64,000 nt of DNA from Periplaneta americana (Eukaryota; Arthropoda; Insecta; Blattodea; Blattidae): NCBI RefSeq assembly GCF_040183065.1, contig NC_091120.1, forward strand, positions 171,589,988 through 171,653,987, read 5' to 3'. Shown piece after piece: positions 1 to 64,000 of this stretch (position 1 is the first letter of the stretch; every line of letters starts with the position of its first letter). Under the pieces are notes generated by a model. That model saw only the letters and a list, made by a program, of their open reading frames with translations. It did not search any database and had not been told where the DNA came from. Made by a program: the position numbers and the translations under genes.

Positions 1-269
1 TTTGAAGAGAACAACTGCCAGGATCGCCACTCGTCACCGTAAACGAACACGAGATTGCTGTACGGTCGCTAATGCAATTCAAATGGGAGTTATGACGTGA
101 CTTCTTATGTAACAACTAGATGGCAGCATAGTAAACCTGACAAAAGTTGTTACCGTCAAAGCCTATAAGGCCAAGCAATCTGGGTAGGCTATATATTATA
201 TATTATGATATAGGATCTGAGATAAATATGCCCAAAAATTACATCCTTTCGGTAAATGTACCGACTTAC

Positions 270-413
270 TTGCACCTCATCTTGGACTTTAGCATTTTTC
301 CACACATCTTCAGGGATACTGTCTTCTATTAAAATTGTGTAATCCACAAATGCGTGAGATTTCAGCTCGAGTGCATGTGAGCGTGAGATTGGCCTCGAAT
401 TAATGTCTATCAT
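270..413 (-). CDS. Candidate first coding exon of an unrecognised gene
   Basis: On the minus strand an ATG at 413-411 opens 48 codons that stop exactly at a strong splice donor (CAA followed by GTAAGT at 269-264), leaving phase 0. The peptide has ordinary soluble-protein composition (SHALELKSHAFVDYTILIED, then a Glu/Asp-rich stretch). An in-frame TAA lies six codons upstream of the ATG, so the ATG could be a true start; alternatively an AG near 433 could be an acceptor and this would be an internal exon. The rest of the gene would lie to the left, outside the window. I do not recognise the family. It could also be part of an unrecognised transposon, since a TIR element begins 150 bp away. Confidence 0.3.
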
Positions 414-826
414 GCACTTGGCAGGTCTGCCTTATAGTTAGTTATTACACCTTTATGTTACAGTTAGCAGATAAAAGAACCAGTACAGCTAACAATTCAA
501 ACATATAATTTACGCAAAATATGTATCATGTAATTTTATGCGGCCAACCCTGCACTTGCTACAGTTGAGGCGGTAGCCGGAAAAGGGGCCCATGGGTCTA
601 TAGGCCCTTTTTCGGGAGAATATTTAATTCGATTCTCCGTGTTAAAATCTACTTGCTTACGTATTTTCGTTTCAATATCTTGTAAACAGAGGGCAGGGTA
701 GCTAATTGAATGAATCCATGCACTCTTACGTAGTTTTGAAACGCAGCAAACATCAACACAGTCAGCTTGAGACAGGCACTGCAAGCAGTATAATTGTGTT
801 GTGTGTAGTAGTTGTGATCAGTCTGT

Positions 827-1620
827 GTGCGATCTGAATTGTTTAAAAATGGAGAACATAAACGAAAAAAGAGGAGAGAGGGCATGAAAATGAACTTAAA
901 ACGAGGAGACAGAAAAATGAATAAACAACATGATAATACGTATATGCTATTATTGAAGGTACGTTTTTGCACCAGTTATTTCTGCTGTCAGAAGGAATGT
1001 TTCTCCAAATTCACTGCTGATGAACAGGAAGATCTCTTCGAAATATTTTACAGTGGGCAAAGTTATTGCAGGATACTACAGTGGCAGGCTTGTTATCAAA
1101 AAAGTCTTTTAGTCGTAAATGTAACTTAAAATCCAAATGTAAGTCATGAAAATGCATGAACATATTCTCTGCGTCGACGTGGTGTTCAGCAAGAGGTGTG
1201 TCGTCAAATGATTTTGGGACTCTTCAAAATTTCTGCCAAAAGACAGAGTAATACAAGGGAAAATATTGAAAGGTGAAACATTTGAGGAAAAAGGGGGTTC
1301 TCATGAAAACAGACCATATAAAATGAACAACAATATAATGGGATTTACTGCAGTCCATCTACAATCCATCCCACATAGCAAGATCTAATATTGTCAACTA
1401 CCCCAAACCTAAATATCAAGATTCTCTTTGAGTTATTCTGTGATTATTACAAAGAAAAGACTGGTGAAAGACTGAATTTGAAGTACAAAACATATTTCAA
1501 ATATTTCAAACAGTTGGCTTGACAACATCATTGAAGAGAGCAAAATTGCATTGGGAGAAAACATCAATGAAGATGATTCTCAAAGTGAGTGTGAGTCCAT
1601 CCAGGATGTGCACTAAAGTG
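827..1620 (+). pseudogene. Decayed transposon-encoded protein
   Basis: Plus-strand frames carry pieces of one broken protein: a Cys-containing segment (CCQKECFSKFTADEQEDLFE) in the ORF at 827-1129, then VCRQMILGLFKISAKR near 1200-1245, then LNIKILFELFCDYYKEKT near 1410-1465. The order and wording resemble a repeat-encoded insect protein family (Cys-rich N-terminal part, VCKxxFLxTL motif, LNIxKMYELY motif) that I recall from aphid and orthopteroid genomes; that match is from memory. Frameshifts and stops between the pieces make it a pseudogene of the surrounding TIR element. Confidence 0.45.
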
Positions 1621-2012
1621 TAAACTGCACTATGTGAGTCCATTCTAGATTAATATTAAATAACCTGTAATCTGTATTCTGTACCCAATAGATATTCTTG
1701 ATTCTCAAGTATTCGGTACAGTTTATGTCGTAACTGTCAGATATATGTAAGAAATAAAATTTTACTAAATTGATTATGAAATTGTAAACCACTGTAATGT
1801 GCGCCGTTCAATGCTGATATTAAAATTTCTGCTAAAATATAATCATATTGAAAGTATTTTTATAAAATAAACTTGTTCTCTGGAAAAAGGGCCTATAAAA
1901 TGGTTCATAAAATATATTATTTTATTAACACTATTAAAGTCGGAATTTATTATTTAACAAAAACTTGTAGACAAATCACTTTCATTTTGTTGTGTGCCTA
2001 TAAGCTGCTATT

Positions 2013-2781
2013 ATGAACTATAACAATTTTGTTGGGCCACCTGTGCTTATCTTCTTAAGTCTAGTCCCAGCCATGCAACTAACAAGAACAACACGACAAA
2101 CAGCAAAATCACACGCACGGCTTTGCTAGATTCACGGAGCTCGACATTAAACTGCTTGTAATTACATACGTCTAATTACCGATACTTGCATATTAGTAGA
2201 CATCAATGAATTTTAAATAGTTAAGTTAGAGTGATATGTGTTATAAGTGAAAAGCCCAATATGGTCTTAATAATAACATACAGCATAGACAACTACAGAA
2301 ATTCAGCGACTTCAAAAAGTGCTCCATTTTAAAGACAATGATTTTTGAAATAGGACCAGCAGAAACCGCCCTATTTAACGGCATAAACGATTGACCAACA
2401 CAGCCATTCCAACAAGCTCACATAGAATTTTACATGTTATATTTCATATAGTGTTTTTAAATTGTTTAAACTTTATCTTATTGTATTTTACATCGTATTT
2501 TAAGTGTATGTTATTGTGAACTAGAAACACTGACCTAGGCTAAGAAATCACAACGAACTACCACTATGTTAACTCTAACAAGGCTTAGACATTACGATAA
2601 GCAATATGAAACCAAATACTAAATTCATAAAACACCATGAGGCTAGGTTTTCATTACATACTGTCAACATAATGCACTAACATCTGATGATGATACATAA
2701 GTAGTATCGAAAACCTTAATGTTATAAAAAACTATTTAAGAAGATAAGTACAGGTGGCCCAACAAAATTGTTATAGTTCAT
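2013..2781. mobile_element. Nested non-autonomous TIR element (769 bp)
   Basis: The first 46 bases (2013-2058) match the reverse complement of 2736-2781 with one mismatch; the repeat contains GTTGGGCCACCTG. There is no ORF of note inside. It sits within the older element at 565-2930, so it inserted later. A motif like CTGATGATGATACATAAG near 2690 recalls the ends of Penelope-like elements, so an origin by inverted insertion of such an element cannot be excluded. Confidence 0.6.
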
Positions 2782-3199
2782 TGTAGACAAATTTTATTGT
2801 AACAGTATGAAAATTGTTGTCTTGATAAAAGTGCATCCAAATCGCAATGACATAAAAATAAATTTTTCAATCATTGTTTTCTCAAAACATGACTTTTGCT
2901 TATGGGCTCTTTTTCCGGCTACCACCTCAATTCTTCGTTTGATATAACTTCAGGTCATACTTTTCCATTATATGTATTCTACTACACAATAATAATAATA
3001 TGACTGTGATCAATTATAGAGAATCAAGAGAAGTAAGGAAATAAATACCACATGTTTTTTGTAGTCAGTTCTCATGTAAACCTTAGTTCTTGAGCCACAA
3101 ATGAAGGAAAAATGGCTATTTCAGATAGCTGAGGATGTCACTTCTGTTTTGACAGCACTGAACTGAGGTACTGCGACTAAAATAAAAAGTCACTGATTA

Positions 3200-4412
3200 A
3201 CTTCATAACTTCTTTACTGTGTTAAAATTAGAAAATTACGTGGATGACTAGTTTCGAAGTGGTATTCTTCATTGTCTGAAGCCTAGTGAAGTTCCTATGC
3301 TACCGGTATCTTTGGGTTTCTTGTTGCGATGGAGTGTTTTGATGATTGCGTCGAAAAGGGTGTGTGTTTTGAAATTCAATTGAGTGTTCAGGATGTGCTG
3401 TGAGTGTGTTTTTGTATTTTTGTAAATTTCATATTGTTACCGGTATAGAGTGTCAAGTTTCTAGTTTTTTGGCTGGATCTGTAGTATTTTCATGTCATTG
3501 TCTATGTTGCTGTAGTTGTGATTGGAGTTTGTGATGTGTTCTTTGAATTGTTGTGTGGTTTGGTTATGGCTGTGATATGTTCCTTGTAACGTGTTTGAAA
3601 TGATTTTCCAGTCTGTCCAATGTAGAAGTCGTTGCAACTACTGCATGATAGTTTGTATACACCTGTTAAGTTTATTTATTTGTTTTTGTCTTGTTTGTGT
3701 TAAGATGTTTTTGTAGTGTGTTCTATGTTCTGTATGCAATGTTGTATTTTAGTTTCCTGAAAGATGATGCAATCTTATATGTATTCTTGTTTTCGTATGT
3801 AGTGTGGTGTATTTGTTTTGTTCTTGTGTTTGTGTTGCGTTTTCTTGTTTGCGTAAAGTCTTTCTTATGTTGTCTATTATGTTGGAGTTGTATCCATTTT
3901 CCTGTGCTATGTATTTGATAATGTATATTTGTTCCTTATAGTCTTGTTGGCTCATAGGAATGTTGATGAGTCTGTGTATCATGGATCGAAATGCTGCGTG
4001 TTTATGTTATGTGGGGTGATTGGAGGTGTTGTGTATGTGTGTTACTGTGGTAGTGATTTCCTGTATATTTTGAACATATTATGTTTGTTGTTTGTTTTTT
4101 TTTTTTTGGTTATTTAACGACGCTGTATCAACTATTAGGTTATTTAGCGTCGATGAGATTGGTGATAGCGAGATGATATTTGGCGAGATGAGGCCGAGGA
4201 TTCGCCTTGGATTACCTTGCATTCACATTACGATTGGGGAAAACCTCGGAAAAAACCCAACCAGGTAATCAGCCCAAGCGGGGATCGAACCCGCGCCCGA
4301 ACGCAACTTCAGATCGGCAGGCAAGCGCCTTAACCGACTGAGCCACGCCGGTGGTTTTGTTTTTGTTATGGTGATGTCTAAAGAAATTTATGGATTTTTT
4401 ATTTTCTATTTC
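3200..4412 (-). mobile_element. Penelope-like element, 3' part (RT end and GIY-YIG nuclease)
   Basis: Read on the minus strand from 4412 downward, the frames give LEIENKK, then IYRK, then AAFR-like and IHRLINIPMSQQDYKEQIY, then YIAQENGYNSNIIDNI, as in the C-terminal part of Penelope reverse transcriptases. Further on, near 3665-3610, comes VYKLSC followed by DFYIGQTG, the GIY-YIG endonuclease signature. Several stops and frameshifts are present, so it is dead. The 3' end lies near 3200-3245. A SINE interrupts it at about 4107-4353. The upstream portion of the same copy lies at 6510-6747, separated by a LINE insertion. Confidence 0.8.
4107..4353 (-). mobile_element. tRNA-derived SINE (family A), copy 1
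   Basis: On the minus strand the head reads GTGGCTCAGTCGGTTAAGGC (A box) followed by GGTTCGATCCCCGC (B box), then a body with ACCTGGTTGGGTTTTTTCC and CTCATCTCGCCAAATA, ending in an A-rich tail (the T run at 4097-4110). The same family occurs on the plus strand at about 60404-60665. It is inserted into the Penelope-like element. Confidence 0.85.
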
Positions 4413-4413
4413 T

Positions 4414-6509
4414 AGAGTGTAGTGTATGAAATTATTGGGGATCATCAATGTGGTTTTAGGCGTAATAGATCGACTATTGATCAGATTTTTTGTATTCGAC
4501 AGATATTGGAGAAAAAATGGGAGTATAAGGGTACAGTACATCAGTTATTCATAGATTTCAAAAAGGCATATGACTCGGTTAAGAGAGAAGTATTATATGA
4601 TATTCTTATTGAATTTGGTATTCCCAAGAAACTAGTTCGATTAATTAAAATGTGTCTCAGTGAAACGTACAGCAGAGTCCATATAGGCCAGTTTCTATCT
4701 GATGCTTTTCCAATTCACTGCGGGCTAAAGCAAGGAGATACACTATCACCTTTACTTTTGCTTTAGAATATGCCATTAGGAAAGTTCAGGATAACAGACA
4801 GGGTTTGGAATTGAATGGGTTACATCAGCTGCTTGTATATGCAGATGACATGAATATGGTAGGAGAAAATCCACAAACGATTAGGGAAAACACGGAAATT
4901 TTACTTCAAGCAAGTAAAGCGATCGGTTTGGAAGTAAATCCCGAAAAGACAAAGTATATGATTATGTCTCGTGACCAAAATAATGTACGAAATGGAAACA
5001 TAAAAATTGGAGATTTATCCTTCAAAGAGGTGAAAATATTCAAATATCTTAGAGCAACAGTAACAAATATGTTGTTGTTGTTTTCTAATGCCAGGCGTTT
5101 GACAATAAAGTAATTTGACCTCTTGCACTCCAATATTTTTCAAAGATATTATCATGACCAGCCACTGAAGCACAGATTTTGAGGTTGTTATACCGCCAGC
5201 ATTCCATTGTAAGATGTTTAGTTGATTCTGTACCATTAAAGTAGTCCCCGCCCGGAGATCCGATTGGGGGACTATTTTACCTTAATGGTACTCATTTCAT
5301 ATTGGAGTTACATGGCAAGTTGTAGCCGATTTAAGTGAACACCATATTTTAACGTTTTGGTGGCTACTTCATTCACACACAACCCCCAGAATGTCTGGAG
5401 GACCACACCTGCTGTTGGTCGACGGGTCCATTGGACCTAGCTGGGAGATATTGTTGATCACCAGCTTTCCCTCCTTAAGCCACTGGAGGACGATTTTAGT
5501 GCCATAGCAGGTCAGCACTAGGAACAGAAAAGTAGAAAGAGAAGGAAGGAAAGGGAAATGAACCCCTAGGCCTCGAATGCTCTAATGCCATTAGGGTCGA
5601 AGAAAGTAAGAGTTCAGTCAGAGGACTGGATAGGAAAGGGTAAAGAGGGAATTAGGTATTGGATAGAGGAAAATTATACCAAATTCAGTCATTAACTCAT
5701 CAAGCTGACCAGTGCTAATGGATGAGTAGCCCCTCCCTTTAGTTCAGCTCGTAAAATTATGCTTACTAACAGCTGCACCACGGGAAGGTAGGGATGGGAC
5801 ATTGGGTATTTGTCCAGGTTGGTTCCTTAAAGCCTTCAATGGGAAGGATTAATGGCTCTCCCCCCCTGTATCCGACAGATACCCTTTTGCAGCTACAGTA
5901 ACAAATATAAATGACATTCAGGAGGAAATTAAACGCAGAATAAATAAGGGGAAATGCGTGTTATTATTCGGTTGAGAAGCTTTTGTCATCTAGTCTGCTG
6001 TCAAAAAATCTGAAAGTTAGAATTTATAAAACAGTTATATTACCGGTTGTTCTTTATGGTTGTGAGACTTGGACTCTCACTTTGAGAGAGGAACAGAGAT
6101 TAAGGGCATTTGAGAATAAGGTTCTTAGGAAAATATTTGGGCCTAAGAGGGATGAAGTTACAGGAGAATGGAGAAAGTTACACAACGCAAAACTGCACGC
6201 ATTGTATTCTTCACCTGACATAATTAGGAACATTAAATCCAAACGTTTGAGATGGGCAGGGCATGTAGCACGTATGGGCGAATCCAGAATGCATATAGAG
6301 TGTTAGTTGGGAGACCGGAGGGAAAAAGACCTTTAGGGAGGCCGAGACGTAGATGGGAGTATAATATTAAAATGGATTTGAGGGAGGTGGGATATGATGG
6401 TAGGGACTGGTTTAATCTTGCTCAGGATAGGGACCGATGGCGGGCTTATGTGAGGGCGGCAATGAACCTCCGGGTTCCTTAAAAGCCATTTGTAAGTAAG
6501 TAAGTAAGA
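4414..6509 (+). mobile_element. LINE (endonuclease-reverse transcriptase type), 5'-truncated, interrupted
   Basis: The plus-strand frames give reverse-transcriptase motifs in order: [37 protein letters not shown] and LLVYADDM with the YADD catalytic motif. After an interruption at 5071-5894 the 3' part follows: VVLYGCETWTLTLREEQ, RRLRWAGHVAR-like and GKRPLGRPRRRW, with a stop at 6479-6481. The 3' end is a TAAG repeat (6494-6509). Flanks near 4414 and 6512 both contain TGTAGTGTA, a likely target duplication. Frameshifts (after 4766 and around 6300) make it non-functional. Two more copies of the family lie at 51113-51520 (minus) and 63290-63520 (plus). Confidence 0.85.
5071..5894 (-). mobile_element. 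Internally deleted LINE (RNase H family) with 14-bp target duplication
   Basis: The insert is flanked by ACAGTAACAAATAT at 5057-5070 and 5895-5908. Read on the minus strand it begins with a long 5' leader, then the start of an ORF (MVQNQLNILQWNAGGI, the typical beginning of an APE-endonuclease ORF2). It then jumps directly into the 3' end of the LINE seen at 56640-57780: the last ~110 bp and the GTT/CAA-repeat tail are nearly identical. Almost the whole ORF2 is therefore missing, but both termini and the target duplication are present. Confidence 0.75.
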
Positions 6510-6747
6510 TTGTAGTGTAGTTTTAGATGTATTTTGTTTATGTATTTGAGTAGGTTTTCAATCTGTCTTTTGTTTCCTTTATATAGTATTAGTATGTCGT
6601 CTACATATCTGTGCCAGAAAATTATGTTGTCTGCGTGTTTACTGTTGTCTTTGTTTAGAATGTGTCTGTTCCATGTTATGTGTGAAAATTTTCTGCTAGA
6701 ATTTTGGAGATGGATGATCCCATGGTAGGCCTTCAGTAAAATAAAAA
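6510..6747 (-). mobile_element. Penelope-like element, RT palm part of the same copy
   Basis: On the minus strand this segment carries a frameshifted GLPMGSSISKILAEIF-like motif (near 6735-6690) and then FWHRYVDDILILYKGNKRQ, with the YVDD active-site motif of the reverse transcriptase. It ends INKIHLKLHY at the LINE boundary, and the other side of the LINE (4412) resumes TLEIENKK, so removing the LINE restores a continuous Penelope reading. The element appears 5'-truncated near 6747. Confidence 0.8.
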
Positions 6748-6772
6748 GTGTTTTTTTTTTTTTTTTTCCCAG

Positions 6773-7039
6773 GACAGTATTACCTCCAGAAATTGACGAA
6801 GTACCTACCAATAAGTCTATATCCTCACACAATGTTACTTCTGCCATTACTTCAACTAACCTAGGTGAAGATCAGAATCATGATGGCATTGATGACGATG
6901 ATGATTATGTTGATGATAGCCGGAATGAAATCAATGATAAAGAATGCAGCACACAACAGAGCAGCAGTGCATTAAGTGATGTCAATTTTTTGGCAGACAT
7001 GTTTGACTCCACACAACATGCTTATCATCATAAGTTAAG
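6773..7039 (+). CDS. Candidate internal exon of an unrecognised gene
   Basis: A long T run ending CCCAG (acceptor at 6771-6772) precedes an open frame of 88 codons that ends at a good donor (AAG then GTATGT at 7040). The peptide is hydrophilic and acidic, with a run of five Asp (GIDDDDDYVDD) and the end DVNFLADMFDSTQHAYHHKL. It enters in phase 1 and leaves in phase 2. The flanks are a Penelope-like element and a SINE, but the exon itself does not look like either. I recognise no family and no clear continuation exon, so a chance ORF or part of an unknown element remains possible. Confidence 0.35.
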
Positions 7040-7099
7040 GTATGTATGTGATGTAATATTTGCTTCGAAGTTGGCATGTTTTGTTTTGAGAAAATTTGT

Positions 7100-7300
7100 A
7101 TCTGAATAATTTCGAGGGAAATGCCCAGGGCCGGGCATCGAACCCAGGACCTTTGGTTAAACGTACCAACTGAGCTACCCAGGAACTCTGCCAGACACCG
7201 ATCCAATTTTTCCCTCTATATCCACAGAACTCAAAGTGGGCTGACAACCATCAAGCAACCAACATTGAGTGCACACTAACCCTGTGTGACTTAAGTTATA
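7100..7300 (-). mobile_element. tRNA-derived SINE (family B), copy 1
   Basis: On the minus strand the sequence reads CTGGGTAGCTCAGTTGG (A box), then GGTTCGATGCCCGG (B box), then TTTCCCTCGAAATTATTC at the 3' end. About 100 bp upstream of the A box (CACTCAATGTTGG, GTGGATATAGAGGGAAAAA) is shared with the copy at 63575-63758, so the repeat unit extends beyond the tRNA-like head. Confidence 0.7.
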
Positions 7301-7849
7301 CCTGAAAGCTTGATTTGTAAATTCGTATCTGTTGTCCTACCTCCTTGGCTATCCTGGTTTAGGTTCAGAATCAGTTTGTTGCTTTGTAGTATGTAACAGA
7401 GTAAAGAAAATCATTCAGTTTCATAAAGATAAATACATGCTGTCCAAAATGAGCAGGCAATAAAGGAATGAAATTAATTGGTTCTGTTTGTTGTAAGATA
7501 CGGTAAAACTCGACCAGTATTTTTATGCTGTCAAGTTGGTAGCTACATATGCATAAATAAGCAGCTGTTTGCTGCCCTAATTACAGACGAATAGCAGATA
7601 TTTTTTTTAAATTTGAATAATCCTACTGTTAATATGCAGAGAAAGGAAGAACATATCCTTATAAGTGACAAGCTGAATGGGTTCTTAAGAAAAATCAAAA
7701 TATGGTAATCAAAAAGTGAAAACAGTGACCTTAAAAGTTTTCTCTCACAGCTGATACTAATTCGACGCAAAAAACGATGAGTTGACTCAATGTTAGGAAA
7801 ATCTTGTTTAATCTTGTAGTAAAGTCATTATTCGACCAGTTATTGCTAA

Positions 7850-8500
7850 TGTGCCATTAGTGTATACTGAAATGCAATTTTTTCATTACACAGGTAGTTC
7901 ATTTTCTTCCAATGTAGCTGTTACAGATTGTAGATGTCTAATCCTGTTGACATCAGAGGCAATTCTTTGCACTATAGAAAGCGTTCAACAAGCGAGTCTT
8001 CATTTAGAAATCTTATGTGGCTCAATAACTGGCATTTTTGGCTTATGTCTGTCGATTCTTCAAGTTAAAGGGCAAATTTTTTACCAAAATATAATTTTTC
8101 CACTACAGTATTTGTTCCTGAATGTCTGAGGAAATGTCTTCTATGTTGCGAGCAGTAATATAATTTGATAATGGTACTCTTGATATGGTATCTCCCCTTG
8201 GCATCCTCTCCTATCACAGATTTAACCATTTCCTTACAAGCAGGTAAAATTAAAGTTTCTGCTACTGTCTGCGATTGTATTTTATTGGCAATTATTTCTG
8301 ATACTTGTAGCTCGCTACTTACGCTTTTCCTATAATTGTTATTTTCCCCAATGACTTAACGACTTTATTCGAAAAAAAGAGCAGACGACTGAAATACGTT
8401 TTATCTTCATCTATTAAATGATTATGTTTCGTCTTAAAGTGTCTCTTCAGCTTGATTGGGACCATACCTTCATTGCTCAATTTTTCTCCCTATGCAGCAC
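7850..8500 (-). pseudogene. hAT-type transposase remnant (ZBED5/SCAND3-like)
   Basis: In shifting minus-strand frames from 8500 down to 7850 there are recognisable blocks: LSNEGMVPIKLKRHFKTKH (end of a BED-type zinc finger region), LIANKIQSQTVAETLILPAC, LEESTDISQKCQLLSHIRF (the LDESTD catalytic region of hAT transposases) and CKELPLMSTG. The order matches ZBED5/SCAND3-like proteins. There are many stops and frameshifts and no recognisable ends, so this is an old fragment. The assignment rests on family knowledge applied to the translated pieces. Confidence 0.6.
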
Positions 8501-8510
8501 ACTTGGAAAG

Positions 8511-8511
<1 letters not shown>

Positions 8512-8543
<32 letters not shown>
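8512..8543. repeat. (CAAT)n microsatellite at a LINE tail
   Basis: Seven to eight CAAT units lie exactly where the minus-strand LINE ends, so they are best read as its 3' tail. Confidence 0.9.
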
Positions 8544-8544
<1 letters not shown>

Positions 8545-10160
8545 GGACATTATGGAGCATGTCGACTCCATGTCAATTTCACAAAATGCTTCCACTCTGT
8601 TCTGTCTTTTGTTAGTTCCTCCTAGTTGGTAATTCCCATTTTCATGCATTCCTTCTGCATTTCATCTTTCCATCTATTTCGAGGTCTTTCCAGTGGCCTT
8701 GTGTTAAAGGTGTTCATATACAGTGAAACCTGTTCAAATTGGAACCTGAATAATCCGGAATCCTGTCTATTTCGGAACAATTTATTGGTCCCGGCGAAAT
8801 TTGTATGTATTATGTGTAATTTTTCCTGAATAAAACGGAAACTGTCCAACGTGGAAACGGAAACTGTCTGCTACTGTTCAAAACGGAAACAATATTTTGG
8901 ACACACACTATATTTTGTAACTATACTTTGAAACAGCGTGTAATTTCAAGGAATATACGAAATATGTAGGTCACTAAGATAAAAACAAGTTTTCTTTGCA
9001 AAATTCTAGACGGTACGAGGGTGTGTTGGCCTGTTGGTCATAAATTTTATTACCCTGTTGACTAGGCAGACGAGTCCCTTCAAAGATTTTCGATGCTTCA
9101 CACCCATATACTGTCGTAGCTAAACAGAGAGCAAGTGTAGTGATTTCCAGGTAAAAAAAAAAAAAGTTGCATAAAATGTGGCATTAACATTAAGTGATGA
9201 AGTAAAAGTTATCGAGATAAAGGAAAATTAGAAACAAAGTCTATGTGAAATAATATTGAAGTACAGTTGTGGAAAACTCAGGAGTGACAGTTTAAAAAAT
9301 AAAGATCATAATGAGTGAGTGGCGTGTGGCTAATATTGGTGACACAAAAGGAACCAGAAAGCAACTGTTTATGTGAAAATAAATGAACTGTTGTGAGAGT
9401 GGGCTCTTTATGACCTTTCAAAGAACAAGCCAATTTCTGGATCTGTTCTGCAAAGCAAGCTATTGACTGGGAAAGAAATTAAATAAACCAGAATTCAAGG
9501 CTTCTAATAGATGGCTTCTAGTCCAATTAATTAATAATGTGCAGTGATATGCAGTACAGTATTACAGTATAGTGTTAGATATTAAGTAGAATGAGATTAG
9601 TAAACTTTAGTAATGTTTAATGACTAATGAGTGAGTTACGATATTTATACAGAAAATGAGATTTTAATCAAGATGATTCACCAACATAATAAGCGACAGA
9701 AAACTGATTAATGTGATGAGTGTTAAATGGAATATTTTGTACTTCTTGCAGTTTGCGGCATGCCATTTTGTTTTTCATGTATATGAATGACAAAATATTC
9801 CATTTTAATGTCACATCTGAATAATACAGAAACCTGTTCACAACGGAAAAAAAATTAGGACCATGTCACTTCCGTCTTGAACAGGTTTCACTGTATATTC
9901 ATTTTGCACTGCTAGAATCATCCATATATGTAATATGTCCTGCCCAATTTAATTTTCTGGTCCGTATTACATCTAAAATTGATGACTGATTATAAAGTTT
10001 GTGAATTATTATGTCGAATTTTCCACTTGTTTTCAAGTGGGTAAAAAATTGGACTTGCATTATGTAGTCTGTTAAGTATTTCATATTTTCTGTCATTAGA
10101 ATTGTCTATCAAAACACCAAGATATTTGAACTAGTTGACTGTTTCAAAAGTATTTATTTT
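8513..10160 (-). mobile_element. LINE 3' half, split by a pogo-like insertion
   Basis: The minus strand gives FKYLGVLIDNSNDRKYEI near 10135-10080, TRKLNWAGHITYMDDSS near 9960-9905, then after an interruption ERPRNRWKDEMQKECMKMG near 8695-8640 with a stop, the usual end of RTE/CR1-like ORF2 proteins. The 3' tail is a TTGA/CAAT repeat at 8512-8543. The element at 8721-9893 splits it cleanly. Stops in the reading frame show it is dead. Confidence 0.75.
8721..9893. mobile_element. pogo/Tigger-like non-autonomous DNA transposon (1173 bp)
   Basis: The left end CAGTGAAACCTGTTCAA is mirrored by TTGAACAGGTTTCACTG at the right end, and both sides are flanked by TA (8719-8720, 9894-9895). TA duplication with a CAGTGAAACC terminus is typical of pogo/Tigger elements. 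No intact transposase is visible. It is inserted in the LINE at 8513-10160. Related termini occur at 36993-37844. Confidence 0.85.
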
Positions 10161-10508
10161 AATTACTTAATGTGCATCATTTCTTGATGTAGTAATTTAT
10201 AAAATAAGCACTATGAACAAAATCCATAAAATAGTTTAGGTCGAATCACATGTCAAAAACCAATTTTTTTTAATACTTCCGTATGCTGGAAACTGGTATT
10301 TTTGTGAAAATCTCAAAATAAGTTTTTTTTCTAACATCTTAATATTTTCTCTTTAGACTCTGTATAACGAGAAAGTAAAAGTACTGAGATATTTAAAACA
10401 AATTCTACCTTAACATTTTGACGAAAATGACGTTTTCAATATCTCTGAGTCTGAATATGTAGTTTTCAGAATCCCTCTTACATAATACCTGGAGCCAAAA
10501 TTACTGGG

Positions 10509-10741
10509 GTCGCCCTCAGCAGCGCACTTGGTATAGCGCTGACCTTCTATGTCCGAGGTTGCGAGTTCGATCCCGGCCCAAGTCGATGGCATTTAAGTGT
10601 GCTTAAATGCGACAGGCTCATGTCACTAGATTTAGTGGCATGTAAAAGAACTCCTGCGGTACAAAATTCCGGCACACCGGCGATGCTGATATAATCTCTG
10701 TAGTTGCGAGCATCGTTAAATAAACCATAATTTAATTTAAT
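10509..10741 (+). mobile_element. tRNA-derived SINE (family C) with 12-bp target duplication
   Basis: The head has TTGGTATAGCGCTGACC (A box) and GAGTTCGATCCCGG (B box). The body ends CGTTAAATAAACC followed by an A/T-rich tail. AAAATTACTGGG flanks it at 10497-10508 and 10742-10753. The perfect duplication fixes both ends. Confidence 0.9.
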
Positions 10742-10753
10742 AAAATTACTGGG

Positions 10754-11797
10754 AAAATTAAATTCAATTGAATATGATATGAGTGTTTGGAGGATTATGG
10801 GTATTCTAGTTCAGAAAATAAAGATTAATCTAAGGATTTATTGTCCTCATATATTCCAGAGTCACACCTCACAGAAATCTGAAACTAGTCAACTGCAAAA
10901 CATTACTGGATATGTGATTCTGCACTCCAGAACTCCAAGGTTCATTGATGCCAAGAATTATTGAAAACAACTAGTAAAAAAAAACTGTATTAAATATTGT
11001 AATAATAACTGTAATGTTACAAAATTATGTTATTATATAATGTATTTACTTATTACTGAAAAATATTGTAAAGTATCTGAGATATATAAACTCTCATCTC
11101 TTCTTTGTATATTTTTGTTATATTTGTTTTGCATTTGTTCCTTCACTTTTAGAGAATAGTAAAATTTACTTTACATATAGAGGTTATGACTTCTCCTGCA
11201 TTTACGAATGTACATTTTGGACATTGAACAAAATGGTAAGATAAAAATCAGTAATGCTCAAAAACTATAAATATAGGAAACTGGAAACCTGTAATCCCAT
11301 TCTGTGCTTAATTTCATACATTTTAAAATTATGTTTCATTGCTATAATTTCCACTAATAAAATGCATATATGTGTCATTTTCAGCGTTCTTCACGATTAA
11401 TAATTAATACTTTATAAATATATACTGTGATTCTCACTTAAGATATTTTCCAAGGCACCAGCACATGTGAGGAAAAAACCTCTTAAAAGAGTAAACTAAA
11501 AATTATGACGGAATTGTAACATAATCACTATTGAAATTTAATGAAGTGTGGAAAGCCTGAAATAACTAGGTTTATGCAATAATAGAACCATCAGTATATA
11601 AATACTTTTTGCTTCCCCACTTATTGTTACATAACTGTGTCAACATTTTCTCAATTGACTGACATTTGATGCCTTAAACCAGTAATGTATTTGCCCTTAA
11701 AGTTATTTCCTCTGCTTCTTGCTATAATATTAAACCTGAAATATAAAATATGCAAGCCATGTTTTTTACGAAACCATTCTAGCAACATTGTTTGATA
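10754..11797. other. AT-rich intergenic DNA
   Basis: I see no gene, repeat or clear element boundary here. The short ORF at 10779-10964 has no recognisable features. Confidence 0.5.
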
Positions 11798-12255
11798 TTA
11801 TCCGATTTTGAAGATTTTAGCTTCTTCTTTTTCTTCATTCTGCACTTCTCCCTTGCTGTAAAATGGTAAACCCAATTCCTTTGCCAGATTGAAGGGTGTT
11901 ACTTTATTGATAACATTTATTTTTTCGGAAACTGACAATGCATTTTGCTTTTTACCAACTTTCACTGTCATTTTTAACATAAACAGCTGAAGTATGGAGA
12001 GTAATACAGTATTTCACTAATTAATTTTACAGAACTCGACGAAGTTTCACATGTGTATGAGTGGTTCCAGAATCATCAAAATATATTAAAATGGCAAAAT
12101 ATTAGATCCATATTCTGAAAATTGCCTCTGTCAGAAATTGTTTTAAATTAAAATTAAAACCTTTATTCTTGTGGAGTTATTTTCGGGACCAAACAATTTC
12201 AACACTTCAGGCAGAAAAACATTTTAAATAGGATCCTCTTAAGCAGGAACCACTG
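11798..12255 (-). pseudogene. pogo/Tigger-like transposase N-terminal fragment
   Basis: On the minus strand a short ORF reads KKQNALSVSEKINVINKV, matching the start of the CENP-B-type helix-turn-helix in pogo/Tigger transposases. Upstream (12255-12230) the minus strand has CAGTGGTTCCTGCTTAAGAG next to TA, a plausible 5' terminus. The remainder of the transposase and the other terminus are not visible. Frame breaks are present. Confidence 0.45.
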
Positions 12256-12559
12256 TAAACAAAATGTGTATTATTGCGAAAGTAAATTTGTATCTGCTAA
12301 TATGTAATTTTAAACAGATACTGACTATATAAATAATCGCAATTTATCAGTAATGAAATGAGCAATGCCCTACTCTAAAAAAGTGAAGGAATAAATTCTT
12401 TTAGTTTTCTTTGTTCAAAATGTTATCATTGTCAAATATTGAATATTGTTACATATGAAGTTATTAGTTTAATATTTGTACATATATAATTGTATATTCA
12501 ATTGTAATAATTACAAAAACATTTCTACACAAATTAAATGTTCCTCTTTTTTACAATTA

Positions 12560-12565
12560 TTTATT
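12560..12565 (-). terminator. Possible ZMAT2 polyadenylation signal
   Basis: AATAAA on the minus strand lies about 390 bp past the ZMAT2 stop codon. The region is AT-rich, so this is only the clearest candidate found. Confidence 0.3.
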
Positions 12566-12711
12566 TGAATTATAATGTCTACATTATTTACATTTCTTGT
12601 CAATAATTTGCAAGTCTATAACGAAAATTCACACAAGCCAAAAATATAAATACGGTATTCTACTTTCTGTATGAATATTTTGAATGATTGTCAATGTGAA
12701 AAACTGGTATA

Positions 12712-12736
12712 ATGAGCATCATCATCATCATCATTC
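12712..12736. repeat. (ATC)n microsatellite
   Basis: Short run of ATC/CAT units downstream of the ZMAT2 stop codon. Confidence 0.8.
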
Positions 12737-12954
12737 TCTCCATTACACAATAAAATACATTCCATTCTTTTCACTTATATAATACTTTCCACCAACTTTG
12801 ATCTAATTCATAAATCAGCACTGCATTCACTGTTCTCTGTACGAGTCTTGTCTGATTTAATGTCATATATTGTTACAATTCACAATTAACAAGAAGATAT
12901 TGTTCAATATTAGTCGATTGTACAAAATCCAAAAGGAAAATTTTCTTACAAAAA

Positions 12955-13244
12955 TTATTTTTTTGATGACCCAAATCCAGAAAATCCCATAATTGAAGCA
13001 AGTTCTGATTCAGTTTCATTATGAGTTTCAGTCTCTTCTTCAAGTTTACGTTTTCTCTCTTTACGTTTTTCTTTTCGATATTCCTTAAGCTTTTCTTCTT
13101 CTTCTCTCAATTCCTTCATTCTTTGCTCAATGTCATAATCTTTCTTCTTTTCTTCTAATTTTTTCTTGTTCATTTCAAAACGCTTCTTCACCTGATCAAG
13201 AGATGACCTCTCAACACGCATGGACATACCCAAGTTCCGTTGAT
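12955..13244 (-). CDS. ZMAT2: ZMAT2 coding exon 4
   Basis: 290 nt from a TTCCAG acceptor to the stop. Encodes [18 protein letters not shown], the charged helical region ([17 protein letters not shown]) and the conserved FSGFGSSKK end. Confidence 0.96.
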
Positions 13245-16200
13245 CTGGAAAAAATTAATAATAATAATAATAAAACTAAACCATTTTAAAGCATAATTTA
13301 TACAGGTAAACCATTTCATACAGAATTTTGGTGTGTAAAATTGGGAATAATAATAGAGAACTTAATGTGAAACAAACATAACTACAATCGATATTTTATT
13401 CACAACAAAATTTTTAGCAGGTAATACACTCATTTCACATGAACTATATCATCATGTTTTGTAGTTACGAAATGTATTAAGTTATATACAGGGACATTAT
13501 TTTATTTTTAATAACAATTTTAATATTAACCTGGCTATACATTTGGATTAATGATTGAGACCCGGAAACACGGTTTGCTACCCCCTTCCATGACTCGAGT
13601 TCGATGATACTGGTGTAAAATACAAACAAATCACTTTACTAGGTACAGGAGGGAAGAAAAGTAGTTCATCCATTTACGTAAAGTAGGAAATATTGCGATT
13701 TTGAGTGTGATAACTTTCATTAGGTTTTGTTTAATCAAAATACAGTACAGTATTAACAATAAGTGTTTTTACTCAATCCATGTGAACGTATTAATTATCC
13801 AGTGTATATTACACTGTCTACAGCACATTAGCGTACGATATAGAGAATGAAGTTAAAATGAAAAATAATCATAATATGGATATTTAAACACATTTTTTAA
13901 AATGGTAGCCATTCATTTCGATACAGGCTTCAGTTCTTTTGTGCCTATTATCGCACTATAGACTATTGCATCTAATTCCAATTACCAGTTTCGTCCTTCA
14001 TACTTAGTAACTCATGTTGAAATAATTCTGTACCTACTCTATAAAAGAGTACCTTACGTACTGTAAATTCAGTCTTCACTTCTGCCCAACCCACACAGAT
14101 AAAATTACTCAGACATGCTATCTACTGTCCGTCCAAGTGGTTATGCCCCAGGATCGTAGAAAGGTGGGGGGGAATCACGCGATAGTTAATTACTTAACGA
14201 GGCCCTTTTATTTAAGTTATTTTAAACAGTTTCATAATATTAAGTAGACGTCCAATTAATTCCTAACAGAAATTAATGTTTTCAGAAAAGAGCTAAGAAA
14301 GCCCAGCCACTAGTCTTTACAGTGGAGCGAGCAGAAACAGGTGGGGGAAATCGGGATGCGACGTAGGCAAATGGATGACAGTACCTGTGCGAAAATATGA
14401 TTCAATATTGGAAGTTTTCGTCACTGCAAAACGCGAACATATTTTTGAAATGTACTATAATCACTAACTGTGTGGAGGACAGTTGGAACTTCGTTAGTAG
14501 AAGGGGTGGGAGTGAAGTACATTCAAAAACTCAGGTACAATAAAAATTGAAGTAAAAATAAAATGATGTCCCTGTACAAAACTGTTCGGAACTGAGTTAC
14601 GATTTTTTGTGACTAAGTAAAAGAACGAATTTGCTATAGATTTGTGTAAACACCTAAAAATGTTCATTTTGTAGATATGTTAGTTTCACACTAAGCCCTA
14701 TGAAGACTAAAAAAGGTATGTGAACCATTCATTTGTACAAAACATTCGTATTATAAGTAATTCAAATTATGAGCTAATTGATCAGGGACGGAGACCATCT
14801 ATGGACTTTACTGCCAAACCAATGCCAAAACTGAGGGCATATACTAACATATATTCAAAATATTACTGCGGCACTAGAAGGAAACTGCAAGAAATCTAAT
14901 TTCCTGAACATTAGTAAACAAGAATAATTATAATACAAATAAATACACACACCTACACATACACACATAAATATGCATTCTCTGATGTAGAACATTGGTG
15001 ATCTCATCTTGAAAGCTTATATTTATACCTGCACTCCATCACTAATGTTCTAGACCAGGGATTCTCAACTTCTCATCACTGTTCAAACTTTCACCGTGGA
15101 ATGAAACAGCATAGTGTGTAGGAGTTTTCAATGCTATATTTACAAATTAATGTAACTAAAATAACCAATTAGTACAATATTATGAAAACAGTACTCGTAT
15201 CTTCCTATTCTATTTACTTAATTTAACCTTTAAAATATAAAAGCAATAATACCATAATTTAACTACTAGAATTATGAAGAAAATAAAACCATAACTTTAC
15301 ACAGTACAAATAGCAACATAATAATTATTTTCATAATCAAGTTAGGCTATTTATAAAATAGAACTGGAACATAAACTTCAGAAATACTAACATTATTCTT
15401 ATATGTGGTAACAAAATTGAGAAAACAAAACTATTACTCAACAAACCAGCATTCAAAATAAAGGAAGAAAATGTGGATTTATTGGTTAAATTTATTGTCA
15501 AGATCCTTGTGTGAATAAAAAAACTTATCCATGTACGTAGCTAATATACACGTAAATAACAGGGATAAACGTAAAAGACTGTAGATACATACGTTTCTTT
15601 CCATTGATGTGGTCCAAAAAATTTATAGAGTCCTTCACAACACAATCACAGACATTGCAGTAGTATCTGAAATTAAATTTATTAACCATTAAAATGTAAT
15701 CATTGTCAATGTCAGAGGTAGACAAATCCCAGGTGTCAGGTCGCCATGACGCTTAAAAACTTTTATGTGGTGCCTGAGTTTCTTTTTATTAAGTTCAAAA
15801 TTTTTTAAGATTAAATTCAAAATGATTTAAGACTTCGATTTCTTTTATGTCACTACAACTAATACACAAGGTTAACAAAAGTGGTATAGGAGGAAGTTCG
15901 AGTGTCTAATGTGATGTATTAATTCTTAATATATTTTAGGTCGAATGATTTTACAGTTTTACTGTAATTCTATTTCATTTTAAATAACGTCAGCATTCTT
16001 TAAAACTAGTGATTAACACACGCATGACACGTTAGTAGATAGACCTACATGACGAAAAGACTTGAATGAAATTAATAAAACATTAACTTAAAGCCACATG
16101 CCATCCCCAACAAGTTTGCTTGTCAACAAGTAAAAATTACGTGCTTTCAAGTGAATCCAAGAAGACCGAGCTTAACAGTTTTCAGATCTCTGTAAGTTAA

Positions 16201-17390
16201 TCATGTTTACCTCAATTTGTGCATTAATTCAGGTAAGTTTTTATTTTTCGTTGTTAACTAAAGACAGAAAATAGAAAACAAGTATTAGCCGAAAATTATT
16301 GAATTTCATTGTTTATAAAATTTGGTGTAATAAAAAAATAGCAAAGAAAGTACTTAGCTAGCCTACAACAAAAGGCTTATTTGCATCCAAAATTATTAAC
16401 ACTTACCCGCCAGTTTGTGACGAAGGGGTATTTTTTGTGATTACTACACTCTTTCCGAGTTTTGATTCAAGGTCAACCCTATAATCTCTTTGACGAAGTA
16501 ATTCTCGTTTTACAGGTGGCTGCTTCTGCTTGGCTTTTTCTTGCGCATCCAATTCTTCTTGAATTCTTTCAGCCGCCAGCCGTTCATATTCATCTCTGTC
16601 CCACTTACGGCGATGGTCTTCATATTTCTAAACAAGTAAAAACTGTGCTATAGGCCTATGACATATGGTAGCTATGTATTGCATATTAAATTTTAAGACA
16701 CCATGATGTTCCTTTCATTCTTTCTTCCAATTTATATGCAATATAACTATGATAAATAAAACATTGATCATAACTTAAATAGGGACAACAGATTCTTGTT
16801 ACCTAAGTTATAGTTATTGCACTATTAAACAATTAGACATAAAATAAATTGCGAAAAACATTGTTTCATCAATACAGACTGAGAGAAAATTAAATTTAAC
16901 TTAGGTCTGCATAGACCTAATATGATCCTAAACTGTGATCTATTTTATGTCTGGTTCATGAGAAAAGTTTCTTTGTTGGAATGCAATATGAATCTCATAC
17001 AGTTCATATTCAGCCATAAAATGTCTAGTGGTACAAGAAATAAATACATACTAAAATTCAAATTTATAAATCCTTTACAAATTTTTTTTCGTACAGTTAG
17101 GTGAAATACTTTCGCTGCTACAAAATAAAATTACATAGCTTACTGATGTGATTATATTTTAAGCACAATACTAATATCCGAAATAAATAAGGTTAACTAC
17201 ATCATTCACGTTACATTATTTATTCAATCGTTCAACATTCACTGTACATAATATGGACGCTTAACACATGGAAAAAATACCAATTTAAATCATTTCAGTG
17301 GCTGTGAATTAGTGGTCAGTTTAGTACATAATTATTTACAAATTTTATTTGCAAAAACAGGATAATAAACATTACCTCCTTCGCAGCCAT
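12955..17390 (-). CDS. ZMAT2: ZMAT2, zinc finger matrin-type protein 2 (Snu23 homologue), four coding exons
   Basis: The gene is complete: exons 17390-17376, 16627-16407, 15666-15593 and 13244-12955 join to 600 nt, giving 199 residues plus stop, the length of human ZMAT2. Residues 6-78 hold the conserved [14 protein letters not shown] and [20 protein letters not shown] blocks. Residues 80-106 form the matrin-type C2H2 finger (C82, C85, H98, H104). Residues 110-185 are a Lys/Glu-rich, probably helical segment, and the end is [13 protein letters not shown]. By family knowledge the protein is the metazoan counterpart of yeast Snu23, a component of the U4/U6.U5 tri-snRNP that acts in spliceosome activation in the nucleus. 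All splice sites are GT-AG and phases agree (0, 2, 1). Its start codon faces FHIP1 across 614 bp. The call is firm; only UTR extents are unknown. Confidence 0.96.
13489..14574. mobile_element. TA-flanked TIR element in ZMAT2 intron 3 (1086 bp)
   Basis: The left end CAGGGACATTATTTTATTTT is matched by the reverse complement of the right end, CAGGGACATCATTTTATTTT, and both sides have TA (13487-13488, 14575-14576). No transposase frame was found, so it is non-autonomous or thoroughly decayed. TA flanks suggest the Tc1/mariner/pogo superfamily. Confidence 0.8.
14577..15592. other. Remainder of ZMAT2 intron 3, AT-rich
   Basis: Nothing recognisable apart from a sequence resembling a hAT terminus (CAGGGATTCTCAACTT near 15056) for which I found no partner end. 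Confidence 0.5.
15593..15666 (-). CDS. ZMAT2: ZMAT2 coding exon 3 (zinc finger)
   Basis: 74 nt between a TTTCAG acceptor and a GTATGT donor. Encodes [11 protein letters not shown] and [10 protein letters not shown], most of the matrin-type zinc finger. The last finger histidine is completed by exon 4. Confidence 0.95.
16407..16627 (-). CDS. ZMAT2: ZMAT2 coding exon 2
   Basis: 221 nt; acceptor TTTAG before AAATATGAAG and donor GTAAGT at 16406. Encodes residues 6-78 and leaves in phase 2. The intron between exons 1 and 2 is 748 bp of AT-rich DNA with nothing else recognised. Confidence 0.95.
17376..17390 (-). CDS. ZMAT2: ZMAT2 coding exon 1
   Basis: Encodes MAAKE and ends at a GTAATG donor in phase 0. 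The short first coding exon is supported because exon 2 has no in-frame ATG before the conserved block and the joined length matches the family. Confidence 0.85.
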
Positions 17391-18004
17391 ATTGACACTG
17401 ATGGAAGTCTTCAACCCAAAATTCTTATTCACATATTTATTCCAAAAACTCACAAAATAGAATAATATGAAAACATTAAGAGACATTTTTCAAATTTATT
17501 TTATTTTAATGTAAGCAGTTGTTCCTTTCATTATTAATTTGAAACTGATTTGTTTACTTTTGCTCTTCGAAATGTCATCGATGGTAATGGCGGAATGGGT
17601 GTACTTGAGAAACGGGGACAGCGGAAGAAATTCGTATTTTTGGAAGAGTTTTTCTGAAACGTATGTGATTTACAACTTGTAAATACTGTACTTTTGATCA
17701 TTAAATATTATATAGTTGTAATTTCATTTGTGATTTCTGCTCCATATTTCGTATAATGGCCAAAAATGCATGTCTTGTAGGCGTAGCCGATGCTGACTAT
17801 AGACATAAACAGCTTTGGTATTCAGGAACCGACAGAAGAGATTTGTGCAATGTTGATATGAATAATCTACTTATCTCACAGAGGCATGAGCAAGACAATA
17901 GACTAGTAATCGAGAATTGCTCGTGAGTTGGTGGTTATCTTTCACTAATGTACAAATGTTATTGCAATTTCAGGATGCTTAGGACAGTTTGCAGTTAACT
18001 AAAT
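17391..18004. promoter_or_regulatory. Putative bidirectional promoter, ZMAT2 / FHIP1
   Basis: The start codons of two divergent conserved genes are separated by only 614 bp, free of recognisable transposons, and the middle (17575-17660) is less AT-rich than its surroundings. A donor-like GAAAC/GTATGT at about 17659 and an acceptor-like TTTGCAG just before the FHIP1 ATG would allow a 5' UTR intron. No TATA box or initiator could be assigned by eye. This is inference from gene arrangement. Confidence 0.5.
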
Positions 18005-18154
18005 ATGAGTTGGCTGCGCAACAGCCCTTTAAGGGCAAGTTTTGGGAAACGCAGACCGTCCAACTCACCACCAAAAGATTGTGATCCCACTGCTTGCTAT
18101 GACAGTTTCAAAAAACATTGGCAGCAAACTTACGAAATTATAGAAAGAACACAA
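18005..18154 (+). CDS. FHIP1: FHIP1 coding exon 1
   Basis: 50 codons from ATG (MSWLRNSPLRASFGKRR) through DSFKKHWQQTYEIIERTQ to a perfect GTAAGT donor, phase 0. The start is chosen because MSWLR is the family N-terminus and an acceptor-like TTTGCAG lies just upstream. Confidence 0.93.
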
Positions 18155-20844
18155 GTAAGTACAAGGTTAACTCTTGAGACGAAAACATACTGTACTCACA
18201 TTTTGGCTACTTGCCAGAAAGTGAAAATGCTTTTTAAACGTAGTGATTATGATCTAAATGCGTTTTATATAGCACTGAAATAGACGTTTAACTAGTATTT
18301 ATGAAGTCTGAAGGAAAACAATGCAATTAATAGATTTAGAAGTAGTTCAATTTTAGATACTCTTTTCTGAAAGTGACAGATGTGGATTTAAGTAGGTACT
18401 GTATAATATATGTTGCGCTTGATGAATAAATCTCACAACCATGCACAGTGTCACATGACTTTGAAATTATATAAAGTTGATATACCTTTTTATGACAAAA
18501 AGTTTACATAAATACGTTCTGAATCTGAAGTTAATTTTAGTATTGCTTTGTCGAAACCTTAGTAGGTAAATTTCTAGGGAATTAGTAAATAGATAAACGT
18601 CATCTCCATTATGTTTGTTACAAATTTACAACCTACCGGTAGTATGTTTCAAATTTACAACCTACCGGTAGTATGTTTCATTGTTACACTTATATTTTAT
18701 CTTGCTGTTCTAACCTTTTTACTACCGGTACCAGATTTGATTTGCGTAGTTTAATGTACCTAAATAATGAGATTTTATAATAATTTACCGAAGATAATAC
18801 TGTAGAGGTTAAAACAGTGGAAACGTTACGTTGGCGATTATTTTATTATTATGTCATCATCATAATCATTCTCCCACTGTGTTGCGCATATCTCACAGAC
18901 GGTGACAGCACAGAACAGTCGTGTTGCTTTTGTTTTTTGTTAGGAAAGACAGTATTAGCCTAAGTGACCTGTATCCTTTGAAAATGATTTACATGCTATA
19001 TCTGCTTACTGGAATTTATTTCCACTTTCTTACGCCTTTTAAACTAAATTTTAGGAATTCGCTGCATATTTTTACAGTAAGTATACTGTTCTACAAATGA
19101 GAGGCAATATTATATTGTAAAATTTAATGTTTAATTCCTTCCCCTCACCCTCTGGAAGAACTGTAAAATTTCTAAATTATGAGAAGTCAGGAAGCCTCAG
19201 TTTTAATTTAAAAATTAGGACTACTATGTTTGCTTTCGTTAGTTGATTGTGCGACTGAATGCTCATATAGTTAAACTACATTTTGTTCTGATCATTATGT
19301 AAACTCAGAGTTAAATTTCCAACATATAGCTTAGTGTGAAATTTACCCTGAATAAAGCAATAATAATCGGGGGCGTTTTCACAAAAATATTGATGTATCC
19401 TTATGTTTTAGCACCCACTAATTCATCACCATGGCGAAAATTTTAACTAAACTTAATATCTACCGGCATAAAATGTCGATAAATTGCTAAAGTTTTCATA
19501 AAATTTAAGGTCTTTTGCCAATGAGTTTTAACAAAACTGAACATCTACGCGGCATTTCATTTGAACTTAATCTTCTTCAATTAAATTGACCTGTTAAGAA
19601 TGGTAAATTATTATGTGAATATTTGCGGTTTCCAATTAATTTATTTCATCAGCTGCAATCTAGTGTCAATGTTGGTAGTAAACTCTTATGGTAGCAAATG
19701 AGAAGTTGATAAGATACGTCTTTATGTTTGTGTGAATTAAAAAACTTTATACAGTATAAAGTGAGATATCTAATCAGAATACAGATCTCGGATTATATTT
19801 CTTTCGGTCAGTGGCCGTTAAATTTCAAGTGACATCTTACAACGTGGGTGCCGGCATATTAAAAAGCATTACAACTTTTCTCCCAGTGCCTCACCTCCCC
19901 ACCGTAAATATGATGTTGCACAGAGGCGGAGATAAAATACGAGATCTGTACCATACGATAGTAGGAAAGCATGGTAGATGCCTAGTTCTTGGTGAAGACT
20001 GGCAAGTATTTGATATTAAATTCAAATTGCAAGAAATTTTGAAGAAGAGGCTTTCAGTCAAAATGACTGATGTGCGTGTGCTGCGATATGAGAAGGGACA
20101 AGTATTTACCAAGACACATGCAGGATCAAGTATTGACGTTGAATTTCTTAAGCCAGGAATCCATAATGCAAAGAAGATTAATATAACTATAGAATTTAAA
20201 TTTGTAAATCATGTTAGTGAAAAAAAGTGTGCTGACATAAAGAAATTATTGAAGTAGGTACTTTAACATATCTTCAGAAGAAGCTGGAACATTTTATGGA
20301 GACGTGTGCCAAGATTTCCAGAAGAAAGATGAAGATAATGCTGCCTCTATGTATCATGATGAAGCTTCATGTTAAGTGCCATTGTGTGTTCCAGTGAACA
20401 ATGCTGTTGTTCTTGTATGTCTTCATTAAGTATTATTGAACAAAATCAGAGTGCGAATTATGATTTCTGATGAGGGGGGGAATAGATTTCTAGATAGAGA
20501 ATACCATACATAAAATTATTATTATCCTCATTCGATATGGCTCAACACTTGGTCGCACTGAGTTGCTTGTCTTGCTTCTTGATCATAATAATAATTATAT
20601 CCATGAGCAGCCTTAAGATAAGATGTGTAATTCCTAAGTTATTGATTGTTGTCAGCTTGCTGGTGATGATAATACATCAATATTATTTTCTTTGCTTACT
20701 CTATACTTTATAAAGTATACTCATATTAAAACAATTATATTTTGTGAGAGGGGGATAACTTTCCAACGGAGGGAATCCCCCAAGCTCCCCCCCCCTCCGT
20801 TAATTCGCAATTCGTTAATTGAGTAGTAAAAACGAACAGATGCA

Positions 20845-20878
<34 letters not shown>

Positions 20879-23800
20879 GCTTTCCTACACATTATAATCT
20901 AAATTTAAAAGGATAACAGAATTTTAAATTGAAAACATTAGTAAAAACATTTTGAAAATTATAGAAAAGTTCTGTATAGATGTTGACGTTTGTGAAAGTT
21001 TGTTATTTTCAAGGTCTATTTAGGGATGGTACTTTCTTATAAAATAATATGTATAATATCATATTCTATTTCAGTTATCCTCTTTTCAGTAAATATTTAT
21101 TACCTGTGAAAATACTGTGTTTGAATTGGAAGTTAATAAAAAAAAAAAATGTGTCTACTGAAAAACTTGATTTCTGTAGATATTAAGTTCTGTAAAAACC
21201 ACCCTGTGCTTAGGTTTCTCTTTTTACTGTAGTTATTGTATGACAAAATAAAAGCTAAAAATAAATTAGTTGTCCAGATTAACTGTAAGGTGTGAAAACT
21301 ATTTGGAATGTTACGTTTGGGAATGACAGCATGTATTGAGTTGACGTCCTTGACAAATGTCCACATAAATATCACAATACGCAGTCATTCCATGACAGGT
21401 CAGTGCATGCGCCACAACGAAACTGTTCCTGTCCACTTATAAACAACAAACATAAAATGGTTGACCCATTTCCAATCGGCCATTATCTGTAAGTACATAA
21501 CATAATAAAATCAAAACTACAATTGCTTTCCACTCACTTTTTCTATGTGTTTTCACATTAGGAATAATAATAAAAAAATTTAAAAAATTAATTTCATAAA
21601 AGACCAAAATCAGTATTTATAGATAATTACCAAAACTTTTTTATCAACTGTCTTTTATAATGTTACCAACCAGAGCAATTTTCTTACTTCATCACAAGAT
21701 GTATAGCACATCTATCATTTTAAAATTTTACTTCATACACAATGACAAATTAATATTTTATTTCAAAAGAACAATAAATTCAAATGTGTTACATATAATA
21801 TAAACCCAATCACACTTATTTCATATCTAGTTTCTTATCAAATTTGTAAAACATTCTGTCCCCTTTCATTTCAACAACTGATGTAGATAGCTTGCATAAA
21901 ATCTGGTTCAGTTTCTCATATGATGTATCTTCTTCATTGATTCTAAAAAGCAATCCATCTGCCAGCACTTTTGAGCACTATGTTATTTTAACATCATCTT
22001 CATCTACAAAACTTTGCAAAATATTTGAAATTTCGGTTATACATCATCAAATTTGACTAATAATACAGAAGTTTCTACTTCAATATTCGTAGACATTAAT
22101 TCATCCCTTTCCTTGAAAGAAACTTACCTGCAGACTCATCAGTGTCTGCATCATGCACCAAAGAATTCTTAGAAACAGACGATTGGCTGACACCTGTCTG
22201 TCTGATAATCATATCTGGCCTCCTTGCTTAAAAAGAAGGTAGCAACTTTTCTTTCTTATGTAGTAGACTTAATGCAGTATACTTCTTTTAGGCCTATCTC
22301 TTTTATATTTGTGGCACTTTTAAGCATCGTAGCCTACTTAAATTAAGTCTGCCACTAATCATTGAAGCAATCAAACACAAAGGCAAACAGTAGACCAAAC
22401 TTAAAAACTTTGCAACTGACACATATCGGAAGTAATTTTGCTTCTTGCTTTCTGATATCAAGAATTTTAACATCTCATTGAGTGCAATATTTGAGAAAAA
22501 GTAATCTAAATGTCGTGTTACATCTGCGTAACTCATGCTAACATAACATTACATATTTTTTGATATACAAAGGCTTTCGATCTCGTGAACAAAACAATGC
22601 TTATAGATAAACTAGAGAACATTACTGGAAAGAATTACATCACAAAACTATTAAGGAACATCATGGAAAGTAACTATGTGCAAATTGACGACAACATCAA
22701 CAGATCTCAGCCACTGGAACAGACAAATGTAGTGCTGCAGGGCGATGTGCTAAGCCCTCTGCTATTCAACATAGCAACATCAGATGTCTACAAAGACATT
22801 GAAGCAGACATGTCAAAATCTACGCCTATGCGGATGACATGGTGATTCTATCCACAGACATAGAAAACCTTCAGACAGCGTTCAATTACCTGAAAGAATG
22901 GGCAAACAAAAATGAGCTACTACTAAACAAAAAGAAGACCGTCACAATGACATTCAGGAAAGGAGGTAGAGCAGCAGTCAACGACATCATAAAGTATGGA
23001 ACAGAACCACTGACAAGAGTCCCACATAGGGATCACCATGCAGACACAGGGCAATGTATACACATTGCATATAAAGGAAAGAGCAGAGCAGCAGTGATAG
23101 CTATGAACGGAATAAAAAATCTACATAAGATATCCCTGTCGACAGCATTGAAGCTTTTCAAACTAAAAATCACTCCCATAATAACATATGGAATAGATAT
23201 AATATGGGAACACCTAAGGAAAAACAATCTAGCAGACATAGAGTCAAAGTGACATTTTTGAAGAAAGCACTGTGTCCATCCAAATACACCCCATCACGAT
23301 TTACATACGTATTGTCCAAGGATTCTTTCTACATCGAAGATCTAAGATATCAAATGCTACTGACATCTACGAAGGCATATGAGGACCTACTCAGGAACTA
23401 AAAGCAAAGAGAGCAGATATATTTACGGAGTTCTACGCCACGGACGCAATGATGAACACAGAATGGAAGAAGGCCAATTACGAACTGAGACATGTGATGA
23501 CACGTTTCGCAGTCCATGGGTTTCACTACATATTTGTAGCATCGAAAAATACCACCAGCCGAATGATCACTGTGTATGTGGAGATATATGTGACGGATAC
23601 CATGTAGCGAAGTGTGAGCGAAGAAGTGTTATTAACACAATTTTGTGAATCATAACTAGGTTAATAACTATGCACATTGTGTGCTAGTGTTTCTTATTAT
23701 TATATTTTTAGGTATTAAAATAGGCTCTTTATAATACATCTTTTAGTCATGATTGAAGATAAACAGGAATGCTAAGAGGAGTAAATAATTTAAGAGATAG

Positions 23801-26800
23801 ATGTGAATTATTAACACCTCCATGAAAAAAAAGTGCATAGTTTCTTAACTCATATTATATGGCATATGGATATATTTAACTCATAAGAAAAATGGACACA
23901 TAATATTCAAGTTTAAACATGTCATAACTTACTTTAGGCCATTATCTCTCTGTTTATAACAATATGTATACTTCTTCTTTTTCTTTTTCCTGCCACGTAT
24001 TAGGCCTGATGGTCTGTTACAGTCTCATTCCAGCATTTCAGTGGACGACCCAAAGTTCTTTCTCCAAATGGATGGTAATATATAATCTGGCGAGATATTC
24101 TTGAAGCAGGCATTCTGAGAACATGGAATTTCCACTTCTGTCTATAATTTTGAATTTTCTCTGAAATACTACTATCAATTTTTAGTTCTTCTAAAATATC
24201 AGTATTTTTTTCCTTGTTTAATTTTGAGTAACCTGCAGTTCTTAAAAATTCATTTCATTGACAGTAATTCATTGTTCATCACATTATATATGGTCCAAGC
24301 TTCACTAACATACATTATAATTGGTCTTGCCATTGTTTTGTGATCTTTAATTCTCGTATGTTTTTGGACAAGTGATGGTTTAAAGATGTTATTAATTGTA
24401 TTCATTGCATAATCAAAATAATGTAATGTTGCTGAGCTATCCTTTCACAGTCATAACTCAAGTGGTAGCCTAAATACTTAAAGCACAATACTTATTCTGC
24501 AGGTTTGTTAGACATATTTTGCTACAGAAATGATTTCTCCAAATGAAACCCATTACTTTAGATTTCGCTATGGAAATGATTTTTCCCAATGAAACCCATT
24601 ATTTTAGTCTTATCGACTGAAATTTCCATCCCATATTCATCAGAAGTAATTTGCGTTTGGAAAACTGAGCATTGGAGTCCATCTTTAAAGTCTGCTACTA
24701 TACTACATCATCTGCAAATATATTTAACTTCAGTTTTCTTAGCATGGTTATTAACCATATTTTTATAACACTAATCTCAGAACTGGACAATTTTGTACAC
24801 TTAGGCCAGCAGCATAGTGCATCGGACATTTTGTCTCAGACCATTCGATATGACGATTACATGCATTCTTATGATGCTGCAGCATACTATAATGGACATT
24901 CTTCCCGGGATATTCATTTGATTCAGTATGCTGCAGCCTCTTAAGAATGTGTGTAATCACTGCCACAACAAACATTCCAAGACAAAACCATCCTGTCCGG
25001 GACAGAAAGTCAGATACAGTATGCTACCGGCCTTGAAGAGTTGCTTGTAAACAGGTGTAGCAAGTGCTAATCATCAACAAACTAACTCGCGAGAAAATAC
25101 AAAAATAATGCATTTTCAGAAGAAAATATATTAATGTTGTGAAAATTCAAGGAAATATGCATGTTTCAGACAAAATTATGATTTTAAAATTCAAAACTTT
25201 TGTCCATTTTACGGAATGGACACCAATGTATATTGGACCTTAGATGACCATGCACTGCCAAGGAAACTTGTTTGCATTCGTGGTTAGTCTGTTTCGTACA
25301 TTTGACATGTACTGTAGAAGAGGGTAAAGTCGATAAAAATTTTGCAATTTTTAATGATATTGAGGTTATGCAATGGAGCGAAGTTCCTCAGAAAATAGTA
25401 TTTTGTCGTCATATTCTTCACTTATGAAATCACATTACAAGAAGTGAATTACAATTTACCAAAATCTGATTTTTTTTTTTTATTGTACTTGTGATCGAAG
25501 TTACCTGTTTAAATAGGGTAAAGTCGATCACCATTGAATTTTTAGTTTGAGATCGATTTTAAAATATTGTGAAGTAAAGTCGATCACTGTTTATGTTTTT
25601 AAAAACAAATTAAGTGTACTACATGTATTTTATTTGTTATAAGGGGTGTAGAAAGCAATAATCTATTATATAAGTCTATAGGATTATATAGTGTATATTT
25701 TGTTACTGTGATCATACAGTTCGATACAATTAGGCCTATAGGTCTCCACTGTACAAACGTGACTATGATTGCCAATATATAAACATAAAAAAAATTAATA
25801 CTTCACATATCAACCAGGTTAAATAAATAAATATCAACAAACAAAGATTTAAGAATTCAAAATTTACATTGAAATACCACACTTCAATTATAATCTAAAA
25901 TACTATTCAACATTGTTTAGGTTTATGTCAGATATTATTTGAAATCTTCCCCTCCTCATGTCACTTTAGAAACTACGTTGTTCCCATCATCAGGTACAGA
26001 GGGGTATACAAAATATGTTCCTTTGGCAGTGCTTCTCTTACGCAAGAAATTCAGCATAAATTCGTCTTCCTCTCCCCCCACTATCCCATCAATATAAGCT
26101 ATACTATGGCACTTTTCTGTTTATAAGTGTTAGTTGGAGGTATTTCGGTGAAAAAATTTATTCTTCCTGCTGGTCCTATCTGCTTCGAGTAGGTCGATGG
26201 CATGATCAACCTAACCCTACAAAGGTACAAGTTTTTTGAAAATAATAAGTTTCAATACTAACATTTACGAACTGCAAAACTATTATTTCAGGATACAATC
26301 TCAACCAAAATTACTTACATATACTTCTTGCCTCCTTTCACTGCTGACGATAATTTAGAGTTTGCAAGACTTTGTTTTCGTTTAAGAGAAAAAGTTGAGA
26401 ATAACCATTTTCACTTCAACAGTAAATGCACTGTGTTCCCATTGTTGGCATGCGCAGGCTTTTTGTTGTCCCTCTCACTTACATTTGCAGTGACAGGCAA
26501 TGAAGTTAGCATAACAAAATTTTAACAAGTAACTGAGATAAATATACTTTTCAATAAAAATCACAAATGATCGATTATACACCCACTGATCGACTTTACC
26601 CACTTCTACGGTACTGCTGTTTAGTTACTATGACAGAATATCCATTTCGTGATTTTTAAGTATGGGTGTGCTAATAGTAATGGACGCAGGGCTAAGTAGC
26701 TGTATTAGATTGTATTCTCAGACTGAAGACAAACCGAATCATAAACCAGCACATTTCAGTAGCATTGTTTGGGATGCATTTGCTAATATCTACTGTGACA

Positions 26801-29800
26801 GATGTTTAGGTAAGGGAGGACCAGTTGCATGGCCTGCATTCCTGCACATTCGCCCAGTCGTTCAGATTTTTATATGTGAAGACTCCTAAAAGTCCTAGCT
26901 TATGCAACAAATATTCTAAATAAAGAAGCACTTCATCAAGGTATTGAGGAAGCCTGCAAAACTGTTTGACACTGTCCTGGGGTCTTCGAAAGGGTGGGAT
27001 AATCCATGATCTGAAATGTCCATGTGTATATGTTGAAACAGGCACAGGATATTTTGAGTATTTACTGTGATTTGAGAGTTTAAAACATTGTTAATGTGTC
27101 ATTATAAATGTATTCCATCAGTTTGTTTTAAATTATCACTATTTGTCTTTGTTATTGAATAACTCATAAATCAGTAATTTCCGAATATTTGTTTATTTGG
27201 CATTTCTTGTTTTGTTATGGAGAACTCGATCCCAAAGTTAGTCCAAGTATTTTTGTTATATTTTGTATGTGTAGGCCTGTACAGGATGGAAGGGAACATA
27301 CTACATTAATTCACGCGAGTAATAGATGAGTTCATTATGAACCAATTTCGTCAAATGTTATTGTTATAACCAATAATTTGTGACTTGAGGCTTTCCGGCA
27401 TTTGATATAGAATAACTCTTCTCGGGTTCTCAGCCAGGTGAGTTGGAGATTAGCTTCCAAGCTTTCAACGGCTAGCTCTGCCATCTTCTCCATCCCTGAA
27501 GAAGATGGCAGAGCTAGCCGTCGAAAGCTTGGAAGCTAATCTCGAACTCACCTGGCTGAGAACCTGAGAAGAGTTATTGTAAACCAATATTTACTGAGAA
27601 TTTTGAGTTTTTCGAGGAAATGAAATGAAATGAAACATTTAGCAGACCTGAAAAGTGTGAATCACAGATCGTTCTCCTTCATTTTACTGACTTGCAGAGC
27701 TGTGGGTGTAATTCTGCCTGAGGTACCCTGACTGACTGTAGCATTGTTACTAATGAGTGAAATTTACAATTTCCTTTTAGGCAATTAATTGAATTTATAA
27801 TTAGATGTCCACACCTGTGGAGTAACGGTTAGAGTGTCTAGCTGCGAAACCAGGTGGCCCAGGTTCGATTTCCGGTCGGGGCAAGTTACCTAGTTGAGGT
27901 TTTTTCCGGGGTTTTCCCCCAACCCAATATGAGCAAATGCTGGGTAACTTTCGGTGTTGGACCCCGGACTCATTTCACCGGCATTATCACCTTCATCTCA
28001 TTCAGATGCTAAATAACCTAAGATGTTGATAAAGTGTCGTAAAATGACCTACAAAAATAAAAAATATAATTAGATTACTTCTGAAACATGATTATAAGTA
28101 GTTTAGTATACAATCTCCTACAAATAGCAGCTCTATCTTTAAATAATTTCATGGAATCCATGGTCAAAAACTTAACACAGAATGTCTGTACCCACTCATC
28201 CCCAAAAACCATCAGCAAAGGAACAAAATGTTGTTATACATTTCTGTTAGTCGTATTTCTGGGAATTGTATTTGAGAAGGAACATAATACGCTCCCTTCT
28301 GTTTTGTATAAAATTATTGTGGGAATGTAATCATGTTTATGCAGTGATATTTATTCACTTTATATAATTAGCCTCATCTTCATGTGTGTCACAATATGCC
28401 TCATGTACTTTGGAAATTGCACCTTCACAGCTCAATTACTTTTATTGTGAACCCCATGTATAATTGTGTATATAAATAACTTTCTCTTTTCAGCCACCCA
28501 ATGGTTATCCAATTCAGGATGATGTGCTGGGCGTCGTTAACCATTTGGATCAAATGGTTACATTTCTACTTTTAGAGTTAAGGACAGCTGGAAACAGTCC
28601 CAGCAATGAAAATCGTCAGTCTTGCCCGTGTTTGGATTATCTTCTCAGTGAGAATTTGTTAGACAGACTGTTCGCATGGAGCATTCACACTGGAAGGTAT
28701 TTGTTAATGATCGTACATTTTGTTACGTTATTTTATGTAGTTATTTAAATTTGTTTATTTGTTTTTAATATCCCACTTTGTAAAAGTCTGTTGTACAATG
28801 TCGTATATTAGGGTTATACAATAAAACTTCATTTATATGCTTTTATGGGAGTCTGAAAAAAAAAAGAAACACATTAAGTGACAAAAGAGTTTAATGGAAA
28901 ATGACATTTAATAACATCAGAAATAGCATTTGAAGACTATATGGGGAGAGCGAGTTAAGTTGATTTAGTAAAATTTTCACAAGAGAGATTTAGAATTTCA
29001 CACTTCAGCCATCTTTGAGTCTGTAATACAGTTCTTAAATTTATAACCATGACAACAGCAGTTTAACCAATAAGATAGCTGGTTAGCAGAGTGTTTAAAC
29101 CTGATTAGAACATACAAGAGTAGCCGAATTTGAAGATGTCCTACTCACCACTGACGTGTGTGTTTTTTTTGTGTGCGTGCGTGCGTGCGTGCGTGTGGAG
29201 GGAGATGGGGCGGGAGTGGGGGGTTGTGTATATGTGGATGTGTGGGGTGTGTTTTTTTCTTTGTGGGGGTGGGTGTTTGGTGGGTGTGCGTGTATGTGAG
29301 TGACTCTGCGTGTGGAGGGGGATGTTTGGGTGTGGGGTGGGTAGGTGGTGGTGGGGTGAATGTGGGAGGTTGTGTGGGGGTGAGTGGATGTATGTTTTGT
29401 GTGTGTGGGTAGGTGGGTGGGTGTGGGGTGGGTGGGTGTGGGTAGGTGGGGTGGGTGGGTGTGTTTTTTCTTTGTGGGGTGGGTGGGCATGGGGGTTGTG
29501 GGTGGGTGTGTTTTTTCTTTGTGGGGCGTGGGTGGGTATGGGGGGTTGTGTGTGTATGTGTGTGTGTGGGTGGTTGGGTGTGGGGATGGGTGGGTGTGTG
29601 TTGTGCATGTGTGGGTAGTGGATGTGGGTTGGAGTGGGGGGTTGTGTATATGTGGGTGTATGGGGTGTGTTTTTTTCTTTGTGGGGGTGGGTGGGTGTGG
29701 GGGGTTGTGTGTATATGTGGGTGGGTGTGTGTGTGTGGAGGGGGGATGTTTGGGGTGGAGGTGGAGGTGGGTGGGGTGTGTGGATGTGTGTTTTATGTGT

Positions 29801-32800
29801 GTTGGTAGGTGGGTGGGTGAGTGTGTGGTGTGGGGAATTGTGTGTATATGGCTGAGTGTGAGTGTGGGTAGGTGAGAGTGGGTGGGTGTGTGTGGGGGTG
29901 GGTTTGGGTAGCTGGGGGTGTGTGTTTTTTCTGTGGGGTGGATGGGTGTTGGGGGTCGTGTATGGAAATGGAGTGTTTGGGGGTGGGGTGGGTAGGTGGG
30001 TGCGTGTGAAGGGGGAATGTTTGGGGTGGAGGTGGGTGTGTGTGGGTAGGTGGGTCTGGGGGGTTGTGTGGGGGCGGGGTGTGGTTGGGGGTGGGTAGAT
30101 GGATGTGAAGTGTGTGGGTAGGTGGGAGTTTCTCTCCAATCTGAAAGTTTCTCATGAAGCTTAAATGAAGTGCAATTTGTTTTATATAATTTACAACTTA
30201 AAACAATTTTTTGATAACATCATCATGGCATGTTTATATATACTTAATGAAAAAGTATTCTCCTACTTTCTACAAAACTCCAATTATTGTAAGATTGTCT
30301 TTTATTTACCCACCGTTTGTGCCTTATTTTTACACCTCTCAACACTTACTAATCAACATTGAAATAGTGACAGCTAATCAGATTGCATGATGCGTATTTC
30401 ACTTTCTTCTTAGGTATGGAAATGCCATCCGTCTGGAGCAGCTCAAGCTGTATGAGTTGCTGGTTAGTCATTCTCGTCACCAGTTACTAGTCCATGAACC
30501 TTTCCTCCGCCCATTACTTAGGCTACTTGCTTCGTGTGCTGGTGAGGTCTTTCCTGTGGAAGTAGAGAAAAGACTTGTTGTGTTGCTCAACCAACTGTGC
30601 GTCTCTCTTATGCAGAACATTGAGCTACTCGACCTCTTCTTCTATGCCTCTCCAGATCAGGGTCCGGCCAAGTAAGTGAAAACAGATCCTAATTATACTT
30701 AAGAGAAACTCCTGCTGCAATTTATTTTAACTGCATTGGAATAGTTATGAATTGAAAGTGGTCTGGAAGAGTATAGTAAATGTGGACATTTCATTTGACA
30801 CATATTTTTATAGAATAATTTTTTTTTTTTTTATTATTATTAAAGGGGTACAGACCCAGAAACAAAATTTGGGCTACCTGAATTTTACATGTTCCAGTTA
30901 TAACTTACTGCGCATGCTCATTAAGCACTGGGTATGTACATAAACGTTTGAGGGTGAAAAATAAATTAATTTTTCATTTTGCTTAAATTAATTTAGTATG
31001 AACCTTTAGCTTTACATTTGTGAAAGAAATTGTAAAATACCTATAAAATTAACCAAATTATGCATTAAAATATCCTGCCATGCAAACACAATACCAGCCA
31101 GCAGTATATTATTTTATCACTCGTTTTCTCAAAATTACATTTTTCAAAATTGTTTGAATTATATTTTTCATAATTTTGTAACAGTGCAAGAAATTTCGCA
31201 TGAACATTTTTCTTAATGAGATCAAAAAACTGTAACTCAATATTTAACTTATCTCATCCGGAAAAAAAAAAAAAAGTCAATAATATAAAAACAAAAAAAA
31301 AAAAAATCAAAATTTTTTTTTTATGATTCTGAGTACCTTGTCCCCTTAATCCTAATGTGTAGGAGATGAAATAATACAAAATAATGTTAAATTCTAACAG
31401 AGTAAAAGGATAAAACTTCATGAATATAAAAACTTAAAGTATGACATGGGTCGTGAAGAAATATTGAAGACCTTGGTGGGCTGCATGTTATGAAAGTTTA
31501 GGAAACTTTGCTCTAGGTAATTTAACTGATACATAATCGGTATGAGCCAAGTCAATTTTGTATCGACATGCACACCAAGCAATTTGAAATAATTTTTTTT
31601 CTGTAGTCTTTAATGTAGTTTCGGTTTTTGTATCATTGAGTAAAAGTCCATTAACACTTGGACCAATTCTTTGCTTCCATGAAGAATAAATTGAGCATTT
31701 CTTTAAAGTTCACAAAGATCGGGTTGTTTATTAAGAAATGTGGTATCGTCTGTGTAAAGAATAGAAGTTGTATTCATATTATTAGCAAAATAATTTCCCA
31801 TTATTATAAACAAAATCTGTCCTAAAACTGATTCTTGGGGAACTGCAAATTTTAAAAAAAGCCTTATCTCTTACCACACTACAACACATTGCAATCTCAT
31901 AGCTAAATAGCATTGATCAGAATTAAGAACATACGAAGGACAACAGTTACTGCATAGAACAATCTGGGATGCATAAACTAACCTTCGACATATGAAATTC
32001 CGTAGGAGGGAGAACAAAATATGCTTTCAACAGAAAAAAAAATATATGGAACAGAGAAAAAAATATATAAAGTCATTACATTGGATATATTGATGGAGTT
32101 TTTTATTTTTCAGTTCATTATATATAATAAATTAAAAGAAAGTTTGTGTACAATCTGTGACATTTTTGTGGTTCTAGATTTGTAATCTTCACTCTTCTCA
32201 TCCCTTTTGTCCACCGAGAGGGCGGAATTGGTCAACAAGCACGTGATGCTTTGTTGCTTTGTATGTCTCTGTCCAAGAAGAATGAGAATGTTGGATCTTA
32301 CATTGCAGAGCATTCTAATGTTTGTCCAGTAAGTATCGTCTTTATTTTTAAACAGTTAACTTTCATTTTCATTTTACCTCTTCCTCGAAAAGGATGTAAC
32401 TTAGCTTTCTTAATCTTTCTTTCAGCCTCTTCTTTTCATATTAAAAAATTAACTCAAATTACAATAAATTGTTAGAGTTGTGTAATGTAATAATTTTAGT
32501 GAATTTTGGCTTGAGTTAGTAACATTATCAGGTTTCCATGTTTTATGTAATTATAATGCCTCAAAGGAACTGGCCACCCTACCCATTATCTCCTGGCATA
32601 GTTGCCTCATAAGTGGTGCCTTGTTGATATCACTTGTGAGGTTCAGAGCTGTTTTCGGACAATTAACTAAACAACAACAGTGGTCTAATGGTCAGAGCTC
32701 CTGGCTACAGTTCATGAGGTCCTGGGTTCAATTCCCAGTTAAAGCACAGGAATTCTTCCTGTGTTCGTCCATGATCTGGAATTCAGGTAAGGTTTAGATT

Positions 32801-35800
32801 CCTGATGCCACAAAACCATATGTGGTCATTCTATGATATCGAAGTAATGAGCTTTCCAGGCAAGTGCCCCAACCTCAGAAATGAGTTACACATAAGCCTT
32901 TCTCAACAGTGGAGAGGAGAGAAGACCAGAAATGTTGAAAGACAACCTGAGGCATTAAAAAATGCACTTCAGCCTTTTTATTTTACATTGTCGTGTTACC
33001 ATATGTGTGTAATTTCAATGTGCCATTTTGGTCATTATCAGGCTTGCATACTTAAAATCATTTTAATTACTGTTATATTTGTTTATTTTATGTAATAATT
33101 TTAGAGTTTTTTTGACTTCAACGAATATGAATTCTCTTAATTGATAAACATTTGTAATATTAATAGTCATCACCATCATCCTTTCCTTTCAGATCTCATG
33201 GTCTGTTACTGTTTCATTCAATAGTTTATTTGGTTGTCCCGGGTTTCTATTCAATTTAGACTGGGAGTGTAGGAGTTGTTTGGGTTCGTAATATTGGCGA
33301 TTAGTCTGTCAGAAATATTGAGCGTATTGTGTAGTTCACGTACTCTGCTAATTCCAGCTGGACGAGATAAGAAGAAATAGTGTATTCAGTTCTGTTTGTA
33401 TTCGTTATCTGATATCATCATTTTATCTTAGTATTGAAGAGCTTGGATGTACGTAAGATAACAAAGGTTATTTTTATGTGCATTGTTTTCTTATGTTTCC
33501 TGACAATTGCAGTTTGTCATGTAACCAGCCTTATGTGGTTTCTTGAAATGTAGACGACTTAAACTATATTAGAATATACAGAATGATTTATATAGAACTA
33601 ACACATTTCTTTCTTTATTTATTTCAAAACAAATGATGCTAGCCACTTTGTTATATCTCAAATGTAGAGTATCTTTGGGAGATTACTAACCTCTTTAGCA
33701 AATGCTGAAAAATCTTTATTTATTTGGCTGGAAATTCACTTAATGGCCAGTTTTTAACGTCAAATTAAGCAGGAGCTTTGATTCCCTGTCACTAGATGCG
33801 CAGATGTTTACGATTATGGATTACGATGTTTGCCTTTTTCACTCACTAGAGTTCCATTTGTTTCCAATTTGTTTACCAGTCCCAGTATTGTGTTTCTTTG
33901 GGAGGGATTACGAACACCAAATTCTCTCTGGTATGCTCTTTGAGTAGCGTAATTGAATTCGTAATCCAGTATTGCTTCACAAGGAAGAGCCGTTGATTTA
34001 ATGTGTACTGCATTTTCAGTGACTAAAATAAAATGTCGAAAACAGCTGCCAATAATAACAAATAAAGAAAACTCCAAAACTAAATTTTATTTTATTTTGC
34101 TAATACTTGTAACAAAATATAGTATACATAAAATATCAATTTATTTTAAGAAACACATCATAATCTTCACATGCTGTTGTAGAGGCATCCGGGAGTCTAC
34201 CTACAACTTATCAATTTAATGTTAATATGTGCAATAAAATATATATATTTTTTTTAATCCAATGCCACCAGGTTGTCTTTTCGACATTTCTGGTCTTCTC
34301 TCCTGGCCGTGGCTTAGTTGTAACCCACTTCTGAGGTTGGGGTGCCTGGAAGGCAGAGTTACATTACCCCGATGATGTGATAGGATGATTATGATGAGGT
34401 CTTAAATCTAAACTTAACCTAAATTCCAGACCATGGACGAACACAGGAATAATCCCCTTTAAGGAAAAATTCCTGTGCTCTAACCGGGAATCGAACCCGG
34501 GACCTCATGAACTATAGCCAGATGCTCTGACCATTAGACCATGAGGCTGGTCGCAATAAAATATTAAAGTCTCTATTCATCATCATTAGTGGAAGAATCA
34601 TTGTTGTCGTCGCCATCTTCCCATAGAACATCATTCTCAGTTCCATCAAGTGAATACGTAATACCGTGAAGTGATACCAACCTTATTTTAAAAAATGCAC
34701 ACAGTTCCGTTTTTCTTTGCTAAATTCCAGAAGAAATATGCATGTAGTATTTGTGTGTATATAAGGTATTTAATTAAATTACAAATGATGACAAATTCAT
34801 TATAAATTTTTGGTGTGTCCTCTTTTTTTTTTTTTCTGCTCAGTCCTCCTTTTTAATGATAGCCTATTCTGGCTTTGTTCATCTGGTCCCCCTAGTCATG
34901 GGGGGGAGGGGGAAGTAATAAACTGGAGGCTTCAAGCAATATGCAAATTTTAATGGAATATTTAATAAATTAATTAATGAATAAATTAGGAAATAAATAA
35001 ATAGAATAAAGAAAGAAAGAAAGAAAGAAATTTACTAATAAATTAATTTTAAACTTTAATGAAATACAAGAGAAATAATCTTAATTATATGACCTGGGAG
35101 ACTAAAGAAAATGTTGACAAATATGGGAAATTCCTGGGAGACTTACGAACCTGAATAACAAGAGAAACAATAAAGAAAGAAAGAAATTTACTAATAAATT
35201 AATTTTAAACTTTAATGAAATATAAGAGAAATAATCTTAAATATATGAGCTGGGGGACCAAAGAAAATGTTTGACAAATATGGGAAATTCCTGGGAAACT
35301 TAACGAACCCGAATAACAAGAGAAACAATAAAGAAAGAAATTTATTATTTTTTTTAATTAATTTACATTTTCTTTTTTGTTCATTCGAATTGATTAGGAT
35401 GCCGATATTTAAAATCCAAGATTTGGATGGCTATCATTTCGATATATGTTTTTTTTTTTTTAATGAAATATAATAGTACATTATGCAACGAGCCTATAAT
35501 GGTAGTAATTAAGACGCGAGTATGTTTGTTTATGAAACGAGTGCAAGCGAGTTTCATAATTTTCATACGAGCATCTTAATTACCATTATAGGCAAGTTTC
35601 ATACGACTTTTTATGCTCGACCATATTTCTAACTTGAAATTATTCAAAAGTATTCATGTTATGGTTATTTAAGTGAGGAGCGAACTGACCTGAATTGTGA
35701 GATGTGCGCAGACGCGAAAGTATTGATTTTTTCCGAGGCCGAATCTCATTGACCTTGATATAACGTAGAGAATAAGATGAACATTAGTCTTGATATAACC

Positions 35801-38800
35801 TGGAAATTGATTTAGAATTGAAAAACGAGATGACAAATTGAATTTATTTGAATATTATTTACAATTAACGCTAATTATTATAGTAACAGAACATAACCTT
35901 CTGCAACAGTATTGGATTTCCAGACTCCGTGACTTTTCGCTAATTGTCTTTTGATTGCATATCCGAGAATAATCGATACTTGCGGTTTTATAATGGTACA
36001 AAGGTGATTTGTCATTGGCTGACCAACTGAATTATAATGAATAGGTGTACTTTAATGAGGTGCATTAAAGGGCTACTACCAGGTGTATAATTACTACATT
36101 TCGGAATGGTCGAGCATAAAAGGAATAATCTTAAATATATGAGCTAGGAGATCAAAGAAAATGTTTGACAAATATGGGAAATTCCTGGGAGACTTACGAA
36201 CCCGAATAACATGAGAGTGCTAAACATTTATTTCTTCTTTCTCTGTGTGTCAGGTGCTTGCAACAGGACTGAGTGGGCTCTACTCTCTGCTGCCACGCAA
36301 ACTGGTCATAGAGACTGAGGACTGGCATCGTCTTACCCCAGATGATGTGAACGACATCAATGAACTGACAATGTTCATGAACTCTCTGGAGTTCTGCAAT
36401 GCTGTTGTGCAGGTTGCACATCCTGTTGTAAAAAAACAAATGCTGGAGTTCCTCTACCAGGGCTTTCTGGTACCAGTCATGGGGCCTGCACTGCTACAGG
36501 TAATGTACATGCATTATTCTACATTGCTCTTTGGATTGCTAGTTATTAGTAAATTGGAGACAATAATAGATTGGTTAGGTATGTCCATAAATTATGTCAG
36601 CAGTGTTACAGGTTACATGTTGCCTCATTTCAGATTGTAGCTACAATTGGGTACACATTACGTAAACATTTTCTGATCAACACAATTTTAAATCACATTA
36701 AAACAATATTTACATATGTTTGATTGTTAATAGCTCTTATTATGGTTATTTGCGACCATTCTGGACTCTTGTAACAGCTATGCACTGTGTAACAGAATAT
36801 TTTTGTACGCATAAACGAGTACTCATCATTTTCATTTGAGAACACACTATGTTATTAAAAAAACACTGCTAATTATTCTGTTGCCATTCCAACAGCTAAC
36901 AGATCGTAATTGAAACATTGTGAACTGCACTGTTGTCAATTTAAAAAAAAAAAAATACTTGTAGTCAGGTGTCTGAGAAAAGCTTGGTTGTACAGTGAAA
37001 TTTTCCAATAGCATACACCGTCGGGGAAAAATTAAATGTCCGTTATTGAGAAGTGTCCGCTATTTAGAAAATCGTTAGTATGTATACAGTACTTTAAATT
37101 TCTCATACATATTCAACACTATATTTTACAGTACAGTGCAGTAGACAGTGAGATTGTGAGATTGTTTACAGTATCCATCCAGAGAGAAATCGTACCAGTA
37201 AATGTTTTGTAAATAAAATAAACATCAGTCACTGTACCACTTCACCTTACACAATGAAATCTAGAATTGCATTCTCAGTGTATGATTTTAAAATAACATC
37301 CTTGTTTTTCAAAATTTCACTAACCTGAGTTTTTCCCACACATTAAACTTTGTGGCCAGCTCACGAACACTTAATTTTTCCTTCTCACTATGCTTTACAA
37401 TATCCACTTTCTCTTTTACTGACAAACGTTTACGTTTTTGTGACATTTTTAATGTGATTATACTTCCGAACACTCAACTTGACAACCTAAGAAAGTACGG
37501 ACTTCTCACGTACTACAATATCACAACTAACAACTGTGCTGCTTACCTTCAATAAAGTACAAGAACGTTCAAATGCACGATAATGATTGTTGCCAAGAAT
37601 TCCGTTATTATTCCGTTTAATTTACAACCGTCTTTTTCTTTTTTTCTTTTGTGCTGTCCGTTATTTGGAAGTTTTAATTGTTGTTGGGAGATACATTTCA
37701 GTGTCCGCATCCATTATTGAGAATGTCCGCTATTTGGAAGAATTTTATCATAAGGGCCAATGTTATTTTGCAGGGGAATTTTAAAATGTCCACTATTGAG
37801 AGGAGTCCGCTATTGGGAAGTGTCCGTTAAGGGAAGTTTCACTGTATTAATAAAATCATATTCTATTGAACAGGATGGAGTGAGTTTATATATTAATTAT
37901 TAACAAATACAGTACATATAGAATTGTTTTGGAAGATAGGTTCTAGAACATCATTCTGCTTGCGTTTCAGCTAGCTATTTAAACAGTAAAAGTAGAAAAA
38001 GACTTGATTTACAATCAAAATAACTCTCTTGAAGGGTGAAAAAGGGGATGACCCAGAAAGAGATGATCAAATATAGTGAAACAGTGGAAATTTGCGGATT
38101 GTAAGTGTGGTATTGGCTAACAGATGCACACTTGCTTGTAAGAGTCGAGATGTGGAATAATTTGTTACGAACCAGATTGGTAATCATGAAGTATATGCAT
38201 GTAACCTGTGAATAGAAAGAAAAAAAAACATAATTTATGGACAATCCTGAAGCTTTTTCTCATTAAGTTGCAAATAAATATGGTTCTGATTTTTCTCAGG
38301 TGATTGTTATGTATATATTATGGGTGTACATTTTAAAACAGTAATGCCTAGAATCATTAAGTATATAATGTTTACTCATTTATGTAGAGCATATTGCACT
38401 AGCTTTCAGTTATTTTGCTACATGCATCTTGAAAGGTTTAGGGAAGTTTTGCAAGTGATATAATTCGTATTATACTTGTTTATAGAAATAAATTATGAAC
38501 TCATATATTTGTAATTGTTGAGGGATATTATACATGTATACAAACCCTTGAAGAGTGGTTTGAGATCACGTCTAAATATTTTGTAACTTGTCTTCCCTTC
38601 TCCTTTTGATGATAGACACTGATAATACAAACACCTTACAGTAATTCTTTTGAAATTTGACATTGTGTTTTATTTGAGGTTATAAATGAAGTAAAATTAC
38701 CTATTGTATACTGTTAAACCAAACAAAGTTAAATTTGACTTTTATTTTAAAAAGTAAGGGTAAAGTCAACAGGCCAAATCAGCTCAGAGGGTGGCGAGAG

Positions 38801-39303
38801 GTTAAGACTCCTACCTTTACAGACAGTTGGCATTTAATGGTAGTAGGGATGTCTGTTCTACTTGCCCACCGCTTTTCTACCCCCAAGGAAATGCCCCTGG
38901 TACTCATTTCTTTAAAGGCTGAGTAGATCTCAGAACCATAGTGCGGCTGGAAGGATTAGATCAGTGGAAAAATTCATGATCCCATTGGGAATTGAACCTG
39001 CGTCCTTCTGGCTTGCAGCATTATACCTTAAATGAGACACTATCACGTCCCCCGACTTCTATTTTAATCCCAGTAATACTGAGGAATTGGACACTGCATT
39101 ACTATCTTCTTCGTCTTCATTATTATTACTTTTTGATTTGTCAGGATTCTTGAGAAACATTATTGAAATATTGTCACACGTTTCATTTTTTAATTGTATA
39201 AGTAGGCAAAGAAATACACTTACAACAACAGAGAAAAAAACTTTCAATACCATTCTGCAGAAAGGAACCAACTGACATACCGATTACGTAGTTAAATTTC
39301 AAT

Positions 39304-39356
<53 letters not shown>

Positions 39357-42300
39357 TAATAATAATAATAATAGTAATAATATCTTCCCCAAAAACACCA
39401 TAAATCATTCCAGTTTTGCAAAAGAAAATGAAAAGAGAGTTAAAATGAGAAAAAAAAAAGTTAGATGGTTACCCAGTTTACTGACTTTGTCACTTGCTTC
39501 TTTCTACAGAAAATCATCCTTACCTTCACTGTGCACATACACAATATAATTGCAAACACCATTCATTATGTACGCTCATCATTATATGTATTACAAAATG
39601 TATTTGTTTTTCTATAAAATCTAGCAAGAACAGGTAGCAGTTTCACAAACACCTCCCACTTGATTTAAGATGGACCTTTCTGAAACAAGTAATACAAAAA
39701 TTTTAACAGCCTCACTTCTCCGTCAGAAGTGCAGTCGACTGGCAGTTGTTATATATATCTTCCCTTCCTTTTTATTCTTTCACCGCTTCATCTGTTTACA
39801 TTTACAGCTAAAAAAAATTGGGATATGATATAGAAATTTGTTGTTGGAGACGTTTTTCATGTGGAAATCTTTAAATAAAACATTAAATAAATATACACCT
39901 AACACATCTTCAAACCAAGTCAATCACAACTTAACTGGAGTTGCCAGTTAGATGTAAAAGTATCTAAAGGAATGTTCTGTCATTACAGTCCATTCATATG
40001 AAAAAAAATGAGGTATTATAACACATCTTAGAGGTTTTGTGCTCTATCTGGTACTTCTTATGAAAGGGTTTCCATTCCTGTAAAACTGGAAATATTTACG
40101 GAATTTTATAGTGATTTGTTCTGTTAAATTGGGAAATTAAAACAATCTAAAACATTTTTTATCAAATGTCGTCATCTAGGAATGACATGCTGAAACTGTA
40201 TTTTTGCCATAATATGCTTTGCCCTCAGTGCACTATGGGGGGACAAACTACAACCACTCAATCATGATTAATGGAGCAATGGTGAAATGTCAGTAGGGAA
40301 AACGGGAATAACCTGTGAGGACCTACTAAGCATTGTTTTTGTTCATCACAAATTCCACTTGGACCCACTGGGATTCCAACCCAATTTATCAGCGTGTAAA
40401 TCCACTGCTCTAGCTTTTCATCTAACATTGCAGATGTCTAAAATAAATGGAATATAATGTTAAATGATATTTATTTTATTAGCAAGTGTGCACCATTTAT
40501 TTTTTGTGGTTCCAAAATTACTAGAGATTGAATATTCATGTTCACGAGATTTTATATGAACTTGGTTTGTTGGTTCATAATAACTGATGATCCATAGATT
40601 CCATCCCAAGTGAAAAAATAAATTAAGTCATCTATAATATGACATAGCCCCTGCATTGCTTTTCATGCAGTAGATTATTGAACTATGATGGTATCCAATT
40701 TTAAGATTCTTGTATAACTCCTAAGACCTGACGATTAGTCCATTTACTATTTTGCATTTATACCTATATAGTGAAGTTAGTGACGGCAACTTTCAGTCAG
40801 TAAAAATTACTGACAGTATCTCAGATTTCAATAAAATTATCCAAATTTAATTATATAAATAATAATGTGATACCATTGATCTCATATAACACAACTGCAC
40901 TTTTTTTTTTTTCCACTATATTTGAAAAATCCTTTTTGAAAACTGTAGACAACATAGCTACTAGGCAGTGGCGAAATCTGAGGCAGATGCGAAGCTTTGG
41001 CTGCTCTGGTCTTTTTCCTATAGATATGAGACGCGTCCATAAAGTAACTTTCCTACTCGTCCCACAGCTAGCAAACCATATGTTGCACGAAGCGACTGTG
41101 TGTATGTGATAGAGTAATATCCTGGCATAGCGCATGCGCTAGCGGAACTTCCCAAGTGCTCTCAGTAGCTTCGTTTCATTGGTTGAAGATGGACGCTCCT
41201 ATTCCAGCTTCCGCCACGTGTGAAGTGCGATTAGTGATAAAGATTTTGAATGCACGGGGCATAGCGCCGATTGAAATTTATCGCCAGCTATGCCAGGTCT
41301 ATGGGCCTAACGTCATGAGCAAGCAGATGGTGCGTTGCTGCTGTAGACAATTTTCAGCAGGACGCCAAAATGTGCATGATGAGGAGCTCAGTGGGAGGCT
41401 AACCATCATCACAGAAGACCTTGTGGAGCAACGCACCATCTGCTTGCTCATGACGTTAGGCCCATAGACCTGGCACAGCTGACGATAAATTTGAATCGGC
41501 ACTATGCCCTGTTTATTCAAAAACTTCACACATGGCGGGAGCTGGAATAGGTGCATCCATCTTCAACCAATGAAACGAAGCTACTGAGAGCACTCAGAAG
41601 TTCCGCTAGCACATGTGCCATGCCAGGGCATTACTCTATCACGTACACACAGTCGCTTCGCACAACATATGGTTTGCTAGCTGTGGGACGAGTGGGAAAG
41701 TTACTTTATGGACGCACCTCGTATTTGGCTCTTTTCATGCCAGTGAAAATTGTAGGCTGTTTTATTGTGTATTTAAACATTATGCAGACGATCATGTATC
41801 ACAGTACATAATTATTACCATAACAAACATGCATGTGTCAGTTACATTGACAAAATTCCTAAACTATCACTTTTTGATGTTTGACTAGCAAATTGATTTA
41901 TTAGATCGTCATATTGCAATGATCACAACAATTCTGCTTAATATTAAGAATAGCTGGAGCACTAAGTCTGTCCTCATGTTTTTTAACGTAAATAATTAAC
42001 TCGCTGTAAACAAGAAAAGCTATGTTCACCAGAGCAATTATTCCTGAATTCAATTGGAGGTGTTTAGGCCATAATGAAGGGCTACATTTCCCCTCTACAG
42101 ATCATACCACTGATGCTTGAGCTCCATAATCATCTCAACAACCACTCATTCTCTGTGCAAACCTAGCTGTTATAACAGAGGTAAAAGGTCCCTTAAAAAA
42201 TTATTGCTCCTAAAATTTCCTGCTCTGTTCTATAGCCTATTGGTAAATTCCCCTCTGGGTGCAACCATGAAACAATTCTTTGATTATAGCTTCAAAATAT

Positions 42301-45300
42301 AGATTCTTTTTCGACAGTCTTAATTTTAGCTTGTTTTATGTCAATTATTTTCGTTAGACTAACTGATTCGAAGTAGTTGAGAATTAAGTAATTTAGGTGG
42401 TGGTTAATGGGGATAGCATATAGAACCACGTAGTGTAGTCAAGATTACACATTTGTACAAAGAGTTGGAAAGACAGGGAATGGAATTTGCTGATTTGTAA
42501 CATACTTTTGTCCACCAACCACTTACACAAGGCGGTTAAAATACAAATGGGACTGATTTTTTTACAAACATAAAACCCCATCCAGCACGTTACTGACCTT
42601 GAAAGGGAGACGTTGCTTCCCTCCCCTCCCTCTTAGGTAGTTATGAGCATGTTCAGTCTTGTCTGAACTCTGGTAGAGGGATGAGTGAACAGAAAGTGCC
42701 AGTTAGCATGGAACAACGCATTATTATCAAGTTTCTTACTGGGAAAGGAGTCCAGCATCGGAAATTCTCCAGAGACTCGAAAAACAGTTTGGAGAAGCAT
42801 GTCTCTCCAGAACCTGAGTGTTTGAATGGTGTAAAACCTTCAGAGAGGGAAGAGAGAGATTGGAGAACATGCTGCATACTCGTCGACTGCAAACATTGAT
42901 CACCCCAACCAATATTGACCATGCTAATGTGCTTACATGGGAGAACAGATGCATTAGTGTAAAAGAACTTACTTCAGTATTAAGTATAAGTATTGGTAGT
43001 GTACAAACTATCGTGCAAAAACATTTGCACTACAGGAAAGTGAATGCCCATTGGGTCCCACGCACACTTACCAATGAAAACAAAATGGTACGCATGCAGA
43101 TGGCCAGTCAACTCCTGGGATGGTTTGAAGCAGGAAAACTATTTCTGAAATCCATAGTCATCACTGATGAAACTTGGGTCCACTATTTCATTCCTGAGTC
43201 TCAACAATCAACGAAAGAGTGGCACCATAGCGGTTCTCCAAAACTTAAGAAACCAAGGAGGACAATCTCAGCTGGAAAAGTAATATAATAAAAGTTTCAA
43301 ATTCAGTCTATAAGATTTATCTTTTTTTTTTAATAAAAAAAAAACTAAAAAAAAAAACAAACTAGATTTATCTGAAAACAAAATGAATTGGAAAAGTAAT
43401 GCCAACATTCATTTGGCATTGGAAGAGAGTTATCCATCTTGATTTCCTTCAGGAACGCAGGACCATCAATGCAGAATATTATTCCAACATTTTTTCGGGA
43501 GAAGTGAAGAATATGATTCGATCAAAGAGGAAAGCAGGAGGAAATATGATTTCCTTCCTTTAAGACAATGTGAGGCCTCACACTGCCAGAAAAACCATGA
43601 AAACCATCAGGAAAGTAAAGTGCCCCACCCATCTTACAGTTCAGATATCGCCCCAAGTGATTTTTGTTTGCGAGACTTAAAACTGGCATGGAGGGAGTGC
43701 TGTTTGAAGATAACAATGCAGTGATGTCACATGTTTGTGAATAGGTACGCACCCAAGCAAAAGACATTCGGGAAAAGGGAATAAAACAGTTGCCAAAACG
43801 CTGGAAAAAGTGTATAGAAGCCCATGGGGACTACTTTGAAGGATAATATGTAAAACAGGTCAGTTTGTAGTACAGTATTTTCTAAAACAAATCAGTCCCG
43901 TTTATATTTGAGCCACCTGGTAATTTATGTATAGTTAGGTTATGTCTTTGTACATATTAAACTTGTTTTGTATATAAGAAACATTTTATTTTAAGGTTTA
44001 CAAATTCTAAAATAATAATTGCACGTGAAATTTTGCCCTGTTTGGTGATGGTGTGGGAAGTTAATGGGTTAAACAGTGTTTCTATATCCATCGTATAAAA
44101 AGTTGTAATCTTCATCTTACGATGTTTGGTGACGTATATACGTCCATTGATGTGACATACACCCATAAGCAGTGCTGACTAGATCAGACGCTATGGACAG
44201 TACTCTATAACAGAGTTGCCAGTATGAAAGGATAATTCCAAGCCTTTGGTGTGAGACGAACTCGATAGCTCAGTGGTAGAGCGCCTGACCGGAGAACAGG
44301 AAGTCGCAGGTTCGATTCCCGCTCGAGATTGCGTAATTTTCTTTCATACCATGGCATGATTGTGACTATAATAGTATTTAAATTCATTAAAAAGTTATGT
44401 TCAGTTTCCTTATGATAAACAAAATCTTGGCTCCCTTGTTTTTCTAGTTAAAAAAAGAAAATATTTCAGAAATATGTTACTTTAAATGATATTGCCCACA
44501 AAAGACAAATATAAAATACATTTTTAATATCCTTTATATTATAATGATACAGAACAATCTGGACTTGTGGATAGAGCTCTTAAGGTTATTTTGCTTCTAA
44601 GTATTATTATTGAGTGTAAAGCCTAAAAAAAAAAAGACTTTATAAACCAGTAATTGTAGTAATTTTCAGACAGTTTTGGCTTCCCTTTCATTTTAGATAC
44701 AGTTAGTTCAAACTAATTTATATATGAAAAGTAAGTTCTCTATAAGATAATAAATATTTTAAATTCAAAGTAATGTAGTATATATAATATATCTTCTGTA
44801 ATTTTTTTGTAAAGCAATCGGGTGGCAGGAAGTTAATGGCAGTAGGAATGACAGTCCTATGTGGCCACCACCTTTACACCCAAGGTAATGCCTCTACTCA
44901 TTTCTGTTAGAGGATGAATAAATCCCATGGTCATAGTGTGGCCGGAAGGATTAGATCAATGGAAAAAGTCCCTACCCCTTTGAGAATCAGATCTGTGATC
45001 TTTTGGCTTTGCAGCATTATGCCTTAATTGTGATGCTATCATGTTCCTCCTAAAGTAAAAAGTGAAAAATTAAAATATGGTAAATTCATTGCACATTATT
45101 AAATCTAGTTAAGTGGAGAATTTAGCAAATTTCAGTAACATACAATACGATTATTGGGCATGTTTATAATGAAGTAAAACTTATAAAAAAATTATTGCCT
45201 TAAATTTGATGAGGATTATTTCAGGCCATAATTAGGTCATATCATTATCTTTCTCTGGTGGTAAGAATTGGGAAAGAAACTTCACTTGTACTTTCAGAGA

Positions 45301-48300
45301 ACAGGACTTAATGAATCAACAAAATTTGTTCACTGTTCTTCATGAACATAAAGTTGTTCATATATTCATTGATATGATAGTATTTATTTGATTTATGTAA
45401 TTTTATAACAATAAACAGACAACTCTTTAGATCATATTTAATTTATAATTACAATTCTCATTTCTTTATTGCGTTCTACTGTTAAAAAGAAATAGAACTT
45501 GACATAGGATTGAGGCAGTAATATACAGAAATGACAAAATTTGTCACTTTTCGTCAGGCAATAATAAATTTTTATTAACAGAAGCCGCCCTAAATAAGAG
45601 TTAAATAGATCGGCCTACTAATCATTTCACAAAGAACAATCATTAAAAACAATTATGTGACAATTTGAAAGAAAAAAAAACATTAAGATAAATGATAAGA
45701 AAACATAGGAAATCATTTACAATAAAAGTTTATTGGGTAGTTACTCTTTTTACTTGACCATATTTATATAATTTACATAATTTTATGAAAGTTTGGTGAA
45801 CTACGTAAATTTTATTTTATTTTATTTTATGATTGAAATTCTCTGTTTCATTTGCATGTGCTGTGGGAAAAACTTTATACACAGACTAATGCTGTACAAA
45901 ATTTATCTTTCCATAATAAATATGATATTATTGAAATTACTGAGTTTTGGTTATGTTTATTTAATTTATGCATTTTTTAAATATTAGTGTGTAAACTATA
46001 TTTAATTTAATAATTAAATTCTCAATTCATTATCCAAATAAAGTGGAAATAAAAACTTTAAATACAAGTTCGGAAAGGGAATACATATAATTGATAAAAA
46101 TTGGTATTTAGTTAAGTTATAATTTGAGACATGTCTGTATTTATGTATTTTTATAAATTTGTGTGTCAAAATTTTCTATAATTTGGTAAACTACACATAT
46201 TAATGTGTAACTTGCATTAGAGCTTAAGTAAACATTGTTTATACTTGACTCATATCACTAATTCTCCAAGGGTTTGCATACATGAAATTAAAATATAATT
46301 TGGAAAGTGCTCTTAACTTAAATATGGTGGTTGCTAGCTAAATGTGGTGTGTGTTCTCGCTCCCTCTTGTTGCCTCGCTCGCTACGTCCGTCCCTGCTGC
46401 GTTCGTTTATAGGACTCTGTGGGACTTTCTCTTGACCGCTTAGATTCACCACAAGAAGCGGTCAGTACATCAACACGTCATGGTTTTGTCTTTATGCTGT
46501 CACTAACCTTGGTTGCAATGCTACCGGTTTCTGTTCTAATGAGCTAACATTCCTTTGATGCATGGAATGTGTTACTACTGTATATACCTGCACGCTCTTG
46601 ACAATGGAAATGACATGATTGATATACCTGGTTGGTTGGTTAATTGGTTACTAATGCCTTCAGAATCGTCACATACACCTTACTAGACATTGCTAATCTT
46701 ATGTGTTGAATACCAATTTTGAGTTGGGTCACCTGTAAGGCAGAATTTATTAATCCCTGATGATAGGTGAGGATGACATCTAGCAGAGTTGAATTTTGAT
46801 TTGAGTGAGAAACAGCTGGTAAATTTTCCCTGGAGCCCTCTCATTCAGGGACAGTGTAATTTTCTATGCCGTAAGTCTACAATATGGAACCCTCAGCTGT
46901 ATGTCCCCTCTAGTTTGTTATGTATGTATAATACGTTCACATCATGAGAGTCTTGAATAAAAAAAAAAGTAAAGCAATTAGAAATCTATACTGAGGAACA
47001 AGAGAGTGAAAGAAGACTCCAAGAACTTATACATTAGAAAGAACAACAACACTTCGTTTCTGAAGAAAACCATGTTGAGGATTTTTATCGTCCTTGGCAG
47101 AGTCTCAGTTTGCGATCCTCGTGTACAGTGTTGCCAACTGAAATGCACGGAAAGTTGCCAGCAGTTCTTTATCAATAGAGAAAATTTATTTTTGTCACTA
47201 TAGGTTCTGAAAAAATCACTAAATTCCTGTTTAAGCAGTAGAAAAGCTAAAGAAATTGTCGCCGAAAAACAGTTGAAAGTGTGGCAACATTGCGTGAGTC
47301 GTATGTAACGACAAGCATGGTAACCATTCGACCACCAAGGACTGGTTAAGATGCATTAATATGTAGATTTTCACACTCTTGTAATGGAATGGAATCTTAT
47401 GTTGAATCTTCTTTGCTACATTAGTATTAGCTACAGGATTTTGTATGTGCTAGAATATTGAATATAAGCACATACATCTATGATGTTAAATAACGTTATT
47501 TGCATCATGATTGGATGTAAATATAAGCTAAAAACTATTATAACCCCGAGGTAGATGCTTATAGTTGCAAATGAAAATTGAATTTACTTTTCAGTTGTCC
47601 TAAAATGTTCATCAACTGCATTTTTTTTTCCTTAAAGAAAACAGCTGCAGTAGTGCAGCAATATTTGCTTCAGCCCTAACACAGAAGAAACTGTATTTAA
47701 CGAGTGAGCAAAATATGTTTGTCCATAAATAATAAGTAATATTTTTTTTCTACGATTGCGTAAGTTGCATTTTACCTACTGTTATCAGTGCTTAAAGTGA
47801 GCCTTTAAAACACTAATGTGTAAAAAAGTAAGTAATCACTTCACACATTGCTGTTAATTTTACGCAATACCAGTACTAAAGAAAATGTAATATTCAGTGT
47901 ACAAACTTCATTCAGTAAGAAATTAATGTATTACCTCGATCTTTCATTACTTAAATATTAGGCTACACATTAACACAAATAGGTAACAAATGTAAAATTC
48001 ATATCTAAATTTTACGCATAGCTGTTATTATTCTGAAGTTTTACATGTAGTACTCAATAGGTTTGTTCAAGCACGGTTCGGAATCGATTCTGAACTGCCT
48101 GTTCATGCGCAGTAGCTCAGTGTGTGTTTCAACAAGACTAGAAATGATTCCAAACCGTTACTGAACTCCCAGTTCCCTGTTCCAATCTGCTTTAGAACTC
48201 GTTCGGAATTAGTGAAATTGGTTCTTGATGAAGAGCAAAACTGGAAAAAATTCTGAACTGTTGACGCATGTGCAGATGGTTTAATCTGAAGTTATGGTTA

Positions 48301-48990
48301 AAATGCTTCGACACAAGGCAGGTTAAAATAAAAAAATAGTCGATCATGAGTGATTTGGAAGGTGATAAGTTTGGAAGATGAATATAATTTTAATATGAGA
48401 AGAAACTCCAAAGACGTGAAAGAAGAGTTCAAGAAACATTTTAACAACGTAAAATCACGAACTAGTTCTGACACCATATACAACTGGTGCATGCGTCAAA
48501 AGAAGTTCGGTATTAGTTCGGAATCCATTTTGAATTGCTTGCTGGAACAAACCTAATACAACAAGAAGTAACATTCAACTTTTTTTAACCACTTTGTTGA
48601 TTATGGCAGTTCAGACAGCCGTGAAATCGTGATCTTGTATAAAACGGGCAGTAATTCCATGGATACTTATTTCTTAATGGTTCTGAGTTTAGATGGTCAT
48701 GACATTGTGATCTTATAACTTCCTCAACTTTAAATATTTTGTTTAATGTAATCTTGTGCTATCGTAGAAAAAACCTTGCATGATACACATTTATAAAGTT
48801 ATCTTTTTGGTTCTCGTATATTTGTGAAACTCGACTTCGCCTCTTTTAACAAACTTTATAGTCGTGCCAAAAGAGAACTTTTACAAACGTATCTCATAAG
48901 TAACTGTTAGCCGTTTGACTCTATAACATTTACAGTAAGGCCCATGGCTGTTTGCGAATAAAAGATGGTTTTTTTGTGGCCCACTGTAAA

Positions 48991-49066
<76 letters not shown>

Positions 49067-52000
49067 TTAAGTGAGAAATTTTCTTCGTTTTTAATTTTTT
49101 TTTACAAACTTCCTCTAGCTAGATGGGAAGTATGACGAAAGTAATACATCCTACTTTTAATTAATTAATATGATACAGTACCACATTAAAAATAATTTTA
49201 TTTATACACTCTTTAAATGTTTTTTTTACGATTGTTAATAAATAGTCTTTTCAAGTCACTATAATCACTTTTCTTTATTATTTTCCAAATTTGTATATGA
49301 TGGATCATCGATAATTGTCGTTAATTCACTCCATAAAACTGCAGCTGTTACCAAAACAACTATAATCTAGTCATTTAAATCCATGCTATAATAGATGATT
49401 TAAAAAACAAAAAACAAGTGACATATAAACATATTACTTTAAGGCTATAACAACTTACAGAAAATTTACGTATTACAAGAAATATGATCACATAACACTA
49501 ACACATTGATTTAATTTAATAAAAATGGTTAAATCCATTATATTTATTATGGAACTTTATAAAACAATGTTAGTAAATTTTGCTTAAATTTGGTTAACAT
49601 CGAAACGAATGTTACCATGACATGCCATGTTTGTTTACCTGGCTTCGAGTTGAAATGAACAAATGACATACTCTTAGATCTCTATGCTACCGGACAGTGG
49701 GCCCTCAAAACTAAACAGTCGGACATGTGACTGGTTAAGGGTGGTCCACAATAAAACAGAAATGAGAACGGAAGTATTGTTAAAATGTATTTAAATGTGA
49801 GCATTCACAAATAACTTTCACATTCCCGTTTCCAGGCTCCGGCAAGTTTCTCGTTATGTGAATGCTCATATTTAAATACATTTATTTTAACATTATTTCC
49901 GTTCTCGTCATTTCCGTTCCTGGCTTATTGTAAGCCAGCCTTTACTCGAGATTGTTCGAATATTAGTCATTAAAGAGAAATGTAATGGTAGATGATCCAG
50001 CAGAAACAACGATTAGTATAATTATTTCGATATAATTTAATGTAATGATGTTCAACAGTGACGAAAATTGAAATTCCACAGCCACAGAAAAATAAGTTTC
50101 GCCATACCTGATTTGTGATTATCAAATGTCAGTTCACTGTGAGAATGAACATATTGGCACATCACATTTTGCAAACATATTATATACCGGTACATTTTTT
50201 TTTTTTTTTTTTTTTTTCATATTGATAGTTATTAATTTGCTTCTTTCTTTGTAACTGTTCACCATTCCAATTTTAATTATAATTATTGTTATTTACACTT
50301 TCATCTTTGTAATGCATTGCTTATTTCTACAGAAATTCATGGATAATTGAAGTCGTTCATTGTTTTTTAATCTGCAAAAGATATGTATATATTTTCTCAT
50401 AACTGTCCCTGTTCTGCATTTCACTCATTGAATTAAAAGATTGGAATATAATTTTTATAACACTGTTAATAAAATACATATTAAAATGTTTATTTGAAAT
50501 TAATCTTTCTCTTAAAATTAAATAAAAATGTATGAACAAATCAGTAAATACTGTATTTTTGCTTTGGGTGGCGGAGTGACTTCTTTGATACACAGAATAA
50601 TTTTGTGTGTGTTTTCTTGTTAATAATATTATTAAAAATATGAAGTGGGTATGTGCAGCTTGTTAATGTTTAATTTGCCTTAGTAGTTTGTGTGCATGTT
50701 CTGCTTGTATGTTTCCACTTATTACATTGCTTGGCTCTTAGTAGGCATGAAAATTAACCAGAACTAGTCTAAGAAGTGATTATATTTACCATTTGATAAA
50801 ATGATAGGACTTAGATCTTTATTGCCTTACTTAAGAGCAGAAATGTTTGGGCTTACATTGCTGATTAAAATAGTAACAGTTTTTAGATGAGTGTTAAAGA
50901 AAAAAAAAAATTAGTGTCTTGAAGGTGACAATTTCTTACCATATGTTTTATATGTATCACAGTTCAGTTGTCATGTTACCAATAATATTTCTGTTTGTAG
51001 CTTATATTATTGAACTACTACAGTAAAATCCTGATACAGAATGGTCCAATACAACACAGATTTGGATATAAAGCGGGAAAGAGTATGTCTCCATGAAAAA
51101 AAAAAACATTATTAGTTTACTTACTTACGAATGGCTTTTAGAGAACCTGGAGGTTCATTGCCGTCCTCACATAAGCCCGCCATCGGTTCCTATACTGAGC
51201 AAGATTAATCCGGTCCCTACCATCATAACCCACTTCCTTCAAATCCATTTTAATATTATCCTCCCATCTGTGTATCGGCCTACCCAAAGGTCTTTTACCC
51301 TCAGGTTTTCCAACTAACACTGTATGGATTTCTGAACTCACCCTTACATGCTACAAGCCCTGCCCATCTCAGACGTCTGGATTTAATGTTCCTAATTATG
51401 TCAGGTGAAGAATACAATGCGTGCAGTTCTGCATTGTGTAATTTTCTCCATTCTCCTGTAACTTCATCCATATTGACCCCAAATATTTTCCGAAGCATCT
51501 TATTCTCGAACACCCTTAACCTATGTTACACCATTATTAATGAAATTCATAATTGCAGACATTCATTGCATTAATCTGCGCACAGCAATTCTCCATTTTG
51601 GTGGATATGAAGGCATCTCTTTCTCTGTGTGTGTGTGTGTGTGTGTGTGCGTGTGCGTGTGCGTGTGCGTGTGCGTGTGCGTGTGCGTGTGCGTGTGCGT
51701 GCGTGCGCGCAATTCAGGCAGAAAATTATTAGAGCCGATTTTAAGGTTTTTTTTTATGAGAGAACCATTAATTTTTATTAAGATGATATATGTTTTGCAT
51801 TATCCCTAGATTAATTGGCTCATAGATGCTGAATATAAACAAAATCCGTACAAATCTGTACCCAGACAGACATATGGCATGCTAAAATCCCTTTTTTTCT
51901 GTATAAAGTAATATTGAAAACATTTATCTTTTTAAATTTTGACGTAATTTTTTGGAATATAACAGCTTCAGAACTTCAAGAAGATATGATAGAATACAGA

Positions 52001-55000
52001 AACTAAAGAAATCATTATTTTAATACAGATGATTAGAAGGTTCTATTACACCCTAGTGGATATAAAATTATTTCGAGGAAGACAGAATGTATAATTATAA
52101 ATCATTAATTTTTCCTGCCCTTTTATAAGCGTGTGAAATATAGTGCACCACCAAATTGAATTAAAATACAGTGAAGATTTTTAGACATAAAATTTTTATA
52201 AAATAAAAAATATTTTCTGCTATAGAAGGCCGAATTACATCAGAATGGACGGAACCAAATAATAAAGAAATTTATCATTTAAATTTATACTTGTCAAAAT
52301 TAAAATAAGACGACTCAGATGAGATGTTTCTGTTACCAGAACTATGGAAAAAAGGAAAATTAAGCAAGTGTTTGAAGAATCTCTGGGAATGACCCCTTTA
52401 GCTAGGCTGAAATATAGTGACAATTACAAAAGTGATTTTAAAATTACTAAAGTTAATGTAAGGTTACTGTATCAAAATTCTCCTGGTTAGGCTGAGAAAG
52501 GCATCATTCAAAATACTAATTAGGTTTGTGGGAGTTCGTTATCAAAGTCTTGATACAGAGCTTTGTCAATCTAGAATTCAAGTTAGTTTTTTGTTCTGGG
52601 AGTTAATTTGTATGGAGATGAACCATATTTAGTATTTCGTAACTAAACCTTGTCAAGTGGTGTGTAATCCTTTGCATTTGCTTTTCTCCAAACTTTTTGT
52701 ATTTTATCGTTGCGACATTGTACATTAAATGTACACGTTACTAAACTGGTCAAAAGAAAACATTTCTGCTCTGAGAGATTTTAGTTAGTGTTTTGTTAGT
52801 ATTATTACATAAAATATTCTTAGATAAAGAGAATTACAATCAGTATTCTGTTCCTATCTTGATCACTATAGTTGTATTAGCACAGATTGAAATCTTAGTT
52901 TGTACACAAAAAGTAAATTTTCAGAAATGTTTGTTATGTGTCATTTATGTAGCCAAATATAAAGGTTAGATTTTCAAGTAGCTTCTAATAGTTATTGCTA
53001 AAAGTTTATTAAGAAATCTTCTAAGGAAATATTGTCGTTTGCCTCTCTCTCTCTCTTTCATTCTTGCACCACATTTGAATTATCTGTTCCTTTTTCAACC
53101 GTTTTGTTCATTTGTCTTATATGTTTTCTGTTTGTTAGTTCAAAGACAAAAATGTCTATTGTTCCAAAGAATTTGTCATATTAGTGCATTCAGTTTCTTA
53201 AATTGAATTCAGAAAACCCTCAACTCTCTTTAACGTGTGAAATTACTGCTTTTGTCTGATAGAAAGAAAATGTATGAATGGGTTTTGTGTTAATTTTTCA
53301 ATTGAATAAGAGTGGAAATTTGCTCGTTTTCATGCCTTATGATCATACAATTCTCACACTTCTTCTCAAAACAGAAAGTTCTATGCAGCGATTAAAAAAA
53401 AAAAATAACATTTAGCACATCTTGTAAGCACGTGTGATGCTGTGAAGAAGCATCTGCTAGTCCGTGTGAGAACTTATCCTGCGTTTTTTAAATTTTGCAA
53501 TCCATGCATGTAATATACCAAATTTCGTCGTCATTGGGTTTTCATCATAATAGTATGTATTATATTATGATCTGTAACGTGTGATTTCTTTCTACAGAGT
53601 GATTCTGTGACTTCTTTACAGACTTTTAGAGATGGTAAAGGAAATCATTATGAACAACTTTCGATTTAGAACCCAAGTCTGGGAATGTTGTGTTTGGTAA
53701 TTGCAGAATGTGATGTGTGTGATCACTGGAGGACAGTGGTAAAATAAATGATTTTGTTTTCTTCAGTGTATGCCATGATGTATCCCTGGTGATTTTGTAA
53801 ACATTACAAAGTTTATGCGAATATGTACATTAAAATAGCCATCTGGAAACGAACTCATAGACAATGCACTGAAACTTCACCTCAGTTTAGACAGAGTAAA
53901 CAAAAAGGTATCTCAAAACTTTAGGGAAATATTTCTCACATGTAGAGGATGAAAATATAGTATATAAACATGGGTCCAGAAACACTTTATTTCCGTGTTA
54001 GAACTCATTTTCTACAACTTTGGGTACATATCATGGAAAACACACAGAAACTCTGCATTACAAGAAGTGTTCAAAATTTTCTCCATTAGCACGGATACAT
54101 GCATCAAATTGATGTCGCATTGCATCCCGGAGATGCTGATGTATCTCTGAAGAATGTCGTATTATTTCGCAACCTTCCACAATACAGGTGTGAAGACTCT
54201 CTACATCTTGCACCGAGGTTTCATAAACAAGAGCTTTCAAATGCCCCCATAAGTAAAAGTCTAGTGGGTTTAGGTCCGGAGAGCGTGGAGGCCAAGGAAT
54301 TGGTAAACTTCTCCCTATCCATCTGTCATGGAACCTTTCATTTAGCAACCGACATAGTCAAGCAGTGAAGTGAGCTGCACGACCTATGTACGTACAGTTG
54401 CAAATCAACATTGGTTGTGAACCTAAGAATTACGTCACGACCCCACTACCACTAATCAGACGTAAACACTACTACAGTCAGATTACAAACTCTTATTTGT
54501 AAACTGGGGGAAGACTAGTTGTAGAAAATGAGCTCTAACACGGAAATAAAGCATTTTCGAACCCATGTTTGTATAACATATTTTCATCTTCTACATGTGA
54601 GAAATATTTCCCTAAAGTTTTGACATACCTTTTTGTTACATTCTGTATGTAGTTGTCCTTGTATGACGTTACGTTTATTTGGGTTAAACATTACCTACAG
54701 ACAGTTTTGGTTTATTTAGTGTCTTGTTAACATGGGAAGATTGACATTAAGAAAACTTACTGATATCCATTTCATTTATGGAAGGACAAATGGAAATGAA
54801 AGAAGAGTGCAAAGTTATCAGTTAAGTTAAAGTATTATATATGATGCTAACTAGTCGATACCATATTTATATTTATAAGAATTCACCAATGTTCATAGGA
54901 ACAGGGAGTCTGTAACTGAACTTCAGAAATATGGCCTTGAGTTCAGTTCTAGCTGGCTATATTGATTACACATATCAAGGCTTGTAACTGCCAAACAGAA

Positions 55001-57785
55001 CATTTCCAGACATGGGTTCCTATATGTAAATTGTTCATATTGATCACCTTGGTCATCTTTAAAAATATGTAACAAAGTCAGAATTATCCTATGCTTGCAT
55101 TCACATGTTAGGAGTGTTGAATTTAAAAGTTTCTTTAGAAAGTAAATAATGTAAAGATTGTGGACTAATAATTAATTGTACAAAAGTTATACAACAGTAA
55201 CGGAATGTATAAAAATTAATTCTTCTTGAGGTTCACTTTGACACTTGTTATTAATATATAAGATTATATTTAAAAATTTTAAGAACTTTTAAAAGTGTTA
55301 AAATTATTTAAAACCGTAATATACCTTATGCAACTGGATGGTACTGTTTCGACACTGGTTGTATAAGTTATGTTACTTTTATTTAATAATTTTAACATTT
55401 TTTTTTTTAATTTTTAAGCTTTTTATGAAATTTTATATGTTATATAAAAATTCCTAAAGAATTAGAAAGATGAAAAACTTACTAAAATGTAAAATAAAAA
55501 AAATTATGTTCAAGACGAGAAAAAAATTGTAGTTAAGATTTAGGGGGATAAGAGATAACAACTGAAATTTTTATTTTGAGTTTAAAAAAAAAGCGAAAGA
55601 AAGAGAAGTGAAATAGCCCTTGAATTGGAAAAGTTTTTATCTTTCCATATGTTACTACATCTGGAGTCATTTATAGTTATTTGAATAGGCATTAATTTTT
55701 TGCGAGAATTAAATACATGTACTTCAATAAGTAAATTAAATAAATTGGATTGACGAGTAGAGTTAAAATGTAAAAAAATACAGTTTATATTAGTATCTGT
55801 GTAAGAAAAATATGTTAGTAATTTTAATGTTTGAGGTCTCCATATTTTGTAGAATTACTTTTCATAAGAACTTGTTTGCATCTGCATTTCGTATATCCAT
55901 GTACAGAGCAAACAAGACGTTACAGAACTAGTGGTCAGTGTGTGGTGTCATGATAGGCCCTATTATTAGAAAGGACAATAAAAAGATGATTTGGAGGTTG
56001 GGGGTGCGAATTTTTTAAAATCAATATAAATTGAGCATGTCTAGATGCTAAGGTTTTTCTCCTCTCCACTCTTGTTACACTACTTCTATTAAAATACAGT
56101 CATAAATTTTGTGTACATATTATATGTATTATATTATTAATATTATACTTTCATAAATTTTATGGAACATTATTTTGCTTTTAGATATTTTTTGCCATGG
56201 ATTATAAAGGTATTAATGACGTATTTCAGAGCACTGTGGAAGAATTGGTTGCAGCCACCGCATATTTCGATCTGTTCTTGAGAAGCATAACAGATCCAGG
56301 TCTTCTGTATTCATTTGTTCGTTTCTTGCTAGAAGATAAATATGATGGAGAAAGAATCCTTGACAGCCTCATCCAAAGGATTAACACCAAGTCTCGGGTA
56401 ATTATATTTCGGAATTAAGTCATAATAGAGTACAGATTTAGAAGTAGACTGAGATAAGCATAATGTTTTTCTACACAACTAATAAAAAGAAAAGACCCTC
56501 TCATCTACTAGCCAGTTATCAGGTTCACTCTGCGTTCATCTCATAGACCATGCATATCTGGTACAATATTGTTACATATCAACGTAGATATAGCTGCTTT
56601 TGTAGTATTTTCCCGTTTTATTAGTTTTATTTATTATGTTGTTGTTGTTTTCTAATGCCAGGCGTTTGACAATAAAGTCATTTGACCTCTTGCACTCCAA
56701 TATTTTTCAAAGATATTATCATGGTCAGCCACTGAAGCACAGATTTTGAGGTGTTCCGAATCCATTTCTTGGTTTGAGTTGCACAATGGGCAGTTAGGGG
56801 ACTGATATATTCCAATTCTATGCAGGTGTTTGGCCAAACAATCATGGCCTGTTGCCAATCTAAATGCAGCTACAGACGATTTTCGTGGTAAATCGAGAAT
56901 TAACTGTGGATTATGATGCAGAGAGTTCCATTTTTTCCCTTGGGATTGTGTTATCAAATTTTGTTTGTTGAAGGCTAAGTATGTAGATTTAATAAATCTT
57001 TTCACAGAGTAATATATAGATTTAGTGACAGGCCTGTAAGTAGCAGTGCCGCCCTTCTTTGCTAGTGCATCCGCATTCTCGTTTCCCAGGATTCCACAGT
57101 GGGATGGTTTCCATTGGAATACAATTCTTTTATTGAGTGATATTAATTGAGAGAGCATTTTAGTTATTTCTGCTGTTTGAGATGAAGGTGTGTGTTTAGA
57201 GACTATTGATAGAATAGCTGCTTTGGAATCTGACAATATAACTACATACTTAAATTTATTGATGTGAAATAGAAGATTCCTGAGACTTTCACTTATTGCA
57301 ACGATTTCTCCATCAAAACTTATTGTTCCATATCCAAGAGATCTATAAAGTGAGAAGAGACAGCACATAACACCTGCACTGGCATCTTGTTCTCTGGAGA
57401 TCCAGGATCTGTCGGTATATAAATGAAGCCAGTTTTGTGGAGGGTACCTAATATTAATTGTCTCTAAAGACAATTGTTTCAGTATTTCAGTGTTTACTTC
57501 TGATTTCAGTATTTCTTCTGTTAAATTTAGATTATATTCTGTATTTAATATAGTTAAAGGGTTTGGTTTAATTTGTAAGTTTTCTTTTAAATTCGGGATA
57601 TTGATTTTCTGTTTTAATTCTTGAACCATGGATATGAAACTTTTTGAGTTTTCAATCTACAGAGAGTACTATATGAATGCCAATTGCTTCCTGGTAATCT
57701 GATAAGTTTTTCATATTGAATCAGTGAATTATGTAAAAGTATTCCTATGGCCTTTAAACATCCCTGGCTATAACGTAACCTAAGT

Positions 57786-57843
<58 letters not shown>

Positions 57844-57845
57844 GC

Positions 57846-57892
<47 letters not shown>

Positions 57893-58555
57893 ATCATCAT
57901 CATCCTAACAGATGATAGTCCTAGATGGACTGTTCCAGTCTACAAAAGTTTTCCCACCATCTCTTCACAGGGCGACCTAGTGATCTTTTCCCTGTTGGTC
58001 TGTAGTTCAAGACTGTCAGCTTTCTTTTTTTCACAAGTGGCAATGTCACTCATTACGCTAAAGCCTCTTTCAGCTTCTGTGCTGCTAATGGTGATAGAAA
58101 TTGTGACTTTTTTTTAGGCTTTAACAATAGTTAATGGCAAAGGGCCATAGATATTTCCTAAGCTATCATTTACAAAATCTCATGAATAGAAACTATAGAA
58201 AATCTCCAACAAGCAATGCAGTAGCCGTTAAATTCCTATATTTTCAACCTATTACTTTAGCATAGCAGAATGTAGAACAGAAGAAAAGTGTGTTTATTTA
58301 ACTGACTTTTTCTCATGAGCAATGTTAACAAAGGGCTCAGAACAAATATAAATATTTAACAAAGGGCTTGCATAACCCTTGCGAGCCCCCTTCAGCACAC
58401 CCCTGGTCATACTTTACCTCAAAACTGCTCAGAGCACATGTAGCTAGTCCGACATCTAGAAAAAGTATACTAATTATATAATTTTGTTGACTGTTGGAGT
58501 CAAGTGATGCCGTATTCGTGAAGTATTTGTACTGCCCATCCAAATTTTAGCTTTG

Positions 58556-58605
<50 letters not shown>

Positions 58606-60244
58606 TCAGTCTTCTTAATGTATCCAGCTGTTTGCTGACAACATAAAGTCCACTGTGGTCTATTCAGTTTTTGTTTTTCACGAGAAATGAGGGGTATTTT
58701 GATCTGTGTTCATAATAGATGCCTGTTGCTAGTAGCCAGAGTTGGAGTTATATTGTCCCTCCTCTGGCAAACTAGCGAAAGTGACAAATTAGCGACCCTG
58801 CACTTAAGGTCTATATTGCACCATTAAATAGTGCAATATAGACCTTAAGTGCAGGGTCGCTTATTTTTCACTTTCGCTAGTTTGCTAGAGGAGGAACGAT
58901 ATATATACTGTAATTGTTGCTGTAAAATTAATACATTTTTATTTTTCTGTGGCTTTTTGCAGTTGTGTTTAGTGACTCTGGCTCTGTTTGAAACCTTGGT
59001 GGACCTGAACTGCGAAGACGTGATGCTGGAGTTGGTTTTCCGTCATCTGGTGCCATGCACTCATGTGATGCTGTCACAGAGGCGAAGAGTTCGTGACATT
59101 GAGCCATACTGCCGCAGTTCCGACAAATTCCTGTCGTTATCTCCAGCATGTTGTAATTTGTCTGTTCCTGCTCTTCGGCCGTCAGCTGCTCCAGACCACA
59201 CGCCCCCGCATTCGTTCATTTCGCCCAGTCCTTCCCTCCCAGCCATGCTGACCACTTCTGCCCAGCATAGACGTAGTGCTTCTTTCTCCGATCATCAGCC
59301 CATCTCCCTACCGTCCACTAGCACACTCTATGGTCTGAGAGCGGGAGAGAGTTTGTACGGCAACTACCATGCCTATCTCTGTGATGCAAGGAGAAAGATC
59401 AAAGAATGTGCCACTGCCTGTGCAAATTGGACTTATCCGTATGATGGAGAGAATCCGCCCCACGATGCATTGACTGCAAGTAGAGAAAACAAGAACTGTG
59501 ATATTAACCAAAGTCAGTGTCGAGACGAAAGTGTAAATATGAGGGAAGTGAATGTAAAGGAAGGAACTGAAGGGACTGAAAGCAATGCGGTACCTGTTAC
59601 TCTTGATAACAAAGAAAGTTCAAAGAGTATGTCCATGACAACAAAGGGGGAGGGAGAGGACGCTGGTAGTCCTTTAACTGTGGGGGGTGAAGAGAAGGCA
59701 GCCTCTGAGCTTGCTGGGAAAAAGAGTGAGGTTATGTCTGCAATAAGGGAGAGTGAATTTGTTGTGGAATCTTGCGATAACTCTGGCGATATAGACAGTA
59801 ATACCAGCAACAACGACATCGCTAATGTTGCATCGAATTACCACAGTTTACCGTCCATAGGCGAAAGTAGTGGTTATGAAAGTTTTGCTCTGAAAGGCTC
59901 GTCAGAATCAACACCTGAAAATGAACCTTGTGATGACCGGCAAACAGATTCAGATCTTGGTGTTTCGATGGACACGAGAATACAGACCAGTGTACCTAAA
60001 AATGTGGAAAATAACTCCCTGCCAGAATCTAGGGATAATTCGAGGGAAAGCAGCACAGAAGGAAGCATCAGCAACCCAAGTGCGTCTGAGAAAAGTGTAC
60101 CTCGGCATCGACTAGGTAGCGCAAGTTCTATTTATTCACGTACAGAAGATTTTTCAAATTCTAAGTCTGACTTGTGGCCATTTAATCGAAAGTTCTCCAG
60201 GGAAGGATCTTATCTGGACATCTTCAATACGACCCCAGATATAG
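18005..60244 (+). CDS. FHIP1: FHIP1, FHF complex subunit HOOK-interacting protein 1 (FAM160A/CG3558 family), 3'-incomplete
   Basis: Seven coding exons join in consistent phases (0, 2, 2, 0, 0, 0, 1) to 2458 nt, about 819 residues: 18005-18154, 28494-28696, 30414-30671, 32178-32328, 36254-36499, 56230-56397, 58963-60244; the frame leaves the window at a GTAAGT donor. Conserved landmarks include MSWLR at the start, YELLVSHSRHQLLVHEPFLR, LLIPFVHREGGIGQQARDAL, VLATGLSGLYSLLPRK, VEELVAATAYFDLFLRSI and LNCEDVMLELVFRHLVPC. By family knowledge FHIP proteins bind FTS and Hook proteins in the cytoplasmic FHF complex, linking dynein to endosomes. Residues 1-450 form the conserved helical part; about 455-819 are Ser/Glu/Asn-rich and look disordered. 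The conserved C-terminal region is expected downstream. Introns of 10.3 and 19.7 kb are swollen by transposons. The family call is firm; subtype 1 is based on similarity to CG3558/FHIP1 recalled from memory. Confidence 0.95.
18621..18678. repeat. 29-bp tandem duplication
   Basis: The 29-bp unit (starts CAAATTTACAACC, includes TACCGGTAGTATG) occurs twice in a row at 18621-18649 and 18650-18678, without change. Confidence 0.95.
18679..19795. other. AT-rich part of FHIP1 intron 1
   Basis: No gene or element recognised. Confidence 0.5.
19812..20257 (+). CDS. Unrecognised ORF inside FHIP1 intron 1 (exon or retrocopy fragment)
   Basis: An open frame of about 148 codons begins at an acceptor-like TTTCGGTCAG, without ATG, and ends at a TAG at 20255-20257. 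The composition is that of a genuine folded protein: FLPVPHLPTVNMMLHRGGDK, IVGKHGRCLVLGEDWQVFD, then basic helix LQEILKKRLSVKMTDV and a strand-rich end KKINITIEFKFV. Immediately after the stop another frame reads ISSEEAGTFYGDVCQDFQKK to a TAA near 20375, suggesting a +1 frameshift near the stop and hence a decaying copy. It lies on the same strand as FHIP1 but fits nothing in that family. I cannot name it; a processed pseudogene or a piece of an unknown element are the main options. Confidence 0.4.
20846..20872. repeat. (TA)n microsatellite
   Basis: About 13 uninterrupted TA units. Confidence 0.9.
20873..22549. other. AT-rich part of FHIP1 intron 1
   Basis: No feature supported; short ORFs here (for example 21133-21375 minus, 22303-22536 minus) show no motifs. 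Confidence 0.5.
22550..23645 (+). mobile_element. LINE fragment with reverse transcriptase and C-terminal region
   Basis: Shifting plus-strand frames give FFDIQ/KAFDLVNKTMLIDKLE (22555-22615), LQGDVLSPLLFNIA (22735-22775), IYAYADDMVILS with the YADD catalytic motif (22820-22855), LLLNKKKTVTMTFRKGG (22920-22965), ITPIITYGIDIIW (23170-23208), and a C-terminal Cys/His cluster (HCVCGDICDGYHVAKC) near 23567-23615. The element is 5'-truncated and has at least four frame breaks. Confidence 0.8.
23965..24770 (-). mobile_element. LINE 3' part, decayed
   Basis: On the minus strand from 24740 downward: LNIFADDVV (degenerate YADD region), EYGMEISVDKTKIMGF, KPSLVQKHTRIKDHKTMARP, SEAWTIYNVMNNELLSM and finally ERTLGRPLKCWNETVTDHQA with a stop near 24005. 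This is the order of the second half of RTE/CR1-like ORF2 proteins. An 80-bp partial duplication (AATGAAACCCATTA motif at about 24540 and 24590) is present. Confidence 0.7.
24804..25033. mobile_element. Candidate MITE with imperfect TIRs and inner hairpin
   Basis: The left end GGCCAGCAGCATAGTGCAT resembles the reverse complement of the right end, GGCCGGTAGCATACTGTAT. Inside, CATTCTTATGATGCTGCAGC (24863) pairs imperfectly with GCTGCAGCCTCTTAAGAATG (24930). There is no coding content. Confidence 0.45.
25312..26611. mobile_element. TIR element with GTAAAGTCGATC repeats, TA-flanked (1.3 kb)
   Basis: The left end CTGTAGAAGAGGGTAAAGTC and reverse complement of the right end CCGTAGAAGTGGGTAAAGTC match, with TA on both sides (25310-25311, 26612-26613). 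The motif GTAAAGTCGAT recurs at 25324, 25519 and 25575 on the left, and its complement ATCGACTTTAC at 26589 on the right, as subterminal repeats. No transposase was recognised. Confidence 0.75.
26620..27410. other. Part of FHIP1 intron 1 without recognised features
   Basis: The ORF at 26662-26889 has no motif I recognise. Confidence 0.45.
27411..27578. repeat. 168-bp inverted repeat (hairpin), arms about 79 bp
   Basis: 27411-27489 pairs with 27500-27578 with only a few mismatches (shared core GATTAGCTTCCAAGCTTTC), around a 10-bp centre. The phrase CTGAAGAAGATGGCAGAG in the right arm resembles the ends of Penelope-like elements, so it may be two inverted termini. Confidence 0.9.
27807..28064 (+). 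mobile_element. tRNA-derived SINE (family D) with 11-bp target duplication
   Basis: Head: GTGGAGTAACGGTTAGAGTG (A-box region) and CCAGGTTCGATTTCCGG (B box). Body: TTTTTTCCGGGGTTTTCCCC, ACTCATTTCACCGGCATTAT and CTAAATAACC, then an A-rich tail. TATAATTAGAT flanks it at 27796-27806 and 28065-28075, perfectly. Confidence 0.92.
28494..28696 (+). CDS. FHIP1: FHIP1 coding exon 2
   Basis: 203 nt after a TTTTCAG acceptor. Encodes DDVLGVVNHLDQMVTFLLLE and LLDRLFAWSIHTG. Donor GTATTT at 28697, leaving phase 2. Confidence 0.95.
29155..30128. repeat. GT-rich satellite-like block (about 975 bp) in FHIP1 intron 2
   Basis: The plus strand is almost purely G and T, built from variants of GTGGGTG, GTGTATATGTGG and GTGTTTTTTCTTTGTGGGG. 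Larger units recur about 420 bp apart: the GGTTGTGTATATGTGG block at 29222 and 29640, and the GGGGATGTTTGGG block at 29319 and 29742 with a variant near 30010. Many closely spaced runs of three to five G could form quadruplexes on the transcribed RNA, because the G-rich strand is the FHIP1 sense strand. Long His/Pro/Thr and Gly/Val/Cys ORFs here are artefacts of the repeat. Confidence 0.95.
30414..30671 (+). CDS. FHIP1: FHIP1 coding exon 3
   Basis: 258 nt after CTTCTTAG. Completes the Arg codon, then YGNAIRLEQLKLYELL and further conserved helices to FFYASPDQGPA. Donor GTAAGT, phase 2. Confidence 0.96.
30900..31479. other. AT-rich part of FHIP1 intron 3
   Basis: No gene seen. Poly-A and poly-T runs near 31262-31322 are the only distinct pattern. 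Confidence 0.5.
31480..31850 (-). mobile_element. LINE reverse transcriptase fragment (jockey-type wording)
   Basis: In FHIP1 intron 3, minus-strand frames from 31850 downward read AVPQESVLGQILF, then LYTDDTTFLNKQPDL (degenerate YADD), GLLLNDTKTETTL and KLLGVHVDTKLTW. These are the consecutive motifs of a jockey/BovB-like RT palm and thumb. Several frameshifts. Confidence 0.65.
32178..32328 (+). CDS. FHIP1: FHIP1 coding exon 4
   Basis: 151 nt after GTTCTAG. Encodes FVIFTLLIPFVHREGGIGQQ and ARDALLLCMSLSKKNENVG, among the most conserved blocks of the family. Donor GTAAGT, phase 0. Confidence 0.96.
32675..32962 (+). mobile_element. tRNA-derived SINE (family E), copy 1
   Basis: Head GTGGTCTAATGGTCAGAGC and GGGTTCAATTCCCAG, followed by GCACAGGAATTCTTCCTGTG; the 3' part AGAAGACCAGAAATGTTGAA is shared with the minus-strand copy at 34243-34552. 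The internal part is shortened or diverged relative to that copy. Confidence 0.8.
33165..33245 (-). mobile_element. LINE 3'-end fragment
   Basis: The minus strand reads GRPNKLLNETVTDHEI followed by a GAT/GGT-rich tail (CATCACCATCATCC on the plus strand), closely resembling the 3' end of the LINE at 23965-24770. Confidence 0.5.
33246..33800. other. Part of FHIP1 intron 4 without recognised features
   Basis: AT-rich sequence; nothing supported. Confidence 0.45.
33820..34010 (-). pseudogene. mariner-like transposase N-terminal helix-turn-helix fragment
   Basis: The minus-strand ORF has AILDYEFNYATQRAYQREFG, RNPSQRNTILGLVNKLETNG and SEKGKHRNP, with the arrangement of the DUF4817-type helix-turn-helix at the start of mariner/Tc1-related insect transposases (xQRxFRxxF, PSxxTIxxLxxKFxETGS, GRxRxP). 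It is detached from any catalytic part. The C-terminal half of the same kind of protein lies at 54058-54365. Confidence 0.55.
34243..34552 (-). mobile_element. tRNA-derived SINE (family E), copy 2, with 12-bp target duplication
   Basis: On the minus strand the head reads CATGGTCTAATGGTCAGAGC and GGGTTCGATTCCCGG, then GCACAGGAATTTTTCC. GCAATAAAATAT flanks it at 34231-34242 and 34553-34564. This copy is longer and better preserved than copy 1. Confidence 0.9.
35015..35335. repeat. Tandem duplication, period about 156 bp
   Basis: Two copies of a ~156-bp unit (landmarks TTTACTAATAAATTAA, TGACAAATATGGGAAATTCC, ATAACAAGAGAAACAA) lie in direct order, starting at about 35031 and 35187. GAAA runs separate them. 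A third partial copy resumes at 36123-36216 after an insertion. Confidence 0.9.
35478..36120. mobile_element. MITE with subterminal hairpins, splitting a third repeat copy
   Basis: The left part contains GCCTATAATGGTAGTAATTA pairing with TAATTACCATTATAGGC near 35580, and ACTTTTTATGCTCGACCAT near 35607 pairs with ATGGTCGAGCATAAAAGG at the right end. The flanks (AATGAAATATAA on the left, AATAATCTTAAATATATGAG on the right) are contiguous in the tandem unit at 35187, which shows where the element inserted. There is no coding content. Confidence 0.7.
36123..36216. repeat. Third, interrupted copy of the 156-bp repeat
   Basis: AATAATCTTAAATATATGAG through ACGAACCCGAATAACA repeats the unit at 35232-35322. 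It ends 38 bp before FHIP1 exon 5. Confidence 0.85.
36254..36499 (+). CDS. FHIP1: FHIP1 coding exon 5
   Basis: 246 nt after GTGTCAG. Encodes VLATGLSGLYSLLPRKLVIE through FLVPVMGPALLQ. Donor GTAATG, phase 0. A tandem repeat copy ends only about 38 bp upstream of the acceptor AG. Confidence 0.96.
36993..37844 (-). mobile_element. pogo/Tigger-like element with transposase N-terminus (852 bp)
   Basis: Ends CAGTGAAA and TTTCACTG with TA on both sides (36991-36992, 37845-37846). On the minus strand from 37446: MSQKRKRLSVKEKVDIVKHS, ELATKFNVWEK and, after a small frame slip, TQVSEILKNKDVI, the CENP-B/pogo helix-turn-helix region. The catalytic DDE part is missing, so this is an internally deleted copy. 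The motif TGTCCGYTATT is repeated near both ends. Confidence 0.85.
37847..38765. other. AT-rich part of FHIP1 intron 5
   Basis: No feature recognised. Confidence 0.5.
38770..39055 (-). mobile_element. tRNA-derived SINE-like repeat (family F), copy 1
   Basis: The minus strand has GCAGGTTCAATTCCCA (B box) following AGTGTCTCATTTAAGGTATA (weak A-box region), then GATCTAATCCTTCCAGCC and further body. The same order of blocks appears at 44815-45052. Confidence 0.6.
39307..39381. repeat. (AAT)n microsatellite
   Basis: About 24 AAT units with two interruptions. Confidence 0.95.
39390..40195. other. AT-rich part of FHIP1 intron 5
   Basis: No feature recognised. Confidence 0.5.
40200..40440 (-). mobile_element. 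Possible decayed tRNA-derived SINE (family G)
   Basis: The minus strand has AGCTAGAGCAGTGGATTTAC (A-box-like) and GGGTTGGAATCCCAGTGG (B-box-like), followed by about 170 bp of body (GTAGGTCCTCACAGGTTATT). Only one copy is seen here, so the call is tentative. Confidence 0.4.
41027..41721. mobile_element. Palindromic (foldback) mariner derivative, 695 bp
   Basis: TA-flanked (41025-41026, 41722-41723). The left half, from GAGACGCGTCCATAAAGTAA onward, encodes on the plus strand the start of a mariner transposase (MDAPIPASATCEVRLVIKIL, GIAPIEIYRQLCQVYGPNVM, VHDEELSGRLTIITEDLV). The right half, from about 41427 to 41721, is the reverse complement of roughly the first 310 bp, so the same N-terminal protein reads on both strands (ORFs 41156-41467 plus and 41299-41556 minus). 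The non-palindromic centre is about 85-90 bp. No catalytic domain remains. Confidence 0.9.
42681..43845 (+). pseudogene. mariner transposase pseudogene
   Basis: Pieces in order: VPVSMEQRIIIKFLTGKG (N-terminal HTH), EWCKTFREGRERLENMLHTR, ISVKELTSVLSISIGSVQTI (second HTH), WVPRTLTNENKMVRM (WVPHxL linker), IVITDETWVHYFIPESQQST with the first catalytic Asp, then after an A/T-rich interruption (43280-43380) ERRTINAEYYSNIFSGEV, a degenerate DNVRPHTA with the second catalytic Asp, and a broken third region near 43640-43670. Stops and frameshifts occur throughout, so no protein is made. The family is mariner (DD34D type) by motif order. Confidence 0.9.
43280..43382. repeat. A/T-rich insertion inside the mariner transposase
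   Basis: About 100 bp of T and A runs (T10, A9, A12) lies between ISAGKVI and the next conserved region. The short flank (TTAT, AGATTTATCT repeated at about 43313 and 43363) suggests a local duplication around the insertion. Confidence 0.55.
44258..44332 (+). tRNA. tRNA-like sequence, degenerate (SINE head or tRNA pseudogene)
   Basis: TAGCTCAGTGGTAGAGC (A box) and GCAGGTTCGATTCCCGC (B box) fold into a rough cloverleaf. The acceptor stem AACTCGA/TCGAGAT has one mismatch, the T stem one, and the anticodon stem CCTGA/ACAGG one. The loop would place GGA as anticodon but lacks the invariant U33, so function is unlikely. GTATGAAAG at 44222-44230 and CTTTCATAC at 44341-44349 form an inverted repeat around it. 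No SINE body is evident. Confidence 0.4.
44815..45052 (-). mobile_element. tRNA-derived SINE-like repeat (family F), copy 2
   Basis: Shares with 38770-39055 the blocks GGCAGTAGGAATG/GGTAGTAGGGATG, CCCAAGGTAATGCC/CCCAAGGAAATGCC, GGAAGGATTAGATCA and GCAGCATTATGCCTTAA (plus-strand spellings). The B box is degenerate here. Confidence 0.6.
45053..48050. other. AT-rich part of FHIP1 intron 5
   Basis: I see no gene. A GGTT tract near 46637 and short ORFs without motifs (45793-45987, 47006-47203) are the only distinct patterns. Confidence 0.5.
48057..48557. mobile_element. Candidate MITE (500 bp) with imperfect TIRs
   Basis: The left end TAGGTTTGTTCAAGCACGG and the reverse complement of the right end TAGGTTTGTTCCAGCAAGC match for most of their length, and both ends then carry TTCGGAATC-type motifs; CGGAAT recurs inside. 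No transposase. PIF/Harbinger affinity is possible but not shown. Confidence 0.55.
48990..49067. repeat. (ATT)n microsatellite
   Basis: About 25 uninterrupted ATT units. Confidence 0.97.
49736..49944. mobile_element. MITE/hairpin element (about 209 bp)
   Basis: GGTGGTCCACAATAA at the left resembles the reverse complement of the right end (GGCTGGCTTACAATAA). The inner arms GAGAACGGAAGTATTGTTAA and TGTATTTAAATGTGAGCATT pair with AACATTATTTCCGTTCTC and AATGCTCATATTTAAATACA, giving a nearly full-length hairpin. Confidence 0.8.
49945..51112. other. AT-rich part of FHIP1 intron 5
   Basis: Contains a T27 run (50191-50217). CAGTAAAATCCTGATACAGA near 51021 looks like one end of a pogo-like element whose partner end I could not find. 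Confidence 0.45.
51113..51520 (-). mobile_element. LINE 3' fragment (same family as 4414-6509)
   Basis: The minus strand reads FENKMLRKIFGVNMDEVTGE, WRKLHNAELHALYSSPDIIR, RRLRWAG, GKRPLGRPIHRWEDNIKMDL and RWRAYVRTAMNLQVL with stop near 51138, then a TAAG repeat tail. One frame break near 51310. Strong similarity to the copy at 6100-6509. Confidence 0.9.
51625..51710. repeat. (GT)n / (GTGTGC)n microsatellite
   Basis: A GT run changes into GTGTGC units and ends GTGCGTGCGCGC. Confidence 0.97.
51720..53890. other. AT-rich part of FHIP1 intron 5
   Basis: No gene or element recognised. A short CT run lies at 53045-53056. Confidence 0.5.
53898..54638 (-). mobile_element. mariner-like element with very long TIRs, internally deleted
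   Basis: About 140 bp at each end are inverted copies (shared AACTTTAGGGAAATATTTCT, CTTTATTTCCGTGTTAGA, CTCATTTTCTACAACT). On the minus strand, 54365-54058 encodes the C-terminal part of a transposase: FHDRWIGRSLPIPWPPRSPD, LNPLDFYLWGHLKALVYET, HLRDAMRHQFDACIRANG. PRSPDLNPLDFYLWG is the third catalytic region of mariner/Tc1-type enzymes (S-P-D). The N-terminal and first catalytic parts are missing. Confidence 0.85.
54640..56184. other. AT-rich end of FHIP1 intron 5
   Basis: No feature recognised before exon 6. Confidence 0.5.
56230..56397 (+). CDS. FHIP1: FHIP1 coding exon 6
   Basis: 168 nt after TATTTCAG. Encodes STVEELVAATAYFDLFLRSI to IQRINTKSR. Donor GTAATT, phase 0. A second acceptor (CTTTTAG, exon from 56185) is in frame and would add 15 residues, including FFAMDYKGINDVFQ; the shorter form gives better continuity with the family (GPALLQ joined to STVEEL). 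Confidence 0.93.
56640..57780 (-). mobile_element. LINE 3' part with RNase H domain (325-codon ORF)
   Basis: The minus-strand ORF 57629-56652 carries an RNase H domain with its four acidic residues in place: D73 (YTDRSW, where Gly is usual after Asp), E108 (DGEIVAI), D134 (LSDSKAAI) and D187 (GNENADALAK). A Cys/His cluster follows (CPLCNSNQ then SEHLKIC), and the protein ends LLSNAWH. Upstream, another frame (57892-57614) carries more of ORF2, so a frameshift lies near 57620, and the RT domain is absent. The 3' tail is a GTT/CAA repeat at 56637-56649. The same 3' end occurs in the deleted copy at 5071. It is in FHIP1 intron 6, antisense. The near-intact frame suggests a young insertion. Confidence 0.9.
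57785..57904. repeat. (ATC)n microsatellite with ACC interruption
   Basis: About 120 bp of ATC/CAT units with an ACC-rich centre (57845-57860). On the minus strand this is a GAT tail immediately after a LINE end, which gives the artefactual poly-Met ORF. Confidence 0.97.
57905..58020 (-). mobile_element. LINE 3'-end fragment with GAT-repeat tail
   Basis: The minus strand reads LTVLNYRPTGKRSLGRPVKR and WWENF before the GAT repeat, the typical C-terminus of a CR1/RTE-like ORF2. A 5'-truncated, short insertion. Confidence 0.65.
58559..58602. repeat. (TA)n microsatellite
   Basis: About 22 TA units. Confidence 0.95.
58603..58740. repeat. Unclassified interspersed repeat, copy 1
   Basis: Shares with 61065-61205 the order of blocks TCTTCTTAATGTATCCAGC, a region like GGGGTATTTTGAT / GGGATACTTTGAT, and GTTCATAATAGATGCCTG / GTTCATTATAGATACTTG. 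Family unknown. Confidence 0.55.
58749..58903. repeat. 155-bp near-perfect palindrome 59 bp before FHIP1 exon 7
   Basis: The left arm (TATATTGTCCCTCC, GGCAAACTAGCGAAAGTGA, GCGACCCTGCACTTAAGG) and the right arm are reverse complements with about 8 differences over roughly 73 bp around a short centre (CATTAAATAG). It resembles a foldback MITE with TA-rich flanks. Its right end is 59 bp upstream of the first base of exon 7. Confidence 0.93.
58963..60244 (+). CDS. FHIP1: FHIP1 coding exon 7 (large, mostly disordered)
   Basis: 1282 nt after TTTTTGCAG. The first ~60 residues (LCLVTLALFETLVDLNCEDV to SQRRRVRDIEPYC) finish the conserved helical region. About 365 residues then follow that are rich in Ser, Glu, Asn and Thr with no predicted fold by eye. 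Donor GTAAGT at 60245, phase 1, so the gene continues beyond the window. Confidence 0.95.
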
Positions 60245-60403
60245 GTAAGTAATTGTATGTTTAGTAATAGATTTGTGAGATTTTCATATCAAACTTATAT
60301 TTTCCTGCTCAGGAAGAATGTTTCTGCAAAGTAATATATGGGATTAGTAAATAAATTACAGAGGCAAGATATGATTTTTTTAAATTTAATACTTTTTATT
60401 GAC

Positions 60404-60668
60404 CACTGGCATAGCTCAGTCAGCTGAGGCACTTGTGTGCCGATCTGGAGTTGTGCTTGAGCGCGGGTTCGATTCCCACTTGGGCTGATTACCTGGTCTG
60501 ATTACCTGGTTGGGTTTCTTCCGAGGTTTTCTCCAACCATAAGGCGAAGGTCAGATAATCTATGGCAAATCCTCGGCCTCATCTCACCAAATACCATCTC
60601 GCTATCACCAATCTCATCGACGCGAAATAACCAAGTAGTTCATACAGCGTCGTTAATTAACAAACTAA
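60404..60668 (+). mobile_element. tRNA-derived SINE (family A), copy 2
   Basis: Head ACTGGCATAGCTCAGTCAGC (A box) and GCGGGTTCGATTCCCACTTG (B box), with the family A body (TGATTACCTGGTTGGG, CCTCGGCCTCATCTCACC, CATCTCGCTATCACCAATC, ACAGCGTCGTTAATTAAC). TGATTACCTGGT is locally duplicated near 60486-60509. Confidence 0.9.
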
Positions 60669-61060
60669 AAAAAAATTATTTTTTCATTATTATTATTTTT
60701 CTTTTGCATCATAATACAATAAATTAAAAATGCCCATAATTTCTAAAAATTGTTGTTAGATGAAAATCTATATGTTATTCTCTTTAATAGGCATTTTTCA
60801 ATACATTGAAAAAATTTCGTTGTTATTGTACATAAAAAATCTGTTGGTGAGTGTTTTTGTATCCATAATATTGTTAAAAAATGGTAATGTGAGGAAATAT
60901 GTGTTCATTTAAATGGCCGATAACATGGAAAGCAAAGTGAAACATTAACGTTAAATAAGCATGTTAAATATACATAAAACGTAATTTTACATACCATATA
61001 TCATCATATTTTCTGCAGTGCCTTAACCAATACACAATATTTACAGAAATAAATGGTACT
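60669..61060. other. AT-rich intron sequence after FHIP1 exon 7
   Basis: No feature recognised; the next FHIP1 exon is not within the window. Confidence 0.5.
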
Positions 61061-61064
61061 GCAA

Positions 61065-61205
61065 TTACATCAATCTTCTTAATGTATCCAGCAGAATACT
61101 GATTATAAAAGGCCAAATGTAGTCCTCTGTAGCCTTCAACTGGGATTTCTCCTAACAAATGCAAGGGATACTTTGATGGTGTTCATTATAGATACTTGCT
61201 GTCAG
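61065..61205. repeat. Unclassified interspersed repeat, copy 2
   Basis: Diverged copy of 58603-58740 in the same orientation (starts TCTTCTTAATGTATCCAGC). Confidence 0.55.
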
Positions 61206-61691
61206 TAGACAGAATTGAGATACAGTGAATATGTGTTGCAGAGCTGAATCTTGGGCAACTGTTACTGATTACTTCAATTTTCTCCATTTAGGATTTATGG
61301 ATTTTCTCTAAAAGAATATGTACCAAATCTTATTCATGATTATTACACCAGAAATAATTAGGACTATCAGAAGAATGTGAAACAGTGTAGATAAAACTGC
61401 GTGACAGTGTGATCTGTTGTAGCTCTTGTTAAATGTTTGATTATGTCTTGGCTAGTTTTACACATTTTCAAGTCATTTGGTTCCTTTTGTATGGTCTGTA
61501 AACTTTTGCCTTTGACAGAAGAGAGCCTATTGTTGATCTATAGGTGTGTAAAATAAGAGTCAGTTGAAGCAAAGGCACTGGATAAAGGTACCATTTGTAA
61601 TGGTCTCAGTTGGAAATACATTGGAAATTTCTTCACATTGATCTCCTGGTTCAGCAGTGATTCCAGTGCTGATGTGTTTAATGTAAGCCTG
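61206..61691. other. Intron sequence without recognised features
   Basis: AT-rich, no supported feature. Confidence 0.45.
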
Positions 61692-62338
61692 AATTGAAGG
61701 GTTCAGAACCATAGTGGGCCAAGCGCCATTTACTAAAACCATAGAAAACAAGGGTTAAAATGAAGTTACCATAATTTAATGGAAACATATAGCAAGTAAT
61801 ATAAAGTATACACATTAAAACTATAGTTGTGGCGCTGTTATTCCCAGCATGACTCCTCCTCTTTGCATATGTCTTAGGAAGTGAAGGCTCTATAAAGTCT
61901 ATCTAGGTAGTATCATTTGCCATTTTTGTTCTTTCGTTGCTGAGCTACCATACGAGGAATCTATTTGCCACACTGTTAAACATTATCATGTCGTAGCTCC
62001 TATGATGATAAATCAAACGCACTGTAATTCAGCAAATAATTGAGTGGCAAAAACGTCTTCGTGTGCTTTCTGCTAACGCCAACGAAAGAGCCAAAATGGC
62101 GGGCGATTATATTAAGTATTTATCAAGCCTTAAGAAATGAATGAATGAATGAATCACAAGACGCACACGTTTAAATGTAGCCGACCTGCAATACGATTGG
62201 CTGCCGGAAATTAGAGTTACAGGACTATAAATGATATGTCAGTCTTCATTAAACTATGGTATTCACTTAACTTTAACCCTTCCTTTCTCTGTTTTTAATA
62301 AATGACGCTTGGCCCACTATGGCTCTGAACTCTTCAAT
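61692..62338. mobile_element. MITE with about 70-bp TIRs (647 bp)
   Basis: The left end (AATTGAAGGGTTCAGAACCA then TAGTGGGCCAAGCG) matches the reverse complement of the right end (AATTGAAGAGTTCAGAGCCA then TAGTGGGCCAAGCG); similarity continues to GGGTTAAA. GAATGAATGAATGAAT occurs inside at 62135. No coding content. Confidence 0.8.
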
Positions 62339-63285
62339 TTTTTCTGATTTTCTCACAATACTGAAGACTCTTTCTGTAGGAGAGTCACTGTAAGGCACAC
62401 TTAGTACTACAAACACAACTTGAATGTTCTGTACTCATTTTCATTTCTGAAGTCTGCAATTTTGGTCCTATTTGTATCAATTTTATCCATTTATAATGTA
62501 TTCATGGGAAGTATCGCAATAGTAATCTGCAAATTACTCTTCAAATCTGTCACTTTCACCTTCATTAATCAAATTTGGGAATCTTTGAATAAATTATTCA
62601 AGAGGTTAATATGAAAAATTGTTTCTGTTTGTAATATTTACAACTTCTGCATACTTAAGAAATTATCTCAATTGGAAATTTTTTACACATTTTTCCTCCT
62701 ATTTCAGAAGATAAAAATAAAATACATATAATGCCCTGATAATTTTGTTTTTCTGTAATAACTTTTCCCCTTTGGCCATAATGTCGCAATAGTGTGAGGA
62801 AGTCCATAAAAATTACAGAAAATCCGTAACAGTTGCCATTTTTGTCACAGTAGCTACATATCCATTGAAATATTATTTTCCTTTAGAGGTTATTAGATTT
62901 ACTCAGTTGTTTTTTTGGGTATAGTTCTTTGTGCATATAAAGTTGGTGCATATTTTATGATATTAAATTGCGTCATGAAATCATAATTAATTATACAAGT
63001 AGATACATCAGAAATTTGGAAAATAAATTGAAGATCAGCATCAATAGCCGAAAGTTTAGTATCAAGACTGGAGGAAGATAAACATGATAATGTATGATCA
63101 TATAACAGGTACTATAATGTACTATTGCTAGAAATTTGGATATTGTTTCTAGGCCTTCATTTTAATATTACCAGGAACATATTCCAAACATTGATACAGA
63201 TTTTTCTCGCAGTGAAAGAAAGATGATACTTTCAGGGTTATTCATATTTTATGGAGCATATTTACTTTATTGGAAATTTATTTTG
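62339..63285. other. AT-rich intron sequence
   Basis: No feature recognised; the ORF at 62420-62614 has no motif. Confidence 0.5.
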
Positions 63286-63289
63286 AAGA

Positions 63290-63520
63290 GGTGGAAAAGT
63301 TCAAATATCTTTGAGTAACAGTAACAAATATAAATGAGACTCGGGAGGAAATTAAACTCAGAATAAATATGGGAAAGGCCTGTTATTATTCAGTTGAGAA
63401 GCTTTTGTCATCCAGTCTGCTGTCAAAAAAGCTGAAAGTTGGAATTTATAAAACAGTTATATTACCGGTTGTTCTGTATGGTTGTGAAACTTTGACTCTC
63501 ACTTTGAGAGAGGAACAGAG
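63290..63520 (+). mobile_element. LINE fragment (same family as 4414-6509)
   Basis: Reads VEKFKYL-like, TVTNINETREEIKLRINMGK, SSLLSKKLKVGIYKTVILPV and VLYGCETLTLTLREEQRA, then stops matching. It is truncated at both ends and equals the part of the family C-terminal to the RT. Confidence 0.85.
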
Positions 63521-63574
63521 AGCTATATCTGAAAACGAGATTTGCATAATATACGTCACTGTTCATTAACAGAA

Positions 63575-63756
63575 AATCCACAATTCAAGTCACACAGTTT
63601 GTGTGCAGTCAATGTTGGGTCTCTGGCAGCTTTTGAGGTATGTGGATATAAAGGGAAAAATTAAGCCGGTGTCTGGTGTAGTTCCTGGGTAGCTCAGTCG
63701 GTAGAGCAGCCCAGGTTCGATACCCAGCCCCAGAACAATTTTTCCCTTGAAATTAT

Positions 63757-63807
<51 letters not shown>
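63575..63807 (+). mobile_element. tRNA-derived SINE (family B), copy 2, with T49 tract
   Basis: GTGTGCAGTCAATGTTGG and GTGGATATAAAGGGAAAAA match the upstream part of copy 1. CTGGGTAGCTCAGTCGG is the A box; GGTTCGATACCCAG is the B box, with about 10 bp missing between them. The 3' part TTTTTCCCTTGAAATTATTC runs into 49 consecutive T (63759-63807). Confidence 0.75.
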
Positions 63808-63810
<3 letters not shown>

Positions 63811-64000
63811 GTTAGAATGTCAGTAACAAAAGCAAGAACCGCATTTTAATGTTAAATTTAAAAAAATACTACTTTATTGTATAAATTGTAATGTCAGGAG
63901 AAAAATAACTTTGTGTCTGGAAAAGAAGGAAATATCGAATTTTTTTTTTATTTGGGTGGATATCTTGTTGTGATAATGGTAGCAGGGGAGGTAGTGTTGG
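63808..64000. other. Window end, intron sequence
   Basis: Nothing recognised. Confidence 0.4.

Follow-up and report, generated by a model that had tools for sequence, protein, structure and literature searches.

The window analysed here is a stretch of 64,000 nucleotides from the genome of the cockroach Periplaneta americana (contig NC_091120.1, positions 171,589,988 to 171,653,987). The sequence at 41027..41721 raises the question of how the 5' end of a mariner came to stand twice, in opposite orientations, within one element, and whether this arrangement is a single accident or belongs to a mobile family. Taken as a whole, the evidence makes it very probable that a palindromic fold-back family arose from one mariner 5' end, was mobilised in trans, and then decayed.

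Structure of the palindromic element

The initial annotation had placed a mariner-derived palindrome at 41027..41721, and both element ends were found at exactly these coordinates. The two opposite arms and small unique centre that it described were recovered by self-comparison: the inverted arms (41024-41339 and 41427-41724) are identical in 273 of 298 columns, with 25 mismatches, and the centre is 87 nt long. The inverted-repeat alignment gives an arm identity of 91.6%, with gaps of 1 nt and 17 nt, and the arms make up about 88% of the element. The 25 differences between them comprise 22 transitions and 3 transversions, with a CpG context in 9 (K2P 0.091).

Read from left to right, the element begins beside a TA at 41025..41026, the left target-site duplication. 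The left arm (41027..41339, + strand) holds the 5' terminal inverted repeat, a leader, and the start of the mariner frame, as defined by the inverted-repeat alignment. The unique centre, or loop (41340..41426, + strand), carries the left-arm frame onward according to the alignment and the consensus, and the loop itself stops at the start of the inverted arm. The fold-back junction word lies at 41420..41443 (+ strand), which is G000:C4:171631407 in the family count. The right arm (41427..41721, - strand) aligns as the left arm inverted, without 17 nt, and the right TA follows at 41722..41723; TA sites on both flanks had also been proposed initially. No direct repeat families were found in 40800-41950, and no tandem repeats were listed there. 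The strand of the window copy folds at -543.5 kcal/mol, against -212.1 +/- 6.0 in 20 shuffles. The stability of this hairpin is far beyond chance.

Two open frames of the + strand match successive parts of the Pfam family PF10257, and the element is therefore inside a gene span. The upstream frame (36224..36637) is RAI16-like and matches profile positions 167-271 (E 2.2e-28); the downstream frame (58849..60252) matches positions 329-358 with an E value of 7.6e-4, which is below the family cut-off. The element presumably sits in an intron of this RAI16-like gene.

Several other features were observed in the window. A decayed second mariner-like element occupies 42527-43921, with TIR-like arms at 42527-42572 and 43876-43921 (76%); the segment 42818-43285 within it matches the Mos1 transposase (E 0.002) and no Pfam family. 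A 739-bp stretch at 53899-54637 has 121-nt inverted arms (91%) around a fragment like the tail of a DDE/IS630-type transposase, a weak resemblance located at 54061-54357 on the minus strand (E 0.015). This stretch is perhaps another long-TIR derivative. Long inverted repeats were also seen at 61692-62339 (arms about 93 nt, 85%) and 32681-34541 (arms about 300 nt, 73%). The region 29095-30219 is GT-rich and minisatellite-like, with a GC skew of 0.52 over 28001-30000, and the long frames that run through it are probably spurious. A tRNA-like sequence at 44259-44330 (+ strand, Rfam 51 bits) might be a gene or a tRNA-derived repeat.

Family size and mobility

The Periplaneta americana assembly (3,231,669,367 bases in 91 contigs) was searched with a 24-nt word across the fold-back junction, allowing up to 2 mismatches and using the reversed word as control. 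This search recovered the junction word at 869 places, split 443 and 426 between the two strands, and the reversed control at 0. A search with the element itself gave 1518 first-look candidates, 40 of which were scored: the window copy and 39 others at 85-91% identity. These 40, chosen by similarity to the window copy, form the first sample. The second sample consists of the first 80 of 100 junction places listed, all with the exact junction word; by coordinates, the two samples share no place.

Read by eye, the 39 fetched copies agree at their ends and differ in their flanks. The exceptions in the first sample are damage at the left end in L032 and L047, damage at the right end in L014, and CA in place of the left TA in L030. 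In the second sample, 35 of the 80 copies align to both ends; 32 of these are TA/TA, and one side is altered in the other 3. The proposal that the element is a mobile, TA-flanked fold-back derivative of one mariner end is thus borne out by the 869 junction places and the different flanks, and the suggested search for further copies excludes the case of no other copy anywhere. The number of junctions rejects a one-off rearrangement or an assembly artefact, and an artefact is unlikely. The PAMFEO1_priV1 assembly of P. americana was built from PacBio HiFi reads, according to the available text of its report (PMC12774602). In the same text, the DNA elements of this species are described as mainly Tc1-Mariner and hAT, with a higher relative abundance at the 5% Kimura substitution level, which is close to the divergences of the palindrome family given below.

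The element shows several features of a mariner-derived MITE: it is flanked by a TA duplication, derives from a mariner, and has no intact transposase, since the consensus has a mariner frame of only 92 aa. The TA target is typical of mariner MITEs in general. There are also many homogeneous copies that point to one progenitor (869 places with one junction), yet 41 of 80 junction-bearing copies are damaged. The window element belongs to a family of palindromic, non-autonomous mariner derivatives, that is, MITE-like fold-back elements. Among 27 places matching a parent-directed pattern, 0 were a full-length parent mariner. We infer that transposase supplied in trans is the only reasonable route of mobilisation. 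Relatives were also searched for elsewhere. In viral contigs, a protein query gave 3 pattern matches, none confirmed, and a 21-nt end word gave 0; in a collection of genome contigs, the protein query gave 121 stretches, none confirmed.

The founder and its subfamilies

The consensus of the first sample (40 copies) is 717 nt long including both TAs, and its two arms match at all 315 positions. The second-sample consensus (80 copies), read on the alignment to the first so that insertions are invisible, again has arms identical at 315/315; its six differences from the first form three mirrored pairs. The complete identity of the arms in both consensuses implies that the founder was a perfect palindrome. 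Mean divergence from the consensus is 4.9% in the 40 copies (5.3% in the window copy) and 4.05% in the 80. The arms of the window copy differ by 8.4%, about as expected for two arms decaying separately. CpG positions in the first sample change at 12.2%, compared with 3.6% elsewhere. These values indicate that the arms started out identical and then decayed mostly separately.

A polymorphism at position 255 divides the 40 copies. T stands on both arms in 18 copies, and 12 were taken as G on both arms, a group that includes L039 with C on the left arm. The 10 others comprise 9 copies whose two arms disagree (T against G) and L034, in which one arm has a gap. In the consensus of the G group, T172 and G206 are mirrored as well, and the arms of this consensus show no mismatch except a 1-nt difference near 193 and a 14-nt deletion confined to the left arm. 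As judged from these sites, the palindrome family is composed of two subfamilies.

Formation of the fold-back

The junction was interpreted through two of the 27 places that matched the parent-directed pattern, L140 (G000:C1:209251388) and L151 (G000:C7:32625203), in which the sequence continues past the main junction as GTGGAGCTTGTGCGGGAACGC. In L140 this continuation encodes DLVELVRERIMENRRFTITELSSQFPQMSRSMH, in frame beyond the junction, a stretch which we take to be the second helix-turn-helix (HTH2) of the mariner. Both copies invert at consensus position 230, so that the right arm covers positions 1-230, and both have TA at both ends. These features mark L140 and L151 as a second type of fold-back, formed from the same 5' end of the mariner. 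An origin from the main type is excluded, since both copies contain sequence from past its junction, and the existence of this second type implies at least two fold-back events. The main type itself could have folded from a full-length parent or from an element of this second type.

With L140 and L151 used as a proxy for the parent, which defines the main junction and on which the following match rests, GTGGAGC is joined to AACGCACC, with a 3-nt match (AGC) to the arm. This match fits a nascent strand priming on itself. In the proposed sequence of events, DNA of the 5' end of one mariner was being copied, most simply in interrupted gap repair after excision. The nascent strand would have reached ...CTTGTGGAGC and folded back at the short AGC match inside the frame of the DNA-binding domain; at this snap-back point, a full-length parent would read on as GTGGAGCTTGTGCGG. 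By copying its own 5' end, the folded strand would have produced a perfect palindrome, in which the 5' end stands twice in identical form around a loop of 87 nt. With two good terminal repeats, the element might then have been moved by a transposase acting in trans to hundreds of TA sites. Later decay would have included point mutation, fastest at CpG, occasional arm-to-arm copying, and the loss of one arm beside the loop. The most likely occasion is interrupted gap repair, because, in the available text, reports on aphids (PMC5490172) and on Rhodnius (PMC4678618) propose it for shortened mariners. We infer gap repair as the occasion, mobilisation in trans, and arm-to-arm copying as the cause of the mirrored changes described below.

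Alternatively, the palindrome might come from a deletion between two neighbouring mariner copies in opposite orientation, with no single-strand snap-back synthesis. For Rpmar49 and Rpmar17, the Rhodnius authors favour a deletion that abortive gap repair caused between two close copies, as far as the available text goes (PMC4678618). However, two copies would normally differ, yet the founder arms are identical at 315/315 in both consensuses, although very young copies could be identical; the 3-nt junction match, while not conclusive, also fits self-priming. An origin by such a deletion is therefore considered unlikely, and snap-back of a single strand is the preferred reading.

Mirrored changes between the two arms

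A mirrored change was defined as the same change on both arms of one copy, and arms paired between copies served as the control. Over all sites of the first sample there are 106 mirrored changes, against 41.8 +/- 5.6 in the shuffled pairs (maximum 56 in 200). Outside CpG and four frequent sites, 23 remain versus 6.4 +/- 2.6 (maximum 15.1 in 500), each found in a single copy; 22 of the 23 were confirmed on the raw sequence of both arms, and one is unreadable on the left. CpG sites contribute 48, against 18.6 +/- 4.3. The second sample, based on the alignment, gives 19 mirrored changes versus 6.2 +/- 2.4 outside CpG and frequent sites (maximum 16 in 2000), and 25 versus 10.0 +/- 3.3 at CpG sites. 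The 19 correspond to 18 site-states, one of which is present in two copies. The mirrored excess over shuffled arms is about threefold in both samples.

Strong homogenisation of the arms was rejected. Outside CpG, the difference between arms is 0.0597 within a copy and 0.0666 between copies (0.0577 and 0.0611 when the four frequent sites are removed), and the partner arm is the nearest arm for only 4 of the 80 arms in the first sample. The mirrored changes suggest occasional arm-to-arm copying as their simplest reading, with a small overall effect.

The mirrored variants might instead reflect several independent foundings by variant parents, with no copying between arms. A second fold-back type does exist, and L140 and L151 carry G255 on the left arm and G317 in the loop, states which are also found in the main family. 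Moreover, the four frequent sites taken by themselves do not stand out in the second sample (53 mirrored versus 43.4 +/- 5.1, maximum 61). The variants at 172, 206, and 255 could also trace back to variant parents that founded the family repeatedly, or to exchange between copies, and unsampled founders are a possible source of mirrored changes. Against repeated founding as the whole explanation stands the excess of private mirrored changes outside CpG and the frequent sites (23 versus 6.4 and 19 versus 6.2), since every one of them would call for a separate founder that shares this junction. That explanation is accordingly held to be doubtful, and occasional arm-to-arm copying is retained.

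Loss of one arm

Damage to the palindrome was analysed in the 80 exact-junction copies (L048-L127). Both arms are present in 39; the left arm is damaged in 23, the right arm in 13, and 5 are damaged otherwise. Breakpoints were tested in 35 of the 36 one-sided cases, L085 being dropped as a duplicate of L084. In 26 of these 35, no more than 55 nt of the damaged arm is left beside the loop, where uniform breakpoints predict 6.1; the exact-junction criterion forbids deletions through the junction, so this comparison covers the spread within the arm only. The deletion is internal in L061, L084, L085, and L094 (three independent cases), because a TACGAGG end stub is kept. A CTCGTA in L127 may be such a stub, and a CTCGTA near L079 may be chance.

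Ten damaged copies were checked further out, and no other arm was found within 1.5 kb in 9 of them. In L108, the rest of the arm follows after about 770 nt, on the far side of an apparent insertion, seen through L137; this copy was thus wrongly placed among the 35 arm-loss cases, as it represents an insertion and not a loss. Among the 10 of the 35 that were checked in this way, insertion into an arm explains the apparent loss in 1 (L108). Slow ageing as the cause of arm loss is not supported: damaged copies are no more diverged (means of 0.0278 and 0.0247 for one-armed copies versus 0.0302 for two-armed copies; one-sided p 0.92), a comparison that has little power if the family spread in a single burst. 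Breakpoints so near the tip are consistent with a nascent strand folding back shortly after it has passed the loop, or with breakage at the hairpin tip.

Coding relics and the silencing reading

The relic frame of the window copy (41189..41467, + strand) has 92 aa and a stop; it comprises the mariner HTH and a linker, with the last ~11 aa coming from the inverted arm. The left-arm frame matches the Pfam family HTH_48, 'HTH domain in Mos1 transposase', above the cut-off (E 4e-6), and the minus-strand frame matches it at E 2.1e-4, below the curated cut-off. Among relatives of solved structure at E values up to 1, only the SETMAR chain 7s03_A was found, a weak match (E 0.014). The matched stretch of the element holds a single HTH; mariner carries a second one, which is absent from the palindromic element.

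The initial annotation described a DNA-binding domain encoded on both strands. This holds for the family consensus, which has a 92-aa frame per strand with the first 50 residues common to both, but not for the window copy, whose right arm is missing 17 nt and has a mariner frame that runs for 15 aa before a stop. The forward frame is intact in 4 of 40 copies and the reverse frame in 0 of 40. Non-CpG rates at codon positions 1, 2, and 3 are 0.051, 0.035, and 0.042 in the left arm; 0.035, 0.039, and 0.039 in the loop; and 0.041, 0.042, and 0.043 in the right arm. The arm parts outside the frame change at 0.031 and 0.030, a little below the framed parts (0.035-0.051), and this slower change argues against full neutrality. 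Selection for the encoded DNA-binding domain was rejected, as the frames are mostly lost and third codon positions are not consistently faster. Two-strand coding is a relic and not a conserved feature. A protein function of the palindromic family is unlikely, because so few copies keep the forward frame and none keeps the reverse.

A role as a hairpin-RNA silencer of the parent mariner, like Mu killer of maize, is very improbable: the long hairpin lies inside a + strand gene span and is thus probably transcribed, and the element does carry part of a transposase gene, together with the terminal repeat, duplicated in inverse orientation, but its presence in hundreds of copies points to a mobile family in the first place, the window copy shows no sign of preserved RNA pairing, and the family shows no codon-position constraint. 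In the + strand RNA, the arm differences of the window copy give 8 G-U and 14 A-C pairs; G-U is not favoured over A-C, and nothing points to selection for an RNA duplex in this copy.

Significance and comparison with known systems

Long palindromes in animals are rare and unstable, and hence hard to study. The main value of the mobile family is as a record of the formation, spread, and decay of one palindrome. Hundreds of copies of the same palindrome with separate histories could give direct rates of arm-to-arm copying and of tip-proximal breakage, and the family documents the conversion of a mariner into a palindromic non-autonomous element. Tentatively, and with the chances not quite even, the family may be regarded as a natural mutation-accumulation experiment on one 700-bp palindrome at hundreds of sites, which would reveal hairpin-templated correction and loss of one arm near the tip, with snap-back both decaying the palindrome and having created it at least twice. 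No earlier report of the cockroach palindrome family was recognised in open-access titles and abstracts, the scope of this search.

The comparisons below follow the available text of each report. The closest known elements are Rpmar49 and Rpmar17 of Rhodnius prolixus, non-autonomous mariners in which one end is replaced by a copy of the other, giving exceptionally long terminal repeats (PMC4678618). Rpmar49 was amplified from a unique progenitor, and the breakpoints of Rpmar17 vary within one region. In Rhodnius, a copy of the 3' part, 221 bp long in Rpmar49, stands in place of the 5' part; in the cockroach, the 5' end is doubled and carries the frame of the DNA-binding domain. The Rhodnius lineages have 13 and 227 copies, compared with 869 junction places in the cockroach, and self-priming is proposed as the origin of the cockroach family, unlike that of Rpmar49 and Rpmar17 (PMC4678618).

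Mariner MITEs in general, in the account given for aphids, share with the cockroach family the lack of a functional transposase and the mobilisation in trans that is proposed for it (PMC5490172). Most of their breakpoints have microhomology, attributed probably to abortive gap repair; these MITEs are described as internal deletions of complete copies (PMC5490172), whereas the cockroach elements are fold-backs. Galileo and other Foldback-like elements also have long terminal repeats and chimeric copies, and in the Galileo report long inverted repeats are suggested to attract recombination and conversion (PMC3573991). However, Galileo belongs to the P superfamily and has long, internally repetitive repeats and no mariner ends (PMC3573991), and the internal tandem repeats in long terminal repeats that mark Foldback and Galileo elements were not found in the window copy. 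For the silencing reading, the closest precedent is Mu killer of maize, which is proposed to yield a hairpin RNA and resembles the cockroach element in that part of a transposase gene is duplicated in inverse orientation along with terminal repeats (PMC3440606). Mu killer is a single locus with demonstrated silencing (PMC3440606), whereas the cockroach palindrome is a mobile family known from its sequence.
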